This document shows, piece after piece, positions 1 to 64,000 of a DNA stretch of 64,000 nt. The notes beneath the pieces are model-generated. The model searched no databases. It was not told where the DNA came from and saw only the letters and a program-made list of their open reading frames with translations. The translations under genes were made by a program, and so were the position numbers. Positions within the stretch are counted from its first letter, which is position 1; each line of letters opens with the position of its first letter. The stretch is taken from contig KV918972.1 of assembly GCA_002049455.2 (NCBI GenBank), positions 62,001-126,000 on the forward strand, given 5' to 3'. Source of the stretch: Porphyra umbilicalis (lineage: Eukaryota > Rhodophyta > Bangiophyceae > Bangiales > Bangiaceae).

Positions 1-3000
1 TGATCACAACAAAGTTGGTCCTCACTTGTACGCTTCCGGACAGAAAGAACCATGGCCCAGCACGCTTCTAAAACCCTCACGCCGCCGCGCCACTGCGTCG
101 CCAACCATCTCTGCGGCGGCGCCGACGGCAGCGCCACTACAGCCTGCGCGCAGTAACGGCCTCGCCCTGCCGACAACCGCACCAACAGCCCCCGCGCACC
201 AAAAGCCCCCCCGCGCGGCCGGGCCGCCGCCTGGCTGCCGCCGTCTTGCCGCCGCCGCTGAACAACCGCACCGCCGCCGCGCCGCCGACCTGGTGTGCGG
301 CGTCAGCGGCGCGACAACGATAGCGCCGGTGCCGCAGCAGCGGCGGCCGTCGCATGCGGGAGCGGCGGCTGGCCGGGCTTTTCCATATCCCTTCCTACCG
401 CCGCTGCTGCCGAGAAGCCCCCTTCCCGTCGCTGACGACCGTACGAACAGCCCCCGCGCACAACAACCCCCCCGGCGCCGCCGCGCCGCCGCCTTGCGGC
501 CTCCAGCATGCCGCCGCCGCCGTGCCGTCGCGCCGCCGCCGTCCTGTTGTGCGGCGGCGGTGGCACGGCAGCGATCGCGCCGCTGCCGCCGCGGCGAAAG
601 CCGCTCCATGTTGCATGCGGCGGCGAGGCGAGCTTTCACAGCACCCGCCCTGCCGCCGCCGCCGCCCGGAGGCCCCATTTTCGCCGCCGACGACCGCTCA
701 ATCTGCACGCGCGCACAAACAGCACCCCCGCGCCTCCGCGCCGCCGCCTTTCCGCCCCACCTTGCCGCCACCGCCGCGTTGCTGCCGCCGCACCGCGGCA
801 CCGCCGCCGCACCGCGGACCTGGTGTGCGGGGGCGGCGGCGCGGCAGCGATCACGCCGCCGCCATCGCGGCGCCGGCCGCCGCATGTCGGGTGCGGCGGT
901 GGGGCGGGCTTCTACAGCACCAGCCCCGCCGCCGCCGCCGCCGGAAAACCACCCACCCTCCCGCCGACGACCGCACCAACAGCCCCACTCACCAACAGCC
1001 CCCTTGCGTTGCCGCGCCGCCACCTTGCTGCCGCTGTCTTGTCGCCGTAGCCTTGCCGCCGCGCCACCGCCGCGATGCCGACCTGGTGTGCGGTGGCGGC
1101 GGCGCGGCAACGATCGCGCCGCCGCAGCCGCGGCGGAGGCCGCCCCATGTTGGGCGCGGCGGCGGGGCAGGCTTCTACAGCACCCGCCCCAGCGCCGCCG
1201 CCGCTCCGAACCCCCCCCTTCCACGCCGACGGCTGCACCAACGGCCCCCGGTCTCAGATAGCCCCCCCGCGCGGCCGCGCCGCCGTTATGCCGCCGCCGC
1301 CTTGACGCCGCCGCCGCGCCGCCGCACCGCCGCCGCGCCGCCGACCTGGTGCGCAGCGGTGGAGTCGTGGCAACAATCACGCCACCGCCATCGCGGCGAC
1401 GGCCGCGTCGTGTTGGGTGCAGCAGCGGGGCGGGCTACTTCAGCACCCACCCCGCCGCCGCCGCCGCCTGAACCCCCCCCCCCCCCCGCCGAAGACTGCA
1501 GGTTCAGCCCCCACGCACCAGCAGCCCCCCCGCGCCGCCGTGCCGCTGCCTTGCCGTCGCCGCCTTGCCGCCGCCACCCTGCCGCCGCCGCCGCGCCGCC
1601 GCACCGCCGCCGCCCCGCAGACCTGGCGTGCAGCGTCGGCGGCGCAGCAACGATCTTGCCGCCACCGCGGTGGCCGCGGCCAAAGCATACGAGTGCGGTG
1701 GCGGGGCCGACATTTCCAGCACCCACCTCGCCGCCGCCACCCCCTGGAAACATCGCCCCCGCCGCTGAGCACCGCAACGACAGCCCCCACACACCAACAG
1801 CCCCCCCGCGCCGCCGCGCCGCCGCCTTACTGCCGCCCTCTTGCCGCCGCAGCTTTCCCGCCGCACCGCCGCCGCGACGCCGACCGGGTGTGCGGCGGCG
1901 GCGGCGCGGCAACGATCGCGCCGCCGCCGCCGCGGCGGAGGCCGCCCGATGTTAGGTTTGGCGGCGGGGCTGGCTTCCAGAGCACCAGCCCCGCCGCCGC
2001 CGCCGCCCGAAAATCCCCCTCCTTCCCGCCGACGACTGCACCAATGGCCCTCGCTGTCAGATAGCCCCCCCTGCGCGGCCGCGCCGCCGCCGTGCCGCCG
2101 CCGCCCTGCCGCCGCCGCCGCGCCGCCGCACCGCCGCCGCGCCGCCGACCTGGTGTGCGGCCGTGGCGGCGTCGCAAAGATCGCGCCGCCGCCGTCGCGG
2201 CGACCGCCGCGGCATGTCGGGTGCGGCGGCGGGACGGGCTACTTCAGCACTCACCCCGCCACCGCCGCCGCCCGGAAGCACAGGTGCGGTGGCGGGGCGG
2301 GATTTTGCACCACCCGCCCCGCCGTCTTCGGCGCCTGAAGACCCTTCCTCTCCCGCCAACGACCACACCAATAGCCCCCTCGCACCAACAGCCCCCCGCG
2401 CCGGAACGCCGCCACCCTGCAGCCGCCATCTTGCCGCCGCCACCCTGCCGCAACCGCGGCGCCGCCGCCGCCGCGCCGCCACACTAACGCCGCGCTGCCG
2501 ACTTGATGTGCGGCGGCGGCGGCGTGGCAACGATCGCGCCGCCGCCGCCGCCGCGGCGGCCGCCGCATGTCGGGTGCGGTGGCGGGGCGGATTTTTTCAG
2601 CACCCGGCCCAACGCCGCCGCTGCCCGGAAACTCCCCCCCTTGCAGGCAGCGAGCGCACCAACAGCCTCCGCGCACCACGAGCCCCCCCGCACCGCCTCG
2701 CCGCGGCCTCGCCGCATCCAGCATGCCGCCGCCGCCGCGCCGCGGTACCGCCGCCGCGCCGCCGACCTGGTGTGCGGCGGCGGCGGCGCGGCAGCACTCG
2801 CCCCGCCGCGCCGCTGCAGCGGAGGCCGCCGCATCTCGGATACGGCGGCGCGGCGGGCTTTTACAGTACCCGCCCCGCCGCCGCAGCCGCCAGGAAGCTC
2901 CGCATCCCACGGCGACGACCGCACCGACAGCCCCCGCGCCCCAACAGCCCCACCGCGCCACCGCGTCGCCGCCTTGCCGCCTCCGCGCTGTCGCGGCCTC

Positions 3001-3120
3001 TTTGCCGCCGCCGCCGCGCCGCCGCACCGCCGCGGCGCCGCCGACCTGGTGTGCGGCGGCGGCGGTGCAGCAGCGATCGCACCGCCGCCGCCGGAGCGGA
3101 TGGTGACGACGGCGCCGACG
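1..3120. repeat. GC-rich satellite, ~265-bp unit, about 11-12 diverged copies
   Basis: The landmark GACCTGGTGTGCGG and close variants recur near 289, 546, 819, 1080, 1345, 1620, 1882, 2147, 2503, 2764 and 3045, so most spacings are 257-281 bp, with one of ~356. Each unit also carries an acaacgatcgcgcc-like block, a 'tacagcacccgcccc' block and stretches of GCC triplets. The array continues past the left edge of the window and ends sharply at ~3,120, where the sequence becomes AT-richer. Long ORFs exist on both strands only because stop codons are rare at this base composition. I see no domain in any frame and do not call a gene. Confidence 0.85.
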
Positions 3121-4290
3121 CCGTCAGCCGGGGGCTTCCGACCTGTCTATTTCAAATTTGAGAGCAAATCGTGCACACTCAACATTTGACGCAGTCGGTG
3201 GAGTTACACGAAAACCAGAAGAGTTATTGTTGAAATGTGAAGTCCCTCTGTTGCTTGCGTAAACTGTGAGATGGAATACTATCTTCGAGAACATCTGCAG
3301 GATTATCACTTTGAGATCTATAAAAGGTTATCTCCTGGATTTATGGTCAAACAATTCCGAAGACGATGGCACAGACCGCCCTGGGATTGCTTGGAGAGAA
3401 TCCCGAAGACAGTCTGGAAGCGGACCATGGAATCATTCGGGGAGCAATTTCGCGGATCGTGTCATGACGACTGCGAGAAGACAGCAGGATCGTTGCGGGA
3501 AGCGTTCTAGAGACTGACCTCGACGATAGTCCAGCGACATTTTTCCATCAACATCTTTACTACACAGGTTGCGCAATCGTTTTGCTGATGATGGTTTGGA
3601 GAAAAAGGAAACAGTATTTTCCCTAAACCAGTTCGTCAGGACAGGCCGTTCAAATAGACTTTAGGATCACCCAGAGGCCTGTCAGTGCGCTTGTCTCCGG
3701 CTCTATCTTTTTATACATTCCGTGGGATGGCACGCTGAGTAACCCAAGAAGCCATTCTGATTGACCATCTGCTGATACAGACTGAAGAACGAACTGGAAG
3801 CTCGTCCCACGTTCATTCGCGAGACATTTATTAGGCGACTATCGAGCCACCCTGTCTGTAAGACAGACATAAAAACGATCCTCATCACTGTTCGTTGGGT
3901 AATGTGCCAGCACGATTCCCAGTCCGTCTGAAAGATATACATCAATGTCTGTCCTGGAACCTATCGGGCTGCTCTATTTGTTGCACCTGCTCATGGACTG
4001 TCTGCCAGAAAAACTGCATGATAATTCTGCTGCTCATCTGTTTGTTCATCAGTCAAACACGCTGATTTTCTGCCCTGCAACCAGTCTCAGAGACTGTCTT
4101 CGAGAAAGAAACAAAGACGTGATCAGTTACAGTGCTTCGCTTCATCTACTACGTTGTTCTACGAGACTGTCCTTGGGGCAATGAAAAAGAATAAGTCAAG
4201 GAGAATAATTAACGCACAGAGAGATAAAAGACAAATAAAAAGGAGTAGAAACAGCAACCCCTCAAGCATATGATGATCACTCGGGCTGTT
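3121..4290. other. Non-coding mid-GC stretch, nothing recognised
   Basis: The sequence is clearly AT-richer than the satellite to its left. ORFs here are short (up to ~83 codons), overlap on both strands and show no recognisable motif. The words 'gactgtct' and 'agacagtc' recur (for example near 3,410, 3,850, 3,995 and 4,090), which could be decayed transposon sequence, but no terminal repeats were found. Confidence 0.5.
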
Positions 4291-5073
4291 CTAGTCCGCC
4301 TCTTCATCAGCAGACAGGTTGAACTGAGAAGCAGCAATATCCTTGAGTTCGTCACAGATGCACTGGACAACTGCATTGCGTACGTCCGCGCTGTCCGGCT
4401 GGAAGAGCTTAGGCATCTCGTTCTTCTCAATGTAGCTCTTGATGTGGTGCGCTCCCGCAGCCCGAGTCCCAGCGGTGATGTCCCCGGGGTCGACGCATAA
4501 AAACTCAGCAATAATAGAGGCAGCAGTCGCCTCCAAGTCGAGGAAGCACGTGGCCCTGGCGTCAGAGTCGTCGAGTACCAGCTGGTATCGAGTAACCCGG
4601 TCCGAGACAGCCGCAGTGGCTGGGGCGAGCTGGTCTTCATTTCCGCGTAGCACTTGAAGAGGCTGTATCGTCGCCTGCGGTACGCCAGCGTCCAAGTAGA
4701 CGCCAATCTTGCGGTAGATCATCAGACGCGTAGCGTTTCGTCTGCGGTTGCAAACGTTACGCAGCTTCCTGTTCAAAGCCACCTTGTACTCGTTCTTTTT
4801 CCCAATGCGACCGGCCACCGTAAAGTCGATCTTGGACACGGCCTTGTCGACAGCCCGCTCCATGGCGGTACGAAGGCATCTTGCACTGTCCTTCTTAGGC
4901 CCTTCCAAGTGGCCTTTCGGGCAGATCCACGTCAGGCAGTCATGCTTTGGGGCGTCTAGGTGGTTCTCAATACGCCCAGCGTCCATCTTGTTCTGATAAA
5001 TAGCACGCACCATGTTCTGTCCGTACCGAGCAAACTCAGAGCACACAGCCGACTGAAGAAATAAGGAGGACAT
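4291..5073 (-). CDS. Hypothetical protein, 260 aa
   Basis: A 260-codon ORF of ordinary amino-acid composition, in a region where chance ORFs are short. The N-terminal third has paired cysteines and histidines (CLTWICPKGH near residues 47-56). A basic helical segment with many Arg/Asn follows (RKLRNVCNRRRNATRLMIYRK, ~113-133), then a mixed alpha-rich C-terminal half ending in an acidic tail (SADEEAD). There is no signal peptide or membrane segment. I do not recognise the family. It could be a host gene or an accessory ORF of a transposon, because it lies among repeats. The start is the first ATG; an internal ATG at residue 21 is also possible. Confidence 0.5.
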   Translation of the reverse strand: MSSLFLQSAVCSEFARYGQNMVRAIYQNKMDAGRIENHLDAPKHDCLTWICPKGHLEGPKKDSARCLRTAMERAVDKAVSKIDFTVAGRIGKKNEYKVALNRKLRNVCNRRRNATRLMIYRKIGVYLDAGVPQATIQPLQVLRGNEDQLAPATAAVSDRVTRYQLVLDDSDARATCFLDLEATAASIIAEFLCVDPGDITAGTRAAGAHHIKSYIEKNEMPKLFQPDSADVRNAVVQCICDELKDIAASQFNLSADEEAD

Positions 5074-5504
5074 GGAAATCAGTAGTTGAAGACGTCAGTT
5101 GCTGTACTGAGGGACCCTTGACAGACACTTTCTTTCAACATAAACACATCATGAAAGGAGCGCACGCATGCATCTCTACTCGCTGAAGAGACCCAACCGT
5201 GTTAAACGTACTCTATGTTGGGACCATAGTTCATTATCCAAGGAGGTACTTCTTGCGGCGGAGGCCCGCTCCGGCGTGGACCCGGGCGTGGACCCCGGTG
5301 TTGACGGGCCGCCTCCCGACACTTCGCTTCCCGACATCGGGATCCCGCAGACCAAGCCTGTATCATAGCTCGTCCACCAGCCAAAGGCTCTGCAGTAGTC
5401 GGTCGTCGCCCGCTGTGCGACAAGCAAGTGTCACGAGCGTGCAGCGGGGAAAAGCTGTCCAGCGTGCCCCTTCGCAGGCGCAGCCTCTTCCAGAGCAGCC
5501 CCCG
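5074..5504. other. Intergenic, nothing recognised
   Basis: Contains a short imperfect direct repeat, 'gacccgggcgtggacccc' and related words near 5,275-5,310, and no convincing ORF. Confidence 0.4.
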
Positions 5505-6250
5505 TGGGTACAACAGACCGTCAACCGCACCTGTACGCAACAGACCAGTAACCTCTCTGCAGTCATCTTATGTCGTCCGCAGCAGTCCTTGCACGTTTCT
5601 TGGTGAAGTGCGTGGCAAACAGTCGTCGAGCGGTAGGCGCCACAGGTCTGGACGCTGGAACAACTAAACAAAGTGCGACGCAGACCGTCGCCGTGAGGCA
5701 GTCGACCGGCGTCGACCGTGGGTACCGCCGCGCAGCACAAGACAAGGCCCAGCAACAACAGGACCCAAGCGCGACACAGACCGTGCACGTCTCTACAGTA
5801 GTCAGGTGTCGCCCGCAGAGTTCCGAGCGCGTGTCATGGAGAAGAACGTGACAACGAGCCGTCGCGTGAAGTACAGCACAGGTCCCGGAGGTATCACCGT
5901 CAGTCGCCACCAAGTGCTAAGCAGGCCGTCTTCCAGTACCACATGTGCGGGATCGCTCTCAACAGACCGTGGTCACGTAACAGACGTCCAGGCTCGTTCT
6001 CACGAGCATGAATGAGCAGAACAGGCAGCAACCGTCACACAGGAAGCCGATCGCGACGCAGACCGTCAACGTCTTCACGGTCGTCCGAGGTCGGCAGCGG
6101 ATATCCCAGGCCGTCGTGTGGGTGTCGGTGGAGCACAGGAAACCAGAGTAGCGTAACACGGATACTCGAGCATTCACACAGGTAACACAGAGCCAGGCTC
6201 GTTCACGTCGACTCAAGCGGGCAACACAGACCGTCAACTCCACGTCGTCG
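5505..6250. repeat. Degenerate repeat built on acacagaccgtcaac
   Basis: The word gcgacgcagaccgt, acacagaccgt or acaacagaccgt recurs near 5,514, 5,675, 5,771, 5,960, 6,053 and 6,221. It is often followed by a cgtctctacagtcgtc-like tail and a cgcagcag/gcagag segment. Spacing is irregular (~90-190 bp). On the minus strand the motif translates repeatedly as T-V-C-V-A-L/I in different short ORFs, which explains why they resemble each other. It looks like a decayed tandem repeat rather than a protein gene. Confidence 0.55.
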
Positions 6251-7110
6251 TCAGGGGACGCCCACACGGGTCCGAGCATGTCGCGTGCGGCGAGCGGTAG
6301 TAACGAGCGGTCTCGTCAGTACCTCGTCCGAGGGGCGAAGCGAGATCTGCGTGGACGACCTTTGCGAAAGTTGCCGTTGTCCATACCGCGATTGTCGCAC
6401 GGTTGTATTGTGCCCTTACGGAGACGTGCCGTCACGGTGATCGAGCGCTCCATGGAACCCAAAGATCGTCGAGGCGCGCAGCGCGGGCGCAGGACTTCGC
6501 CGCATGCTCGCACAAGTGACCATGTGAAGAGCTTTGGTGCGATTTTCTTTGGGGGCTACATCCATCACTGATAGGTGCAGCCTGCCTAAACAAGGCAATG
6601 TCAGGCTCCCAGGGGTGTCACGTCTCGAATGGGCGCAGTTGAAAGTCATTAACGTCTTTTTGTCGGACACAATTTTACCGGATCATTTGCCAATGGTAGT
6701 TTATTCCGACAGCTGTCCGGAGGAGAGCAGCTCGATCTGTGCGATCAATCGAGGTTGCGATCACGGATCATGGAAGCGCCGCCACCACAAATTGGACAAT
6801 TCAGATTGCTGAGCAGGCTACCCGACCGGGTACCGGATTGGGGTTAAGATCGAACGAGCGACCCGCTGCGGCCGGGCCGTGCGGGAACACCTCTCTTTGT
6901 CGGTCTGTGCGCACGTCGAAGGCCCGTCTTGCTCGAACGCGTCTCCTTCGCGGGGCCGTCGGCACACCGCAACTGCCGTGCGCCGCGCACGGCGACCCGT
7001 ACCGGAGGTGACGCACGCCCCCGGGCTGTGCTCCCTTAGAGCACCTGGTTGATAGACGCACCCTGAGATTTGTGCGGTCCGCTCATACACATGCTAAGGC
7101 CGGGTTGCTG
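6251..7110. other. Intergenic, nothing recognised
   Basis: Mid-GC sequence with only short overlapping ORFs (the longest are ~97 codons). No domain, RNA gene or terminal repeat was recognised. Confidence 0.4.
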
Positions 7111-10100
7111 CGGTCTGACGCACCCTTCGGGTTGTGCGCTACCTTTACCCGCTCGCACTCGCAAACGCACGCCGCGCCCCGTGCCTGGGTGTGACGCACC
7201 CGTCGGGTTGTGCGCCCCGGTTTTTCCGCGCCCACTTGGTCTGGTGCCGCGCGTCGAGTTTGTGGGTGAAGCACCCTTTGGGTCGTGCTCCCCTGTCGTG
7301 CGCACGCTGTTGGTTGTGCGCGCCGCCCCGTTGTCTGCGGTTGACGTACCCTTCGGGTTGTGCGCCCCGTCTTCCTTAGCGCCCAATTCCTCTGGTGCCG
7401 CGCGTCGAGTTTGTGGGTGAAGCACCCTTTAGGTCGTGCTGCCCTGTCGTGCGCACGCTGTTGGTTGTGCGCGCCGCCCCGTTTTCTGCGGTTGACGCAC
7501 CCTTCGGGTTGTGCGCCCCGTCTTCTTTAGCGCCCACTTGCTCTCGTGCGGCGTGTCGGGATTTGTGGGTGAAACACCCTTTGGGTCGTGCTCTTCTGTC
7601 GCGCGCACGCTTTTGGTTGTGCGCGCCGCCCCGTGTTTCGGGTTTGACGCACCCTTCGGGTTGTGTGCCCCTTTTTTCTTCAGCGCCCACTTGCTCTCGT
7701 GCGGCGTGTCGGGGTTTGTGGGTGAAGCACCCTTTGGGTCGTGCTCCGCTGTCGTGCACACGCTTTTGGTTGTGCGCGCCGCCCTGTTTTCTGCGGTTGA
7801 CGCACCCATCGGGTTGTGCGCCCCGTCTTCCTTAGCGCCCAATTCCTCTGGTGCCGCGCGTCAAGTTTGTGGGTGAAGCACCCTTTGGGTCGTGCTGCCC
7901 TGTCGTGCGCACGCTTTTGGTTGTGCGCGCTGCCCCATTGTCTGCGGTTGACGCACCCTTCGGGTTGTGCGCCCCGTCTTCCTTAGCGCCCAATTCCTCT
8001 GGTGCTGCGCGTCGAGATTGTGGGTGAAGCACCCTTTGGGTCGTGCTGCCCTGTCGTGCGCACGCTGTTGGTTGTGCGCGCCGCCCCGTTTTCTGCGGTT
8101 GACGAACCCTTCGGGTTGTGCGCCCCGTTTTTCTTTAGCGCCCACTTGCTCTCGTGCGGCGTGTTGGGGTTTCTGGGTGAAACACCTTTTCGGTCTTGCT
8201 CCCCTGTCGTGCGCACGCTTTTGGTTGTGCGCGCCGCCCCGTGTCTCGGGTTTGACGCACCCTTCGGGTTGTGCGCCCTTTTTTTCTTTAGCGCCCACTT
8301 GCTCTCGTGCGGCGTGTCGGGGTTTGTGGGTGAAGCACCCTTTGGGTCGTGCTCCCCTGTCGTGTGCACGCTTTTGGTTGTGCGCGCTGCCCCATTTTCT
8401 GCGGTTGACGCACCCTTCGGGTTGTGCGCCCCGTCCTCCTTAGCGCCCAATTCCTCTGGTGCTGCGCGTCGAGTTTGTGGGTGAAGCACCCTTTGGGTCG
8501 TGCTGCCCTGTCGTGCGCACGCTTTTGGATGTGCGCGCCGCCCCGTCTTCTGCGGTTGACGCACCCTTCGGGTTGTGCGCCCCTCTTTTCTTTAGCGCCC
8601 ACTTGCTCTCGTGCGGCGTGTCGGGGTTTCTGGGTGAAGCACCTTTTCGGTCTTGCTCCCCTGTCGTGCGCACGCTTTTGGTTGTGCGCGCCGCCCCGTG
8701 TTTCGGGTTTGACGCACCCTTCGGGTTGTGCGCCCTTTTTTTTTTTAGCGCCCAGTTGCTCTCGTGCGGCGTGTCGGGGTCTGTGGGTGAAGCACCCTTT
8801 GGGTCGTGCTCCCCTGTCGTGTGCACGCTGTTGGTTGTGCGCGCCGCCCCGTGTTGCGGGTTAGACGCACCCTTCGGGTTGTGCGCCCCGTCTTCCTTAG
8901 CGCCCAATTCTTCTGGTGCTGCGCGTCGAGTTTGTGGGTGAAGCACCCTTTGGGTCGTGCTGCCCTGTCGTGCGCGTGCTGCTGGTTGTGCGCGCCGCTC
9001 CGTCTTCTGCGGTTGACGCACCCTTCGGGTTGTGCGCCCCGTCTTCTTTAGCGCCCACTTGCTCTCGTGCGGCGTGTCGGGATTTGTGGGTGAAACACCC
9101 TTTGGGTCGTGCTCTTCTGTCGCGCGCACGCTTTTGGTTGTGCGCGCCGCCCCGTGCTTCGGGTTTGACCAACTCTTCGGGTTGTGCGCCCCTTTTTTCT
9201 TTAGCGCCCACTTGCTCTCGTGCGGCGTGTCTGGGTTTGTGGGTGAAGCACCTTTTGGGTCGTGCTCCCCTGTAGTGCGCACGCTTTCGGTTGTGCGCGC
9301 CGCCCCGTTTTGTGCGGTTGACGCATCCTTCGGGTTATGCGCCCCGTCTTCCTTAGCGCCCAATTCCTCTGGTGCTGCGCGTCGAGTTTGTGGGTGAAGC
9401 ACCCTTTGGGTCGTGCTCCCCTGTCGTGCGCACGCTTTTGGTTGTGCGCGCCGCCCCGTGTTTCGGGTTCGACGCACCCTTCGGGTTGTGCGCCCCTTGT
9501 TTCTCTAGCGCCCACTTGCTCTCGTGCGGCGTGTCGGGGTTTTTGGGTGAAGCACCCTTTGGGTCGTGCTCCCCTGTCGTGCGCACGCTTTTGGTTGTGC
9601 GCGCCGCCCCGTTTTCTGCGGTTGACGCACCCTTCGGGTTGTGCGCTCTTTTTTTCTTTAGCGCCCACTTGCTCTCGTGCGGCGTGTCGGGGTTTCTGGG
9701 TGAAGCACGCTTTGGGTCGTGCTCCCCTGTCGTGCGCACGCTTTTGGTTGTGCGCGCCGCCCCGTTTTCTGCGGTTGACGCACCCTTCGGGTTGTGCGCA
9801 CCGTTTTTCTTTAGCGCCCACTTGCTCTAGTGCGGCTTGTCGGGCTTTCTGGGTGAAGCACCCTTTGGGTCGTGCTCCCCTGTCGTGCGCACGCTTTTGG
9901 TTGTGCGCGCCGCCCCGGTTTCTGCGGTTGACGCACCCTTCGGGTTGTGCGCCCCTTGTTTCTTTAGCGCCCACTTGCTCTCGTGCGGCGTGTCGGGCTT
10001 TCTGGGTGAAGCACCCTTTGGGTCGTGCTCCCCTGTCGTGCGCACGCTTTTGGTTGTGCGCGCCGCCCCGCGCTGCGCGTTTGACGCACCCTTCGAATTG

Positions 10101-12690
10101 AGCGCCCCGTTTTTCTTTAGCGCCCACTTGCTCTCGTGCGGCGTGTCGGGGTTTCTGGGTGAAGCACCCTTTGGGTTGTGCTCCCCTGTCGTGCGCACGC
10201 TGTTGGTTGTGCGCGCCGCCCCGTTTTATGCGGTTGACGCACCCTTCTAGTTGTGCGCCCCGGTCTTCTTTAGCGCCCAGTTGCTCTCGTGCGGCGTGTC
10301 GGGGTTTCTGGGTGAAGCACTCTTTGGGTCGTGCTCCCCTGTCGTGCGCACGCTGTTGGTGTTGCGCGCCGCCCCGTGTTGCGGGTTTGACGCACCCTTC
10401 GGGTTGTGCGCCCCGTTTTTCTTTAGCGCCCACTTGCTCTCGTGCGGCGTGTCGGGGTTTTTGGGTGAAGCACCTTTTGGGTCGTGCTCCCCTGTCGTGC
10501 GCACGCTTTTAGTTGTGCGCGCCGCCCCGTGTTCTGCGGTTGTCGCACCCTTCGGGTTGTGCGCCCCGTCTTCCTTAGCGCCCAATTCCTCTGGTGCCGC
10601 GCGTCGAGTGTGTGGGTGAAGCACCCTTTGGGTTGTGCTGCCCTGTCGTGCGCGTGCTGCTGGTTGTGCGCGCCACCCCGTTTTCTGCGGTTGACGCACC
10701 CTTAGGGTTGTGCGCCCCTCTTTTCTTTAGCGCCCACTTGCTCTCGTGCGGCGTGTCGGGGTTTCGGGGTGAAGCACCTTTTGGGTCGTGCTCCCCTGTC
10801 GTGCGCACGCTTTTGGTTGTGCGCGCCGCCTCGTGTTCTGCGGTGGACACACCCTTCGGGTTGTGCGCCCGGTCTTCCTTAGCGCCCAATTCCTCTGGTG
10901 CCGCGCGTCGAGTGTGTGGGTGAAGCACCCTTTGGGTTGTGCTGCCCTGTCGTGCGCACGCTGTTGGTTGTGCGCGCCGCCCCGTTTACTGCGGTTGACG
11001 CACCCTTTGGGTTGTGCGCCCCTTGTTTGTTTAGCGCCCACTTGCTCTCGCGCGGCGTGTCGTGGTTCGTGGGTGAAGCACTACTTGGGTCGTGCTCCCC
11101 TGTCGTGCGCACGCTTTTGGTTGTGCGCGCCGCCCCGTGTTTCGGGTTCGACGCACCCTTCGGGTTGTGCGCACCTTGTTTCTCTAGCGCCCACTTGCTC
11201 TCGTGCGGCGTGTCGGGGTTTCTGGGTGAAGCACCCTTTGGGTCGTGCTCCCCTGTCGTGCGCACGCTTTTGGTTGTGCGCGCCGCCCCGGTTTCTGCGG
11301 TTGACGCACCCTTCGGGTTGTGCGCCCCGTTTTTCTTTCGCGCCCACTTGCTCTCGTGCGGCGTGTGGGGCTTTCTGGGTGAAGCACCCTTTGGGTCGTG
11401 CTCCCCTGTCGTGCGCACGCTTTTGGTTGTGCGCGCCGCCCCGTTTTCTGCGGTTGACGCACCGTTCGGGTTGTGCGCCCCTCTTTTCTTTAGCGCCCAC
11501 TTGCTCTCGTGCGGCGTGTCGGGGTTTGTGGGTGAAACACCCTTTGGGTCGTGCTCCCCTGTCGTGCGCACGCTTTCGGTTGTGCGCGCCGCCCCGGTTT
11601 CTGCGGTTGACGCACCCTTCGGGTTGTGCGCCCCTTGTTTCTTTAGCGCCCACTTGCTCTCGTGCGGCGTGTCGGGGTTCGTGGGTGAAGCACTATTTGG
11701 GTCGTGCTCCCCTGTCGTGCGCACGCTTTTGGTTGTGCGCGCCGCCCCGTGTTTCGGGTTCGACGCACCCTTCGGGTTGTGCGCCCCATTTTCTCTAGCG
11801 CCCACTTGCTCTCGTGCGGCGTGTCGGGGTTTGTAGGAGGAGCACTATTTGGGTCGTGCTCCCCTGTCGTGCGCACGATTTTGGTTGTGCGTGCCGCCCC
11901 AAGTTTCGGGTTTGACCCACCCTTCGGGTTGTGCGCCCCGTTTTTCTTTAGCGCCCACTTGCTCTCGTGCGGCGTGTCGGGGTTTCTGCGTGAGGCACTC
12001 TTTGGGTTGTGTTCCTCTGTCGTGCGCACGCTGTTGGTTGAGCGCGCCGCCCCGTTTTCAGCGGTTGACGCACCCTTCGGGTTGTGCGCCCCGTTTTTCT
12101 TTAGCGCCCACTTGCTCTCGTGCGGCGTGTCGGGGTTTCTGGGTGAAACACCCTTTGGGTCGTGCTCCCCTGTCGTGCGCACGCTTTTGGTTGTGCGCGC
12201 CGCCCCGTTTTCTGCGGTTGACGCACCCTTCGGGTTGAGCGCACCGTTTTTCTTTAGCGCCCACTTGCTCTCGTGCGGCGTGTCGGGGTTTCTGGGTGAA
12301 GCACCCTTTGGGTCGTGCTCCCCTGCCATGCGCACGCTTTTGGTTGTGCGCGCCGCCCCGTGTTTCGGGTTTGACGCACCCTCCGGGTTTTGCGCCCCGG
12401 AATTTCAGCGCCCACTTGCTCTGGTGCCGCGCGTCGGGTTTTCTGGGTGAAGCACCCTTTGGGTCGTGCTCACCTGTCGTGCGCGCGCTGTTGGTCGTGC
12501 GCGCCGCCCCGTCTTCTGCGGTTGTTGCACACTTCGGATTGTGCGCCCCGTTTTCGTTAGCGCCCATTCGCTCTGGTGCTGCGCGTCGGGTTTGTGGGTG
12601 AAGCACCCTCTGGGTCGTGCTCCCCTGTCGTGCGCACGCTGTTGGTGTTGCGCGCCGCCCCGTGTTGCGGGTTTGACGCACCCTTCGGGT
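7111..12690. repeat. Hairpin satellite, 151-153-bp unit, ~36 copies
   Basis: Successive ttgacgcaccc landmarks lie at 7341, 7492, 7644, 7797, 7948, 8099, 8252, 8405, 8556, 8709, 8862 and 9013, giving spacings of 151-153 bp. Each unit carries two versions of one short motif, GCACCCTTCGGGTTGTGC and GCACCCTTTGGGTCGTGC, about 75 bp apart. Each can fold into a stem closed by a TTCG or TTTG loop. Two unit types alternate: type A (cccaattcctctggtg) and type B (cccacttgctctcgtg). Because 153 is a multiple of three, runs of 153-bp units stay open for hundreds of codons on both strands. The resulting ~51-residue repeats have no domain signature and I do not call them genes. Confidence 0.9.
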
Positions 12691-13450
12691 AGTGCGGTTC
12701 GCGCTTGCGCACGTGCAACACCGTCAATTGGGTGGAGCGACGCACCCTCCGTGTCGTGCGGCATCACATCGGGCGTGTCCCCCAATTTGTCGGTCGAGCG
12801 ACGCACCCTTCGGGTCGTGCGGCTTCCCCGCACAGAGGGACACACGGGGCGACGCACCCTTTGGGTTGTGCGGCCCGCGCTAGTGCCTGCGCGGTGCAGA
12901 GCGGCGTGTGGTGCTTTGCACCCTTGTTGTTGCGGGGTTTATTTTGCCGCAACCCTCGGGCTGTGCGTGGGATTTCCGGCGCAAGCGACGCGCCGACCGC
13001 CGCGCGAGCGACGCACCCTTCGGGTCGTGCGGCTCTGTCCGGCGCAAGTGTCGCATTGCCAGACAAGTGGAGCGACGCTCCCTCCGGGTCGTGCGGCTCC
13101 TCTTCGTGCTCGCCCCGATCCAAGCGGCGCTGAGAGCGACGCAACCTTCGGGTTGTGCTGCTCGAGCCTGTGGCTGAGCGGTGCGGCGCGGCGTGTGGTG
13201 GTTTGCACCCTTCTTTTTGCGCAGTCTTCTTTGTCGCACCCTTGGGGTTGTGCGGATTCTTTTCGCGTAAGAGACGCACCCTTCGGGTTGTGCGGCGTGC
13301 TGGGACGCACCCCTCGAGTTGTGCGGACTTCCCTGGCGTACGCTGACCTCCGGGTGGCGCGTGTAGTGGCTCGCCCTTTGGTTTGTGCGGCTTTCCGTTG
13401 TGCGCGAACGTGTGCACGTGTGTGCTTTCTGGCGCACCCTTGAGGTCTTC
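12691..13450. repeat. Dispersed copies of the satellite hairpin motif
   Basis: Beyond the regular array the core gcgacgcacccttcgggtcg and its variants continue at irregular spacing (~12,738, 12,797, 12,849, 13,006, 13,070, 13,135, 13,230, 13,270, 13,303). Unlike in the array, the sequence between copies is not conserved. The stem bases are kept better than the surroundings. Confidence 0.75.
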
Positions 13451-13609
13451 CGCGTCCGCCGGCCGTGTCTCCTGGACTCGTGAGTCTCCCCGCCGGTTTT
13501 TTACGCCCGTCACCGTCAGCACGCACGTGCCACGCCGCCCACGCACCCCCCCGAAGTTGCGCTCCGCCGAAGAGTGCCCGCCAGTGTCTGTCAGCTTCCA
13601 GGATCCAAG

Positions 13610-16600
13610 ATGGATGGGGGCCAGCCTCTACCGCAAGATGGTGCGAGTCGTAAGCGCAAGCAGCCGACGCAGGCGGCTCGAGCCAATGCAGACGGGGACA
13701 ACAGTGCTGCCGATGAGGCTGTGGCTTCGGCCGGTCGTGCTTCACGTGACCATGCGGCGGGCTCTCACGCACCAAAGCGATAACGTGTGCGGCGTGGCTT
13801 GCGCCGCGCAGGCGGGACGGCACAAGAGCGGCGAGAAGGGCAACGTGGTGTCACTTCGGGGGGCGGGCCGGCATGGATCGTTCGGGCAGCTGCGGCGGGC
13901 GCTGTGCCGTGGCCCGGGTCTGCGGAATTTGGGACTGCTGGGACGCGTCAGCCCCCGTCTTACACGTACAATCCGTTCTTGCCGCCGTCTGCTCCGGCAC
14001 ATGCTCATCCATACGACGCATATCATGCTCCGTATGGCGCTTTTCCAGCGGTCGCACCTTCACCGCTGGGGTATCCCGCGCTTGCACCACCCTGTTACCC
14101 CCCCACAGCTGCCTACTGCCAGGCCACTCCTACTGATCCCGTTTTACCACAAACGCCGCAGATCCCTCGTGATGCGTACCCGGCACCGGTGCACCCCCAT
14201 TCGGACGGTGCGTTACCTCCACGCAAGAGAACGAGGATCAACTTCCGTGAGTCTCACGGACGTGCTGGGGAAACTTCCGTCGGACGCTCGGACCGCTCCT
14301 CAAGCCCACCCGTTGACTTCTTGACAACTGTGCTGGAAGACGTCGGTATGGGGCAACAAGATCGCAAAGGCGGTCCGTGTTCGCTTGCAGTGGGCAGCGT
14401 AATCAGCGCTCTGCGGTGCGCTGGGCCAGCTGTGGACATGGATGTCACTTCCAAGGCAGTGGACAACTGTACAAGTAGGGGTGGGAATGCTGTACGATTG
14501 GGCAAGGGGCTGTGCGCCGCATCTCGCATGTTGAGGGGCGGCTCACCACTAGATGCGGTGGTGCGATACGCTGCATCCATGGTAGCGACCAACTGCTGCC
14601 AAGGGCATTTCCTTGCTGTGCCCCTCAATGGAGGTGAGGCGTCCTATGCCACACCCTCACAGCGGCCATCTCTTCCTCACCAAGTTCCTCCCGGATCGTC
14701 GCGCGCTTCGCCAATCGCAGAATTCGTGACTGGAGCCCCTGACCAACGCCGTCGTGGTCGTACTCCCGCACCTGGTGCCATCTTGGTGGCGTCAACGCCC
14801 CGGTCACCCCCCCATGAGAGCTCACTCCCCACCGCCGACGTTTCCCGTTCTCTCGGATTTGGCTCTCAGCGACCTGGCCGCAGGGATTCTCCTCCGCGTC
14901 GTGGCGAAGGCCGTCTTGGGGTAGTTGCCCCCCCTCGCCCGCGCTTCCGCGAGCAGCGTGGCTTGCTTGAGCCGATGCTGTCGTTGGACCGGTTGAGCGA
15001 CCACGAGACCATACCCGTGACATCTTCTGGTCTTGGACGCAAGGCCGTGTTCTCTTTCAGGCTGATGGACACGCTCACGGCGTGGCTGAGCTGTGAGACG
15101 GCAGACCGGCGTCAGCGCACGACGTTGCATCTGCCGTCCTGGATTGGGACCGATCGCAACGAAGGTCGAGCCGTTGAGTTCTTGTGTAACTCCGTGCGGT
15201 CGCGGAGGGACTCGCGCGTGGCACGCTGGTTCTCTGCGAGCTTGTTAGTCGCCCCTGCGTAACATGGCGGGAGATGGTTTGCTATCATCTTCGTGGGGTT
15301 GGCGCAGGACATGCCGATGCTGTGCCGGGAGAACGATGCCGACGAGCAGCGCAACAAGTACTCGTGGTCGTCTTCTGTGCGGGTGATGGACCCGACTGGA
15401 CGGTCGAGTGACAGAGCTGTGGATGCATGCGTCTCGTTCCTTTTCCGAGTGCTAAGCGCGGCAATGAGCCGCTGCTTTGTTGAAGGTAGCGACGCTAGTG
15501 AAGGCGCCCGTGTCATCGAGCGGTCGCTTCGGCGCTACTTGACTGTTTCGCGCATGCAACAGCCGGACGGACCAGAGGAGGACGGGGGGTGTCTTTTGCT
15601 TTCTCTTTTATGTTTCTTAATGTGCTCTACCCCGCCACACGCAAGCAAGCTGCTGCATGGCGCCACCGACACCGACTGGACAGGCGCAGTGAACACAAGC
15701 TCAGTCGCGAGCAGCTTCCTGGACCTGGTGCAAGCTGCGCGGCCAAATTCATCCATCGAAGAGCGACGTCACGGTGCGGACGCACGTCGTTTCCTACTTG
15801 TGAGGGGTCCGTGGAAAGCTGGGGAGGCTCGGAGTCCGTCCGCATCCCTTCCAAAGGACACACTGCCTGTTCGTGGCCCTGTGTCTCCTAATCTCGCGGC
15901 CGATCCCGCACCGGTCAACTCCCGCGGCGGCGACGACGCGTTGACGAGCCGCCGTGCTTCCGCCGCGTCGCTATCAAGCCGACCGGCAGCCGCACGGGAG
16001 TCTTCTGCAGAAGACCCGTTGCTTCGTCTTGGTGCACGTCTGAAGCGGTTGCAACCTGTGTTGAAGGCGCGCCAGAGGGACACTGGCGAAGCGTCACTCG
16101 TCAATAGTGACGAGAGGCGAGAACGTGGAACCAGTCGTGGTGCCAGCGCTTCTGATGCGGCGGTTGCCGTCAGAGGGAGTGTCGACATCACGCGTCGTCG
16201 CCCCAGCCCTCGTCCCGCTGAGCCCCTCCGTGATGGCCGTTCAGGACGCGGTATGAGCTGCCAAGAGCAAGCCGGCGTCCTTTCTGGTCGCTGGCATGAC
16301 GACGATGAAGACGATGGGCCTGCGTCCGGAAGGGATCCACGTCGGTCACCACATGACCAAGACACCCGTGGTGAGGCGGCTGCATCTGCGCGGGAGTCGG
16401 CGAGAGCGGGCAACCGCTACCCCGTTCCGCAGCCAGTGCTTTTGGCGTCTGCCACGCCGCCACGCCATTTGAGCTTGACGCGACCATCACCGCCGTCCTG
16501 TTGGAGTCAACCTGTAATTGAGCACTTCAATGCGTTGCTTTCGACGCACGGCAACAACTGGAGATCGATGATGTCGCAGCTGTCGACCGAGGTTGTGCCT

Positions 16601-19348
16601 CGCGACGTGCGGCGTCACTTCCTTGCACACTTCCTCCTCTCCGACGCTAGTAGCGACTCGGCGCACGGCCATTGCAATGGTGGAGTGGGGCGACGCGACA
16701 AGCCGCGTGGCGACGCCGCTCAACCTTTGGGCAACGATATCGACGGGCGGCGCCTTGCTCATGGCGGTGAACCTCAGGTGCCGCTGCACCACCCCACTCG
16801 CAGTGTCGTCGATGATGGACATGTCAGCGAAGCGAACGTTGCAACTGCTCCTGCGGACGACGTCTTGGCCAGTGCTGCAAGCTTGCACCGAGATGATGGG
16901 GATGCTGAGAACGCTGGTGGCCTAGGTGTGTCTATTAAAAGAGTGCAGGGTTGGACGCATGGTGTTGTAGGTGGAGCTGCTGTTGAGAAGGCGGGAGCTG
17001 CTCGATACGCGACGCCTCCGAGAAGCAGATCATCACCACCCACTACAGGGAGGAACAGAGGATTACCACCCACCGTCAGCTTCCCCGCACCACTGGGCTC
17101 GGGCATAGAGGTGGTTGTTGACTGCGCTGTTACGGAAATGAACGCGCGCCGACTGGCCAGGAAGCAGCGCGTTGCGGCGGTAAGTGAGTTGCCAGAAAGA
17201 CACACGGGTTCCACCAACAGCCACAAGTCGCTTTCGAGTGGCACTTCGGGCTCGGCGTCATCTAAATCGAGCGCATGCCCGTCATCGGGAAGTAGCGGTT
17301 CGAGTGCGACCCCCAGCTCCTCGTCAACTAGTGGCGCCTCTTCGGCCTCTTCGTCTGCAGCGAACCGCTCCGGCTCCGAGAGCATGTTTCCGAGGGAGCC
17401 CTATGGTTTGACGCACTCATCCGATGGGTGGGGTTCCCGTGTGGCCAACAATTCCTCCAAGGACGCGTCACCGTTCTCGTCAAGCTCATCACGCAGCGAG
17501 ACAGAGTCTGTTTCGTTGTCACAACGTACGTACAACACGGCGGCCTCCGCGGGGCGACACCCAGACGTCAAAAAAGTGGTCGGCAACGAGATGGTTGCAA
17601 AAGAAGCACGACCGCCTAAGAATGCCAAATCCATCGTGGCAGCTTGGGTCGTGCCCGTAAATGGTCCACTGCACGGTGTTCCATACTTGATTCGCCAACA
17701 AACTCGAACACTTGAGACGGACGGAGTGGTTATTCTCCGCGTCAGTCGTGACGTGCGGCCGTCGGAATGTGCTCTGCCTGCAGACGGAAAAGTGTCAGTG
17801 CGGCGCCAAAAGGTTCCATCCTATCCCACAATTGTCAGCACAGACATGAGTGACCCGGACATTTCAGGTCGGGAGACGCCGACATTGGGACATCTTTTGC
17901 CCAGCTCGACGGTGAAGCAGATGACACTGAAGGAGGCAGCAGTTGCGACTCGGCTGAGCTCGAGAGCACTGCAGGCTGCCTTTCCCGGGTTCAACGAGCA
18001 GCTCTTTGTGGAAAACATTAACGAGGCCGGTCTCTTTTGGGAAAAGGTCGCCGTTTCCGGCAAGCCCAGCGCAGACGGTTCTGTGACAGGACGAGAGCCC
18101 TGTTTGCAGTACACCCGAAGGCCAGCTGTCGATGCGATTGACCTGTTCTATTCCAGCGACGTTCTCCCGAGTCCTGCCGACGGGCTGAGCCGCAGCCCTG
18201 GCGATCCGATGTTTGCCTGTCAGACACCGCACCTTGTCCCATCCAGTCGACTGGCGAGTCCGAGAATCCTGAACCACTTTGGTATGGCGCAGGCCTGCAC
18301 GACGTACGAGGGCATGACAACGAACATGCTCTATCGCGGGTCACTTGGGACGATGTTCCCGTGGCATGTGGAAGACAGCATGCTTCCCTCGGTATCATAT
18401 TGCCAGTCGGGAAAGCCCCAGGTATGGTGGGTCGTGCCGGCACATCAGAGATCACTTGTCAAAGCTCTCTTACTGAAGTACATTGATCCATTCGTGTTGA
18501 CCGCGGCAGACGGAAACATCTGGGACGTCCTGGCCAGCAAGCGTCTGTTCTTTCCACCGACATTTTTCCTAGAGCACGGTGTTCAGGTCACACGAGCCGA
18601 GCAGCAGGCGGGCGACTTCATTGTGACGGCCTCTGGGGCCCTCCACAGTGGGATGAACCTGGGTGTCAACCTCACGTCGGCTACCAATTTCCCTACCCCC
18701 AGCTGGTGGCGCCTGGGAATTGAGCATGGCGCGTGCGCGCGAGAGTTGGACCGCCACGTGCCCTATCCTCTGGAGAAGATGATAATACAGTCATCTCAAC
18801 AATTGGTGGCAGGGAAGTGGTGGTGGGGAGACGCGAACATCCTGAAAGCGTGCGATCCCGAGCACTTCTTCATGGACGTCAAGGTGGCCGAGAAGTTCGT
18901 CTCCGAGTGCGTCGATCGCATTACGGCATTTGTCAACTCTCGAGACGGCAAAGTGTTGGTGGTGCCTTTCTCTGGCGTATCGGAAGCCGTCCGAGAGTTC
19001 CTCTGGATGGCCCGCACACCACCGTCCACAGAGTCAAACGACATGCGCGTCGACCACTCCAAAGACGGTGCCCTGTGCAAAGACTGCAATGCTCTCTGCT
19101 GGGCCGCTGCCGTAGTGTGCCCTACGTGCCTTGAGTACTTTGGGAAAAGAGCGCAGGAGCAGGCTCCTCTGTCGTGCTGGCGCTGTGTGTCAAGCACCTA
19201 TGACGAATGGCACAGGGAGGAAGTGGGGAACAACACCTTGGTTGTCGTGAAAGGCTCCCACGAGCCTTTGGTGGTTTCCCGTCTATGTCGGGAGGCTGGG
19301 AAGCAGCTCGTTCGCGGATTGAGGAGACTGCTTCAGCGGGTGGCATGA
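13610..19348 (+). CDS. JmjC-domain protein (KDM4/KDM5-like), reading frame interrupted by two TAA codons
   Basis: Three same-frame segments (13,610-13,783; 13,787-15,262; 15,293-19,348) are separated only by TAA codons at 13,781 and 15,260. The first starts at ATG 13,610 and has a basic RKRK cluster typical of a nuclear protein. The second is Pro/Tyr-rich, then mixed. The third (~1,350 codons) has a long Ser/Thr-rich linker and then a JmjC fold. Its Fe(II) ligands are seen in FPWHVED (His-x-Glu, ~18,365-18,373) and LHSGMN (His ~18,644); YCQSGKPQVWWVVPA is the usual strand after the HxE motif. A C-terminal Cys cluster (CKDC, CPTC, CWRC, ~19,075-19,180) resembles the C5HC2 zinc finger of KDM5/JARID proteins. 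Family members are 2-oxoglutarate-dependent histone lysine demethylases. The TAAs could lie in short introns, be inactivating mutations or be sequence errors; I found no frame-preserving GT-AG intron across the second. GC content is well below that of the genes after 29 kb. Confidence 0.75.
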
Positions 19349-19801
19349 ATTTCTTTCGCTCATGATCGTAATTCTCTCGTTTCTTGTGTCACTCCTTGCA
19401 TGGATTTTTCTGTAAAGCGAAAGTTTTTTTTCGATTATCGCGAGAGCCCCACTTCCCAATGTGTGCGATGCTCCGAGGCCCACGATCGAACATCGATACA
19501 TCAGACAGCTGCCTAAAAAGAAGGCTTTGGGACAAGCTGTACTCAACTTTTCGCGTCGCGTTGTTCCGCAGGAGAATGCTTTTTCTCCACTCGTGAAAAT
19601 ATTATGGTTATGTTTATGATTTTGGCACAAAATGAATGAAGCAGTTCGCACTCATCAGGTCAGGACATAAAATCAACCACATTTGAATGGAAAACCGGAC
19701 TGCTTGGAGAACAATCGGAAAGCCGACCCAGATGGTAGGGCGAGCGCCAGCTCCTTCACGCTCTCGCAGGCCACAATGCACCGTCTCGAAGGGTCTTCTA
19801 G
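19349..19801. other. Shared 3' region between convergent genes
   Basis: About 450 bp of AT-richer sequence between the JmjC stop codon and the transposase stop codon. It includes 'attttttttcgattatc' and 'gtgaaaatattatggttatg' stretches, plausible 3' untranslated/poly(A) regions for both convergent genes. No ORF of note. Confidence 0.45.
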
Positions 19802-22765
19802 TTATACCATTGCTGGTCCGCCGTCGGCGGCTGCCGATGCAGTCTGGGGAGAGCCCCCGTTGACGACCAAGTGACGTACCCGAGGCAACCACCGTTGGCA
19901 TGAAAAGGAAACCTTTTTCTCAATTGTAGCGACGTCAAGCACGCGGTAGAAATGCAACTCGGCCACAGCTTCGGGCACAGATTGTGCCGCGTTCGCATCC
20001 GTCTGCGTCGGAGGGGTTTGCAGCACGGCAATAGTGGCACCTGCATGCACTTTGAAGAGATGGCGGCTGCTCTTTGCGCTCTTCCAGAATCTCAATACCC
20101 TGCCAGCGGCGTATTGGATCCAAAAAGCGCTGACGTGCGAGCATTGCTGCACTCCTCGTGTCGACCACGCCTCAGTACGCCTGTCGGGAAACCAAGAGCC
20201 AAATCCGAGCTTATGCTGAAGCACAGCTTCCGTTTCCTGTCCGTTAGGGTCTGTCAGCCACTCCTGTGGAATGCCGTACTTTGCTGGAGCGGCAACAACC
20301 CTGGAAAGCATCTCAACATCCCGCCATCTCTGCATCGAGAAGCCAGCAGGATCATGGCTGTTGCTCCGCTCAATTTCTCTCTTGGAAACTTGATGGAACT
20401 TTTCGAACAGCAGCTCGCATATGGCCGGCCCAATTTGAACAAGTGGCAGGGTCCGATAGAGAAGCTCGAGGACTCTGTGCACGCTTGGCTTTTCCCAGTT
20501 GATCCCTTTACTTGTGAGGGAGGCGAGCTCGTTGAGCAGAGAACACCCCAACAGCTGTAGCGTGTGAACGGTTGGCTTGCAGCGGACGGCATGTTCCCCG
20601 TCGTTCCGAATTGTTGGGCGGAAGAACAACGCGTTTGTAAACGCACGTAGAGCTTTGAGCGCCGCAAGAACCGACACTGCCAACGCCGGTAGAACGGTTT
20701 GTGAGTGCATGTCATCCAGCACTGTCGGAGCAATAGTGAGAAGAACAGCGTAATCGGACATGGACAAGGTTGTGCCACCCATCTTCTCTGGCTCAAAGGC
20801 CTTGAGAACGGTATGTCGGGGTACATACCGGGAACACGCACGCATGTCTTTCACAAACTCATCCCTTTGAAGGACTGACAGCGCATTGTAAACCTGTTGA
20901 AGTAGCGGGCCGGCTAGATTGAAGAATAGCAGATGAGATGGCGCCACTATGACGTGCTCGTGGACGTCGAAAGAACCAGCCTCACGTGCCTCGGACAAAC
21001 CCATGAACTGGTCGCCAGGACCTTTCTGCATCCCGTTCAGCAAAAGCGCTGCTTTTATGGTTGCCTCAGAGCTCAGGCCAGCACCAATGACAGCGCGCTG
21101 CACAGCAACAGTACGTTCTTGGACGCGGGCATATCGAGCGTCTCTGACTTCAAAAACCGTCGTGCTGCTCATCGCGCGTTCCTTTCTTTCAGAAGTCGTC
21201 TTTAGACCGACAATATCGCAGCTAGTACAGTGCTCCACGCCGGTAGCGCCAATTGTATTGGATAGCTTAGCTGCCATTGGAGAGTCAAAGATGCCAGCGG
21301 CAGGATAGATGTGCACCAGTGCATTTTTCCCTGTACAAGCGTCATACACTGTAATCCCAGTTTTGGAGGCGTGGCATAGGTCCTTGACAACGGCGGATAT
21401 CAATGGCGCGCTAGCAGCGCCCGGCGGAAGATAAAACAACGGACGCACAGTTGAACTCTGAAATTCAAGTGATACAGATGTGTAGGCGCCATAGTGCCCC
21501 TCAACATCACCACGCCGACGCTTCATGGTGCCGTACTGGTCGCCATACCACGACACAAATATCTTGTACGGATCCTTCGGCACGAGCTCGGCGTCTTCCC
21601 TGACGACAGCTACGTCCACTTTCATGCTGGACACGGTAGATACAGCGTTCCATGCAATTGGAGCTCCCTCCTGGACACCCAGGACGCGCATCGCATGTAT
21701 GGTCCCGCACCTTGTGAATCACGCAGTGAAAGTCCCGTTTCTCGTCAAGCATAAGGATAGTAGCGCCGGTCGAGCCGAATGTTCGGTCAGCATAAACGTG
21801 GCAGTCAAGTCTCCGACACGCAGAGCATGACCGGAGGCATATTCTGATGGCGACAAAGACACTTGGCCGTCTGTGGCCATCCCCGTACTCTGTAGCTCGG
21901 CCTTGAGCCTCACCGACGCCGATGTGGCCATGGAGACAATGTTTCCGAGCGCATACAGCCTGCCGTCCAGTCTAATCTGACGTCGAAAGTTATAGCGCCC
22001 AGGATCGGTCGCCGCCACTGTCTGGAAGAACTCTGTTGGGCTGTCCACTGTCCCAAGCAATGCGTCACCCTCATCATGAAAAATGGCGGCTGTCAATGAG
22101 TCGGCAAAGTCTCGCCTCACATGTTCTGAAAAGGTCGTGTACGGCACGACAACGTCAGGAAGCGTCCTTGATGACTTTCCTTTGCCCGACGGGAACTGCC
22201 TGGATGTAACCTACTTTTTCACACGTGCAGCTGCGAGCAGGAGCTTTGCTCTCACTTGCTGCAGACGCCACCGGGATGGCCACTTCTCTGTTGCCGAGAA
22301 TGAGTTCTCTACGCTGCGCATGATGTCGTACTGTTTTGTTGACAACCGTGCACGCCCATACAAATAACCGTAACAGAGCAGCTCCCGACGAGAAGAAAAG
22401 CTGGCACTGTCCTCATCTGAAAGACTGGAGAACTCAGTGTCGGTCGTTGTCGCGGACGGACTACTTCCGCCTTTGTCCACGTCCACGTCGCCACCGCCAA
22501 GAGAAGGCACGGGAGGAACCATAACAGGAAGCACGTGAGGGGCACCATGTTCCGCCTCACCGTCACTCCCAGATCTCGAGCCATTCATCTCAGCGCTGCC
22601 ACGAGCGTGAGGCAACGAAGCGCATGAGGCTCCAGGGGCGCTCACATGAGCAGACGCCTGTCCCACAGAGTGACGAGGCACAGGCACAGGTTCATCACTC
22701 TCAAAAGAAAAGTAAGCGGACGCACGAGGTCCACGCTTCCGTCTCTTTGACCCATTCATGCCCAT
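19802..22765 (-). CDS. DDE-type transposase, CACTA/Plavaka (tnp2)-like, in three same-frame segments
   Basis: Three minus-strand segments in one frame (22,765-22,211; 22,147-21,719; 21,691-19,802) total ~980 codons. Segment 1 starts with a basic KRRKRG patch and Ser-rich linker and ends in a helical LSTKQYDIM...WPSRWRL block. Segment 2 continues through LPDVVVPYTTF. Segment 3 has IFVSWYGDQYGTMKRR, a DSPMAAKL..G..G..HCTSC block and a long helical C-terminal half. The aspartate-plus-CxxC arrangement recalls tnp2-type transposases of CACTA/Plavaka (CMC superfamily) elements, but assignment is tentative. The first interruption (TAG at 22,211) is removed by a possible 48-nt GTAGGT...CAAG intron that keeps frame (exon junction V-K-K-T-L-P-D). 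The second (TGA at 21,719) is unresolved. No terminal inverted repeats were found around the gene. Confidence 0.5.
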
Positions 22766-23086
22766 AGCTCCGATCGATAGACTTGCTCTCTTTGACAGTG
22801 CCAGTAACTGGACGGCGGACGGGCTCGACTCATGGGGCAGAAGGGGGTACAGGGAGCAGCCAACGGCCTGAGCACTGCAAGATGTTGCTTACAGCTGAAG
22901 TGAGGGATCTCTCGGACCCGTCTGATGCCAGGCACGTTTGGTACACCTATCCGCAGGACGTGCGCCTGAGCTGTCGAGCTGATCGTCTTCCGATGAGCCC
23001 ACCTGAATGGGTTCACGACCGCACTCCTAATAATAATTGCATGTCCAGCAGACAGGTTAAACGGACCGTCCCAGGGGCTGTCCGTC

Positions 23087-23107
23087 AAACGGTCCGACGG
23101 ACCGTTT
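23087..23107. repeat. Perfect 10-bp palindrome
   Basis: AAACGGTCCG and CGGACCGTTT are exact inverse complements separated by one A. A related half-site (aaacggaccgt) lies at ~23,059. This could be a protein-binding site or the remnant of a transposon end just outside the TIR element. Confidence 0.6.
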
Positions 23108-23171
23108 GCCGATTAGTTGCGGTTAGTTCTGAGGACCGTCTGAAAGAACTATCCGCTGGGCCATGTCATAA

Positions 23172-26100
23172 GGGCGGTTCCAACAGTACCGGTACGAACC
23201 AAGATATGCGCCACGTTGCAGAAACGTGTCTCATATGGCCCTACGTGTCCGGAAATGACGTTCCACCAACAGTACGAGGCTGTCCGGTCCGGAAACGCCC
23301 CTCCAGCCACTTAGATTTCCATGGTAAGTACATCTTGAATGAAGCGAATAAGAATCCCGATACCAACTCTGCGTCCGAAAAAACGGCCCTTTTTCCGGAC
23401 GTCTGGCGCCGCTTCGGATTGAGATTGGCCCAGTTCGGCCGTTTCGGCATCGAATGTGGGCCTCTGGCACTCTCGAACCCCTGAAAGGACGATCGCAGGG
23501 GTTGCCACGTGTGGTCCGGAATCAGGAGGAGCGGTGGCGGATGACGCGATGTCTCGCGAGCCGCAAGATTCTTGTGCGCTGGGCCCACACGATGCGCTGG
23601 CCTCTCTGATACTGGCCCAGCTCGCCAGAAGCAGGGGTTGCGGCTGGCGAGGTGGTCCGGGCGCCGACCATGTGGTCGGTTGACACAAAAAAGCAGGGTT
23701 CGTCGCTCCGACAGTGCGAGAGGTGGTGGATTTGATGGGTGGGCCCTCGTCGCGATGCCGACAAGGAGGTGGCCTGGAGCCGTCTGAAACGCCAGTGTGT
23801 GGGTGCAACAGTGGAAGAAAGCGTCAGAAAGTGGGGGGGTGGGGGATCGATTGGGGGGTCGGGCGGGAGGACTGGCGAGGTGCTGTCACCTCCCCCCGTT
23901 CCAGATCGGTCGGCTGGGCCGGTAGGGCGCCGTCGCCGGCGTCGCTGTCGGCGACGTCCTTTTTGTCGACGCTTCGTGATCGCCGTCTTCATGCCGCACG
24001 ATATCGAGAGTTGTATCACTACCTTTTTTGTCGGTGTGCACACCACGTGCATCTTCGACCTGTGCACGACTGACCGCTCTTAAGGACTCCCGCTTCGCGG
24101 TACGTATGGCAGGGTTCTCTCTCTGAAGCGAGGAAGCTTCGTATGGACGATTATTACCACTGATTGTGAGGTACTCGAAGAACGGGGAGACAGCTTCTAC
24201 AACTCTTTACGGCAGGGGCAGGTTGCTGATCAACTTTCCACGCTTTGAATGGATTGCACTGTTGCATTCTTACGGTTCCCTTTCCACACAGGTGCTTCTG
24301 CCAGCCTTGAGGAAGCGGTGGCGGCAGCACTTCGAAAGGAGCAGCCGCCGCGCCGCGGCCGCCTCATCGGCGTCGCGCCGCTGCCGCCATGGCATTTGTG
24401 CGCTCTTGCGTACCGGCAGAAGCCCGTAGGCCGGCGCGCGACGACGCGTCGCGGCACCCCCGTGGCGGCGAGAGGAGGCGGCCGCCGTGCGGCCGCCGTC
24501 CCACGCGCGTGGCACCCGGCAGCGGTATGAGATGGTGGGGTGTGGGTTGACGGGCGAGGCGTTGTGGGGCGTCACAGCCTCTTGGGCCGTAGTAGTCGAG
24601 GGCGGATGGGTGGGCGGGCGCGCAGCGGCACGCCCGTGTGCGGCCTAAGGTCGGCGCGCACGGCCTGTGAGCGGCGGCCACGGTGGGCCGCTTCTTGCGC
24701 CGTCGGCCGACAGAGCGCGGGCGTTGCGGGAAAGAACGTGCGTGGTCGGTGGGGGGGGACGCACTAAGGGGATGAAGCTGGTGGGGGGCCCTGCTCCGCG
24801 TGGCTAGAGACAAGAGCGCAGGCGGCGATGACATGAGGATGCGAGGGGGGGGTTCCTCTCGGGTCTAGTGCGTGTGTGTGCTCGACACCAGCATAGACGA
24901 GACACACTCGGAGGGGGGGGGTTGTGCTTTTTTGAGGTCATTCTTTCTCCGCCGTAGCGCTCTCCTGGTCGCAGTTTTTCGAATGGCATTTTCCTAGGCT
25001 GTTCGTTGCCCATGTTCCTTCTGTGAGAAGAGGTCGTTGTCTTGATGCTGGGCTTGGCCGGGCTATTCCCAGCCAAGCCCCTCTCCTTGTAAAACCCAGC
25101 GGTACGCCCCATCCCGGGCGCGCCCCGCTGTCTGGCATCCGTCCAATCACGGACAACACCACCGGCGGTCGTCCTCGCGCGCGTCCTCGCGCTCGGCCTC
25201 GCGCTCGGCCTTGCGCTCGGCCTCACGCCCGTCCTCGCGCCCGGCCGCGCGCCCGCCTGACGGCGGACACGGTCGGCCGGTACAGTGAAAGCCACCTCTC
25301 GCACATTTCCTTTAAAGTCCCCGTGGGTTTTGGTTGCCCCTCTCGTCGCTCTCCTCGCCCGCTTCAGCGCGGTGGCCGACAGCGGCACTTCGCGTGCTTC
25401 GAGATTGTGCAGCGTTGTGGCCAGAGCGCTTAACCAGCTACTTGCAGCTCGCTCATATCCACTCCTCAACTGAACCCTGATGACCTCCCACAGGGCTCTG
25501 TCGCTTGAGACCCCTACTCCGTGACATCAGACCTCACTGCCGTTCTTTGCGGGCCGCATTGGCTGCCCTCGAGATTCCAAAAAAACGTGCCTGCAACGGT
25601 GCCAGCACAGCGCGGCGGGGGTCGCGGAGGTACCTCCGCTGCGCCTGGGGCGGTCACGGGGGCGTTGCCGGTGGGCGGGAGTCCGCCGCGGCCGCGTTTG
25701 TAGGTGAGGTTACGGCCGCGGTCGCACGCCGCGGCCGCGTTTGCTGCTGGGAGTACTGCCACGGTCACCATTAAGGCGACGACAGGGACTGGGCCGGTGG
25801 CCGCGACCGCACACCTGTAGAGGCGAATGTGTGCGCCAGACGTCCCGTCCACCACCAGGAATGCGCTCCCGGCCTCTCGTCTGTGCAGACGGTGGCCGCC
25901 ACAAACACCACACCGCGTGGTGGCGTCGCAGCCGCCAGTGTGACCCTCAGACCCCCAAAGAGTCCGCCCAGGACGCTGGATGCTCGCTGCACCACACCAT
26001 GCCACCGAGGCCAACATCGAATCCATCCTGTGGCCAGGACAGGCTCGCATCTCGACCGCGCTCAGCCATCCACGGACCAGTCACTGATCCGGGCCTCTAC

Positions 26101-26647
26101 GTAAGGGCCCGCCAGCGACGAGAAAACTGCGCTGCGGCGGAGCTCACCTCAAGAAAGCGTCGGCCTCAACTTCGAGGCCCAAGTGACACGCCGCACACAA
26201 TATTCTGGCTCTGTGGAGCTGTCGTGGCACTCCGATTGGGGCCGACTGAGACCAGATTTCGGGCCAGACAGCTGTATTGCGGCTGAAATGGGCATTCGAA
26301 TAGGCTACGTGTCACATTTCGAAAAATGATCGACAACGATCGTAGCGACAATCGCACCCCAACCCGTTGCTCGCCCACTTTTGCGTCAGGGTAGCCCACG
26401 ATGACGTGTACTCCTGCGCTACTCTTGAAGCTGGCGCTTTCACACCAGATCAGGTCACGCCGGAGACTGTCCGGATCCTGTCCGCATATATCTTCAACAG
26501 TAGCCCACTGTAGCCCCCCCTCGGGCGTAAGTCCACGCTCGTTTCAGCGGCGCTATCGGGACGCCACCCGGACCCAATCAGCGGCCGCCACGCGCAAGCC
26601 AATTGGGAATATTTTAAGGGTTCGTACCGCTGTTGTTGGAACCGCCC
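23172..26647. mobile_element. Non-autonomous TIR transposon, PIF/Harbinger-like, 3.48 kb
   Basis: Both ends carry a 29-bp terminal inverted repeat: 23,172-23,200 and 26,619-26,647. The outer 14 bases (GGGCGGTTCCAACA) and inner 11 bases (CGGTACGAACC) are identical, with a variable 4-base core (GTAC versus ACAG), so at least 25 of 29 positions match. TAA occurs immediately outside both ends (23,169-23,171 and 26,648-26,650). A 3-bp TAA/TTA duplication with GG-starting TIRs is the hallmark of PIF/Harbinger elements. The interior has only short ORFs without a DDE nuclease or Myb-like protein that I can recognise, so it was probably mobilised in trans. Confidence 0.75.
25165..25258. repeat. 12-bp tandem repeat ctcgcgctcggc inside the TIR element
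   Basis: About seven imperfect copies of a 12-bp unit (variants cgcgcgtcct, ctcgcgctcggc, cttgcgctcggc, ctcacgcccgtc). It lies near the middle of the 3.48-kb element. Confidence 0.75.
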
Positions 26648-26650
26648 TAA

Positions 26651-29330
26651 GTGTCTGAGAATCAGCAAGAGTCGATCCATCCTGTTAATTCCCGATGACC
26701 ATCGTGTTGATGGTCCCGTACGCAACTGGGGACAGTCTGAATGTCTGTTCAAACATCTCCTGTCAACAATCCTGGAACCGATGTAAGACAATCTGGCGAA
26801 CGGTCCTTCAGAAAATTCGATTTCGGGGTCAGAATTATTTGAGGAAGCAGCTCCGTCACGGTGTGTAGCGCTTGGCATCGGCCAAAATTGGGCCAACAGC
26901 AATACTCTTTACCGACGTCTACCTTCGGCCGGTGGGATTCGAGCGCTGCGCTGAGTAGTGCACTCGAATGCACGAGGTATGTGAACATGGGACAAATGCG
27001 AGAAACGGTGCTGTGACCTCGTGCGGCTCGCCCAGTGTGCCGGAAGGCCTGAAAACGAAGCGTCTGAGCCGTATCTTTCCGACATAGGTGTGCCGTTGAA
27101 GGGCTTCCTACAGAAGAATGCGTACCATTTCTTGCAGCAAAAAGGTTTGGGGGGTCTCTATCCTTCGTGTGAAGACGGCTTGTCATTTGCGGACGTAGCG
27201 GCGGAGTCTGGTCTCTCCAAAAAAAGCGCGGTTCTCAGAGGACTAATAGAGTGAGACAGACTGTAGGCGGTGTTGCGTGGCAGGAGGTTCGGCAGGCTGT
27301 AGGGAGCACGGGCAATCCCGCCCGCAACTCCCCACCGCCGCTACAAAGTGCCGAGGCCGCGTGGGGAGCACCGTGTAGCTGCCTCCTGCGCCCCAATGGT
27401 GCTCGCCACCATGTGTGCGGTCCTTATGATGGACTCTCAACAGTCTCCGCGCCGCCCGTGGACATGACTCTGGAGCAAGCGTGCAGCTGAAGCAGCGGGT
27501 CAAGCTGTTTCTCCCACATCGCACTTCAATACGTCACGTCGACTTGAAAACATTCCTGATTCCAAACCGCCGGGCTCAACAGAGGGCTTCCGCCAGTTGG
27601 TACCCAGCTCGCTGCCTGGGCAAAGGCTGCTGTTGGCAACAATGACAGCCATACTGTTTGCTGTCCGGACGAAGGTGTGGTTCTTCGCGTGTCACTGCTC
27701 TCGCTGCAAAGAACGTACACCCTTCCAGTACCCTTCCAGTACTAAGGTAGGACAGCCGTTGAACTGTCAGGGCCTGACTCGCTGCTGGTGTGGTCCACTC
27801 TTGCCATCATGGCCAGCTCATCATGATGCGGACCTGGTGCGTACTCAAGCGACGCTGCAAGGCTGTTGTGGCCCCCACGACAGTTGCTAACCGCAGAGAG
27901 AAGGACACATCGGGGGACCCTGCTAGTTTTTCTCGCCTTCTTCTCTGCCACGGGCCGTATGCGCGCACCACGGGTGAGACAGGCCCTCACCGGCTGCTAC
28001 GCAGCGGGCGCGGGGGATCGGTTCCAAAATCTCAACGTCACCGCCATCCTTCCGCGGTCGCCGCGCTCGCGCACCACGACGCAAGTCCACGCCAAGACAC
28101 CATGGCCCCGCGGCTGCCACGGCGTTGGGTCGCTGGACTGTGGCTGATCGCGCAAGAGCTCCGGTACGCACGTGCCGCCCCACGGAACCAGTCCGGACGG
28201 CTCGGCGGCAATGAGTGTCAGCACGCTTTCGTCCATTCAAGGTGAGTACGGATCCAAGTCTCCATTGGTTCACGCCAAATCATTGGCCAGACGACTGGGA
28301 ACTATCGGGGAAACACGTGCGAGCTCTTGCAGGCACCTCCTGTCAATGCACCGCGGTGCGATCGCGCTACCGTCCAGCGCGGCTGTGCGCGCGAGCACCT
28401 CGTTGGTAGCCGCAGCTTGCGTGATGCACGCCCGTCGGCCTGCGCCAGAGGCGGGCCAGGCATCCAGCGGCAACCTCTCGGGGGATCTTTGGGTGCTGGC
28501 GAGACAGAGGCGTGTGGGAGGCCAAGATTCCGTACGCGGCCGGCCCGCACTGCCGGCCGCACGGCCGACGGCCGAAGGCGCGCGTCGGCGGCATGCCGAG
28601 ATCCGTTTCGCGCCAGGCAGATGCGCGTTAACGCGACGCGAGCATGAGTCATGCGAGCGCCCCCCCCCACGGCGCCTCGTCACCTCCCACAACGGGCAAG
28701 CACACCATGTCCCCTCGGTAGCCGCCAGCCGGCTCTTGTGCATGGAAAGCCACCGACTCCCCCTCGGTCGTGGGCGGGGCGGGGGGCGACCTCGCCCAAC
28801 GCCTGCAGCCGCACTGCTGGTCGGGACAGTTGGCACACCGCTGCCACCGCGGCCGCGGGGCGCGGCGGGGAGGGATAAAATCCTCCACCGCCCCAGGCTC
28901 TGCGGCTCGGCGGCGGCCACATCCGTCTCGACGGGCGCCCGCCCGCGCACGGGGCCCCTCTGGTTGATGGCAGCGTTCCAGCGGGCCTTGCGCGACCGCG
29001 GGGCTCCGCCGCAGGCGCCGTCTGCAGCAGGGTTGCGAGATTCAACCAAATATCTGACGAGACGTTGCCTTCAACATAAATTGAAGTAAACTTTCAAACT
29101 GAACTATGGGTAATACTTACCACAACAAGTAACTACTTGAATAAGAAAAGTCCTGCTGGAAGGGGGTGTATGGCCGGTCAAGATGAGATTGTCTGTACAA
29201 CCGGGCACCGCGACTGAACAAGTCTGTGTTAAGTTCAACCTCTGTGCTTCTGGAAGTATTACCTTCAACGTAAACATTTTATTGAATTTGGTTCGGATAC
29301 AGGTAAGGGTGGACACTCTGGTCTGCAGGC
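26651..29330. other. Long stretch without a supported gene
   Basis: ORFs on both strands are short or, near 28.2-29.1 kb, long only because GC rises; none has a recognisable domain. A plus-strand 77-codon ORF (27,021-27,254; SFADVAAESGLSKKSAVL near its end) has natural-looking helical composition but no family. At 27,720-27,745 there is a 12-bp tandem duplication (cccttccagtac). A pair of similar words, ccttcaacataaa (~29,068) and ccttcaacgtaaa (~29,263), sits in the AT-rich strip just before the GC-rich compartment. Confidence 0.4.
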
Positions 29331-29810
29331 GCGACGCGCGGGGGTTGGCGCCCAGCGGGGCGGGCGGGCGGGGTCCCCCCCACGGGGGTAATGGCACCGG
29401 GGGGGCCGACGCCACGCCGCCGCGATCCGCGTGCCGCGCCTGCTCGTTTGCACGCAGGGGCAGCCGCGCGGGTCACGGAGCGGCGCCGCCGCCGCGCCTC
29501 GACGGCCCCACGTGACCGCCGCGCCCGCGGCGGGGGCGCGAGGCCGCGGGGCGGGCCGCCCACCGTGGGCCCCCGACCGCGCCCCCCCCGGCGGCCACCA
29601 CGTGCCGTTGGGGGGGGGTGGCAACACGGGGGGGTCGGGGGCAGACACCCCCCCCCCCCACCCCCCCACCCGTTGGCCGTCGCGTCGACGGGCGCGGGGG
29701 AGGGCGCGGCGGCGGCGCCGCTGCCACGCGACCCGCGCGGGCGCGCCGCCCACCCGCCCCCCCTGCGCGCCGCCCCGCCCGCCGCCGCCGCGGGGGCGCG
29801 CCGCCCCGCC

Positions 29811-29846
<36 letters not shown>

Positions 29847-30169
29847 GCCGACCCCCCCCGGCTGCACGCAGCAGCGACGGCGACGCACGCGCGGGCGTGC
29901 GGGGCCCGACGAGTGGCGCCGACGCGGCGCCGCCCGCGCGCGCGCCCGCACGGGCGCGCCGCGCGCACGGCGCCGCCGCCGCCAGCGACGGGGCGGCGAC
30001 GCGCGTCCCCTCCCCCCGCCGGGCGCCGACGCGCGCGCCCCGGGTCGGCCTACATCAAACCCGGCGGCGCGGCAGACGGGGGCAGAGTCGACTCTCCGGC
30101 GCCTCGGGCGCGCGCCGCCACCCCCCCCCCCGCGCGCCGCCGCCGCGTCTGCTCGGCGCCCCCGCCGCC

Positions 30170-30244
30170 ATGGCGGGTGCGGGGGCGCTGTCGACCCCCC
30201 GCGTGCGTGTGCGGGTCGCCCTGCCGGCGGGTGGGGGCGGCGAC

Positions 30245-30277
<33 letters not shown>

Positions 30278-30734
30278 CCGACCGTGCCGGGCCACCCGTC
30301 GGTGGCACCGGCGCAAGAGGTGACGGCGGCCGCGTCGGCGGCGGCAGCGACGGCGGCAGCGACGGCAGCGACGGCAGTGGCGGCGGTGGCGGCAGCGGCC
30401 GTGGCGGTGCCGCTGCTGACGCGCCCGCCGCCGACGCGGACGCGGCCGCCGCGGACGCTGGGCCGGCCGGCGACGCGTCGCGCGGGCGGCGGCGCACCCG
30501 CGCGACCGCCGCCGCGCGTCGGCAAGCGCCGGCCCGGCGGGTGCGTCGGCGGCGGCGACGGGGGCGCCCCCCCCCGCCCCCCGCAAGGTCCCCCGCGTGG
30601 CGGCGGCGGCGGCGCCGACCGCCGCTGCCGCCGCCGCCCCCACCGCCGCCGTCACGCGCCTGCCGCCGTCCCCCCGCAGCGCCGCTGCGGGTGTGGCGAC
30701 CCCCCCCCCCCGGCGCGCTGGTGGGTGGACGCCG

Positions 30735-30767
<33 letters not shown>

Positions 30768-31746
30768 AAATCCCACACCAAAAAGTGCCGCGACAAGGTC
30801 AACGCCGCCTTTGCGGCGCTGCTGGACGCGGTCCCCCCCCCCCCCCCCGGCACGAGCCGTCGCCACAAGGCCGACATCCTCGACTATGTGGTCGGGCTGC
30901 TCCGCGACCTCGCCGCCGACACGGACCGCCTCGAGGCGCGCCTCGCGCTCGCCTCCCCGGGCCGCCTCGTGGCGTGGGCGCGCCGCGTCGCGGCGGGCGC
31001 GGGGGGGGAGCTCCCCGCGGCGCTGGGGGGATTGACCCCGGCGCTCACAGTTAAGGGGCCGTGGGCGCTCGCCGAGTGGTGGGTGCCGTCGACGGGCGGG
31101 GGGGGGGGGGGGGGGGGGCGACCGTGTTGCGCCTCGCCGCGTCCGTCGCGGCAGTGACCAAGGATGAGGTGGTGGCCGCAGACGTGGCCGCCTTTGCCGC
31201 CGCCTCGAGCGCCGCCGCCGCGCGCCCGCCGCCGCCGTCGCCCGACGCCCGACGCGGAGGCGGATGGGGCGACGACGGCGACGGCGACGGTGACGGCGAC
31301 GGTGGCGGCGGCGGCGGCGGCGGCAACAGACCGGGGGGCGCCCCCCCCCCCCCGCCCCCTTTTCCGCCGGGGGCGCCATCACCCCCCCCGACGACCTCGT
31401 CGGCCGCGTCTACACCACCCGCCGCCCCGAGTGGATGGGCGGCCTCGCCGCCGGCGCGGACGCGGCGACCTTTCGCCGCGCGCGCGCGGCGCGCACGCAC
31501 GGCGTCGACGTGGCCGTCGGCGTGCCGCTCGTCGTTGGCGGCGTCGTCGTCGGCGTCCTCGTCCTCCTCGACACGGAGGCGCGGCGGTACGAGCCAGCGC
31601 TCGCGGCGCTCGCGGGGGACGTGGGGGCGCTCGTGGCGGCGCTGTGGTTGGGCGGCAGGGGGGGGGGGGGGGGGGGGGTGCCGCCGGCCCTCATTGGGGG
31701 GTTGGCCGACGCCGCGGTCGCGTCGGCCGCCGCGCTGCTGGCGTGA
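30170..31746 (+). CDS. bHLH transcription factor with C-terminal GAF-like module (frameshifted at homopolymers)
   Basis: The bHLH domain is clear in one frame from ~30,768 to ~30,950: a basic segment (SHTKKCRDKVNAAF), helix 1 (ALLDAVPP), a short loop and helix 2 (KADILDYVVGLLRDLAAD). After a G-run at ~31,101 the product continues in a second frame (VLRLAASVAAVTKDE). After a C-run at ~31,340 it continues in a third (LVGRVYTTRRPEWM ... VDVAVGVPLVVGGVVVGVLVL), ending at TGA 31,744. That last part resembles the GAF-like or MYC_N-like module of plant bHLH factors (LVGRV, W, VGVPL...GVL). A 31-base C run (30,735-30,765) encodes a polyproline tract just before the basic region. The N-terminus is low complexity; ATG 30,170 in a gccgccATGG context is only a candidate start. 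Nuclear DNA-binding regulator; target unknown. Confidence 0.72.
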
Positions 31747-32186
31747 GGGGGGGGGGCGGCCGGACGAGGGGCGGCGGCCACGGCGTCGCACCCCCCCGGC
31801 CCCCGACCCCCCGGGGCCGGCTGCCGGCGGTCCGCGTCGCGGCCCGCTGGCGCCCACACGGTGACGAACAAGGTGTATAAAGGGGTGCGGGCCGCCCGCC
31901 GCCCGCCCGTGACGGTTGCGCCGCCCGATCCGCTCTCGATGAGGTGGCGGCGGGCGGGGGGGGGCCCGCTGCGTCGGCTCTAAAAACCCCCACCCCCGCC
32001 GCGCGGCGATCAGAACCAGCTGCTTCCGCCCGCCCGCCCGCCGCCCGCCACCAGACCCGCCGCGCGTGTCGCCGGGGCGCATCATGCGGTGCATGATGCA
32101 CCGCAGCAGCCGCCGCGCCGTTGGCCCGAGGGCGGGCGTCCCGTTCCCCCCCCCCCCCCCCCCCTCCTCCCCACCACCACCCCCCC
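31747..32186. other. Intergenic/3' region with nested palindromes
   Basis: Lies between the bHLH stop codon and the unresolved 3' end of the SURF2-like gene. Two overlapping perfect palindromes occur: GCATCATGC-ggt-GCATGATGC (32,079-32,099) and GCGGTGCAT-g-ATGCACCGC (32,086-32,104). A TATAAAG word is at ~31,876, but no gene obviously starts downstream of it. Confidence 0.5.
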
Positions 32187-33428
32187 TCAGCGGCGGCCCG
32201 CCTTGCCCTCTCGCCGCGTGCGTTTCCTCCCCCCCCCCCCCCCCCCCGCCCCCCGCCGCCGCCGCCGCCGCCGCCGGTGCCCCCCCCCGCCGCCGCTTGC
32301 GCGCCGCCGCGGCGGCCGCCCACTCCGCCTCCTCCTCCGCGTCCGAGTCGACGGGCGCCCCCCCCCCCCGTCGCCGCCGCCCCCCCCGTCGACGCCGTCG
32401 CCGTCGTCGCTCGCCGAGTCCCGCGCGCCGCCAAACGCCGCGTCGGCGGCGGCCACATCAAAGCCGTCCCCGCCGCCGGCGCCCGACGCAGCGGCGGCGG
32501 GCGGTGGCCGCGCACGCCGGCGGTCGTGCTTGCGGTCCGCCACGGCGCCGGCGGGGGGGGGGGCGGGGGGAAGGGGCCACCCACCGCCGCCACGAGCGCA
32601 GCGGCCTCGGCGGTGGCGGCAGCGGCCGCGGCCGCCGCGCGGCGCTCCTTCTTGGTCGCCATGCGGGGCTTTTTGGGAGGGGCACCCGCGCCGACAGCGT
32701 CGGCAGCGTCGGTGGCAGCGTCGGCGTCCGCGTCGGCGTCGGCCACCTTGTCCTTGGCGCGGCGACTCCCCTTGGCCTTGGCCGCCGCCTTGGCCGCCGC
32801 CTTGGCCGCCGCCTTGGCCGCCGCCTTGGCCGCCGCCTTGGCCGCCGCCTTGGCCGCCGCCTTGGCCGCCGCCTTGCCATTGACCACCGGCCCGTCGGCT
32901 GCCGCGGAGGCCGTGTCACCGGCGCGGCCGTCGGCGGCTCCCCCCCCGTCACCGTCGCCCCCCCCCCCCCCCCCCCGCCCGCGACTCGGCCGCCGCCGCC
33001 TTGGCCGCCGCCGCCGCCGCCACACGCGCCGCGCGCGCCGCACGCGCCTCCGCCTCGGCGACGCGCGCGCGGTAGCGGCGGCCGCCCACGTGCTGCGCGA
33101 GGCCCTCGGCCGTGGCGGGCAGGGCGCGCTTGGTGAGCGTGCAGTAGAGCGCGTCGGGGCGGCGGTCGTGCGGCACAATGTGGGGGGCGTGGGGCGTCAG
33201 GTCTGGGGGGGTGCGCGTCGCGCGCGCATAGGCGGTGCCCGTGAGGTAGGCAATGAGCGGCTCGACGGCGGTGGCGGGGAGGTCCACGGCGGTGGCGGGG
33301 AAGGTGACTTTGCGGCGCGTCGGGTGGAGCGTCGCGACGCCGGGGTGCGCCGCGACAAAGGCGAGGACGGCGGCGGGGATGGGGGGGGGGGGGGGGGGAG
33401 GGGGGGGGGTGCCTGGAGGGGAAGGCAT
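32187..33428 (-). CDS. SURF2: SURF2-like protein (Surfeit locus 2), C-terminus frameshifted
   Basis: Starts at ATG 33,428. The first ~150 residues match the SURF2 layout: a short N-terminal VLAFVAAHPGV block, a KVTFPATAVDLP strand and then HAPHIVPHDRRPDALYC...LTKRALP...HVGGRRYRAR. These align with the family's 'EPHIVPS...LFCKLT...H..GRRYQR' core. A long Ala/Lys/acidic tail follows. It contains an (AAAK)n block (~8 copies), a KKPRMATKKERR basic patch and an acidic SDDGDGVDGG segment. The tail needs a change of frame at the C/G run near 32,960 and another near 32,565, so the true stop is not fixed. SURF2 is a small nucleolar/nuclear protein of poorly known role. It is divergent from the TPR gene, with 600 bp between the two starts. 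Confidence 0.75.
32773..32878. repeat. 12-bp minisatellite encoding (AAAK)n
   Basis: About eight near-perfect copies of gccgccttggcc in tandem within the SURF2-like tail. On the minus strand they read Ala-Ala-Ala-Lys repeats, predicting a lysine-rich helical spacer. Confidence 0.85.
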
Positions 33429-34027
33429 CTTGAACACAGAGGAGGGAGGAGGGAGGTGGGAGGGGGGCGGGGGGAGGGGGGGGAAGAGGGGAGGTGGACG
33501 CGGCAACGTCGCCGGGGTGGGTGCAAGCTCTCCCCATCCTCGCCGCCGCCGCACGTCGCCTACAGGAAGCGGGATCAACGACGGGCGACGGCGTCGTTTC
33601 CCTTTCATATTGCTATCTTCGCACTGTTGATCACACTTCTGTCAAAGTTGGGAAGGTGTGTCTCAGCCATCCATTCAGCCGGATAAAGCCGATTGACCAA
33701 TGGGCAGTCGACCCAGACCCTTCATTGACTTCAACCACATCGTCCAAAATTAGGAAGACAGCCATATCCATAGCGCAAACGACAGCGCTGCGAACCTGCA
33801 GACGCAATCCAGCTGCTTCAATTACGACTGGGTGGGGGGTCCACGACACAAGCGTTTAGGGACCGGCCAGCTTGGCGTCACACACCACCACAGCCAGCAC
33901 GACCGACAGTCCCGCCTCGAGCTTTGACGCTACCGTCGCGGACCTGGTCCGACGCTGCCCCTCACCACGTGCTGCCTCTGCTCTCCCAGCTGTTCCCTAC
34001 CGCTTCCCGCTCCGCCTGCCTGCCACC
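33429..34027. promoter_or_regulatory. Divergent intergenic region, SURF2-like / TPR gene
   Basis: A 600-bp gap between head-to-head ATGs. The left 200 bp is homopurine/G-run rich on the plus strand; the right part is AT-richer, with no clear TATA box. It must contain both 5' regions if the gene starts are right. Confidence 0.4.
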
Positions 34028-35128
34028 ATGGCTGACGCTGGGGACCCCCCGTCGCTGGAGGAGGGCGCGGCCGCCTCGTCGACCGCCTCGGATGCAGACG
34101 ACGCGCTGTCCCACGACGACGGCGGGGGCTCGACCTCGTCGGCCGACGCGGGAGACACCACAACAGCAATGCCGCCGCCACCGTCGGCCGGCGCCACAAC
34201 ACAACCGCCGCGCGTGTACGCCCCCCCAGAGCCGCTACCGGCGGCCGGCTCCGAGGCGGCCGCCGCCGCGATTGCCGACGCGGTCGCGGCGGCGGGCATT
34301 GCGACCGAGGCGGACGATTCCGCCGACGTGACCGACCCGTCAACGATGGACTTTGACATCAAGTGCCTCGACGACAAGCTCGCCGCCGCCACCCGCAAGA
34401 AGCTCATTGGCAACACGCTCTTCCGCCTCGGCGCGCACAAGCACGCGTGGAAGACGTACGACTCGGCGTTTGTGCTCCTCTACACCGCCAAAGAGGAGTG
34501 GGAACTCATGTGCACCGTCGACCGCCAGCGCCTCACCGCCTTCAAGGGCCCCCTCCACCTCAACCGGGGCATTGCGCGGCTCAAGGCGGGGGACGTGAAG
34601 AATGCGCTCTGGGACTTTTCCGAAGCGCTCCGCATCGACGGCACGAGCGTCAAGGCCAAGTACTGGCGCGGCGTCGTGCGCCTCCGCACGATGCAGGCGG
34701 GGATGGCCAAGGAGGCGGCCGGCGAGTGGTGGGACATGGACAAGGCGGCGGAAGACGAGCGCGGCGCTTTTGACGATTTGAAGGCCGCGTGCGTCGCGTC
34801 GCCCGCCGACCGGGGCGTGCGCGCGGCGCTCGACGAGCTCCGCACCGCCGGCCGGGAGCTCCGCGCGTTGGAGGCGACCGCCGCCCGCGCGCGGCGGCGC
34901 ATGTACGCGCGGTTTGTGGCGGGGTTGGACGCGGCCAACCGGGACGAGGCGGCGGAGGGGGGGGGGGGCACCGCCGTGCCAGCGTCGACCGTGTCGGACG
35001 CGGCGCTGCTCAAAGGCATGCCCCGCTGGAGAGAGTGCGGGTGTGAGGGGGGCGACCCGCGGTGGAGGGGGTGCGGCTGGCATTGGGGCTATATAGTGTC
35101 TGTATGGGCAGCAAGGCTGCTGCAGTAG
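34028..35128 (+). CDS. TPR-repeat protein
   Basis: ATG 34,028 lies in an ideal gccaccATGG context, which decides the start over an upstream in-frame codon at 33,872. The first ~110 residues are acidic and low complexity. From ~34,380 a tetratricopeptide-like region follows: KKLIGNTLFRLGAHKHAW.TYDSA, then HLNRGIARLKAGDVKNALWDFSEALRID and KAKYWRGVVRLRT. This spacing is typical of three TPR helix pairs as in FKBP/Hsp90-cochaperone type proteins. A helical Arg/Ala-rich segment closes it. A G10 run at ~34,957 precedes the last ~55 codons, so the extreme C-terminus (GMPRWREC... to TAG/TGA at 35,126) may be out of frame. Soluble, with no targeting signal seen. Partner unknown. Confidence 0.7.
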   Translation: MADAGDPPSLEEGAAASSTASDADDALSHDDGGGSTSSADAGDTTTAMPPPPSAGATTQPPRVYAPPEPLPAAGSEAAAAAIADAVAAAGIATEADDSADVTDPSTMDFDIKCLDDKLAAATRKKLIGNTLFRLGAHKHAWKTYDSAFVLLYTAKEEWELMCTVDRQRLTAFKGPLHLNRGIARLKAGDVKNALWDFSEALRIDGTSVKAKYWRGVVRLRTMQAGMAKEAAGEWWDMDKAAEDERGAFDDLKAACVASPADRGVRAALDELRTAGRELRALEATAARARRRMYARFVAGLDAANRDEAAEGGGGTAVPASTVSDAALLKGMPRWRECGCEGGDPRWRGCGWHWGYIVSVWAARLLQ

Positions 35129-35233
35129 CATGCGTGATCAGCAGGACAAGCGCGGTACAGGGCAAGCTGGTACAACAACAGAAGAGAGAACCAAACCAAG
35201 AGAGCAAGGAAGAAGAAAAAAACGTATTCGGCG

Positions 35234-35809
35234 CTACTCCTCGTCGTCGACTGGAACGACACGTGCGGCCCGCTTGGCGGCGGTATGCTGTGCGGTCATT
35301 TCCCTGACGCGGCGCAGGTAGCTGCCAGCGCGAAAAAAAGGATGGTCGACAGCGTAGCACCACGGCCAAAATACGAAAGTCACAGAAGAAAGCAGTCAGC
35401 GACAGCAGCGAAAGCGTGAAACGAGAGCTCCGTGTCAGCACAGGCTCGCCGCAGGCAAAGCAGGCAGCGCCTCAGCTGCAACACCACAACCACGGCGACA
35501 ACAGCAAGACAGACCGACTACCAAGGCAGGTCAACCACAACATCAGACCATCCACAACTGCCGCCCCGTGTCTCCACCAGGTGCTGCTCACCACCCCCGC
35601 ATTGTACGTGCGTCAGAGAGCACCCTGACCCAAAAAACGTACTGTTCGTACTGGCATTTTTCATAGCCGTGGCGCTCGTCCACACACTTCCACGGCACAG
35701 AGAGGTTGGCGCGCCGGCACTTATTGAGGGGGATCAGCAGGTGCGAGCAGTAGTCCCGCCACGCCTGGTCCACACCGGCCGCGTCCAGCTGCGCCTCCGT
35801 CACCTTCAT
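35234..35809 (-). CDS. NDUFB7: NADH dehydrogenase (complex I) 1 beta subcomplex subunit 7, two exons
   Basis: Exon 1 (35,809-35,643) encodes a CHCH-type protein: WRDYC-SHLLIPLNK-C and KC-VDERHGYEK-C form the twin Cx9C motif of NDUFB7. The LLIPLNKCR and PWKC.DERH.YEKC signatures match plant-type members. Exon 2 (35,321-35,234) supplies the basic tail HYLRRVREMTAQ...VDDEE then TAG. The 321-bp intron starts GTACGT and ends CAG, and the join keeps frame (codon CA|C). The total is 84 residues, slightly shorter than plant homologues (~100). It is an accessory subunit of mitochondrial complex I, imported through the MIA40 disulfide relay, facing the intermembrane space. ATG 35,809 is the best start; the frame is open upstream to 35,923, and a further 5' exon is possible. 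Converges with the TPR gene, with ~105 bp between the stops. Confidence 0.88.
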
Positions 35810-37842
35810 GACCGGCTCAGCGGCTGCCGGGGTGCACCAATTCGTCGCCACACCCACAGGAAAGAGGCCAACAGGATGAACAACAGAAAAGAACGGGCTT
35901 GTCAGACTTGGATTGCTCGCCACCAGTCCTACAGGAACGCTCCAGAACTGCAGCTACGCCAAGTGCAACGGATAAAAAAAGTGGCCTCAAGGCACACCGA
36001 GAACCGGAGAGGCGTATTGCAAGCAGCTGCCGGACGGTAGACCGCGCCAGCACACCTCTCCCCATCCGCGACTGCCGAAAAGCAGCCAGCTATAAAAAAA
36101 AAGCTGTGCCAGCAAAAGGCGTCCCCCAGCAGCGGCCCGCCAGACGATAGGCACCACCCCAACCGAGGCCCCGTATGAGCTCGAACATACCATTATGGTC
36201 ACCGCCACCACCCATCGCAACCAAAGTGCCGCCGAGTGGTACGCGCGCCAACACACACGCGGTCGTCGAGCGACGGGCCAGACGCAACGACGCGACGGCG
36301 AGGCGCCCGCGCACGCGAAGATGGGATCTCGGCTAATATGCCGATCGGCTACAAAAGAGGGACAAAAGGGGCGACCAAGGGGACGAAGGCGGATGGATGT
36401 AGGGACCGCGCAGACCGCCAGGACCCGACGTCAAGCCTGGGCAGAGGATGGAATCAGAGGGGAGGTCGCCAGGGTTGGGTTCAGGCCAGGGCTTATCAAC
36501 AGGCCTCACTGAGAGTACAGTATTTCCGAAAGAGTATCACTCGAGTTTGTTTTTCGGATGCATCTCTGAATACTGAATCATTCGATACGCCTGACGGGGA
36601 CTCCTGAATGGAAATTGCCAGAATAAATCGATGCATGGCGCGCATGCTCTCGGGCCTGTGGCAGTTCGAACGTACGTGGCTGGCTGCTGCTCATTTTTTC
36701 AAGCGACCCCCTTGGGCAAGCCACAACCGGATAGGATACGTAGAGCTCACGCCGGCGCTGCCGCTCGCGCGCCGCTCCGGGGCCGCCTCGGCCCGGCCTG
36801 CCGGCCCCGCGGTGTGTCCCGAGCTGACGGTGGGGCGGCGCGGGTGCCGCCCGTCTGCCGCCCCCACCCCACGCCCCCCTCCCCCCTTCCAGCGGCCGCT
36901 TCACCGCCCCGCCAGGCGGTGGAGCCACCCGTGCGCCCAGTTTTCCCCTGTTTTTCGTGCTTCTTTTTTTTTTTCTTTTTGGTCGGGGCGCCCCGACCAG
37001 AACGGCTGGCGCCAGAACCCGCCGCCCGGCGCGCCGTGTGCGGCGGACATCCCTTTCCCCCGCTCGTCTGCGCCCGTGCCGCCCCGCCGCTGCGCGTGTG
37101 CGTCTCGGCGCAGCGCCGCGTGTGTGTGCACGCGGCGCCGCGAGCCGGCGCGTGGCGGGTCTGCCGCGGTGGTCGACGCGGGCGCCACTCCCACGCCAGC
37201 CCCCGGCGTGCGCCACCGCCCGGCGTGTGTGGTGGTCGTCGTCGTCGTCGTGACCGTCGCCCGCCGCCCCATCCCCCCCACCGACGCGCACCGCCGTACG
37301 GCAACGTTAGGCAACGCACCGGCGACGCGGACGGGCGTGCATTCGCGCGACGGCGTCGGCCGTTGACCCCCCCCCCCCCCTCCCCCCCCCTCCACCAATC
37401 CCCTGCCACGGCTGCAGAGGCGGCGGGAGACGCGGCGCAGAGGAAGAGCGGGAGTGAGGCAGCAGAGGGGGGGCGGGAGGGCGGAAGTGCCGCCGCCTAC
37501 CCACCGACGTTGGCGGGGAGGCGACCACTGGGCGACCGCCACCGCGCGCTTCCGCGGTTCCCCCCCCCCCCCCCCCGCCTCCCACCCGGCGTCTGGGACG
37601 GTGCCTGCCGCGGCTCGTGTGCCGGAGCTGATCGGCCGGCGCTGCGGCGGCGGCGGCAGGGAGCCGCGCCGCCGCCCGCGCCGACGCTGCTGCCGGTACA
37701 CGCGTCCGACGCGGCTTGGGAGGATCGAGGCGGTCGCGCCTCTTTGCTCACCCCCCCCCCCCGCCCCCTCCCCCAACCTCCCCGCCGCCGGCGCTCCCCC
37801 CCACCCCCTGGTGTTTCGTTTGGTCGGCACGCGGCGGCCGCC
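35810..37842. other. Two-kilobase intergenic region
   Basis: 35.8-36.6 kb is A-rich on the plus strand, with only short ORFs. From 36.7 kb the sequence becomes GC-rich again, with C/T runs and long chance ORFs in several frames. It separates the divergent NDUFB7 and GTPase starts. A TATAAAA word at ~36,091 and a T-rich run at ~36,964-36,980 are noted; no gene is supported. Confidence 0.4.
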
Positions 37843-38280
37843 ATGGGCGCCGCCGCCAGCCGCGAGGCCCCCCCCGCCATGTCGTCGTCGACGGTGGGCC
37901 CCCGGCGGCCGACGGCGCGGCCGGGGCGCCGCCCAAAGGCGCCCCCCCGCCCCCCCCCCCCCCCCCCCCCCCCCTGACGCTCATTGACGGGGGCGGGGCG
38001 CTCCTGTCGGACGCGCCCATGGCCGCCTGGTTTGCCGCCGCCCTCCACGGCAGCGGCGACGGCAGCGTGCCGCTGCCGCTGCCGCCCACGTCCACCGCGA
38101 GTACCGGCACGGGGGCGGAGCGGCGCGCGTCGGCGCGCGGCCGGCGGCGGCCGGGTGGCGGCGATGGGGGTGACTCGAGCCGCCGCACGTCGCTCGAGCC
38201 GCCGTCTCCGCTGGTGCGGTCGGCGTCTGTTTCCCACCGGGGCTCTGCGCGCTTTGACGGGCACGCGTGGGGGACCGGCT

Positions 38281-38317
<37 letters not shown>

Positions 38318-41300
38318 CGGCGATGGCGACGGCGACGGCGACGAGGATGGGAAGGATGACGACGATCCGCCGGCAGCGTGGGGCTGGCAAACCGGAGAGG
38401 AAGCCGCCGCCGCCGCAGACGGGGTGCTCATGGAGTGGGACACGGCCATGGACGGGGGCGAGGACGTGGACGATGATTTCCTCGAGCGCACCGACGAGTT
38501 TGACACGGGCTACACCGTCGACGCGGAGTATGCCGACGGGGACGGGGGGGGTGGGACGACGGGTATGGGGAGGACGGGGGGGGGTTTGACGACCCCCTCC
38601 TGTATGGGGACGATGGACAGTTTGACGATGGGGGGCTCGTGCCCCCGTCGCCGGCCATGGGCACGCCCCCGCCGTCAGTCGGCGGCAGCCGCGTTGCGCT
38701 CGATTTGCTCGACGACTTGGCGGCGGCTGACGTTGGCGGCGGCGGCGGTGGCGGCGGCGGCGGCCGGGGCGGGGGTGGGTGGGCGGACCGGGGCAGGAGC
38801 GGCGCCGCCGCCCGCACCCCCGTGCGGCGGCTGTTTGGGGACGACTCGGACAGCGGCCCCGCGTCGGCCGTCGACGCGGCGCTGGCGGGCGCCGCCGCCG
38901 CCGACGAGGCGGACGATGACGACGCGGACGTGGTGGCGATCGCCATGATTGGCCCGGCGCGCACGGGCAAGTCGTCGGTGGCCAACGCGCTGTTTGGCAC
39001 CGCCTTTCCGGTGCACGGGCGGCTCGCGACGGCCGCGCGTGGCGGCAGCGGCGGCGGCGGCGGCCGCGGCGCGCGCGGCGACGCCGCCACCCCCGTCTTG
39101 TCGGTCGGCGTTGTGCCGGCCGACTGGACGTCGGCGGCACCCGCACCGCCGCCCCCGCCGCCGCCCGCGCGGCGGCAGACGCGCCGCGGGCGCGCCGCGG
39201 CGGCCGCCGCGGCGGCTGCGGCAGCGTCGTCCCCCCCCCCCGCCCGCGGCGGCTGCTGGTGTTGGACGTGGGCGGCGGGGAGACGCCCCTCGGTTGCGCC
39301 GCCTCGGCAGCCACCCTCCCCGTCGCCGACGCGCTGCTCTTCCACCTGTGGGCCGACGATGTCGGCGCGCGCGACGCGGCGTGCGGGTATGACACGCTGC
39401 GGTACATTTTTGGCAAGGTCGGCGCGCTGCTCGGGGACCCGGGGGGGGACGGCCCGTCGGGGGGGGGGGGACCCGGGGCGGGGGGGGGCTGGGCGCCCTC
39501 ACCGCCACCGCCTCGATTGACGGGGACGTGTCGACGGTGACGGGGGGGGGGGATGGCGCCCCGATGGCGGGGCGGGGGCGGCGGGCGTCACGCCCGCCCC
39601 GGTCGGTGCGGACGGTGACGACCAATGGGGGCGGCGGTGGCGGCGGGGGGGTGGGGGGGGGGCGCCGACGACGATGGCGCCGCCTTGCGCCCGACCGCCC
39701 TGGTGTTTGTGCTCCACGACGCGGACGGCGGCGCCGTGGAGGGCGGCGTCGCGGGCGCCGACGCGGACGCGGCGCGGGTGGCGGGCCTCGCCGACACCCT
39801 CCGCGCCGACGTGGCGCGGCTGTGGGTGGAGGCGCCCAAACCCGGTTCGCTCGTCGGCGTGCCCCTATCGGCCGTCTTTCTCGTCTCGGTCGTCGGGCTG
39901 CCGCACCCGCGGTATCGGGCGCTCGAGTCGGGGGCGGCGCTCGCGCAGCTGCGCGCGCGCCTCCACGGGGCGGTGCCCGCGGGGGGGGTGCCGGGCGCCC
40001 ACGCGGCGGCGGTGGCGGCGGCGCCGTCGGCGTCTGCCGCCGGCCCGCCGCCCCCGTCGTTGCTGCCGCGCGAGTGCTCCAAGCAGCTCCCCAGCCACGC
40101 CGCTGCCATGATGGTCGGCATGGCGTGGCGGGCCGTGTTGGAAGCGGACGGGGCGGCGGCGGCGGCGGGCGGCGGCGGCGGCGGCGGCGGGGGGGGGGGG
40201 GCTTTGGTGGGGGCGTGCCAGCGTCGGCGGCGGCGGCCGCCGCCGCCGCCCTCTCCTCCGTGTCGACGTGGGTGGCGTCGGCGGGGGCGGGGGTCAACCC
40301 CGCGCCGCCCGGCGGCGCGGCGGCGGCGGCGTGGCCACGGTCGGGCGCGCCCGCCGGTGGCGGCGGTGCGCCTGGCGGCCGCGCCAGCGTCGGCGGCGCC
40401 CCCCCGTCGCGGCGGCAGCTGCTCGCGCTTTACACTGCCGACGTGGCCGCCGGCCGGTCGGCGGCGGCGGCGCTGACCAAACTCGACCGCGCGGCGCGGC
40501 CGCTCGGGCGGCCGCGCCCCCCCCCCCCGACTTTGGGGCGACCGCCGCGGCGGCCGTACTCGCCGCCCTCACCGACTTTGACCGGTCGACGGGCGCCATT
40601 GGCGCCGCCGACCGGCCGGTGGTGGCGGCCAAGCGGGCGGGCCTCGTCGCCCGCCTCGACGCGGCCGTGCGGCCCGCCTACTTTACCGCCCTCCGCCGCT
40701 CCCGCGCCGCGTCGCTCGACGGCCTGCGGCGGGTGCTCGCGTCCGGGGCGGCGGATCCGGGCACGCCCGCGGGCGCGGCCGCGGCCACCGCCGCGGGCGC
40801 GGCCGCAACGGCCGCGTTTGCCGCCAACGTGCGGTCGCTCGCGCCCCTAACGGCCGTCGTGCCGGGCCTGTCGGCGGCCGCGGCGGGCGCGGGCCTCGAC
40901 GCCGCCATTGCCGAGGCGCTCGCCCGCCACCCGTCGTCGGCGGGCGTCGGCCTCCGCGCGGCGGCGGCGTTGGAGCGGGAGTCGCGCCGCCGCGCGCGGC
41001 GGGCGCCGCCGCCGGGCCGCACGCGCGGCGGGCGGGCGGGGCTCCACCTCGGCTCTGCCGTGCAGGTGGCGGGGGGGGGGAGCTGGACCGCCGCCGTTGT
41101 TGGCGCGCCGGGGGGGGGGATCCTGTCTGTGACGGGCGCCGCCGCCAATGACGGGGTGCGGGCAGAGGGGGGGGGGGGGGGGGTGCCCGCCCTGACCCGC
41201 CGCGCGCAAGCGGCGGCGCGGTTGGTGCCCCCGCGGGTGGGCGGGGCGCTGTTGGGGGCGGCGGCAGAGGTGACTGCCGCGCGGGTGCAGCCGACGCTGC

Positions 41301-41320
41301 GCGTCGACGCGGACTTGTAG
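37843..41320 (+). CDS. RHD3/Sey1-like large GTPase (atlastin/GBP superfamily), frameshifted at homopolymers
   Basis: ATG 37,843 is in a gcggccgccATGG context. A long N-terminal region is polyproline, Gly and Asp-rich. The P-loop GPARTGKSS (G1) with VANALFGTAFPV lies near 38,950-39,010. A G3 region VLDVGGGE (~39,262) is followed by LLFHLWADDVGARDAA, and then FVLHDAD at the G4 'RD' position (~39,705). The next block matches the RHD3/Sey1 helical domain: LRADVARLWVEAPKP, PLSAVFLVSVVGLPH and later AAKRAGLVARLDAAVRPAYF. The stop is TAG 41,318. The product uses frames 1, 3, 2, 1 and 2 in turn, each switch lying at a C or G run (e.g. ~37,955, ~38,545, ~39,235, ~40,190). RHD3/Sey1 proteins fuse ER tubules and normally have two transmembrane segments near the C-terminus; I see none here, so this may be a soluble relative. 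Confidence 0.7.
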
Positions 41321-41918
41321 TGGAGGCGGGGGGGGGGTGGGGGGTAGTGGGAGACGCCTACGTTGCGCTCTTGTGTGGTCGTGCTTGCTTCATGTTGGCC
41401 TTGTACTCCTGCCAGCTTTTCACTCTTTTCTTCGCTGGCCGTGGCCGCGATGCTCACTACATCTTTTTTTTTTTTTTTTTTTTCGACTCTCTTGGCTCTC
41501 CCTCACAGCATGCCGCCCGTCGGTAGGGGGCGCCATCAAAGCGGGTCTTGTATGGACACCCGCGGGCAAATGACACCCGGCCGCCGCCGCGGGCGCGCCC
41601 AATCCCGGCGGGTGGCGCCGCGTCGGGCCGACGCGGCGGCGGCCGCGGCGGCCATGGCGCCCGCGCGCGGCGCACGCCGCGGCGGCGGCGGCCGCCCCCG
41701 CCACCGTCGACGCCACGGCCGCCACGCGGCCGACGTGCCCCCCCCCCGGTTGCACGCCACGCCCGCCGGCCGTACCGAGGGCCCCCCCACACGGGCGGGC
41801 GGCGCGCGGCTCGGCGCCCACGGCAACGAACAACAAGAAAAAAAAAAAAAACGACGCGGGGGTGGGCCCGTGCAACAGGCGACGCCGGTGCGCGCGCCCC
41901 GTGCGCGGCGCGCCCCCC
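41321..41918. other. 3' region between convergent GTPase and KIN17 genes
   Basis: Contains a T20 tract (41,464-41,483) and an A-run at ~41,837-41,850. GC-rich ORFs overlap on both strands. The end of the KIN17 gene may extend into this region. Confidence 0.4.
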
Positions 41919-43039
41919 TCACGCGCCGCCCCCGTCGGCGGGCGGGGTCGGGGGCGGGCCCCAGCGGCCGCTGCCGCCCCCCGCCCCCGCCGCGGGGCGG
42001 TCCCACCGGGAGCTCCGCGGCCGCGGCGCCGCCGCCGCCGCCGCCGGTGCGGCGGCGGCGGCGGCCGCGGCGGTGGTCGGCAGCGGCGGCGCCGCGGCCG
42101 CCACCGCCGGCGGCGGCGGCGGTGCGGCGGCGGCCGCCGCCTTGGCCGCCGCCCGCAGCGCGTTGGGGCGCGCCGCCCGCCCGCGGGCGGCGGCGCCCCC
42201 AAACGCCATCCGCCGGGGGGCAGCGGCGGCGGCGGCGCCGCCGCCGCCGCCGGGGCGGGCGCCTGCCACAGCGGGCCGCGCGGCGGCGGCGGCGGCGGGG
42301 GCGCCCGCCCCGCCCGGTGCGGCGGCCGTGACCGACGCGCCCGCCGCCAGGCGCATCTTAAAGGGGGGTGCGGCGGCGCCCTTGCCCCGCCGCGCGAGCG
42401 GCACGGGCGCGGGCACTGGCGGCGCGGCGGGGGCGGCGCCCCCCCCCCCCCCGGCCCCCCCGACACGGCGGCCGCAGCGGCGGCGGCCGCCAACGCCGCC
42501 GCCAGCTGCCGGTCTGCCCGCTCGTCGCCCGCGCGCTCGACGCGCGCCTCGGCCGCCGCCGCCGCCGCGTCCCGCTCCGCCGCCTCCGCGTCAATGTACG
42601 CAACGTACCACACCCCCGCGCGCTCCTCCACCGCCGCCCGCCCCGAGGCGCCGAGGGAGGTGAGGAACTCGGCGAGCGTCGCCCACCGCGTCGCGTTCAT
42701 GTGCACGTGGTCCCGCTCGCGGATGACGTCTTGGTAGACGGCGTTGGCGGGGACGGCGACGCCCGCGCCCGCGGTGCGGCGGAGGGCGGCGAGGTAGGTG
42801 TCGGTAAAGGCGGCGGAAAAGTCGGCAATGTACGCGGCGGGGGTGGCGGTGAAGAGCGCCAGCTGCCGCACGTGCGACGGGGAGCGGCAGTGGTTTTGAA
42901 AGCCGTTCTCGTCCCGACACTGCTTGGTGCACATTTGGCAGTACCAGCGGAGGCGGAGGAGGCCTTTGGCTTTGATGGATTTGCTTATGGCTTTGGGCGT
43001 CTGCGCGGCGCCGCCGCCGCCGCCGCCGCCGCCGCCCAT
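41919..43039 (-). CDS. KIN: KIN17 DNA/RNA-binding protein, C-terminal part unclear
   Basis: ATG 43,039 follows a G/C-rich leader and opens with a poly-Gly stretch, then QTPKAISKSIKAKGL. The C2H2-type zinc finger WYCQMCTKQCRDENGF...HCRSPSH follows. After that comes the KIN17 winged-helix region: FSAAFTDTYLAALRR, VYQDVIRERDHVHMNAT.W.TL.EFL and VWYVAYID. This matches KIN17/Rts2 proteins closely for ~200 residues. KIN17 is a nuclear protein linked to DNA repair, replication and pre-mRNA splicing. Downstream, an Ala/Gly/Pro-rich tail runs through at least one frame change (C-run near 42,440). Pieces such as PPFKMRL and SRWDRPA suggest coding continues to ~41,930. I could not find the C-terminal SH3-like/KOW tandem in any frame, so it may be lost, beyond an intron or too diverged. 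The stop is therefore approximate. Confidence 0.8.
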
Positions 43040-43444
43040 GGGTGCCCGCGGCCGGCGGCGGGGGGGGGGCGGACGGCAGACGGCGCCGCGGGGCGGGCAA
43101 AGGAAGCGGGTGGTAGTTTGGGGGCAGACAGAGGTTGAGGAAGAAAAGGGTGTGAGAGGCAGTAGAGAGAGGGGCTGAGAAGAGCAAGGGAGAGAGCCCG
43201 TGTGCCGTGGGCGCAGCAAACAAGGAACAAGAAGCAGCGGGGCGGCGTGAACGGCGGCGTCTGACGTCAGTTGCATGGCGGCAAGGCGCAGCGGCCAAGA
43301 CCCGGAAGATAATTAAGTCCATCACTGCACTGAAAGCGCGTCCTGAAAATACCCTGGCCGGGAGTTGTGCTGTGGTCGAAGACCATGAAAGTTCCGAAGC
43401 ATCATGGAGGGCATCATCATGATGGAGGGCAGGCCGATTCTTGC
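43040..43444. promoter_or_regulatory. 5' region of KIN17, left of a TIR element
   Basis: GC drops quickly upstream of the KIN17 ATG. The minus strand is rich in C/T runs (cctcttctc, ctctctac), plausible 5' UTR/promoter sequence. No TATA box is obvious. Confidence 0.35.
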
Positions 43445-44839
43445 TCAGAGATGGGAGGTGACTCTTATTTGATTTAAATCACGCTGATTTTAATGGTTGA
43501 AATCATTTACTCGGAGGGTCTCATGATTCAAATCACATGGGCATTGTCCTGCTTACACTGATGCGACCTGACACTGCGGGTGTGCACCGACGAGCGAGAG
43601 TCATGGTCATCGTGGAACTCTCACCGACCGCCGGCGTGACGGTGACAGAGCGGGGTGGGGTGCGCAACACCGCGACGGCGGAGATGGGAGGCATGAGCGC
43701 CGCGCACGCCGCGTCAACGACGGCGACCGAACGGAGCGTAGTGAGCGCCGCCGTGACCAGATGCGGATCCGCGGCGGGGGTCCCCGCGGGCGGCAGGAGA
43801 GCGACGAGCGGGGCGGGGATGGGAAGGAGGGGGGGGAATGGGGGGAGGGGGGTAGGGCTCCCGCCCTCACCCCCGCCGCCGCCGCCACCGACGGCGATGG
43901 GCGGAGGGCCCGCAGAGGCGACGCACGCCAAGCAGCGGGCGCGGGAAGACACGCCTGCCACGGCCGTCGACGCGTTGTCAGCGGTGGGGAGGGACCACAC
44001 CATCGCGGTGGTGGCGAGCGCGGCGGGGCGGGCGCCCGCCGCGGCGCCGCCCGCCGCCGCCGCGGCCACGGCGGCCGCCGCGGGCGTACCGCGGACCACG
44101 TCCAACCCGGACCGCCCTCCGCCGTCGGCGGGGAGTGGCGCGTCGACGGCGGCTTTGGCGGCTTCACTGCCACGGGTGGCGACGCGGCAGGGCGGCCGCC
44201 ACCGCTGCCGGCGCAGCGAGCACCGGCGGCGACGGCGGCGGCTGCGGCGGCGGGCGCGACGCCGCGCCGTTGGCGGGTGGCGGCAGGGGTGGAGCGACGA
44301 TCACGGGGGTGCGTGCCAGCACCCCCCCCCGGGCGACCATTTTGACCCTCACCCACGGGTTGGCGGCGGCATGCGCGCCAATGGCAGACGCGACAGCGGT
44401 GAGGGTAGCGAGGCGGTCGCCGGCGTCGACCACCGCCGTCGACGCGGCGCCCGCCACGGCGGCCACGAGAGCAGAGGGCAACGCGGCCATGGTGCCGCCG
44501 TCGACGGCATCCTCGGAAAATCCCGCGCGCTCCCTCGTCATCGTGGTGCCGAGGGCGACCCACACCGCCGTCACGGGCGGCCCCGACAGGTTCACCGCGG
44601 CAGCGGCGGCAGCGGCGGTGGCGGCGGTCACCTCCGCCACGGCGGTAACCGCCGGGTAGGGCGGCGGCGGATCCCCCTCTGGCACCCCGTCGCCGTCTCC
44701 ATCCCCTGCCGCTCGCCCCCCCCCCCGACTTCATGCCCGATGATTTACATCAATAACAATCACGTCATACGAATAAAATCAAGGGTTGATTGAAATCACC
44801 TTTACCCGCCGCCACGATTGATTTAAATCACACCTCTGA
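43445..44839. mobile_element. hAT-like TIR element with GC-rich cargo, 1.4 kb
   Basis: The ends are TCAGAG (43,445-43,450) and CTCTGA (44,834-44,839). AT-rich subterminal regions repeat GATTTAAATCAC and variants: 43,471, ~43,494 and 43,525 on the left; 44,742, 44,788 and 44,819 on the right. Clustered subterminal motifs like these are typical transposase-binding sites. Flanking 8-mers are similar but not identical (ATTCTTGC at left, ATTCTTCG at right), as expected for an old 8-bp duplication. The interior (~43.55-44.72 kb) is GC-rich and open on both strands, without a recognisable transposase. Confidence 0.5.
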
Positions 44840-45078
44840 ATTCTTCGACTGGCTCCGCCGTGCATGACTCACTGTAAGCTGAGTCTTCGCGATGAGTCGA
44901 GGCAGGTTGCCGGTCTGCTTTCGCACATTGGCTCCTGTGCGCTTTGTACGTAACCGGCACGCGCACCCGGCGGCCGCGCGGTGCCCTCCACCGTCGTCCC
45001 CGCCTCCCACGGCCTCCTCCCAGTCGCCCGTCCTTCCCCCCCTGGTCGTGGTCCGTGTGCTCCTGTTTGCCCCCCACC

Positions 45079-48000
45079 ATGGCGGCGCTCGTCCGCCGCT
45101 ACGCCGTCACGGGCCTCACGTGCGGCTGCTGCGTCGGGCGCGTCTCGGCCGCCGTCGGCGCCCTGCCCGGCGTTGCCGCCGTCGACGTGGCCCTCGCGTC
45201 GGGCGCCATGGCCGTCACCTACGCGTCCCCGCCCGCCGCGTCGGCGCCGACGGCGGCGGCGGCGGTGGCGGCGGCGGTGGCGGGCGTCGGCAAGGCCGCC
45301 ACGCCGGTGGCGGCGGCGGGCACCACCACCACCGACGCGCCGCCGTGCACGGCGTTTACGGTGGCGGGCATGACCTGCGGGCGTTGCGTCGCGGTCGTGC
45401 GCGACGCGGTCGCTGCCGTGGACGGCGTGGTGGCCGTGGCCGTGGACCTCCCGTCGGCAACCATGGTCGTCACGTGGGCGCCGGCGGCGGCGGCGCCGTC
45501 GTTGCCGCCGCCGCGCGTCGTTGCGGCCGTCGTGCGCGCGGTGGCGGGCGTCGGCAAGACGGCGACGACGGCGGCGGTGGCGGCGGCGGCGGCGGCGCCT
45601 CCGCCGCCGCCCGCAGACGCGTCGGCGCGCGTCGTCAAGGGCGGCGGCCGCGCGGCTACTGCCGGCGCCGCCGCTGCCGGCGCCGCTGCCGGCGGCAGCG
45701 GCGGTGGCGTCGTCAAGCGCCGCCGCGTGCGCCGCTTCAACTGTGGGTGCGGCACGGTCGAGTGCTGCTGCTCGTCGGACCGGGTGTTGCCGACGGACGT
45801 TGGGGTGGTTGTCACGCAGCGCCTCGTCGAGCCGCCGCCGTCGTCGCCGCTGTCGTCCTTTGGCGAGGGGGACTGGCTCGACGAGCTCACCGGCGGCTGT
45901 GCGGGGGGGTGTGGCGACCACGTGCCGCCGCCGCCGCCGTCGGTGCCGGCACTGGCGGGGGACGTGCCGCCGGCGGTCAAGGCGGAGGTCGACGCCGCCG
46001 CCCCGCGTCCCACGCGCGCGGCGTCTGTGGCGGCGACCGCCCCCGCGGCGCGCACGTGGGAGGTGCGGCTTGGGGTGTCGGGCATGACCTGCGCCACCTG
46101 CGTCGGCAAGGCCGAGTCGACGCTCACCGCCCTCCCGGGCGTGACCGCCGCGCGCGTCAACCTCCTCGCCGGCCGCGCGGCGGTGACGGTCACCGACGCG
46201 GGCCTCGTTGACGGCACGGCGGTGGCGGCGGCGCTCGGGCGCGTCGGCTACACCGCCACCGTGACCGCGCGCGGCGACGCGGCGGCGGGGGGCGGCGCCA
46301 CCGCCGACGTGGCGGTGCTGCGGTTTGCGACGCCCGCCGCCGCCGCCGAGGCGGTCGGGCTCCTGCGCCGGATGGACGGGGTGGTTGCCGCGCAGGTGCT
46401 CGTGGGGGGGGTCCCCGCCGACCGAGATGGGGGGGAGGTGGGGGGCGGACCGACGGGCGGCCGGTCGCCAGTGGCGACGGCGGCGGATCCGCTCGCCGCC
46501 CCGTCGGGTTGGGGGGGGGGGATGGGGGGGATGGGGGGGAAGCCGGCCGCCGGGGCGGGCGCTGGGCCCTCCACCCGGCGTGGTGGGGGGGGTGGTGGCA
46601 CGGCGCCGCCCGCCGCGGCGCGCCGACGGTCGTGCGCGTGCGCGTGCGGGGGGCGGCGCCGCCTGGGGGGGGGGGCGGGGGCTCGACGCGCTCGCCGCGT
46701 CGGACGCGGACTCGTCAAGCGAGGAGGGCGGCGGCGGGGCGGGCGCGGCGGCGGCGCGGCGCGGCGGCGCCGGCGCCGGCGCCGGCGGTTACGGCAGCGT
46801 CGGCGGTGGCCCGCCGTCGGCGGCGGCGGTGCCCGGCCTCAGCCCCAAAATCGGGGTGGTGAGGGCGTTTGAGGCGGCGAGCCGCGGGCGCCTCCCGTTT
46901 ACCGTGACGAGCGTCGCGGCGGTCGCGGCGGGCGCCGCCGGCGGGGACGCGCAGGCGTCCCTCCACGCCGCCGCCCGCCACTACCTCGCGCTCTGCCTCT
47001 TTGCGTCGGTCTTTACGGTGCCCCTCTTTGTGTTGACCATGGTCGTGCGCCACGTGCCCGCCGCGGCGGCGGTGCTCGACGCGTCGCTCGTGCCGTCGCG
47101 GCGGGTGCCCCTCATTGACGTGACCGCGTGGGCGCTCGCCACCCCCGTCCAGGTGGTGGCCGGCGCCGGCTTTTACCGCGGCTCGTGGTACGCCCTCCGC
47201 CGCCGCCGCGCGTCGATGGACGTGCTCATTGCGCTCGGCACGTCGGTGGCGTATGGCTTTTCCGCCACCGTCGTGGTGCTCAACGCGACGCGGCCGGCGG
47301 GGGCGGGGTTGGCAGAGGGGACGGTGTTTGAGACGGCCGCCCTGCTCCTCACCATTGTCCTCTTTGGCAAGTGGCTCGAGGCGCTCGCCAAGGGCCGCGC
47401 CGCCGCCGGCGTGTCGGCGCTCGCCGCGCTCGCCCCGTCGACGGCGACGGTGGCGGCGCCGGGCGGCCGCGCCGTCGCTGCCGACGGGGTGCCCGTTGGG
47501 CTCCTGTCGCCGGGGGATGTGGTGTGGGTGCGGCCGGGCGCGAGCTTTCCCGTCGACGGGGTGGTGCTCGGCGCCGGCGCCGCCGACGGTGCGGCGCACC
47601 GCAACGGCGGTCGTGGCGGCGGCAAAGGTCGCGCGCCGATGCCGGCGGCCACCCCGCTGTCGGTCGACGAGTCGATGCTGACGGGGGAGGCGCGGCCGGT
47701 CGCCAAAACCCCCGGCGACGAGGTGTATGGGGGCACCCTCAACGCGTCGGCCGCCCTGGCGGTCGTCCGCGTCACGGCTGCCGGCGAAGACGGCGTCCTC
47801 TCCCGCATCGTCTCCCTCGTCGACGAGGCGCAGACGGCGCGCGCGCCGATCGAGGCGTTTGCCGACCGCGTCAGCGCGGTGTTTGTGCCCGCCGTCGTTG
47901 CGTTTGCGGCCGCCACGTTTGCCGTGTGGTACGGCCTGGCGGTCGGCGGGGTCCTCCCCCCGCGTGGACGGCGACCGAGGGGAACGTGCTCTTTGCGCTC

Positions 48001-49343
48001 CTCTTTGCGCTCGCCGTGCTCGTCATTGCGTGTCCGTGTGCGCTCGGCCTCGCAACGCCGTCGGCGGTGATGGTCGCGACCGCCGTCGGCGCGTCGCGCC
48101 ACGGCATCCTCTTCAAGGGGGGGGGGAGGCGCTGCAGGCGGCGGCGGGCCTCGGCGCCGTCCTCTTTGACAAGACGGGCACGTTGACCGAGGGCAAGCCG
48201 CGGGTCACAGCGGCCGTCCGCTTGGACGGCGTCGCCGCCGACGGCGCGAGCGGAGCCGCCGACGAGGCCGTGTCAGACGCAACGTGGTCCGCCCTCGCCG
48301 CCGCCGAAGCCGTGTCGGAGCACCCGCTCGCGCGCGCGCTCGTCGCGCACGTGCGGGAGGGCCTCGGCCTCGCGGCCGACGGGGTGGGCGTCGTCGACTC
48401 GGCGGCCGCCCCCGGCCGGGGGCTCGTCGCCACCCTCACCGACGGCCGCGTCGTTGCCGTCGGCTCCCGCTCGTGGATGGCCGACCGCTCGCCGACGTGG
48501 GCGCCCTCGCCAGCCACGGCCGCCGACCTAACCGCCTGGGCGGCGCGCGGCGCGACGGTCGTCCTCGTCTCCATTGACGGCACGCCGACGGCCGCCGTGG
48601 CGATTGAAGACGCCCTCCGCCCCGACGCGGCGGCCGTCGTCGCGCACCTCACGCGCGCGGGCATGGCCGTGTGGATGGTGACGGGCGACGCGGCGGCAAC
48701 GGCGGCGGCGGTGGCGGACCGCGTCGGCATCCCCCCCGCCCGCGTCGTCGCGGGCGCGTTGCCGTGGACAAAGACGGACGCGGTCGCCGCCGCGCGCGAC
48801 GCGCTGCCGCCCGCCTCCCGCCACCGCCGCGTCGCGTTTGTCGGCGACGGCATCAATGACGCGCCGGCGCTCGCCGCCGCGGACGTCGGGGTGGCCATGG
48901 GCGCCGGCTCGGCGGCGGCGGCGGAGAGTGCGGGCGTCGTGCTCGTCCGCTCGGCGCTCGCCGACGTGGCGGTGGCGGCGGATTTGGCGGCCGTTGCGTT
49001 TCGCCGCATCCGCTGGAACTATGGGTGGGCGCTCGGGTACAACACGGCGGCGCTGCCCGTGGCGGCGGGGGCGCTCTACCCGGCGCTCGGGCGGCGGCTG
49101 CCCCCGTTTTTGGCGGCCGTCGCCATGGCCGCCAGCAGCGTGTGTGTGGTCGCGAGCTCCCTCGCCCTGCGCTGGTACAAGGCGCCGGTGGTGGGGGGGG
49201 GGGGGGGGGTCGGCCTGAGCCGGGGGGGGGGGGGGCGGGCGCGTGCCCGTGGGTCGCGGGCGGCGGGGCGGTTGCGGGCTGTGAGCGGTGACGTATTGCT
49301 CGGTGGCCGACCCGCTGCGGGTGGGGGGGGCGGTGGTGGATGA
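45079..49343 (+). CDS. Cu+-transporting P1B-type ATPase (HMA/RAN1/ATP7-like), frameshifted at homopolymers
   Basis: ATG 45,079 is in a cccaccATGG context. Three heavy-metal-associated domains carry GLTCGCC, GMTCGRC and GMTCATC (near residues 12, 97 and 335). A degenerate fourth lacks its Cys pair. A CGCG..CCC cysteine cluster lies between domains 2 and 3. The ATPase core has the actuator LTGE (~47,680), the Cu-site CPC in [12 protein letters not shown] (~48,030), the phosphorylation site DKTGT (~48,170), SEHPLARA (the HP locus), MVTGD and [10 protein letters not shown] (~48,845). The last helices carry YN and MAASSV, the Cu+ subfamily signature. It pumps Cu+ across a membrane (Golgi/thylakoid or plasma membrane not decidable). 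The product needs frames 1, then 2, 1 and 3, switching at G-runs (46.4-46.7 kb), C-run 47,960 and G-run 48,118. The gene is otherwise intact. It converges with COX6B. Confidence 0.9.
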
Positions 49344-50144
49344 GTGTTGTGCTGGTTGTCATGTGGTTGCGTTTTGCTTGTCTGGTTGATTGGCGTGCGT
49401 GCCTCTGGGTGCACGCTCCCCCGGAGAGTTGCGTGCTGGCCGGTTGCCTGCCGCGGCGGGGGGACTGCACGTAGCTGGGGGGTCGTCTTGTTTTTCCATT
49501 CTGTCTGCGCGGCGGTGCCGTGACGGACGCTACGCGTGTCTCTGTGCAGCAGAGGACGCGTAAATGCCTCGTTTCTTGTCGTTGCCACCCCGACCGACTG
49601 CCGAGCGCCCGGCGTCAAGCGTGTGGCGAGTGGCGGCACCGCCGTGCGGACCTAGTGGTCAAGTGACCCCGCCGCTGTCGCGCATGGGAGCTGTCGCCGT
49701 CGCCAACGACATCAGCTGGGCAGAAATGCCTGGACACGGGGCTCTGGCCGTCCCCCCCACCGCATCCGCCGCGGTGGGGAGCGCAGGGCGCTCCACGGAC
49801 CGCACGCACAGATCCTCATCGCTGGCACAAGCCGCCTACTACACCGGGCAAAGGTACAAGCAACAGAGGTACAAGACGTAAAAACAAGACCAGAGAGTGG
49901 GGGCCACCCGCACGCCTCGCGCCACCCACACACCTGGGCCACACCACATTCCCCCACGCCCCGTTCGCCGCCACCCGCCACGCCACGCAGCAACGCAAGC
50001 GCCGCGTCTGCTGCTCCGAGCGGGCCACCCACGCTGCCACGCGGGACAATCAATGCCGGCGGGCACAACGGGCACGACCGCCCAGCCGCACAGCCCGCCC
50101 CCCTGGCGCTCCCATCCGCCGCCACACGCCGCCCAGCCACTGAG
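49344..50144. other. 3' region between convergent ATPase and COX6B genes
   Basis: T/G-rich after the ATPase stop, then A/C-rich before the COX6B stop, as expected of two 3' untranslated regions. No supported gene; ORFs here are short. Confidence 0.4.
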
Positions 50145-50776
50145 CTACTCGGGGCCGGGGAAGCGCCCCTCCTCGCGCAGGGTATCCCACTTCTCCACCT
50201 GCAAGGCGTGTACCACAAGCGTACCAGGGTGCGGGCCAAAACGCAGCGCAGAGACAGCGACAGAGATCGAGCACCAAAGAAACATGATCAACGCGACAGC
50301 CAAAGACGCAGAGGAAAGACGGGAGGCCATGTAAGGACCCAGGCTGGACAACACACCCTCTTGCGCCCAACGGGGACACGCCAAGCCAAAGGCACTCGCA
50401 CCAGCAACAGCCCCACGCCCCCTCCAGCGCGCCGCAGCAGCCATCCACCATAGCCAGCCCGCCTTACCGCCCGGCGCCATTCCACTGAGAAGAAACAATA
50501 CTGTATGGTGAGGACGACAATCGGAAATGCACTCGCGCGGGTGCAGCTACAACAACCTGTGCCGCCGCGACAACGTACCCACTCATCCGGGCACAGCGAT
50601 CGGTACCACCGCTTGAACTTGGCGCACTCTGGATCACTCGCGTCCTTGGCCGCCGCGCACGCGTGGAACTCGAGGTAGCGCGCCCAGCAGTGCTTGGTCT
50701 GGTTGGTCGTCGGGAACCGCCGGTCCACGGGGGACGTGCGGACGGTCACCGCCACCTCCTCGCCGACGGCCGACAT
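50145..50776 (-). CDS. COX6B: Cytochrome c oxidase subunit VIb, two exons
   Basis: Exon 1 (50,776-50,579) encodes 66 residues: VDRRFPTTNQTKHCW matches the family's 'D.RFP..NQT..CW' signature. Cysteines follow as C-WARYLEFHA-C (Cx9C) and C-AKFKRWYRSL-C (Cx10C), the COX6B pattern, then PDEW. Exon 2 (50,198-50,145) gives VEKWDTLREEGRFPGPE then TAG, matching the conserved 'W...R..G.FPG' tail. The 380-bp intron starts GTACGT and ends TTGCAG; both boundaries lie between codons. The product is 83 residues, the normal size. It is a peripheral intermembrane-space subunit of mitochondrial complex IV, folded by the MIA40 pathway. No presequence is seen, as expected. Confidence 0.92.
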
Positions 50777-51510
50777 GGTGGCGACAGCGGGGATTGCGGC
50801 TGCGGGCAGCACAAAAAGAGAGGGGGGAAAAACAAAGAGGGAGATGAGCGGGTTGGAGGAAGAACAAAAGGCGGCAGGAGCAGTCGCAACAGGCCGGGTG
50901 ATGGCGGCGTTGGCAAGAGCGCGGGCGGGGCGAGCAACGCAGCCGCAGCGGAGAGGCGGCGGAACGATGAGGCCCGCACGGCGACGACAGCCGTGGCCTC
51001 ACATGCCGGATCGCCACGTGGCATTATTGTGGAGTGAAACGAACAAGTTGTACCCTAAGTACGATAGTGGCCTTGGCCTGGACCATATTGGAAAGCCAGA
51101 CACACACCAGCGTTAAGGCGATTAGAATGCAATGCTGATCTCGAGTCTCTGTCCGTCTCCTCACCGTTTGCTGCCCCCTTTGTTTTTTCATCCTCAGCTC
51201 TTTGCCGTGGCATGTGCGAATGCACCCCGCATGCCTTCTCAATGCGCGTTGTGAAAAGCAAAAGAAGCTGAAGCCAGTCGAGGGGCAGCGACAGCCAGCT
51301 TGCGAAGGACGGCGTAGCCACATTGTCTGCTACGCCGGTACAGCAACGGCCGCTGTCATGGAAAAAAAGTGTATCAGGAAAACTCGTTCTTGTCATTCTA
51401 TCAGGAAAACTCGTTCTTGTCATTGTAGCGCGCGTGCGCCTGTGCAGTTTATGACTATGTGCAGCAGCGGTAAGCCGCAACGTCAGTGGTCCTCCGCGAC
51501 CCACTCCCCC
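50777..51510. promoter_or_regulatory. Upstream region of COX6B and 3' end of the malectin gene
   Basis: Holds the COX6B 5' region (C/T-rich on the minus strand) and the 3' flank of the next minus-strand gene. A 21-bp direct duplication (tatcaggaaaactcgttctt and its continuation) occurs at ~51,371 and ~51,400. No gene seen. Confidence 0.4.
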
Positions 51511-54500
51511 TCACACGGACATGTACTCAAAGTCGTGGCCGGCGGCGGTCACCCCTGCCACCGTCGCGGACACCTTGCCCTGGCCCGCGGGCATGACGCA
51601 CGTCAGCCCGACGTTGCCGACCATCTGCACGTCCGTGCACGGCGCGCCGCCCATCGTCACAACCGGGTCAGCCGGGAAGTTGTGGCCGGCCACGTACACG
51701 CGGTAGCCGCCCGCACGGGGCCCCCGGTTGGGCGTGACGCTCATCACCATCGGACCGCGGCCGGCAGGGTTGTACTTTGCGGCCAGGACGACGACCTTTC
51801 CTTGCTGCACGCGGGGCATGTAGAGGGAGCCAAACGGCGTGATGGCAATGCTTAGGCCCGACCAGGACTTGACCACCTTGACCGGCCCGAGCTTGCCCGT
51901 CGCCGACACGGTGGCGGTGTGGACGACGCCGTCGCCGCCCGTGGAAAACTTGGACATGTACAAGTTCCCCTTGACCGAGCCACCAAACACGTTGGTGTGT
52001 TGCGTGGCGAGGCCATTCGTCGAGGGCTTGAACTTGGCGAGCGGCTGCGTGTAGCCGGGCGCGACCTCCTTTGGCTTGCGGTACGTGCACTGGCGCTGGT
52101 CCGTCTTGCCGCGGTTACGGTTGGGGTGGCCGTAGTAGCCCCCCTTGGTCAGCTTGTACAGCCAATCGTCGGAATTGCCTTTGCCCTTGAAGCCGACGTC
52201 TTGATTGCAGGTGACGCTGATATGGCCAAAGCCTGCGTTACCACCATTGTCAAGAATCCAGTAAGTACCGCTGACCCCGTGCCGCTCCACGTTCAGCCCG
52301 TTGCGGATGCCCGCCGCCCACACGCTCACGTCGCCACCCGTTTGCTTAGCCGACGCCGGGTTGTTGGTCGAGTAGGTGACCTTGCCGTTGAAGGCGGAGC
52401 CCTTGGAGAGGGCGACATGCACGACCGCGCCAGACAGGGGCGATTCGTCCACGTTGCCCGACTGGGGGTGCTTGATGCCCGCGTTGGTGATGCCGCCGAC
52501 GGGCAACAGCATGTCGCCGTTTTGCATGAACGCGGGGCGGCCGATCGAGTGGTCGTGGTTAATCTGCACGGGCAGCCCCGTGACGAGGTCCTTGGGCGGC
52601 CCAAAGCAGCCCGTCGCCAGCGACTTGAGCGCGACGACGCGGCCGGCGTTCCACTTGCCCGACTGGAGGTCCCCGACCGACACGAGGAGCGTCGGCTGCG
52701 CGGCCGTGTCGGCCGGGCTAAACGAGACGCCGAGGATCTGCCCCCCAATCTCCGTGGAGCACTCCTTCTTGACGGTGTGTGTGAGGAAGTCGACCTTCAG
52801 CTTGTGCACCCGTCCCTGCATTCGGTTGCCAATGTACACGAGGCCGTCGGGGCCGACGGCGATGGACGTGCCGCTGTCAAGCTTGAACTCTCCGCCGCCC
52901 GCGTTCTTGAGCACCGTCTCCTCGTAGACGGGCGGCTGGGGGTCGTCCGTGCCCGACGCGTAGGTGTAGGTGACGGCGTTGGAGACGCCGTTGGCGGTCT
53001 TGACCGTCACCGCCACCGGGCCATCGGCGGCACCCGCCGGGACGATGAAGGAGATTTCATCAATGGTCGTCAAGCCCGCCACGTCCGACACAATCTTCGC
53101 GTCCTTGCCGCCAACCGACACCGACTCACCGGGGAGGAAGCCAAAGCCCTTGAGTTGGATGGTCGCGCCGCCGCCTACGCCGCCGCTCGAGGGGCTCATG
53201 CTCATGATGACTGGCAGCACCGCGCCCGCGTCGTGCGACAGGGCCGCCGCGGGGGCGGTCACCACCAGCGCCGCCGAGGCGCCCGCCGCCTTGGCGTACA
53301 CCAACTCAAACGAGTGGGCCCCGGCAGCCAGCGCCACCTCGTCGTCAACAACCTTGCCGTCAATGGCCAGACGCACGTCCCCACCGACCGCCTCAACGTC
53401 AAAGTCTACATCCTCCGCTGCGGTGGCGGTGTAGGTACCGACGCACCGAGCAAGCCACGCATCAGAGGCAAAGCTAAAGCCCCCGAAGTCGCCGAGCGAG
53501 CCGAAGGACACCTCCTTGGCGACTGCCACGTAGGCCGGCGCGACGGTTGCCGCCTTTCCGACAGCCGAAAGGGCCTTCACGCCCTCGTGGTAGTAGCACA
53601 CCACCCCCGTGGCCGTGCCGTCAGTGACCGTCACGGTCGTCACGTCCGCGTGAACGTCGCCGTCAAAGTCCTTGACTGTCAGCATGAGGTTGGTGACCCC
53701 CGCCGGGAAGCGGGCGGTCAGCGTCGGCGTCGTGCCGAGGATCTCCTCAGTCTCCAGCACCGACCACGTGAAGGCGACGACGCCGCCAAAGCCCGGGATG
53801 GCGTCGTCCTCCCCGTTGCCGTTGCCGTCGCTGCCGCTCCCCGCCCCGCTGTTGTGAGTGTGGGAGCCCTCCCCGTCGAGGACCACCGCCGCCGACCCGT
53901 CGTCCGCATCGGCAATGGCCTTGTAGGGGCCGCCGGGCACCGCGTGAGCGCCATCATCAGCTTCTCCGGGATTGGGCAAGTCGCCGGGCGCAACGCCAAC
54001 TGGCGGAGTGCCGGGCGCAGGCGTCGCCACGGGCGCCGCAGGAGTTGGCGTTGCGATCACTCCGCCAGTCACAGGGCCAGCGTCGGGGAAGGATCCGTCT
54101 TCGGTGGTGATCGTCAAGCCCGAAAGCATCGCGTTGTTGGCCTTGGCCGTAAAGCGCAGCACCAGCGCGTCGGTTGCCACAGTCACGGTGCGGGTGACGG
54201 TGAGCGCGTTGGCGGCGCCAGCCGTCGCGTGCACGTCGAAGTCGGTCAGCACGTCGACGAGCGACGTGGGGCTGTCGCCAGCGGCAACGTCAAACACCCG
54301 AGCGCCGTCCTTGTAGTTGTGCCCATACGTCTCGGCGAAATGCATCGCGACCGTGTATATGCCAGCAGTCGCGGGCACAGCGTACGCAAATAGCTGCCCG
54401 TAGCGGTGGGTGGCGTAGACGGCTTGGTGGTCGGTGCCATTGACGACGGTCGTGGACACGTACCTGGCGCCGCCCTGGGCGAACGCCGCGGGGGACGAGT

Positions 54501-54624
54501 CGGAGAAGAAAGCGCCAGTGGCGGCACCGCCCGCATTGACCTGAAGGGTGGCCGCCGAGGCGACGGCGGCACCCGCTGAGAGAGCGGCAGCGACAAAAGC
54601 AGAGCGGAAGAGGGAGGCTATCAT
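51511..54624 (-). CDS. Secreted multidomain protein: malectin, PKD, PA14-like, IPT/TIG, quinoprotein-type propeller, IPT/TIG
   Basis: An intact 1,037-residue ORF from ATG 54,624. The frame is open 24 codons further, but the hydrophobic signal (LFRSAFVAAALSAGAAVASA) directly follows this ATG. Order: malectin-like domain (LQVNAGG...YTVAMHFAETY, ~residues 25-170); a Pro/Thr/Gly linker; a PKD-like fold (GGPYKAIADADD...FTWSVLET...TLTVKDFDG); a PA14-like segment (VRLAIDGKVV...AGAHSFELVY); IPT/TIG (MSMSPSSGGVGGGATIQLKG); and a six-blade propeller (SIAVGPDGLVYIGNR, GDMLLPVGGITNAG, VWAAGIRNGLNVE, GYYGHPNRNRG) like soluble glucose/sorbosone dehydrogenases. A final IPT/TIG (SVTPNRGPRAGGYRVYVAG) ends at the TGA 51,511. 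Malectin and IPT modules bind glycans or ligands, so an extracellular-matrix or cell-wall role is likely; catalysis is unproven. Unlike its neighbours it has no homopolymer frameshift and lower GC. Confidence 0.85.
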   Translation of the reverse strand: MIASLFRSAFVAAALSAGAAVASAATLQVNAGGAATGAFFSDSSPAAFAQGGARYVSTTVVNGTDHQAVYATHRYGQLFAYAVPATAGIYTVAMHFAETYGHNYKDGARVFDVAAGDSPTSLVDVLTDFDVHATAGAANALTVTRTVTVATDALVLRFTAKANNAMLSGLTITTEDGSFPDAGPVTGGVIATPTPAAPVATPAPGTPPVGVAPGDLPNPGEADDGAHAVPGGPYKAIADADDGSAAVVLDGEGSHTHNSGAGSGSDGNGNGEDDAIPGFGGVVAFTWSVLETEEILGTTPTLTARFPAGVTNLMLTVKDFDGDVHADVTTVTVTDGTATGVVCYYHEGVKALSAVGKAATVAPAYVAVAKEVSFGSLGDFGGFSFASDAWLARCVGTYTATAAEDVDFDVEAVGGDVRLAIDGKVVDDEVALAAGAHSFELVYAKAAGASAALVVTAPAAALSHDAGAVLPVIMSMSPSSGGVGGGATIQLKGFGFLPGESVSVGGKDAKIVSDVAGLTTIDEISFIVPAGAADGPVAVTVKTANGVSNAVTYTYASGTDDPQPPVYEETVLKNAGGGEFKLDSGTSIAVGPDGLVYIGNRMQGRVHKLKVDFLTHTVKKECSTEIGGQILGVSFSPADTAAQPTLLVSVGDLQSGKWNAGRVVALKSLATGCFGPPKDLVTGLPVQINHDHSIGRPAFMQNGDMLLPVGGITNAGIKHPQSGNVDESPLSGAVVHVALSKGSAFNGKVTYSTNNPASAKQTGGDVSVWAAGIRNGLNVERHGVSGTYWILDNGGNAGFGHISVTCNQDVGFKGKGNSDDWLYKLTKGGYYGHPNRNRGKTDQRQCTYRKPKEVAPGYTQPLAKFKPSTNGLATQHTNVFGGSVKGNLYMSKFSTGGDGVVHTATVSATGKLGPVKVVKSWSGLSIAITPFGSLYMPRVQQGKVVVLAAKYNPAGRGPMVMSVTPNRGPRAGGYRVYVAGHNFPADPVVTMGGAPCTDVQMVGNVGLTCVMPAGQGKVSATVAGVTAAGHDFEYMSV

Positions 54625-54765
54625 TGTGGCAGAGGGGAGGGTACGTCGTATGGGAGCGAAGTTGGGGGCGATGGTCGAAAATGCGAGTAGGGACATGGGC
54701 TCTGCAGGTGTGGAGCGTGAGATAGCTGGTTGGAGTGGTCCACACAGCAGGCTCAGAACCGCGGT

Positions 54766-54778
54766 CCTCTTAAATCTT
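54766..54778 (-). promoter_or_regulatory. TATA-like box upstream of the malectin gene
   Basis: Minus-strand AAGATTTAAGAGG lies ~145 bp upstream of ATG 54,624, in otherwise GC-rich DNA. The position fits a core promoter with a ~110-nt leader. This is a weak call from a single motif. Confidence 0.3.
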
Positions 54779-54779
54779 G

Positions 54780-55709
54780 TGCTAGGTGCGCATCGTCGCT
54801 GCGTCGCAGAAGGCGGCGGCTGCCGGGTGTGTCATGGGCCGGCAGGTGACCCGACCCCACGACCCGCAGCTGAGGGTTGCACCTGGGGCGGCTCATCACT
54901 GGGCCTCGGGGCCAGGCCTCTGTTTTTCTGTGTCCGCGCTGTACACGATGCCCTCTGTGCTCATGTGACCAACTGTAGTAGCCTATGTTCCTGACAAAGT
55001 TGCCCTCCTTCGTTCTTGGAGCTCACCTCCTCAGGAGGCTGGAAATGCGGTTCCCAAAGTTATGAAGACCACAGATCAAAGCTCTGCTGTTGCGACCCGC
55101 TTGGCGCTGCCCGGCCACGATCCGGGGCGATCCCCCGGTGCTTTGGAAACCACCCGTGAGCACCGCCCGCAGCACTGCTCGGGAGAGGCCCATTTGCCGG
55201 GTGCCAGCGGTCCCGACAACGATCCGGAGTGCCTTAGACCTCGTGGCTGGGGGCCGTCCAGCAGGTTCGGACGGAGGCTCGTCTCCGATCAACACGCAAA
55301 ATCCTGACCCCGTATCCTAACTGGGCTTGACAGCAACCGCACAGCGATGGACGCAGTCCATTTGGGGGGGTGCTCGCGTGCCGTCCATCTCCCTGGAGTG
55401 AGGCCCCACCCAGCAGAGCTAGCAGCGCAGAGCGCCGATCCCCACCCAATGGGGGGGAAGACTCAGACGGAGGAGACCAACTTCGGGGGGCTGACACCCT
55501 CGCCTGCCGCTGTGTTGGTGCCCAGGCCACCTGGCTTGAGCCGAGCGCACTGCTCTGGTTGTCAGGCGGTCTGCGCTGGTTGAACAAGGGTGACACGGTG
55601 GCGGGGCCTCAGTGTGTGGGAGCTCATTGTCATTGCTGTCTGCGGACCTCAGAGCAAAGCCAGCAATGTCGGGACTACAGTGTTACAATCTCAATTGAGC
55701 TTGCGACGT
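54780..55709. other. Intergenic, nothing recognised
   Basis: Mid-GC sequence with short ORFs (up to 136 codons, overlapping on both strands) and no domain. It may be decayed transposon sequence, given the MITE that follows. Confidence 0.35.
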
Positions 55710-55905
55710 GGCGCCCTCTCACGGTCATTCTACACCAGCCCGAACGCCCCGAACGTCCGAACGCTGAACGGCCATATTGAAATTCCATTGGCTAAGCATC
55801 CCAGCTGATGCCACGTCGCCCAATGAGATTTCGATATGGCCGTTCAGCGTTCGGACGTTCGGGGCGTTCGGGCTGGTGTAAATAGAATGACCCTCAGAGG
55901 TCGCC
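55710..55905. mobile_element. Palindromic MITE, ~196 bp
   Basis: Left arm 55,710-55,791 and right arm 55,820-55,905 are near-perfect inverse complements. The core (ccgaacgtccgaacgctgaa and adjacent bases) is identical. A 4-base insertion (attt) in the right arm and a few substitutions, mainly towards the ends, are the differences. The 28-bp loop is 55,792-55,819. The outermost bases (GGCG[A/C]CCTCT) still pair. No coding capacity; the shape is that of a foldback MITE. No certain target duplication was identified. Confidence 0.8.
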
Positions 55906-56190
55906 GAACGGGCAAGGCCCGAAATAGATGATTTTAATATGTGCAATAGCATTATTAGGGGCCAGGCTACGTTTCCATCGATAGTCCGGTGTATGGGTGA
56001 GACATCGGTGGCCCATTTCGATTAGGATTGTTGAGTGCGCCCTGGGGCGCCCAATTCAGGCGCTTTCTAGGCGCTCAAAGGGCGCATTTTGGGCGCTCAA
56101 TCGCCCAGCGCCTCCGTTCCGCGCGGCCGCGGGCGGTGGCTCGCCGCCCCCCGCCGGTCGTCTCTGCGTCGCGCGCGTCCCCCCAGCGCA

Positions 56191-56830
56191 GTGGTGCTTA
56201 TCGTGTGTTCACGCGCAAACGTGCAATTCTCGTAAAAAGCTCCGCAAAATGCTTGCAGACGCGTCTGGATGGCGCAGGAAAGGGCGACTTTCGCCCACAA
56301 CAACTTGCGCAGCGGAAGATCGCGTCGTCCGATCTGTCAACTTTACACCATCCGAACCATCTCGAGGCGCTGAGCACGGCCATATATTTAGCCTTCCCTC
56401 AGCTCGGTCGCCGCTTCCCTGCGCTTCGCACACAGTTGCGACGTCAGCATCTTAAGGAGGGAGCTCAGCTACAGAACGACCATGTCACTCACGTCGAAGA
56501 TATTGATAAGTTACCCGCAGTCAGCAGCCTGTGCAGCTGGCCAACAAGAGCCACACATGCGGTGACGTGGTCGGTATTGATTGGCGATTGGTTGATGGAG
56601 ACCTCAGTCGTCCTGACGATTGGCTCCGTGTCGCTCTTGATAGCTTGAGATTCTCTCCTCACCAACCTGTGGGTCACCCCGTAAAATGTAAGCCACCAAC
56701 TCTTGCGGCCTCTCCGGCAGTTCCTCCAGTCTTCTACAAATCGACGTTCTTGCGGAGGGCCTTACGGAGGGGATTTCGGAGCTTTTTACAAGAAAAGCGC
56801 GTTTGCGCGTGTACACACGAGAATCACCAC
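56191..56830. repeat. Foldback element with 54-bp inverted repeats
   Basis: The left arm 56,191-56,244 and the inverse complement of the right arm 56,777-56,830 match at about 47 of 54 positions (shared words: CACGCGCAAACG, GTAAAAAGCTCCG). GC-rich sequence outside both arms is also roughly inverted (cgcgcggccg words), so the element may extend to ~56,110 and ~56,880. The 530-bp interior has no recognisable gene. Just to the left, 56,045-56,110 repeats ggcgctcaa/gggcgc words. Confidence 0.65.
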
Positions 56831-57208
56831 GGCGCAGCCGCCGCGGCCCGTCGGCCGCGCGAACCGCCGGCGGCCCTCCGCGGCAGCCGGCGGTCGGCGT
56901 CGGTGGGGGCGCGCGCGCGGGTTGGGGGCTGGCCGACACCGCCGCTGTGGTGGGGCGGCGAGGCGGGGGCGGCGACCTCCGCGGCACGACGCCGGGGGGA
57001 GACCGGCCCCGTCGCCCGTGGGGGGGCGGCGACCGCGACGCGGCACGCAGCGGCATGGAACAGGTACCAGGAGCAGAGTTGTGCCAATAACGTAGCGTTT
57101 ACCTTTAGCATGAGCAAATGGGTCCCTACGCGGATCCCGGGTCGGCAACGCGCCGACCAAAGCGAGGGTAAAGATGCAAAGCAGATATACAATCAGTTGG
57201 GGCCAAGC

Positions 57209-57398
57209 TCAAGCCGGTGAACCTCCGTCCTTGCCGTCAGCATACTTGCCCAGGTACCCGAGGCCGCGGTGGGTGCGCCACCCATGCCGTGTCGGGAAGT
57301 ACCCGTGCGGTGGGTACGGGCAGGTAGGAGCGGGGAAGGCGTCTTGGTACGCCAGCCCCCGCCGGCAGGTAGAGAAGTAGAGGCACGTGCCGATGGTC
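57209..57398 (-). CDS. Orphan 3'-terminal exon of an unknown gene
   Basis: A C/T-rich tract (tttttctctctcgcttcctt, ~57,428-57,409) leads to GGATCAG at 57,399, a strong 3' splice site. It is followed by an open frame to TAG at 57,209: TIGTCLYFSTCRRG...YPPHGYFPTRHGWRTHRGLGYLGKYADGK. The composition (Tyr, His, Trp, Gly) is natural and unlike the GC-driven chance ORFs nearby. I do not recognise the family. The 562-bp repeat of the DIRS element begins 50 bp upstream (57,448), inside the presumed intron, so the upstream exon(s) should lie beyond 63,075 or be lost. Confidence 0.45.
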
Positions 57399-57447
57399 CT
57401 GATCCACAAGGAAGCGAGAGAGAAAAACACCGAGGGGAGGAAAGGGG

Positions 57448-58009
57448 CAGCGAGAAGCAAGGACCTTGGGGGACAGGGGGGGAGCAAGAAAGGAGAGAGA
57501 GAGCGCGCCCTTCTAGTAATCACCCTCCACCCGCCGTCGCCCGCCGTCCGCGCCGCCACGCCCGTCCACCCGCCGTCTCGTCCCGCGCCGTTGGCGCGGT
57601 GCGCCGTGCGCGCGCTTGGCTGCGTGCGCGTGCATGCCCGGCCGCTGCCGCCGTGCTTGCGTGGCGGGGCCGGGGCGGGGGGTCCCCGTTGCGTTGCCGC
57701 CGCGTTGGCGGCTACGTTGCGGGGAGGGGGGCCGGGGCGGCTGCTCGAGGTTGAGAAGTGCTTGCTGTCTTGGGGGCGCTGCGGCGGCCGTGGCGCGTCA
57801 GCAGTCGCGTCCGTCACGGTCGAGCGTTTGCCCGCCCCCGGCGGATGCTGCCACGTCGGCGGCCGCTGCGGTGCGTCGCCCGTCCCGTTGCGGGCGCCGC
57901 CACGCCGACGGCCGCTGCGGTGCGTTGCCAAATGCGCGCACCGCCGCCGCACCGCCCCCGGAAAGAAATTCCAGTTGCGGTTCCAAAGCAAATCGTTGAC
58001 AGCTGTGCA
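57448..58009 (-). repeat. Left (3') terminal direct repeat of the DIRS element
   Basis: 562 bp, same length and orientation as 62,514-63,075. Differences seen: G/T at ~57,807, C/T at ~57,837, A/G at ~57,963 and T/C at ~58,004. GC-rich, with no gene of its own. Confidence 0.9.
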
Positions 58010-58038
58010 GAACAGGTACCAGGAGCAGAGTTGTGTCA

Positions 58039-58971
58039 CTAGAGGTGGAGATCGGTCGGCCGATCGCGGCCGAGCAGCTCCTGGGCCTCGGCCGTAGCGC
58101 GGAAGCGCACGGCAATGTAATGGCGGAGCGTTGTGTTCACCGACCGGTGGGTACACAGGCCCGCCACGACCTCCACGGGAAAGCCAAGGGAGTAGGCCGC
58201 CGACGCGGCGCCACTGCGCAGGGAGTGCCCGGAGTAGGTGCCGCCCAGAGGCGGTCGGAGGTTGAGCCGCGCGGCGAGCTCGGCCAGCCACATGTTGGTC
58301 GCGCCAGCACCCAGGTCGGCCGCCCGGCGGGAGGACGGCCAGTAGCCGGGGGCAAAGAGACGCTCGTCCGGGTGGCGGCGGTGACGCACGTGGTCCCCCA
58401 GAAGACGACGGAGCAGGCAGATGGCCTTGTCGTCGCCGGGGTGGCCAGCGGCATAGGGCACCATCGTGGCGATACGCGCCGCGCCGCGGCGCACGCCGCC
58501 CTTGAAGAAGGGCACCTGGCACTGGACGCCGTCCGCCGTCACGCGAAAGTCCCGGTACCGCATGTCGGCGGCGGCGCCGGGACGGTTGAACAGGATGTAG
58601 GCCCAAACCAGGCCACCACAGCGGTGGGAGAGCTCGATATTCGCCGTGCCGATGCCGAGGCAGAGCGCCTGCATGATGAACTCGGCCGGGATGGGCAGCC
58701 GCTTGGGCGACTGCGAGCCAACGTGCGCCGCGTGGACCGCCTTATAGCCGGCCACGGCGAGCGCGACGACGTGCGCCGCGGTCGGGTCGGGGCAGCCGGT
58801 TAAGGCGTGGATGCTTCGGATGGTCGACAAGTACTTGCCGAGCGAGTTGGGAGCCAGCGCCTTGCGCTCGTTCTCGTAGGCGATGTAGCCGACGATCGTG
58901 GCCGCGTCGGCCGGCAGCGGGACGAGCAGCCGGTCGGTACAAAAGGCCACAAACGCCCGCCAGCGCCACAT
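58039..58971 (-). CDS. Tyrosine recombinase (DIRS ORF3)
   Basis: 310 residues from ATG 58,971. The N-terminal SAM-like/core-binding part contains FVAFCTDRLL...GYIAYE and GKYLSTIRSIH. The catalytic domain carries GHSLRSGAAS (the H-x-x-R box, ~58,216-58,230), then THRSVNTTLRHYI, which supplies the second His and the nucleophilic Tyr. In these elements the YR inserts the circular cDNA. Ten codons upstream of the ATG (AYRPSTCSSY) also read like YR N-terminus and are preceded by TGTAGGCC at 58,999-59,006. This could be a splice acceptor (CTCCTGCTGTAG) or a readthrough stop, so the true start may be upstream. It sits ~90 bp after the ORF2 stop, in a different frame. Confidence 0.9.
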   Translation of the reverse strand: MWRWRAFVAFCTDRLLVPLPADAATIVGYIAYENERKALAPNSLGKYLSTIRSIHALTGCPDPTAAHVVALAVAGYKAVHAAHVGSQSPKRLPIPAEFIMQALCLGIGTANIELSHRCGGLVWAYILFNRPGAAADMRYRDFRVTADGVQCQVPFFKGGVRRGAARIATMVPYAAGHPGDDKAICLLRRLLGDHVRHRRHPDERLFAPGYWPSSRRAADLGAGATNMWLAELAARLNLRPPLGGTYSGHSLRSGAASAAYSLGFPVEVVAGLCTHRSVNTTLRHYIAVRFRATAEAQELLGRDRPTDLHL

Positions 58972-59060
58972 GTACGAGCTGCACGTCGACGGGCGGTAGG
59001 CCTACAGCAGGAGCGAGCGCGAGGGTGTGCCCATCGCACCGGGCAACAGTTGCGGCTCGG

Positions 59061-61205
59061 TCAGCGCCGTCTCGAGTTGGGCAAAGCGGGTGGCGTCGTT
59101 GACGCCGCGTTGTCGTCGAAGCGGAACACGACCGTCCGCCACCAGGGGCGGGGGGAAGGGCGGTCCGCCGCGCCGTGCGTGTACACGCCCTCCTCCAGCG
59201 GTAGCAGAGAGAACTCGGCGCACGCCTCCACCGCCGGGGCCCACCAGGGCTGGGCCTCCCAGTGGGGAGCGACCAGCGTGACGCGGGCGGCCGTCTGGAT
59301 GATGCGGTGGACGACGGGCCCGACGAGATTGAAGGGCGGGTTGGCCCAACAGTTGTCCGCCGTCCAGTCGTGGTCCATTGCGTTGACGCCCGACGAGTTG
59401 GGGGCCGCGACACGCGAGAAGAAGCGCCCACAGCGCGTCGTCAAATCGGTCGCGAACAAGTCGAGGGTGTGCGGCCCGTACTTGGCCTCGAGCCGCATGA
59501 ACCCGGCGCAGCTGAGCGTCCAGTCGGTGCTGTCCCGCTCGCGGGAGAGGCGGTCCGCCCAGAGGTTGAGCGCCGACGGGAGGTGCTCGGGCCGGAGCAC
59601 GACGCCCATCGCCTCGGTGAGAGCGTGAAGGCGGCGCAGCTCGGCCATCATCGTCGGTGACGAGGACGTGCCGTTGTTGATGACACCAATCGCCACCGTC
59701 GAGTCCATCTTGAGTCGGATGATGGTCTCGCGGTCGGCGAGGAGGGCGCGGAACGACTGGAGCCCCAGCCGCACGGCGCCGAGCTCGAGCGGGTTGATGT
59801 GCAGCGTCCGCCGGTGGGGGCCATGGAAGCCCCGCGCCGGGACGACTCCGTTGAAGACCGCCCCCCAGCCGACCGTACTCGCGTCCGTCTCCATAGTGAT
59901 GGTCGGCGGGGCCGGCCAGATGGCCCGGCCCGTCGACGCGTGCCGCCGTAGCTCCGACCACCAAGACAGGTCCCTCAGGCACTGGTGCGTGAGGAGCACG
60001 TCGCCCGTCACTCGCGCGTTGAGCGCCGCGTAGAGGGCGGCGAGGTGGAAGCGGGTGGTCGGCACGCTCAAATGCGTGCTGACCGCCTTGCCCAAAAACG
60101 AGCACAACGGGGAGAACTTGACGTGCCGGCGGTGGGAGGTTGCCCAGCGGAGGATGGCGGACGCCGTCTGCTCGACGGCGATGGCGCGGTCCGGGGGCAA
60201 GAGAAACAGGCGGCGCTCCGAGTCTACTGTATGGCCGAGAAGACGGATGGCCGTCGGCCCAGTCCGCATGCCCTTGTTGGGGTGGACGCGCAGCCCGAGG
60301 CGGCGGAAGAGGCGCTCGACCGTGCGGAACGCGTCGATCGCCGCGGTTTGCGACGCCGGTTGGCCGCGTTTCGCCGGGGGGGCGCCGCCAAAGTCGTCCA
60401 CGTATGCGATCATACGAAAGCCCTTGCCACGGAGGCACTGGACGACCGGTCGGCAGACTTTGGTCCACGTGTATGGGGCGACCCGCAGCCCAAATGGCAT
60501 GGTCAGCGGGATGAAGATGCGGCCGTCCAGCTCGAAGGCCAGGTAGAGGGCGTCCTCCGGCCGGAGGAGGAGGTGGTGGTAGGCGTCGGCGACGTCCCAA
60601 ACCAGCATCGCGTCCGCCGGCCGGAGCACCTGGGCGAGGTCGGCCAGCGTCTCGTAGCGACAGGTCCGCTGCGCCATGTAGCTGTTCGGGTAGCGATAGT
60701 CGATGACCGTCCGCTCCGCACCGCTGCTCGACCTCACGACAAAGGCGGGCGAGAGGACCTTGATGCGCCGCCGCTCCGCCGGGTCCGTCACCTCCCGCAC
60801 GTACCCGAGGTCCAGCTGCCGCTGGATCTCGCCCGCCATGAAGGCCGCGTCGGCCGTCGAGGCGGGTTACGGGCGGGCGCGCCGTGGCGGGGGTCTGCCC
60901 GTCCACGGGATCTTCACCCCGTGGGCGATCGTGTCCAGCACCCAGGCGCTCGCGCCCAGCGCGCGCCACTCTGGGAGCGCGCGGCGCAGGCGGTGGGCCG
61001 GGCGGTGCCCAACGGGCATTTTCGCCTCCGGGGGGGCCAAAGAGGGAGTGACACTCGGCGACGGAGGTCGCGACCGCGGAGGCGGCGCGACCGGGGGGCC
61101 CGCGGGCACGTCCGTCGGGGGCGGTGTTGCCCGCGATGACGACCCGCGGTCGGGGATGGTGGCGGCGGGCGGGCGCTTCGGCCCCTTGCCCTTGCCGCGC
61201 ACCAT
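59061..61205 (-). CDS. Reverse transcriptase-RNase H-methyltransferase-like polyprotein (DIRS ORF2), one in-frame TAA
   Basis: ATG 61,205 lies 11 bases after the gag stop. A basic/proline leader gives WRALGASAWVLDTIAHGVKIPW, the usual DIRS RT entry. Then TAA at 60,867 interrupts the frame, and an ATG at 60,839 reopens it (592 codons). The RT fingers/palm follow: VIDYRYPNSYM, LVWDVADAYHHL, MPFGLRVAPYTW and the active site AYVDDF (~60,393-60,404). The RNase H has METDAST (~59,885), NPLELGAVRLGL and KMDSTVAIGVINNG. A C-terminal region DLFATDLTTRCGRFFSR...CWANPPFNLV has an NPPF box (59,331-59,342) as in the Dam-like methyltransferase domain of DIRS/PAT elements. The TAA would truncate translation unless spliced or read through, so the copy may be inactive or the site an error. 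Confidence 0.88.
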
Positions 61206-61216
61206 CACGGGGGGGG

Positions 61217-62440
61217 CTACTTGCGCTCGACCGCGCGGACGGGGGCGTCGCCGCCCCTAGGTCCGCGAGGACCGCGACGGCCGGCGGCGCTGTTAGCGGC
61301 GGCGGCAGAGCCACCACGGCCACCGCTGCGCCCGCCGGCACCGCCGTGACGCGCGCCCCCGCCGCCGCTGCCCGCAGCGTCGCGGGTGGGAGCGCGGAAG
61401 CCGCGCGCAGCGGCGCCGATCTTCGCCGAGGCGAGAACCTCCGCGCGAGCAACGCGCGCGAGGAATTCTCGGGCGCTGGAGCCACGGAGATTGTTGCGCG
61501 GGACGGCAGTCGCGTGGGCGAAAGCGTCGGCGAGCGCCGGCTCCGTCTGGCGGAGCGCGAGGAAGTCGTAGCGCGCAGCGCCGAGCGCGTAAATGCGGCG
61601 GGCAGAGAGAAGGAGGGCGACGAGCTCCGCGTCGTCGACCTCGTTTTCGCTGAAGAGGTAGGCCTAGAGGAAGTTGGAAAGCCGCTCCGTCCAGGCGAGC
61701 GACTGATACCAGGCGCGCGCTTCGTGCTCGTCCCGCGTGCCGGCCGCAAAGACGGCGGCGTGGCGGGTGTCCTCGGGGGAGAACGGGACGGGCAGCCCGT
61801 CGCGGCGCTCGACGCACGACGGGATAGAGAAGGCGCCAAGGGTGTCCTCGGCGCCGTCGGGGAGGGACACACGGTCGAACCCGTCGTCGAACCGGTCGCC
61901 GCCGTCGCGGTCGTCCGCGTCGCTACGGCGGCCGACGCGTTCGGGTCCCTCAGCGGCGCCGCGGGAGACAGCCGGGCCAGGCGCGCGGATCGCCGGGGGG
62001 GCCCGGGCGTGCGCGGCGGCATACCGGTGCGTGTCCTCGGCGGGCGCGTCGGTCGCGGCGGCGCCAGGCGCGTACGCGGCAAGCCGCGCGTTAGCGGTGG
62101 CGAGGTCACGCGCAAGCGAGTGGATGACCTCTGCGTCGTTACGTCCGGTAGCCGCGGCGGCACCCGTCCCTTGAATAGCCGTCGCCGCGGCTACAGCGGC
62201 GACGGCGGCGTCGGCGAGGCGGATGCGCTCGAGCTCGCTCGGCGTCCCCTCCTCGTCGTCTAGCTCCGACCTGCCGCGTGACGGGGGGTCGGGGACCGTC
62301 GTGGCCAGCGCCTCGTCCGTCGGCGCCGGCGCGCCCCCTCGTGCGGGAGGCCCGGTGGCAGCGGCGGCGGCGGCGGTGGCGGCGGCGGCGGTGGCGGCGT
62401 GGTCGACGGTGATGCCGTCGCCGTTGCTGCCGGAGCTCAT
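61217..62440 (-). CDS. Gag-like protein (DIRS ORF1) with one in-frame TAG
   Basis: ATG 62,440 opens an Ala-rich N-terminus, then an acidic/charged middle (EGTPSELERIRLADAAV, DADDRDGGDRFDDGF) and WYQSLAWTERLSNFL. TAG at 61,664 interrupts, but the same frame continues with convincing protein: AYLFSENEVDDAELVALLLS, ARRIYALGAARYDFLALRQ, then an RGG-like tail (GGRSGGRGGS...RRGPRGPRGG) ending at TAG 61,217. The RGG tail suggests nucleic-acid binding, as in other gags. The total is ~407 codons. The TAG lies in CTC-TAG-GCC-TAC, the same context as the stop just before the YR. In retroelements gag packages the RNA; no zinc knuckle is seen here. Confidence 0.75.
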
Positions 62441-62513
62441 ACTTGGGTATGCGCGACGTCAAACCGTGGGCAGAGGCCCCGGAGAGTTGCTTCGAGCTGT
62501 GTGCTGTACCACT

Positions 62514-63075
62514 CAGCGAGAAGCAAGGACCTTGGGGGACAGGGGGGGAGCAAGAAAGGAGAGAGAGAGCGCGCCCTTCTAGTAATCACCCTCCACCCGC
62601 CGTCGCCCGCCGTCCGCGCCGCCACGCCCGTCCACCCGCCGTCTCGTCCCGCGCCGTTGGCGCGGTGCGCCGTGCGCGCGCTTGGCTGCGTGCGCGTGCA
62701 TGCCCGGCCGCTGCCGCCGTGCTTGCGTGGCGGGGCCGGGGCGGGGGGTCCCCGTTGCGTTGCCGCCGCGTTGGCGGCTACGTTGCGGGGAGGGGGGCCG
62801 GGGCGGCTGCTCGAGGTTGAGAAGTGCTTGCTGTCTTGGGGGCGCTGCGGCGGCCGTGGCGCGTCAGCAGTCGCTTCCGTCACGGTCGAGCGTTTGCCCG
62901 CCTCCGGCGGATGCTGCCACGTCGGCGGCCGCTGCGGTGCGTCGCCCGTCCCGTTGCGGGCGCCGCCACGCCGACGGCCGCTGCGGTGCGTTGCCAAATG
63001 CGCGCACCGCCGCCGCACCGCCCCCGGGAAGAAATTCCAGTTGCGGTTCCAAAGCAAATCGTTGACAGCCGTGCA
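62514..63075 (-). repeat. Right (5') terminal direct repeat of the DIRS element
   Basis: The partner of 57,448-58,009. Its inner edge is ~75 bp upstream of the gag ATG, so it should contain the promoter of the element. No TATA box is obvious in the GC-rich sequence. Confidence 0.9.
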
Positions 63076-64000
63076 CACCGGGGGCCCGCCGCCGTGCCCC
63101 CGCGGACGTGCGCGCCCCCCCCGCGTCCGCGGTGCGTCGGTGTCACCCCCGCCATGGGGTTGCGTCTGCCATTGACGCGGCGGCGGCGGCGGCAGCGGCG
63201 CTGCCGTCTGCCGCGCACACCATCGGCCCCGACACGCCGCCGCGCGGCGCGCTGCGCGCGGCACATTCCCGCGCGGCGCGGGCCGCCCCCACCCGCGACC
63301 GGTGCTCGCCCCAGCCCCTTCGCGGCCGGTGCACGCGCCGCAAACCAACGGGGCACCCTGCCCCCCCCCCCCCACCCGCAACGGCTGCTGGCGCGCCTCG
63401 GTCGCCGCCGCGGCACAGGCGCCCACACGGGCGGCGTCGCGGCTTTTGCACCGCCCCCGCGCGGCGCGCCGCACCCGCCGGCGGCTGGCGGCCGACCGCG
63501 CCACGACCGCCGCGAGCCCCTGGCAGCGGGGCGTCGCGCCGCCCGCCAAACGGCGTCGCCGCCCGGCGGGGCGGTCGCAGCGGCGGCAGCGGCGGCCACC
63601 GCTGCCGCCGCCGTCGCGCGCCGCCCCGACCCGCTGCGCGGCGGTGCGTGGCGCCCGCCGCGCCGCCCCCCGCCGCGCGGGCGGCGCGCGTGCGCGCCGC
63701 GCGGCCGCGCGGCTGCGCGAGGCCCCGGGCGGCGGCGGCGGCGGCGCGGCGGCGGCGACGCGCGGCGGCGCCCGCGACGCCGTGTGCCGCGGCCGCGCCG
63801 ACGGCGGCGCCGGCCACGGCGGGGGGGGGCGGGGCGGGGAGGCGACGCCCCGCAACCCCACCGCGTTGAAAAAGCCGGGGGAGGGGACGGGGGGGGTCGC
63901 GGGGTGCCCCTGCACTGTTTGGGGTGCGCACGCGGGTGACGCGGCGTGGGCGCCGCCACCGCTGCCGCCACGCGGTGCCGTCGGGGCTGGCGGTGGTCCG
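63076..64000. other. GC-rich flank of the DIRS element, no supported gene
   Basis: More than 75% G+C by eye, with CGGCGG and GCC runs. Long ORFs lie on both strands in most frames and no domain is visible. It resumes the base composition of the 29-50 kb gene compartment. A 5' exon for the orphan exon at 57,209 might be expected here on the minus strand, but none could be identified. Confidence 0.4.

Follow-up and report, generated by a model that had tools for sequence, protein, structure and literature searches.

A dyad-rich tandem array of Porphyra umbilicalis belongs to a CACTA-type transposon carrying a JmjC-domain gene

What carries a tandem array in which one short dyad recurs about a hundred times, and what could such an array be for? 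We addressed these questions in Porphyra umbilicalis, using 64,000 nt of contig KV918972.1 (positions 62,001–126,000 of the forward strand; hereafter the window, meaning this whole stretch) and a genome of 83.8 Mb in 665 contigs. The assembly includes a plastid-type contig bearing psaA, for which the best PDB matches are 7y7a and 7y5e, from the red alga Porphyridium; this makes a red-algal host likely. The regular array occupies 7192–12696 (+ strand), for which TRF gave a period of 153 (and 457), 36.2 copies and 87% matches, and from which 35 units of 151–153 bp were cut by means of a spacer anchor. Each unit holds two good dyads and one weak dyad; in the consensus of the 35 units these read GCACCCTTTGGGTCGTGC, GCACCCTTCGGGTTGTGC and, for the weaker third, GCACGCTTTTGGTTGTGC. 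This bears out a preliminary description of the locus as 151–153-bp repeats with two hairpin copies each. That description had also counted more than 70 potential hairpins, and 106 sites in 7111–13450 match GCACCCNNNGGGTYGTGC at ≤2 mismatches, against 0 or 1 in 20 dinucleotide shuffles. The first good dyad lies at 7120 and is preceded by a degenerate one at 7058–7075 (+). On the right, 13 single dyads with 0–4 mismatches are irregularly spaced over 12742–13388 (+), between spacers unlike those of the array, so that the hairpin is kept there while the spacer is not, just as had been proposed. The stem, previously drawn as unbroken, consists of 6 bp with a 2-nt bulge (GCAC.CC / GG.TY.GTGC). The sense strand of 7111–13609 is A-poor and T-rich (A 0.06 and T 0.30 in 7111–12696).

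The dyad extends well beyond the window array. A whole-genome search with the exact 18-mer and a TTY centre returned 94 matches (reversed control, 0), of which 89 are clustered and 5 are lone; the lone ones, on C114, C170, C249 and twice on C247, sit within arrays of more diverged units. With the centre left free there were 150 matches genome-wide (reversed control, 0); among the matches listed, one (C80:114992) is isolated, and the centre takes 14 different triplets, or 13 without that isolated match.

In a BLASTN search with window positions 1–25000, the flanks of the array proved to be repeated as well: all 14 other loci retrieved by way of the motif contain them, with about 65–97% identity over the longer pieces. 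Comparison with these loci located both ends of a whole transposon copy at 3262–26865 (+), bounded by a 2-bp target duplication, TA, at 3260–3261 and 26866–26867 (+). Both ends were found in six copies (window, C91, C164, C31, C90 and C114), all six with a duplication of 2 bp, TA or CA, as expected from the 2–3 bp of CACTA/EnSpm elements; the left end alone was recognized in C170, C173 and C194, and the right end alone in C4, C180 and C249. The termini, CACTGTGAG... (in the window AACTGTGAG) and ...CGGTGTG, agree with the canonical CACTA...TAGTG in part, keeping CAC/GTG and departing from it at the fifth base. The array belongs to a CACTA-type transposon, and what moves is the whole transposon and not the hairpin, for which a role as the mobile unit had been suggested. 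A retrotransposon identity was dropped once the large open reading frame (ORF) proved to encode a JmjC protein. In its right part, the window copy was later interrupted by a foreign insertion at 23172–26647 (3.48 kb, 30-bp inverted ends at 90%, TAA on both sides), which we take to be PIF/Harbinger-like; its site is empty in other copies of the element. Outside the element, the window contains a GC-rich 263-bp tandem repeat of 6.6 copies to the left of the element (510–2277), a 25-bp double repeat found both at 57584–57633 and at 62650–62699, about 5 kb apart, which suggests a local duplication, and a 1061-aa ORF at 51511–54696 (− strand) with malectin, glucose/sorbosone dehydrogenase and TIG domains.

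Within the element, the array lies between a gene for a 260-aa protein and the JmjC-protein gene, and its length ranges from 1 to 35 anchor-to-anchor units among copies. The 260-aa ORF (4291–5073, −) is 92–95% identical in five copies and 40% identical in a distant family, has no Pfam family above cut-off and yields a poor structure prediction (pLDDT 50.5). The JmjC-protein gene (13610–19348, +) runs in one frame, with in-frame stops in the window copy; in the C91 copy 1781 codons are open, and its JmjC end also has two stops. The first ATG of this frame follows the last dyad at a distance of ~0.2 kb and the end of the regular array at ~0.9 kb. Its JmjC domain (18329–18691, +; Pfam PF02373, E = 6.7e-19) retains the HxE...H iron triad in the window, L016, C8 and C284; the putative 2-oxoglutarate position, placed by reference to KDM4, is Gln in the window and Lys in L016, C8 and C284. 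Upstream in the same frame, 15026–15826 (+) is equivalent to a domain modelled in L009:7800–8600, which is predicted to adopt the Ulp1/SENP (C48) fold. Here HGGRW, VMDP and EDGGC resemble the catalytic His-Asp-Cys of Ulp1, at spacings that differ from those of the known motif and with the His missing in C27. In other families, C8 and C27 among them, the JmjC gene region holds long tandem repeats with a period of 108 or 174 bp, internal to the gene and largely in open frame (L050:6362–8501, L051:5594–8832 and L052:6471–8376).

Tail-to-tail with the JmjC gene lies a transposase gene of the tnp2 type (19802–22939, −), interrupted by stops. Pfam Transposase_21 was recognized above its cut-off of 28.6 in the C8 relative (33.7 bits, E = 2.7e-8) and below cut-off in the C284 relative (3.3e-4), the window copy reaching only E = 0.081; the open L017 ORF gave no Pfam match to it. 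Through the C8 relative, the family can be assigned the tnp2 transposase that marks CACTA/EnSpm elements. Among the matches listed, a tail-to-tail JmjC–transposase pair within ~1.2 kb occurs at 24 of 32 JmjC loci and at 24 of 45 tnp matches. Pfam scans of the element's ORFs and pieces returned no match to DUF1985, DUF287 or MuDR.

Protein similarity (37–39% identity) identified six further families, five of them readable upstream of the JmjC gene, and a tandem array is present there in all five: 197 bp × 11.2 in C8, 200 bp × 3.2 in C27, 155 bp × 16.2 in C284, 163 bp in at least 3.2 copies in C288, beginning ~0.7 kb upstream of the ORF, and 162/325 bp in C157. For C157, the first 9 kb (L052) lie inside the gene and the array came from a second, 2-kb piece taken after the pattern was known; this piece has no protein match, and the array in it stops ~40 bases short of an ATG compatible with where the gene is extrapolated to begin, the recognizable N-part following after a further 1.7 kb that lies outside the stretches read. 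The sixth family, C80 (L055), has no recognizable JmjC N-part and was left out of the count. By BLASTN, only the C8 and C27 arrays and the window family's own 153- and 52-bp types are related to each other. Distantly related families thus have arrays in the position that the window array takes ahead of its JmjC gene, and that relatives have other arrays in this position suggests that the arrays help the elements to escape silencing.

The window family comprises two array lineages, with 153-bp and 52-bp units, which can also be compared gene by gene. The N-part of the JmjC protein is the most divergent part, at 41% identity between lineages (75–94% over pieces within the 153-bp lineage; 88% within the 52-bp lineage), against 65% (C31) or 74–81% (C90, C173 and C194) for the JmjC end, 81% for the transposase and 92–95% for the 260-aa protein.

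Whether the dyad is itself preserved depends on where one looks. In the 52-bp lineage (57 units, 4 loci) the arms, at 0.97, are the best conserved stretch of the unit, equalled in 0 of 51 circular shifts, against 0.88 for the rest of the unit and 0.74 for the loop, where conservation within the motif is lowest (individual spacer positions are at least as variable). In the window array the arms reach 0.954 versus 0.916 at other positions, and 26 of 152 shifts are as good, which comes close to the equal divergence of stem and flanks that the preliminary description had named as evidence against its proposal. The arms are favoured in L009 (4/151 shifts), L010 (4/150) and L014 (7/150), and not in L011 (36/150), L015 (32/150) or the consensus of loci (29/149). 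What the dyads retain is two half-sites, GACGCACCC and GGGTYGTGCG, which take in bases beyond the stem; with centre and spacer changing around them, they look like a candidate protein site, and homogenization within arrays could contribute to their retention. The preliminary interpretation is upheld in part: the motif outlasts its spacers and occurs elsewhere, whereas the UUCG loop is its least conserved part and the window arms are not clearly better kept than the rest. For the window, CpG decay was rejected as the source of the TTCG/TTTG and TC/TT variants, as C-to-T change in the 35 window units is 0.030 at CpG and 0.031 at other C; the outcome in four other arrays was mixed.

These data bear directly on the preliminary proposal of a structured RNA or UUCG tetraloop array, which we now consider very improbable. 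The loop, far from being a conserved UUCG on a paired stem, varies more than any other part of the motif (0.74; 14 centre triplets among the matches listed), which speaks against selection on a cUUCGg tetraloop, and GCTTGC has replaced one arm in about half of the L021 units and seven-tenths of the L022 units while the partner arm stayed as it was, so that these stems are broken without compensation. Single units of the window array fold only slightly better than expected by chance (z −1.2 and −1.7), and z is +0.5 and −0.4 for the irregular zone and −0.9 for the 52-bp unit; exceptional RNA or DNA folding of the window array was accordingly discarded. Strongly folding units do occur in two other families (C8, z −6.9; C27, z −3.6) and mildly folding ones in L021 (−2.1) and C288 (−2.0), yet z values under −2 are also reached by 5 of 58 control segments taken from genes or intergenic DNA; the C157 units give −1.05 and −2.2. 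(A stretch at L052:5430–5590 with z −7.8, at first considered as the C157 array, proved not to be the array of that family.) Inverted-repeat coverage exceeds all 200 shuffles in C8 and is high in C284 (8/200 shuffles as high), and is ordinary in the window (64/200), the 52-bp lineage (200), C27 (47), C288 (97) and C157 (35); because it is unusual only in C8 and C284, we do not claim hairpins everywhere. A centromere or replication element, likewise proposed, found no support here, and a protein-binding array remains the best of the options first put forward.

Tandem arrays readily arise without function, and the window array might simply be a GC-rich stretch expanded by unequal exchange. The unremarkable window arms and the range from 1 to 35 units between copies accord with this, but arrays recur at one position in five of five readable distant families, of which only two have BLASTN-related arrays, and half-sites stand out in the 52-bp lineage (0/51 shifts); we regard purely passive origin as rather unlikely. 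Plant CACTA elements have subterminal repeats as transposition-complex sites, and the dyads could by analogy be sites for the transposase or a TnpA-like protein required in cis for movement. Six short derivatives (L011, L014, L018, L020, L021 and L022) are what one might expect of such sites, retaining ~2.9 kb of the left part or some of it, the array in inverted orientation and 0.9 kb of the right part, without the JmjC gene and most genes in between. Against this, their shared breakpoints make them look like one founding event that then multiplied, they were found via the array itself, and a terminus is recognized on the left in only 2 of 6 and on the right in 4 of 6; moreover, ~3.9 kb separate the array from the left end of the element, and it does not occur at both ends. 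A requirement in cis for movement is therefore, in our judgement, also rather improbable.

A somewhat better candidate, though still unlikely, is that the array serves the JmjC gene as an enhancer or as a long 5′ leader that host factors read, with no element-encoded binder. That it precedes the start in the window family, as arrays do in the five readable distant ones, fits this reading, as does the composition of the sense strand, which in all arrays measured is low in A and high in T (AT skew −0.13 to −0.65; C157, −0.31 to −0.5). ATG is rare, observed versus expected counts being 4 versus 43 in the window leader, 2 versus 15.9 in C8, 0 versus 3.9 in C27, 0 versus 6.7 in C157, 4 versus 27.1 in C284, 2 versus 10.0 in C288 and 2 versus 4.9 in L016, all in tandem copies that are not independent. 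However, CAT, which is ATG on the opposite strand, is likewise rare in most arrays, so the scarcity is not clearly start-codon avoidance, and the six short derivatives keep the array inverted after losing the JmjC gene.

The reading we favour, and to which we would give about an even chance, is that the array is a cis-regulatory repeat array of a giant CACTA/EnSpm-type transposon, bound by an element-encoded protein that lifts silencing. Each unit would be a cluster of putative dyad binding sites (RACGCACCC-NNN-GGGTYGTGCG); the binder, most likely the fast-evolving protein with Ulp1-like and JmjC domains, would remove silencing marks once on the dyads and so keep the genes and ends of the element usable; and array and protein would change together from family to family, in the manner of VANC proteins and the sequences they target in Arabidopsis VANDALs. 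In favour of this reading count the copies of the same element at 14 of 14 motif loci, the 2-bp target duplications, the tnp2 transposase of the C8 relative, the tail-to-tail gene pairs, the arrays upstream in other families, the half-sites kept while centre and spacer change, the divergent JmjC N-part and the variable tandem repeats targeted by VANC. Counting against it are the window dyad, not clearly better conserved than the rest of its unit (26/152 shifts), the Gln at the putative 2-oxoglutarate position and the broken frame of the window copy, together with a JmjC protein that has no certain DNA-binding domain (a Myb-like match reaches E = 0.22 only). We infer more broadly that the array may be a target or leader array that keeps the element's genes unsilenced through the JmjC protein or a partner. 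The boldest version, a CACTA lineage with a chromatin eraser of its own, in which a Ulp1-like–JmjC fusion would recognize its family-specific array, strip marks and co-evolve with it independently of plant VANC, is put forward as a tentative and rather doubtful possibility.

How does this element compare with known systems? Maize Spm is a CACTA-type element whose TnpA sites are short subterminal repeats; the window element is similarly of CACTA type with a second protein and differs in its long internal array and JmjC protein. The transposase of VANDAL elements is of the MuDR type, whereas the present element has a tnp2-type transposase, and JmjC and Ulp1-like domains, read here from the sequence alone, instead of DUF1985/DUF287. 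KDZ transposons, reportedly described by Iyer and colleagues in 2014 as carrying TET/JBP genes, are likewise DNA transposons with an iron/2-oxoglutarate oxygenase acting on chromatin, from a different oxygenase family and with a different transposase. In passages of PMC5735166, VANC targets are tandem repeats that vary between related transposable elements, and VANC proteins have variable regions bearing tandem peptide motifs. The likeness to VANDAL/VANC, as far as passages of PMC5735166 and PMC10398659 describe it, lies in a transposase that is conserved, a second protein that evolves fast and noncoding tandem repeats that vary from one related element to another, and noncoding tandem arrays of this kind are found in the window family and its distant relatives. 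Endogenized giant viruses of Amoebidium carry KDM4-like JmjC genes (PMC11244446, in part); they too are selfish DNA with a gene resembling histone demethylases, are not CACTA elements and have no arrays in the passages of that paper covered here. The nearest known group is formed by the giant En/Spm (CACTA) families of Chondrus crispus, 16–20 kb with 4–5 ORFs (Kojima, Bao and Jurka 2013, Repbase Reports, as cited in part of PMC6431247), which, going by that citing description, share with the window element the CACTA type, a red-algal host, this size range and extra ORFs; part of the present finding may already be in Repbase. Among the publications listed by literature searches, no title or abstract opening mentions a CACTA transposon that carries a JmjC gene; this coverage took in neither Repbase Reports nor most subscription journals.

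Sequence-specific anti-silencing is known for VANDAL/VANC and demethylation for Spm/TnpA, where the second protein, TnpA, activates the methylated element (PMC10398659); both systems are from flowering plants. If the proposal is true, a red-algal CACTA element with a histone-demethylase-type gene beside a fast-changing array would be an independent case of anti-silencing that works by a more direct chemistry. It would further point to a reason why satellites borne by transposable elements form, namely as binding platforms, and the many related families within one genome make the co-evolution of protein and target testable.
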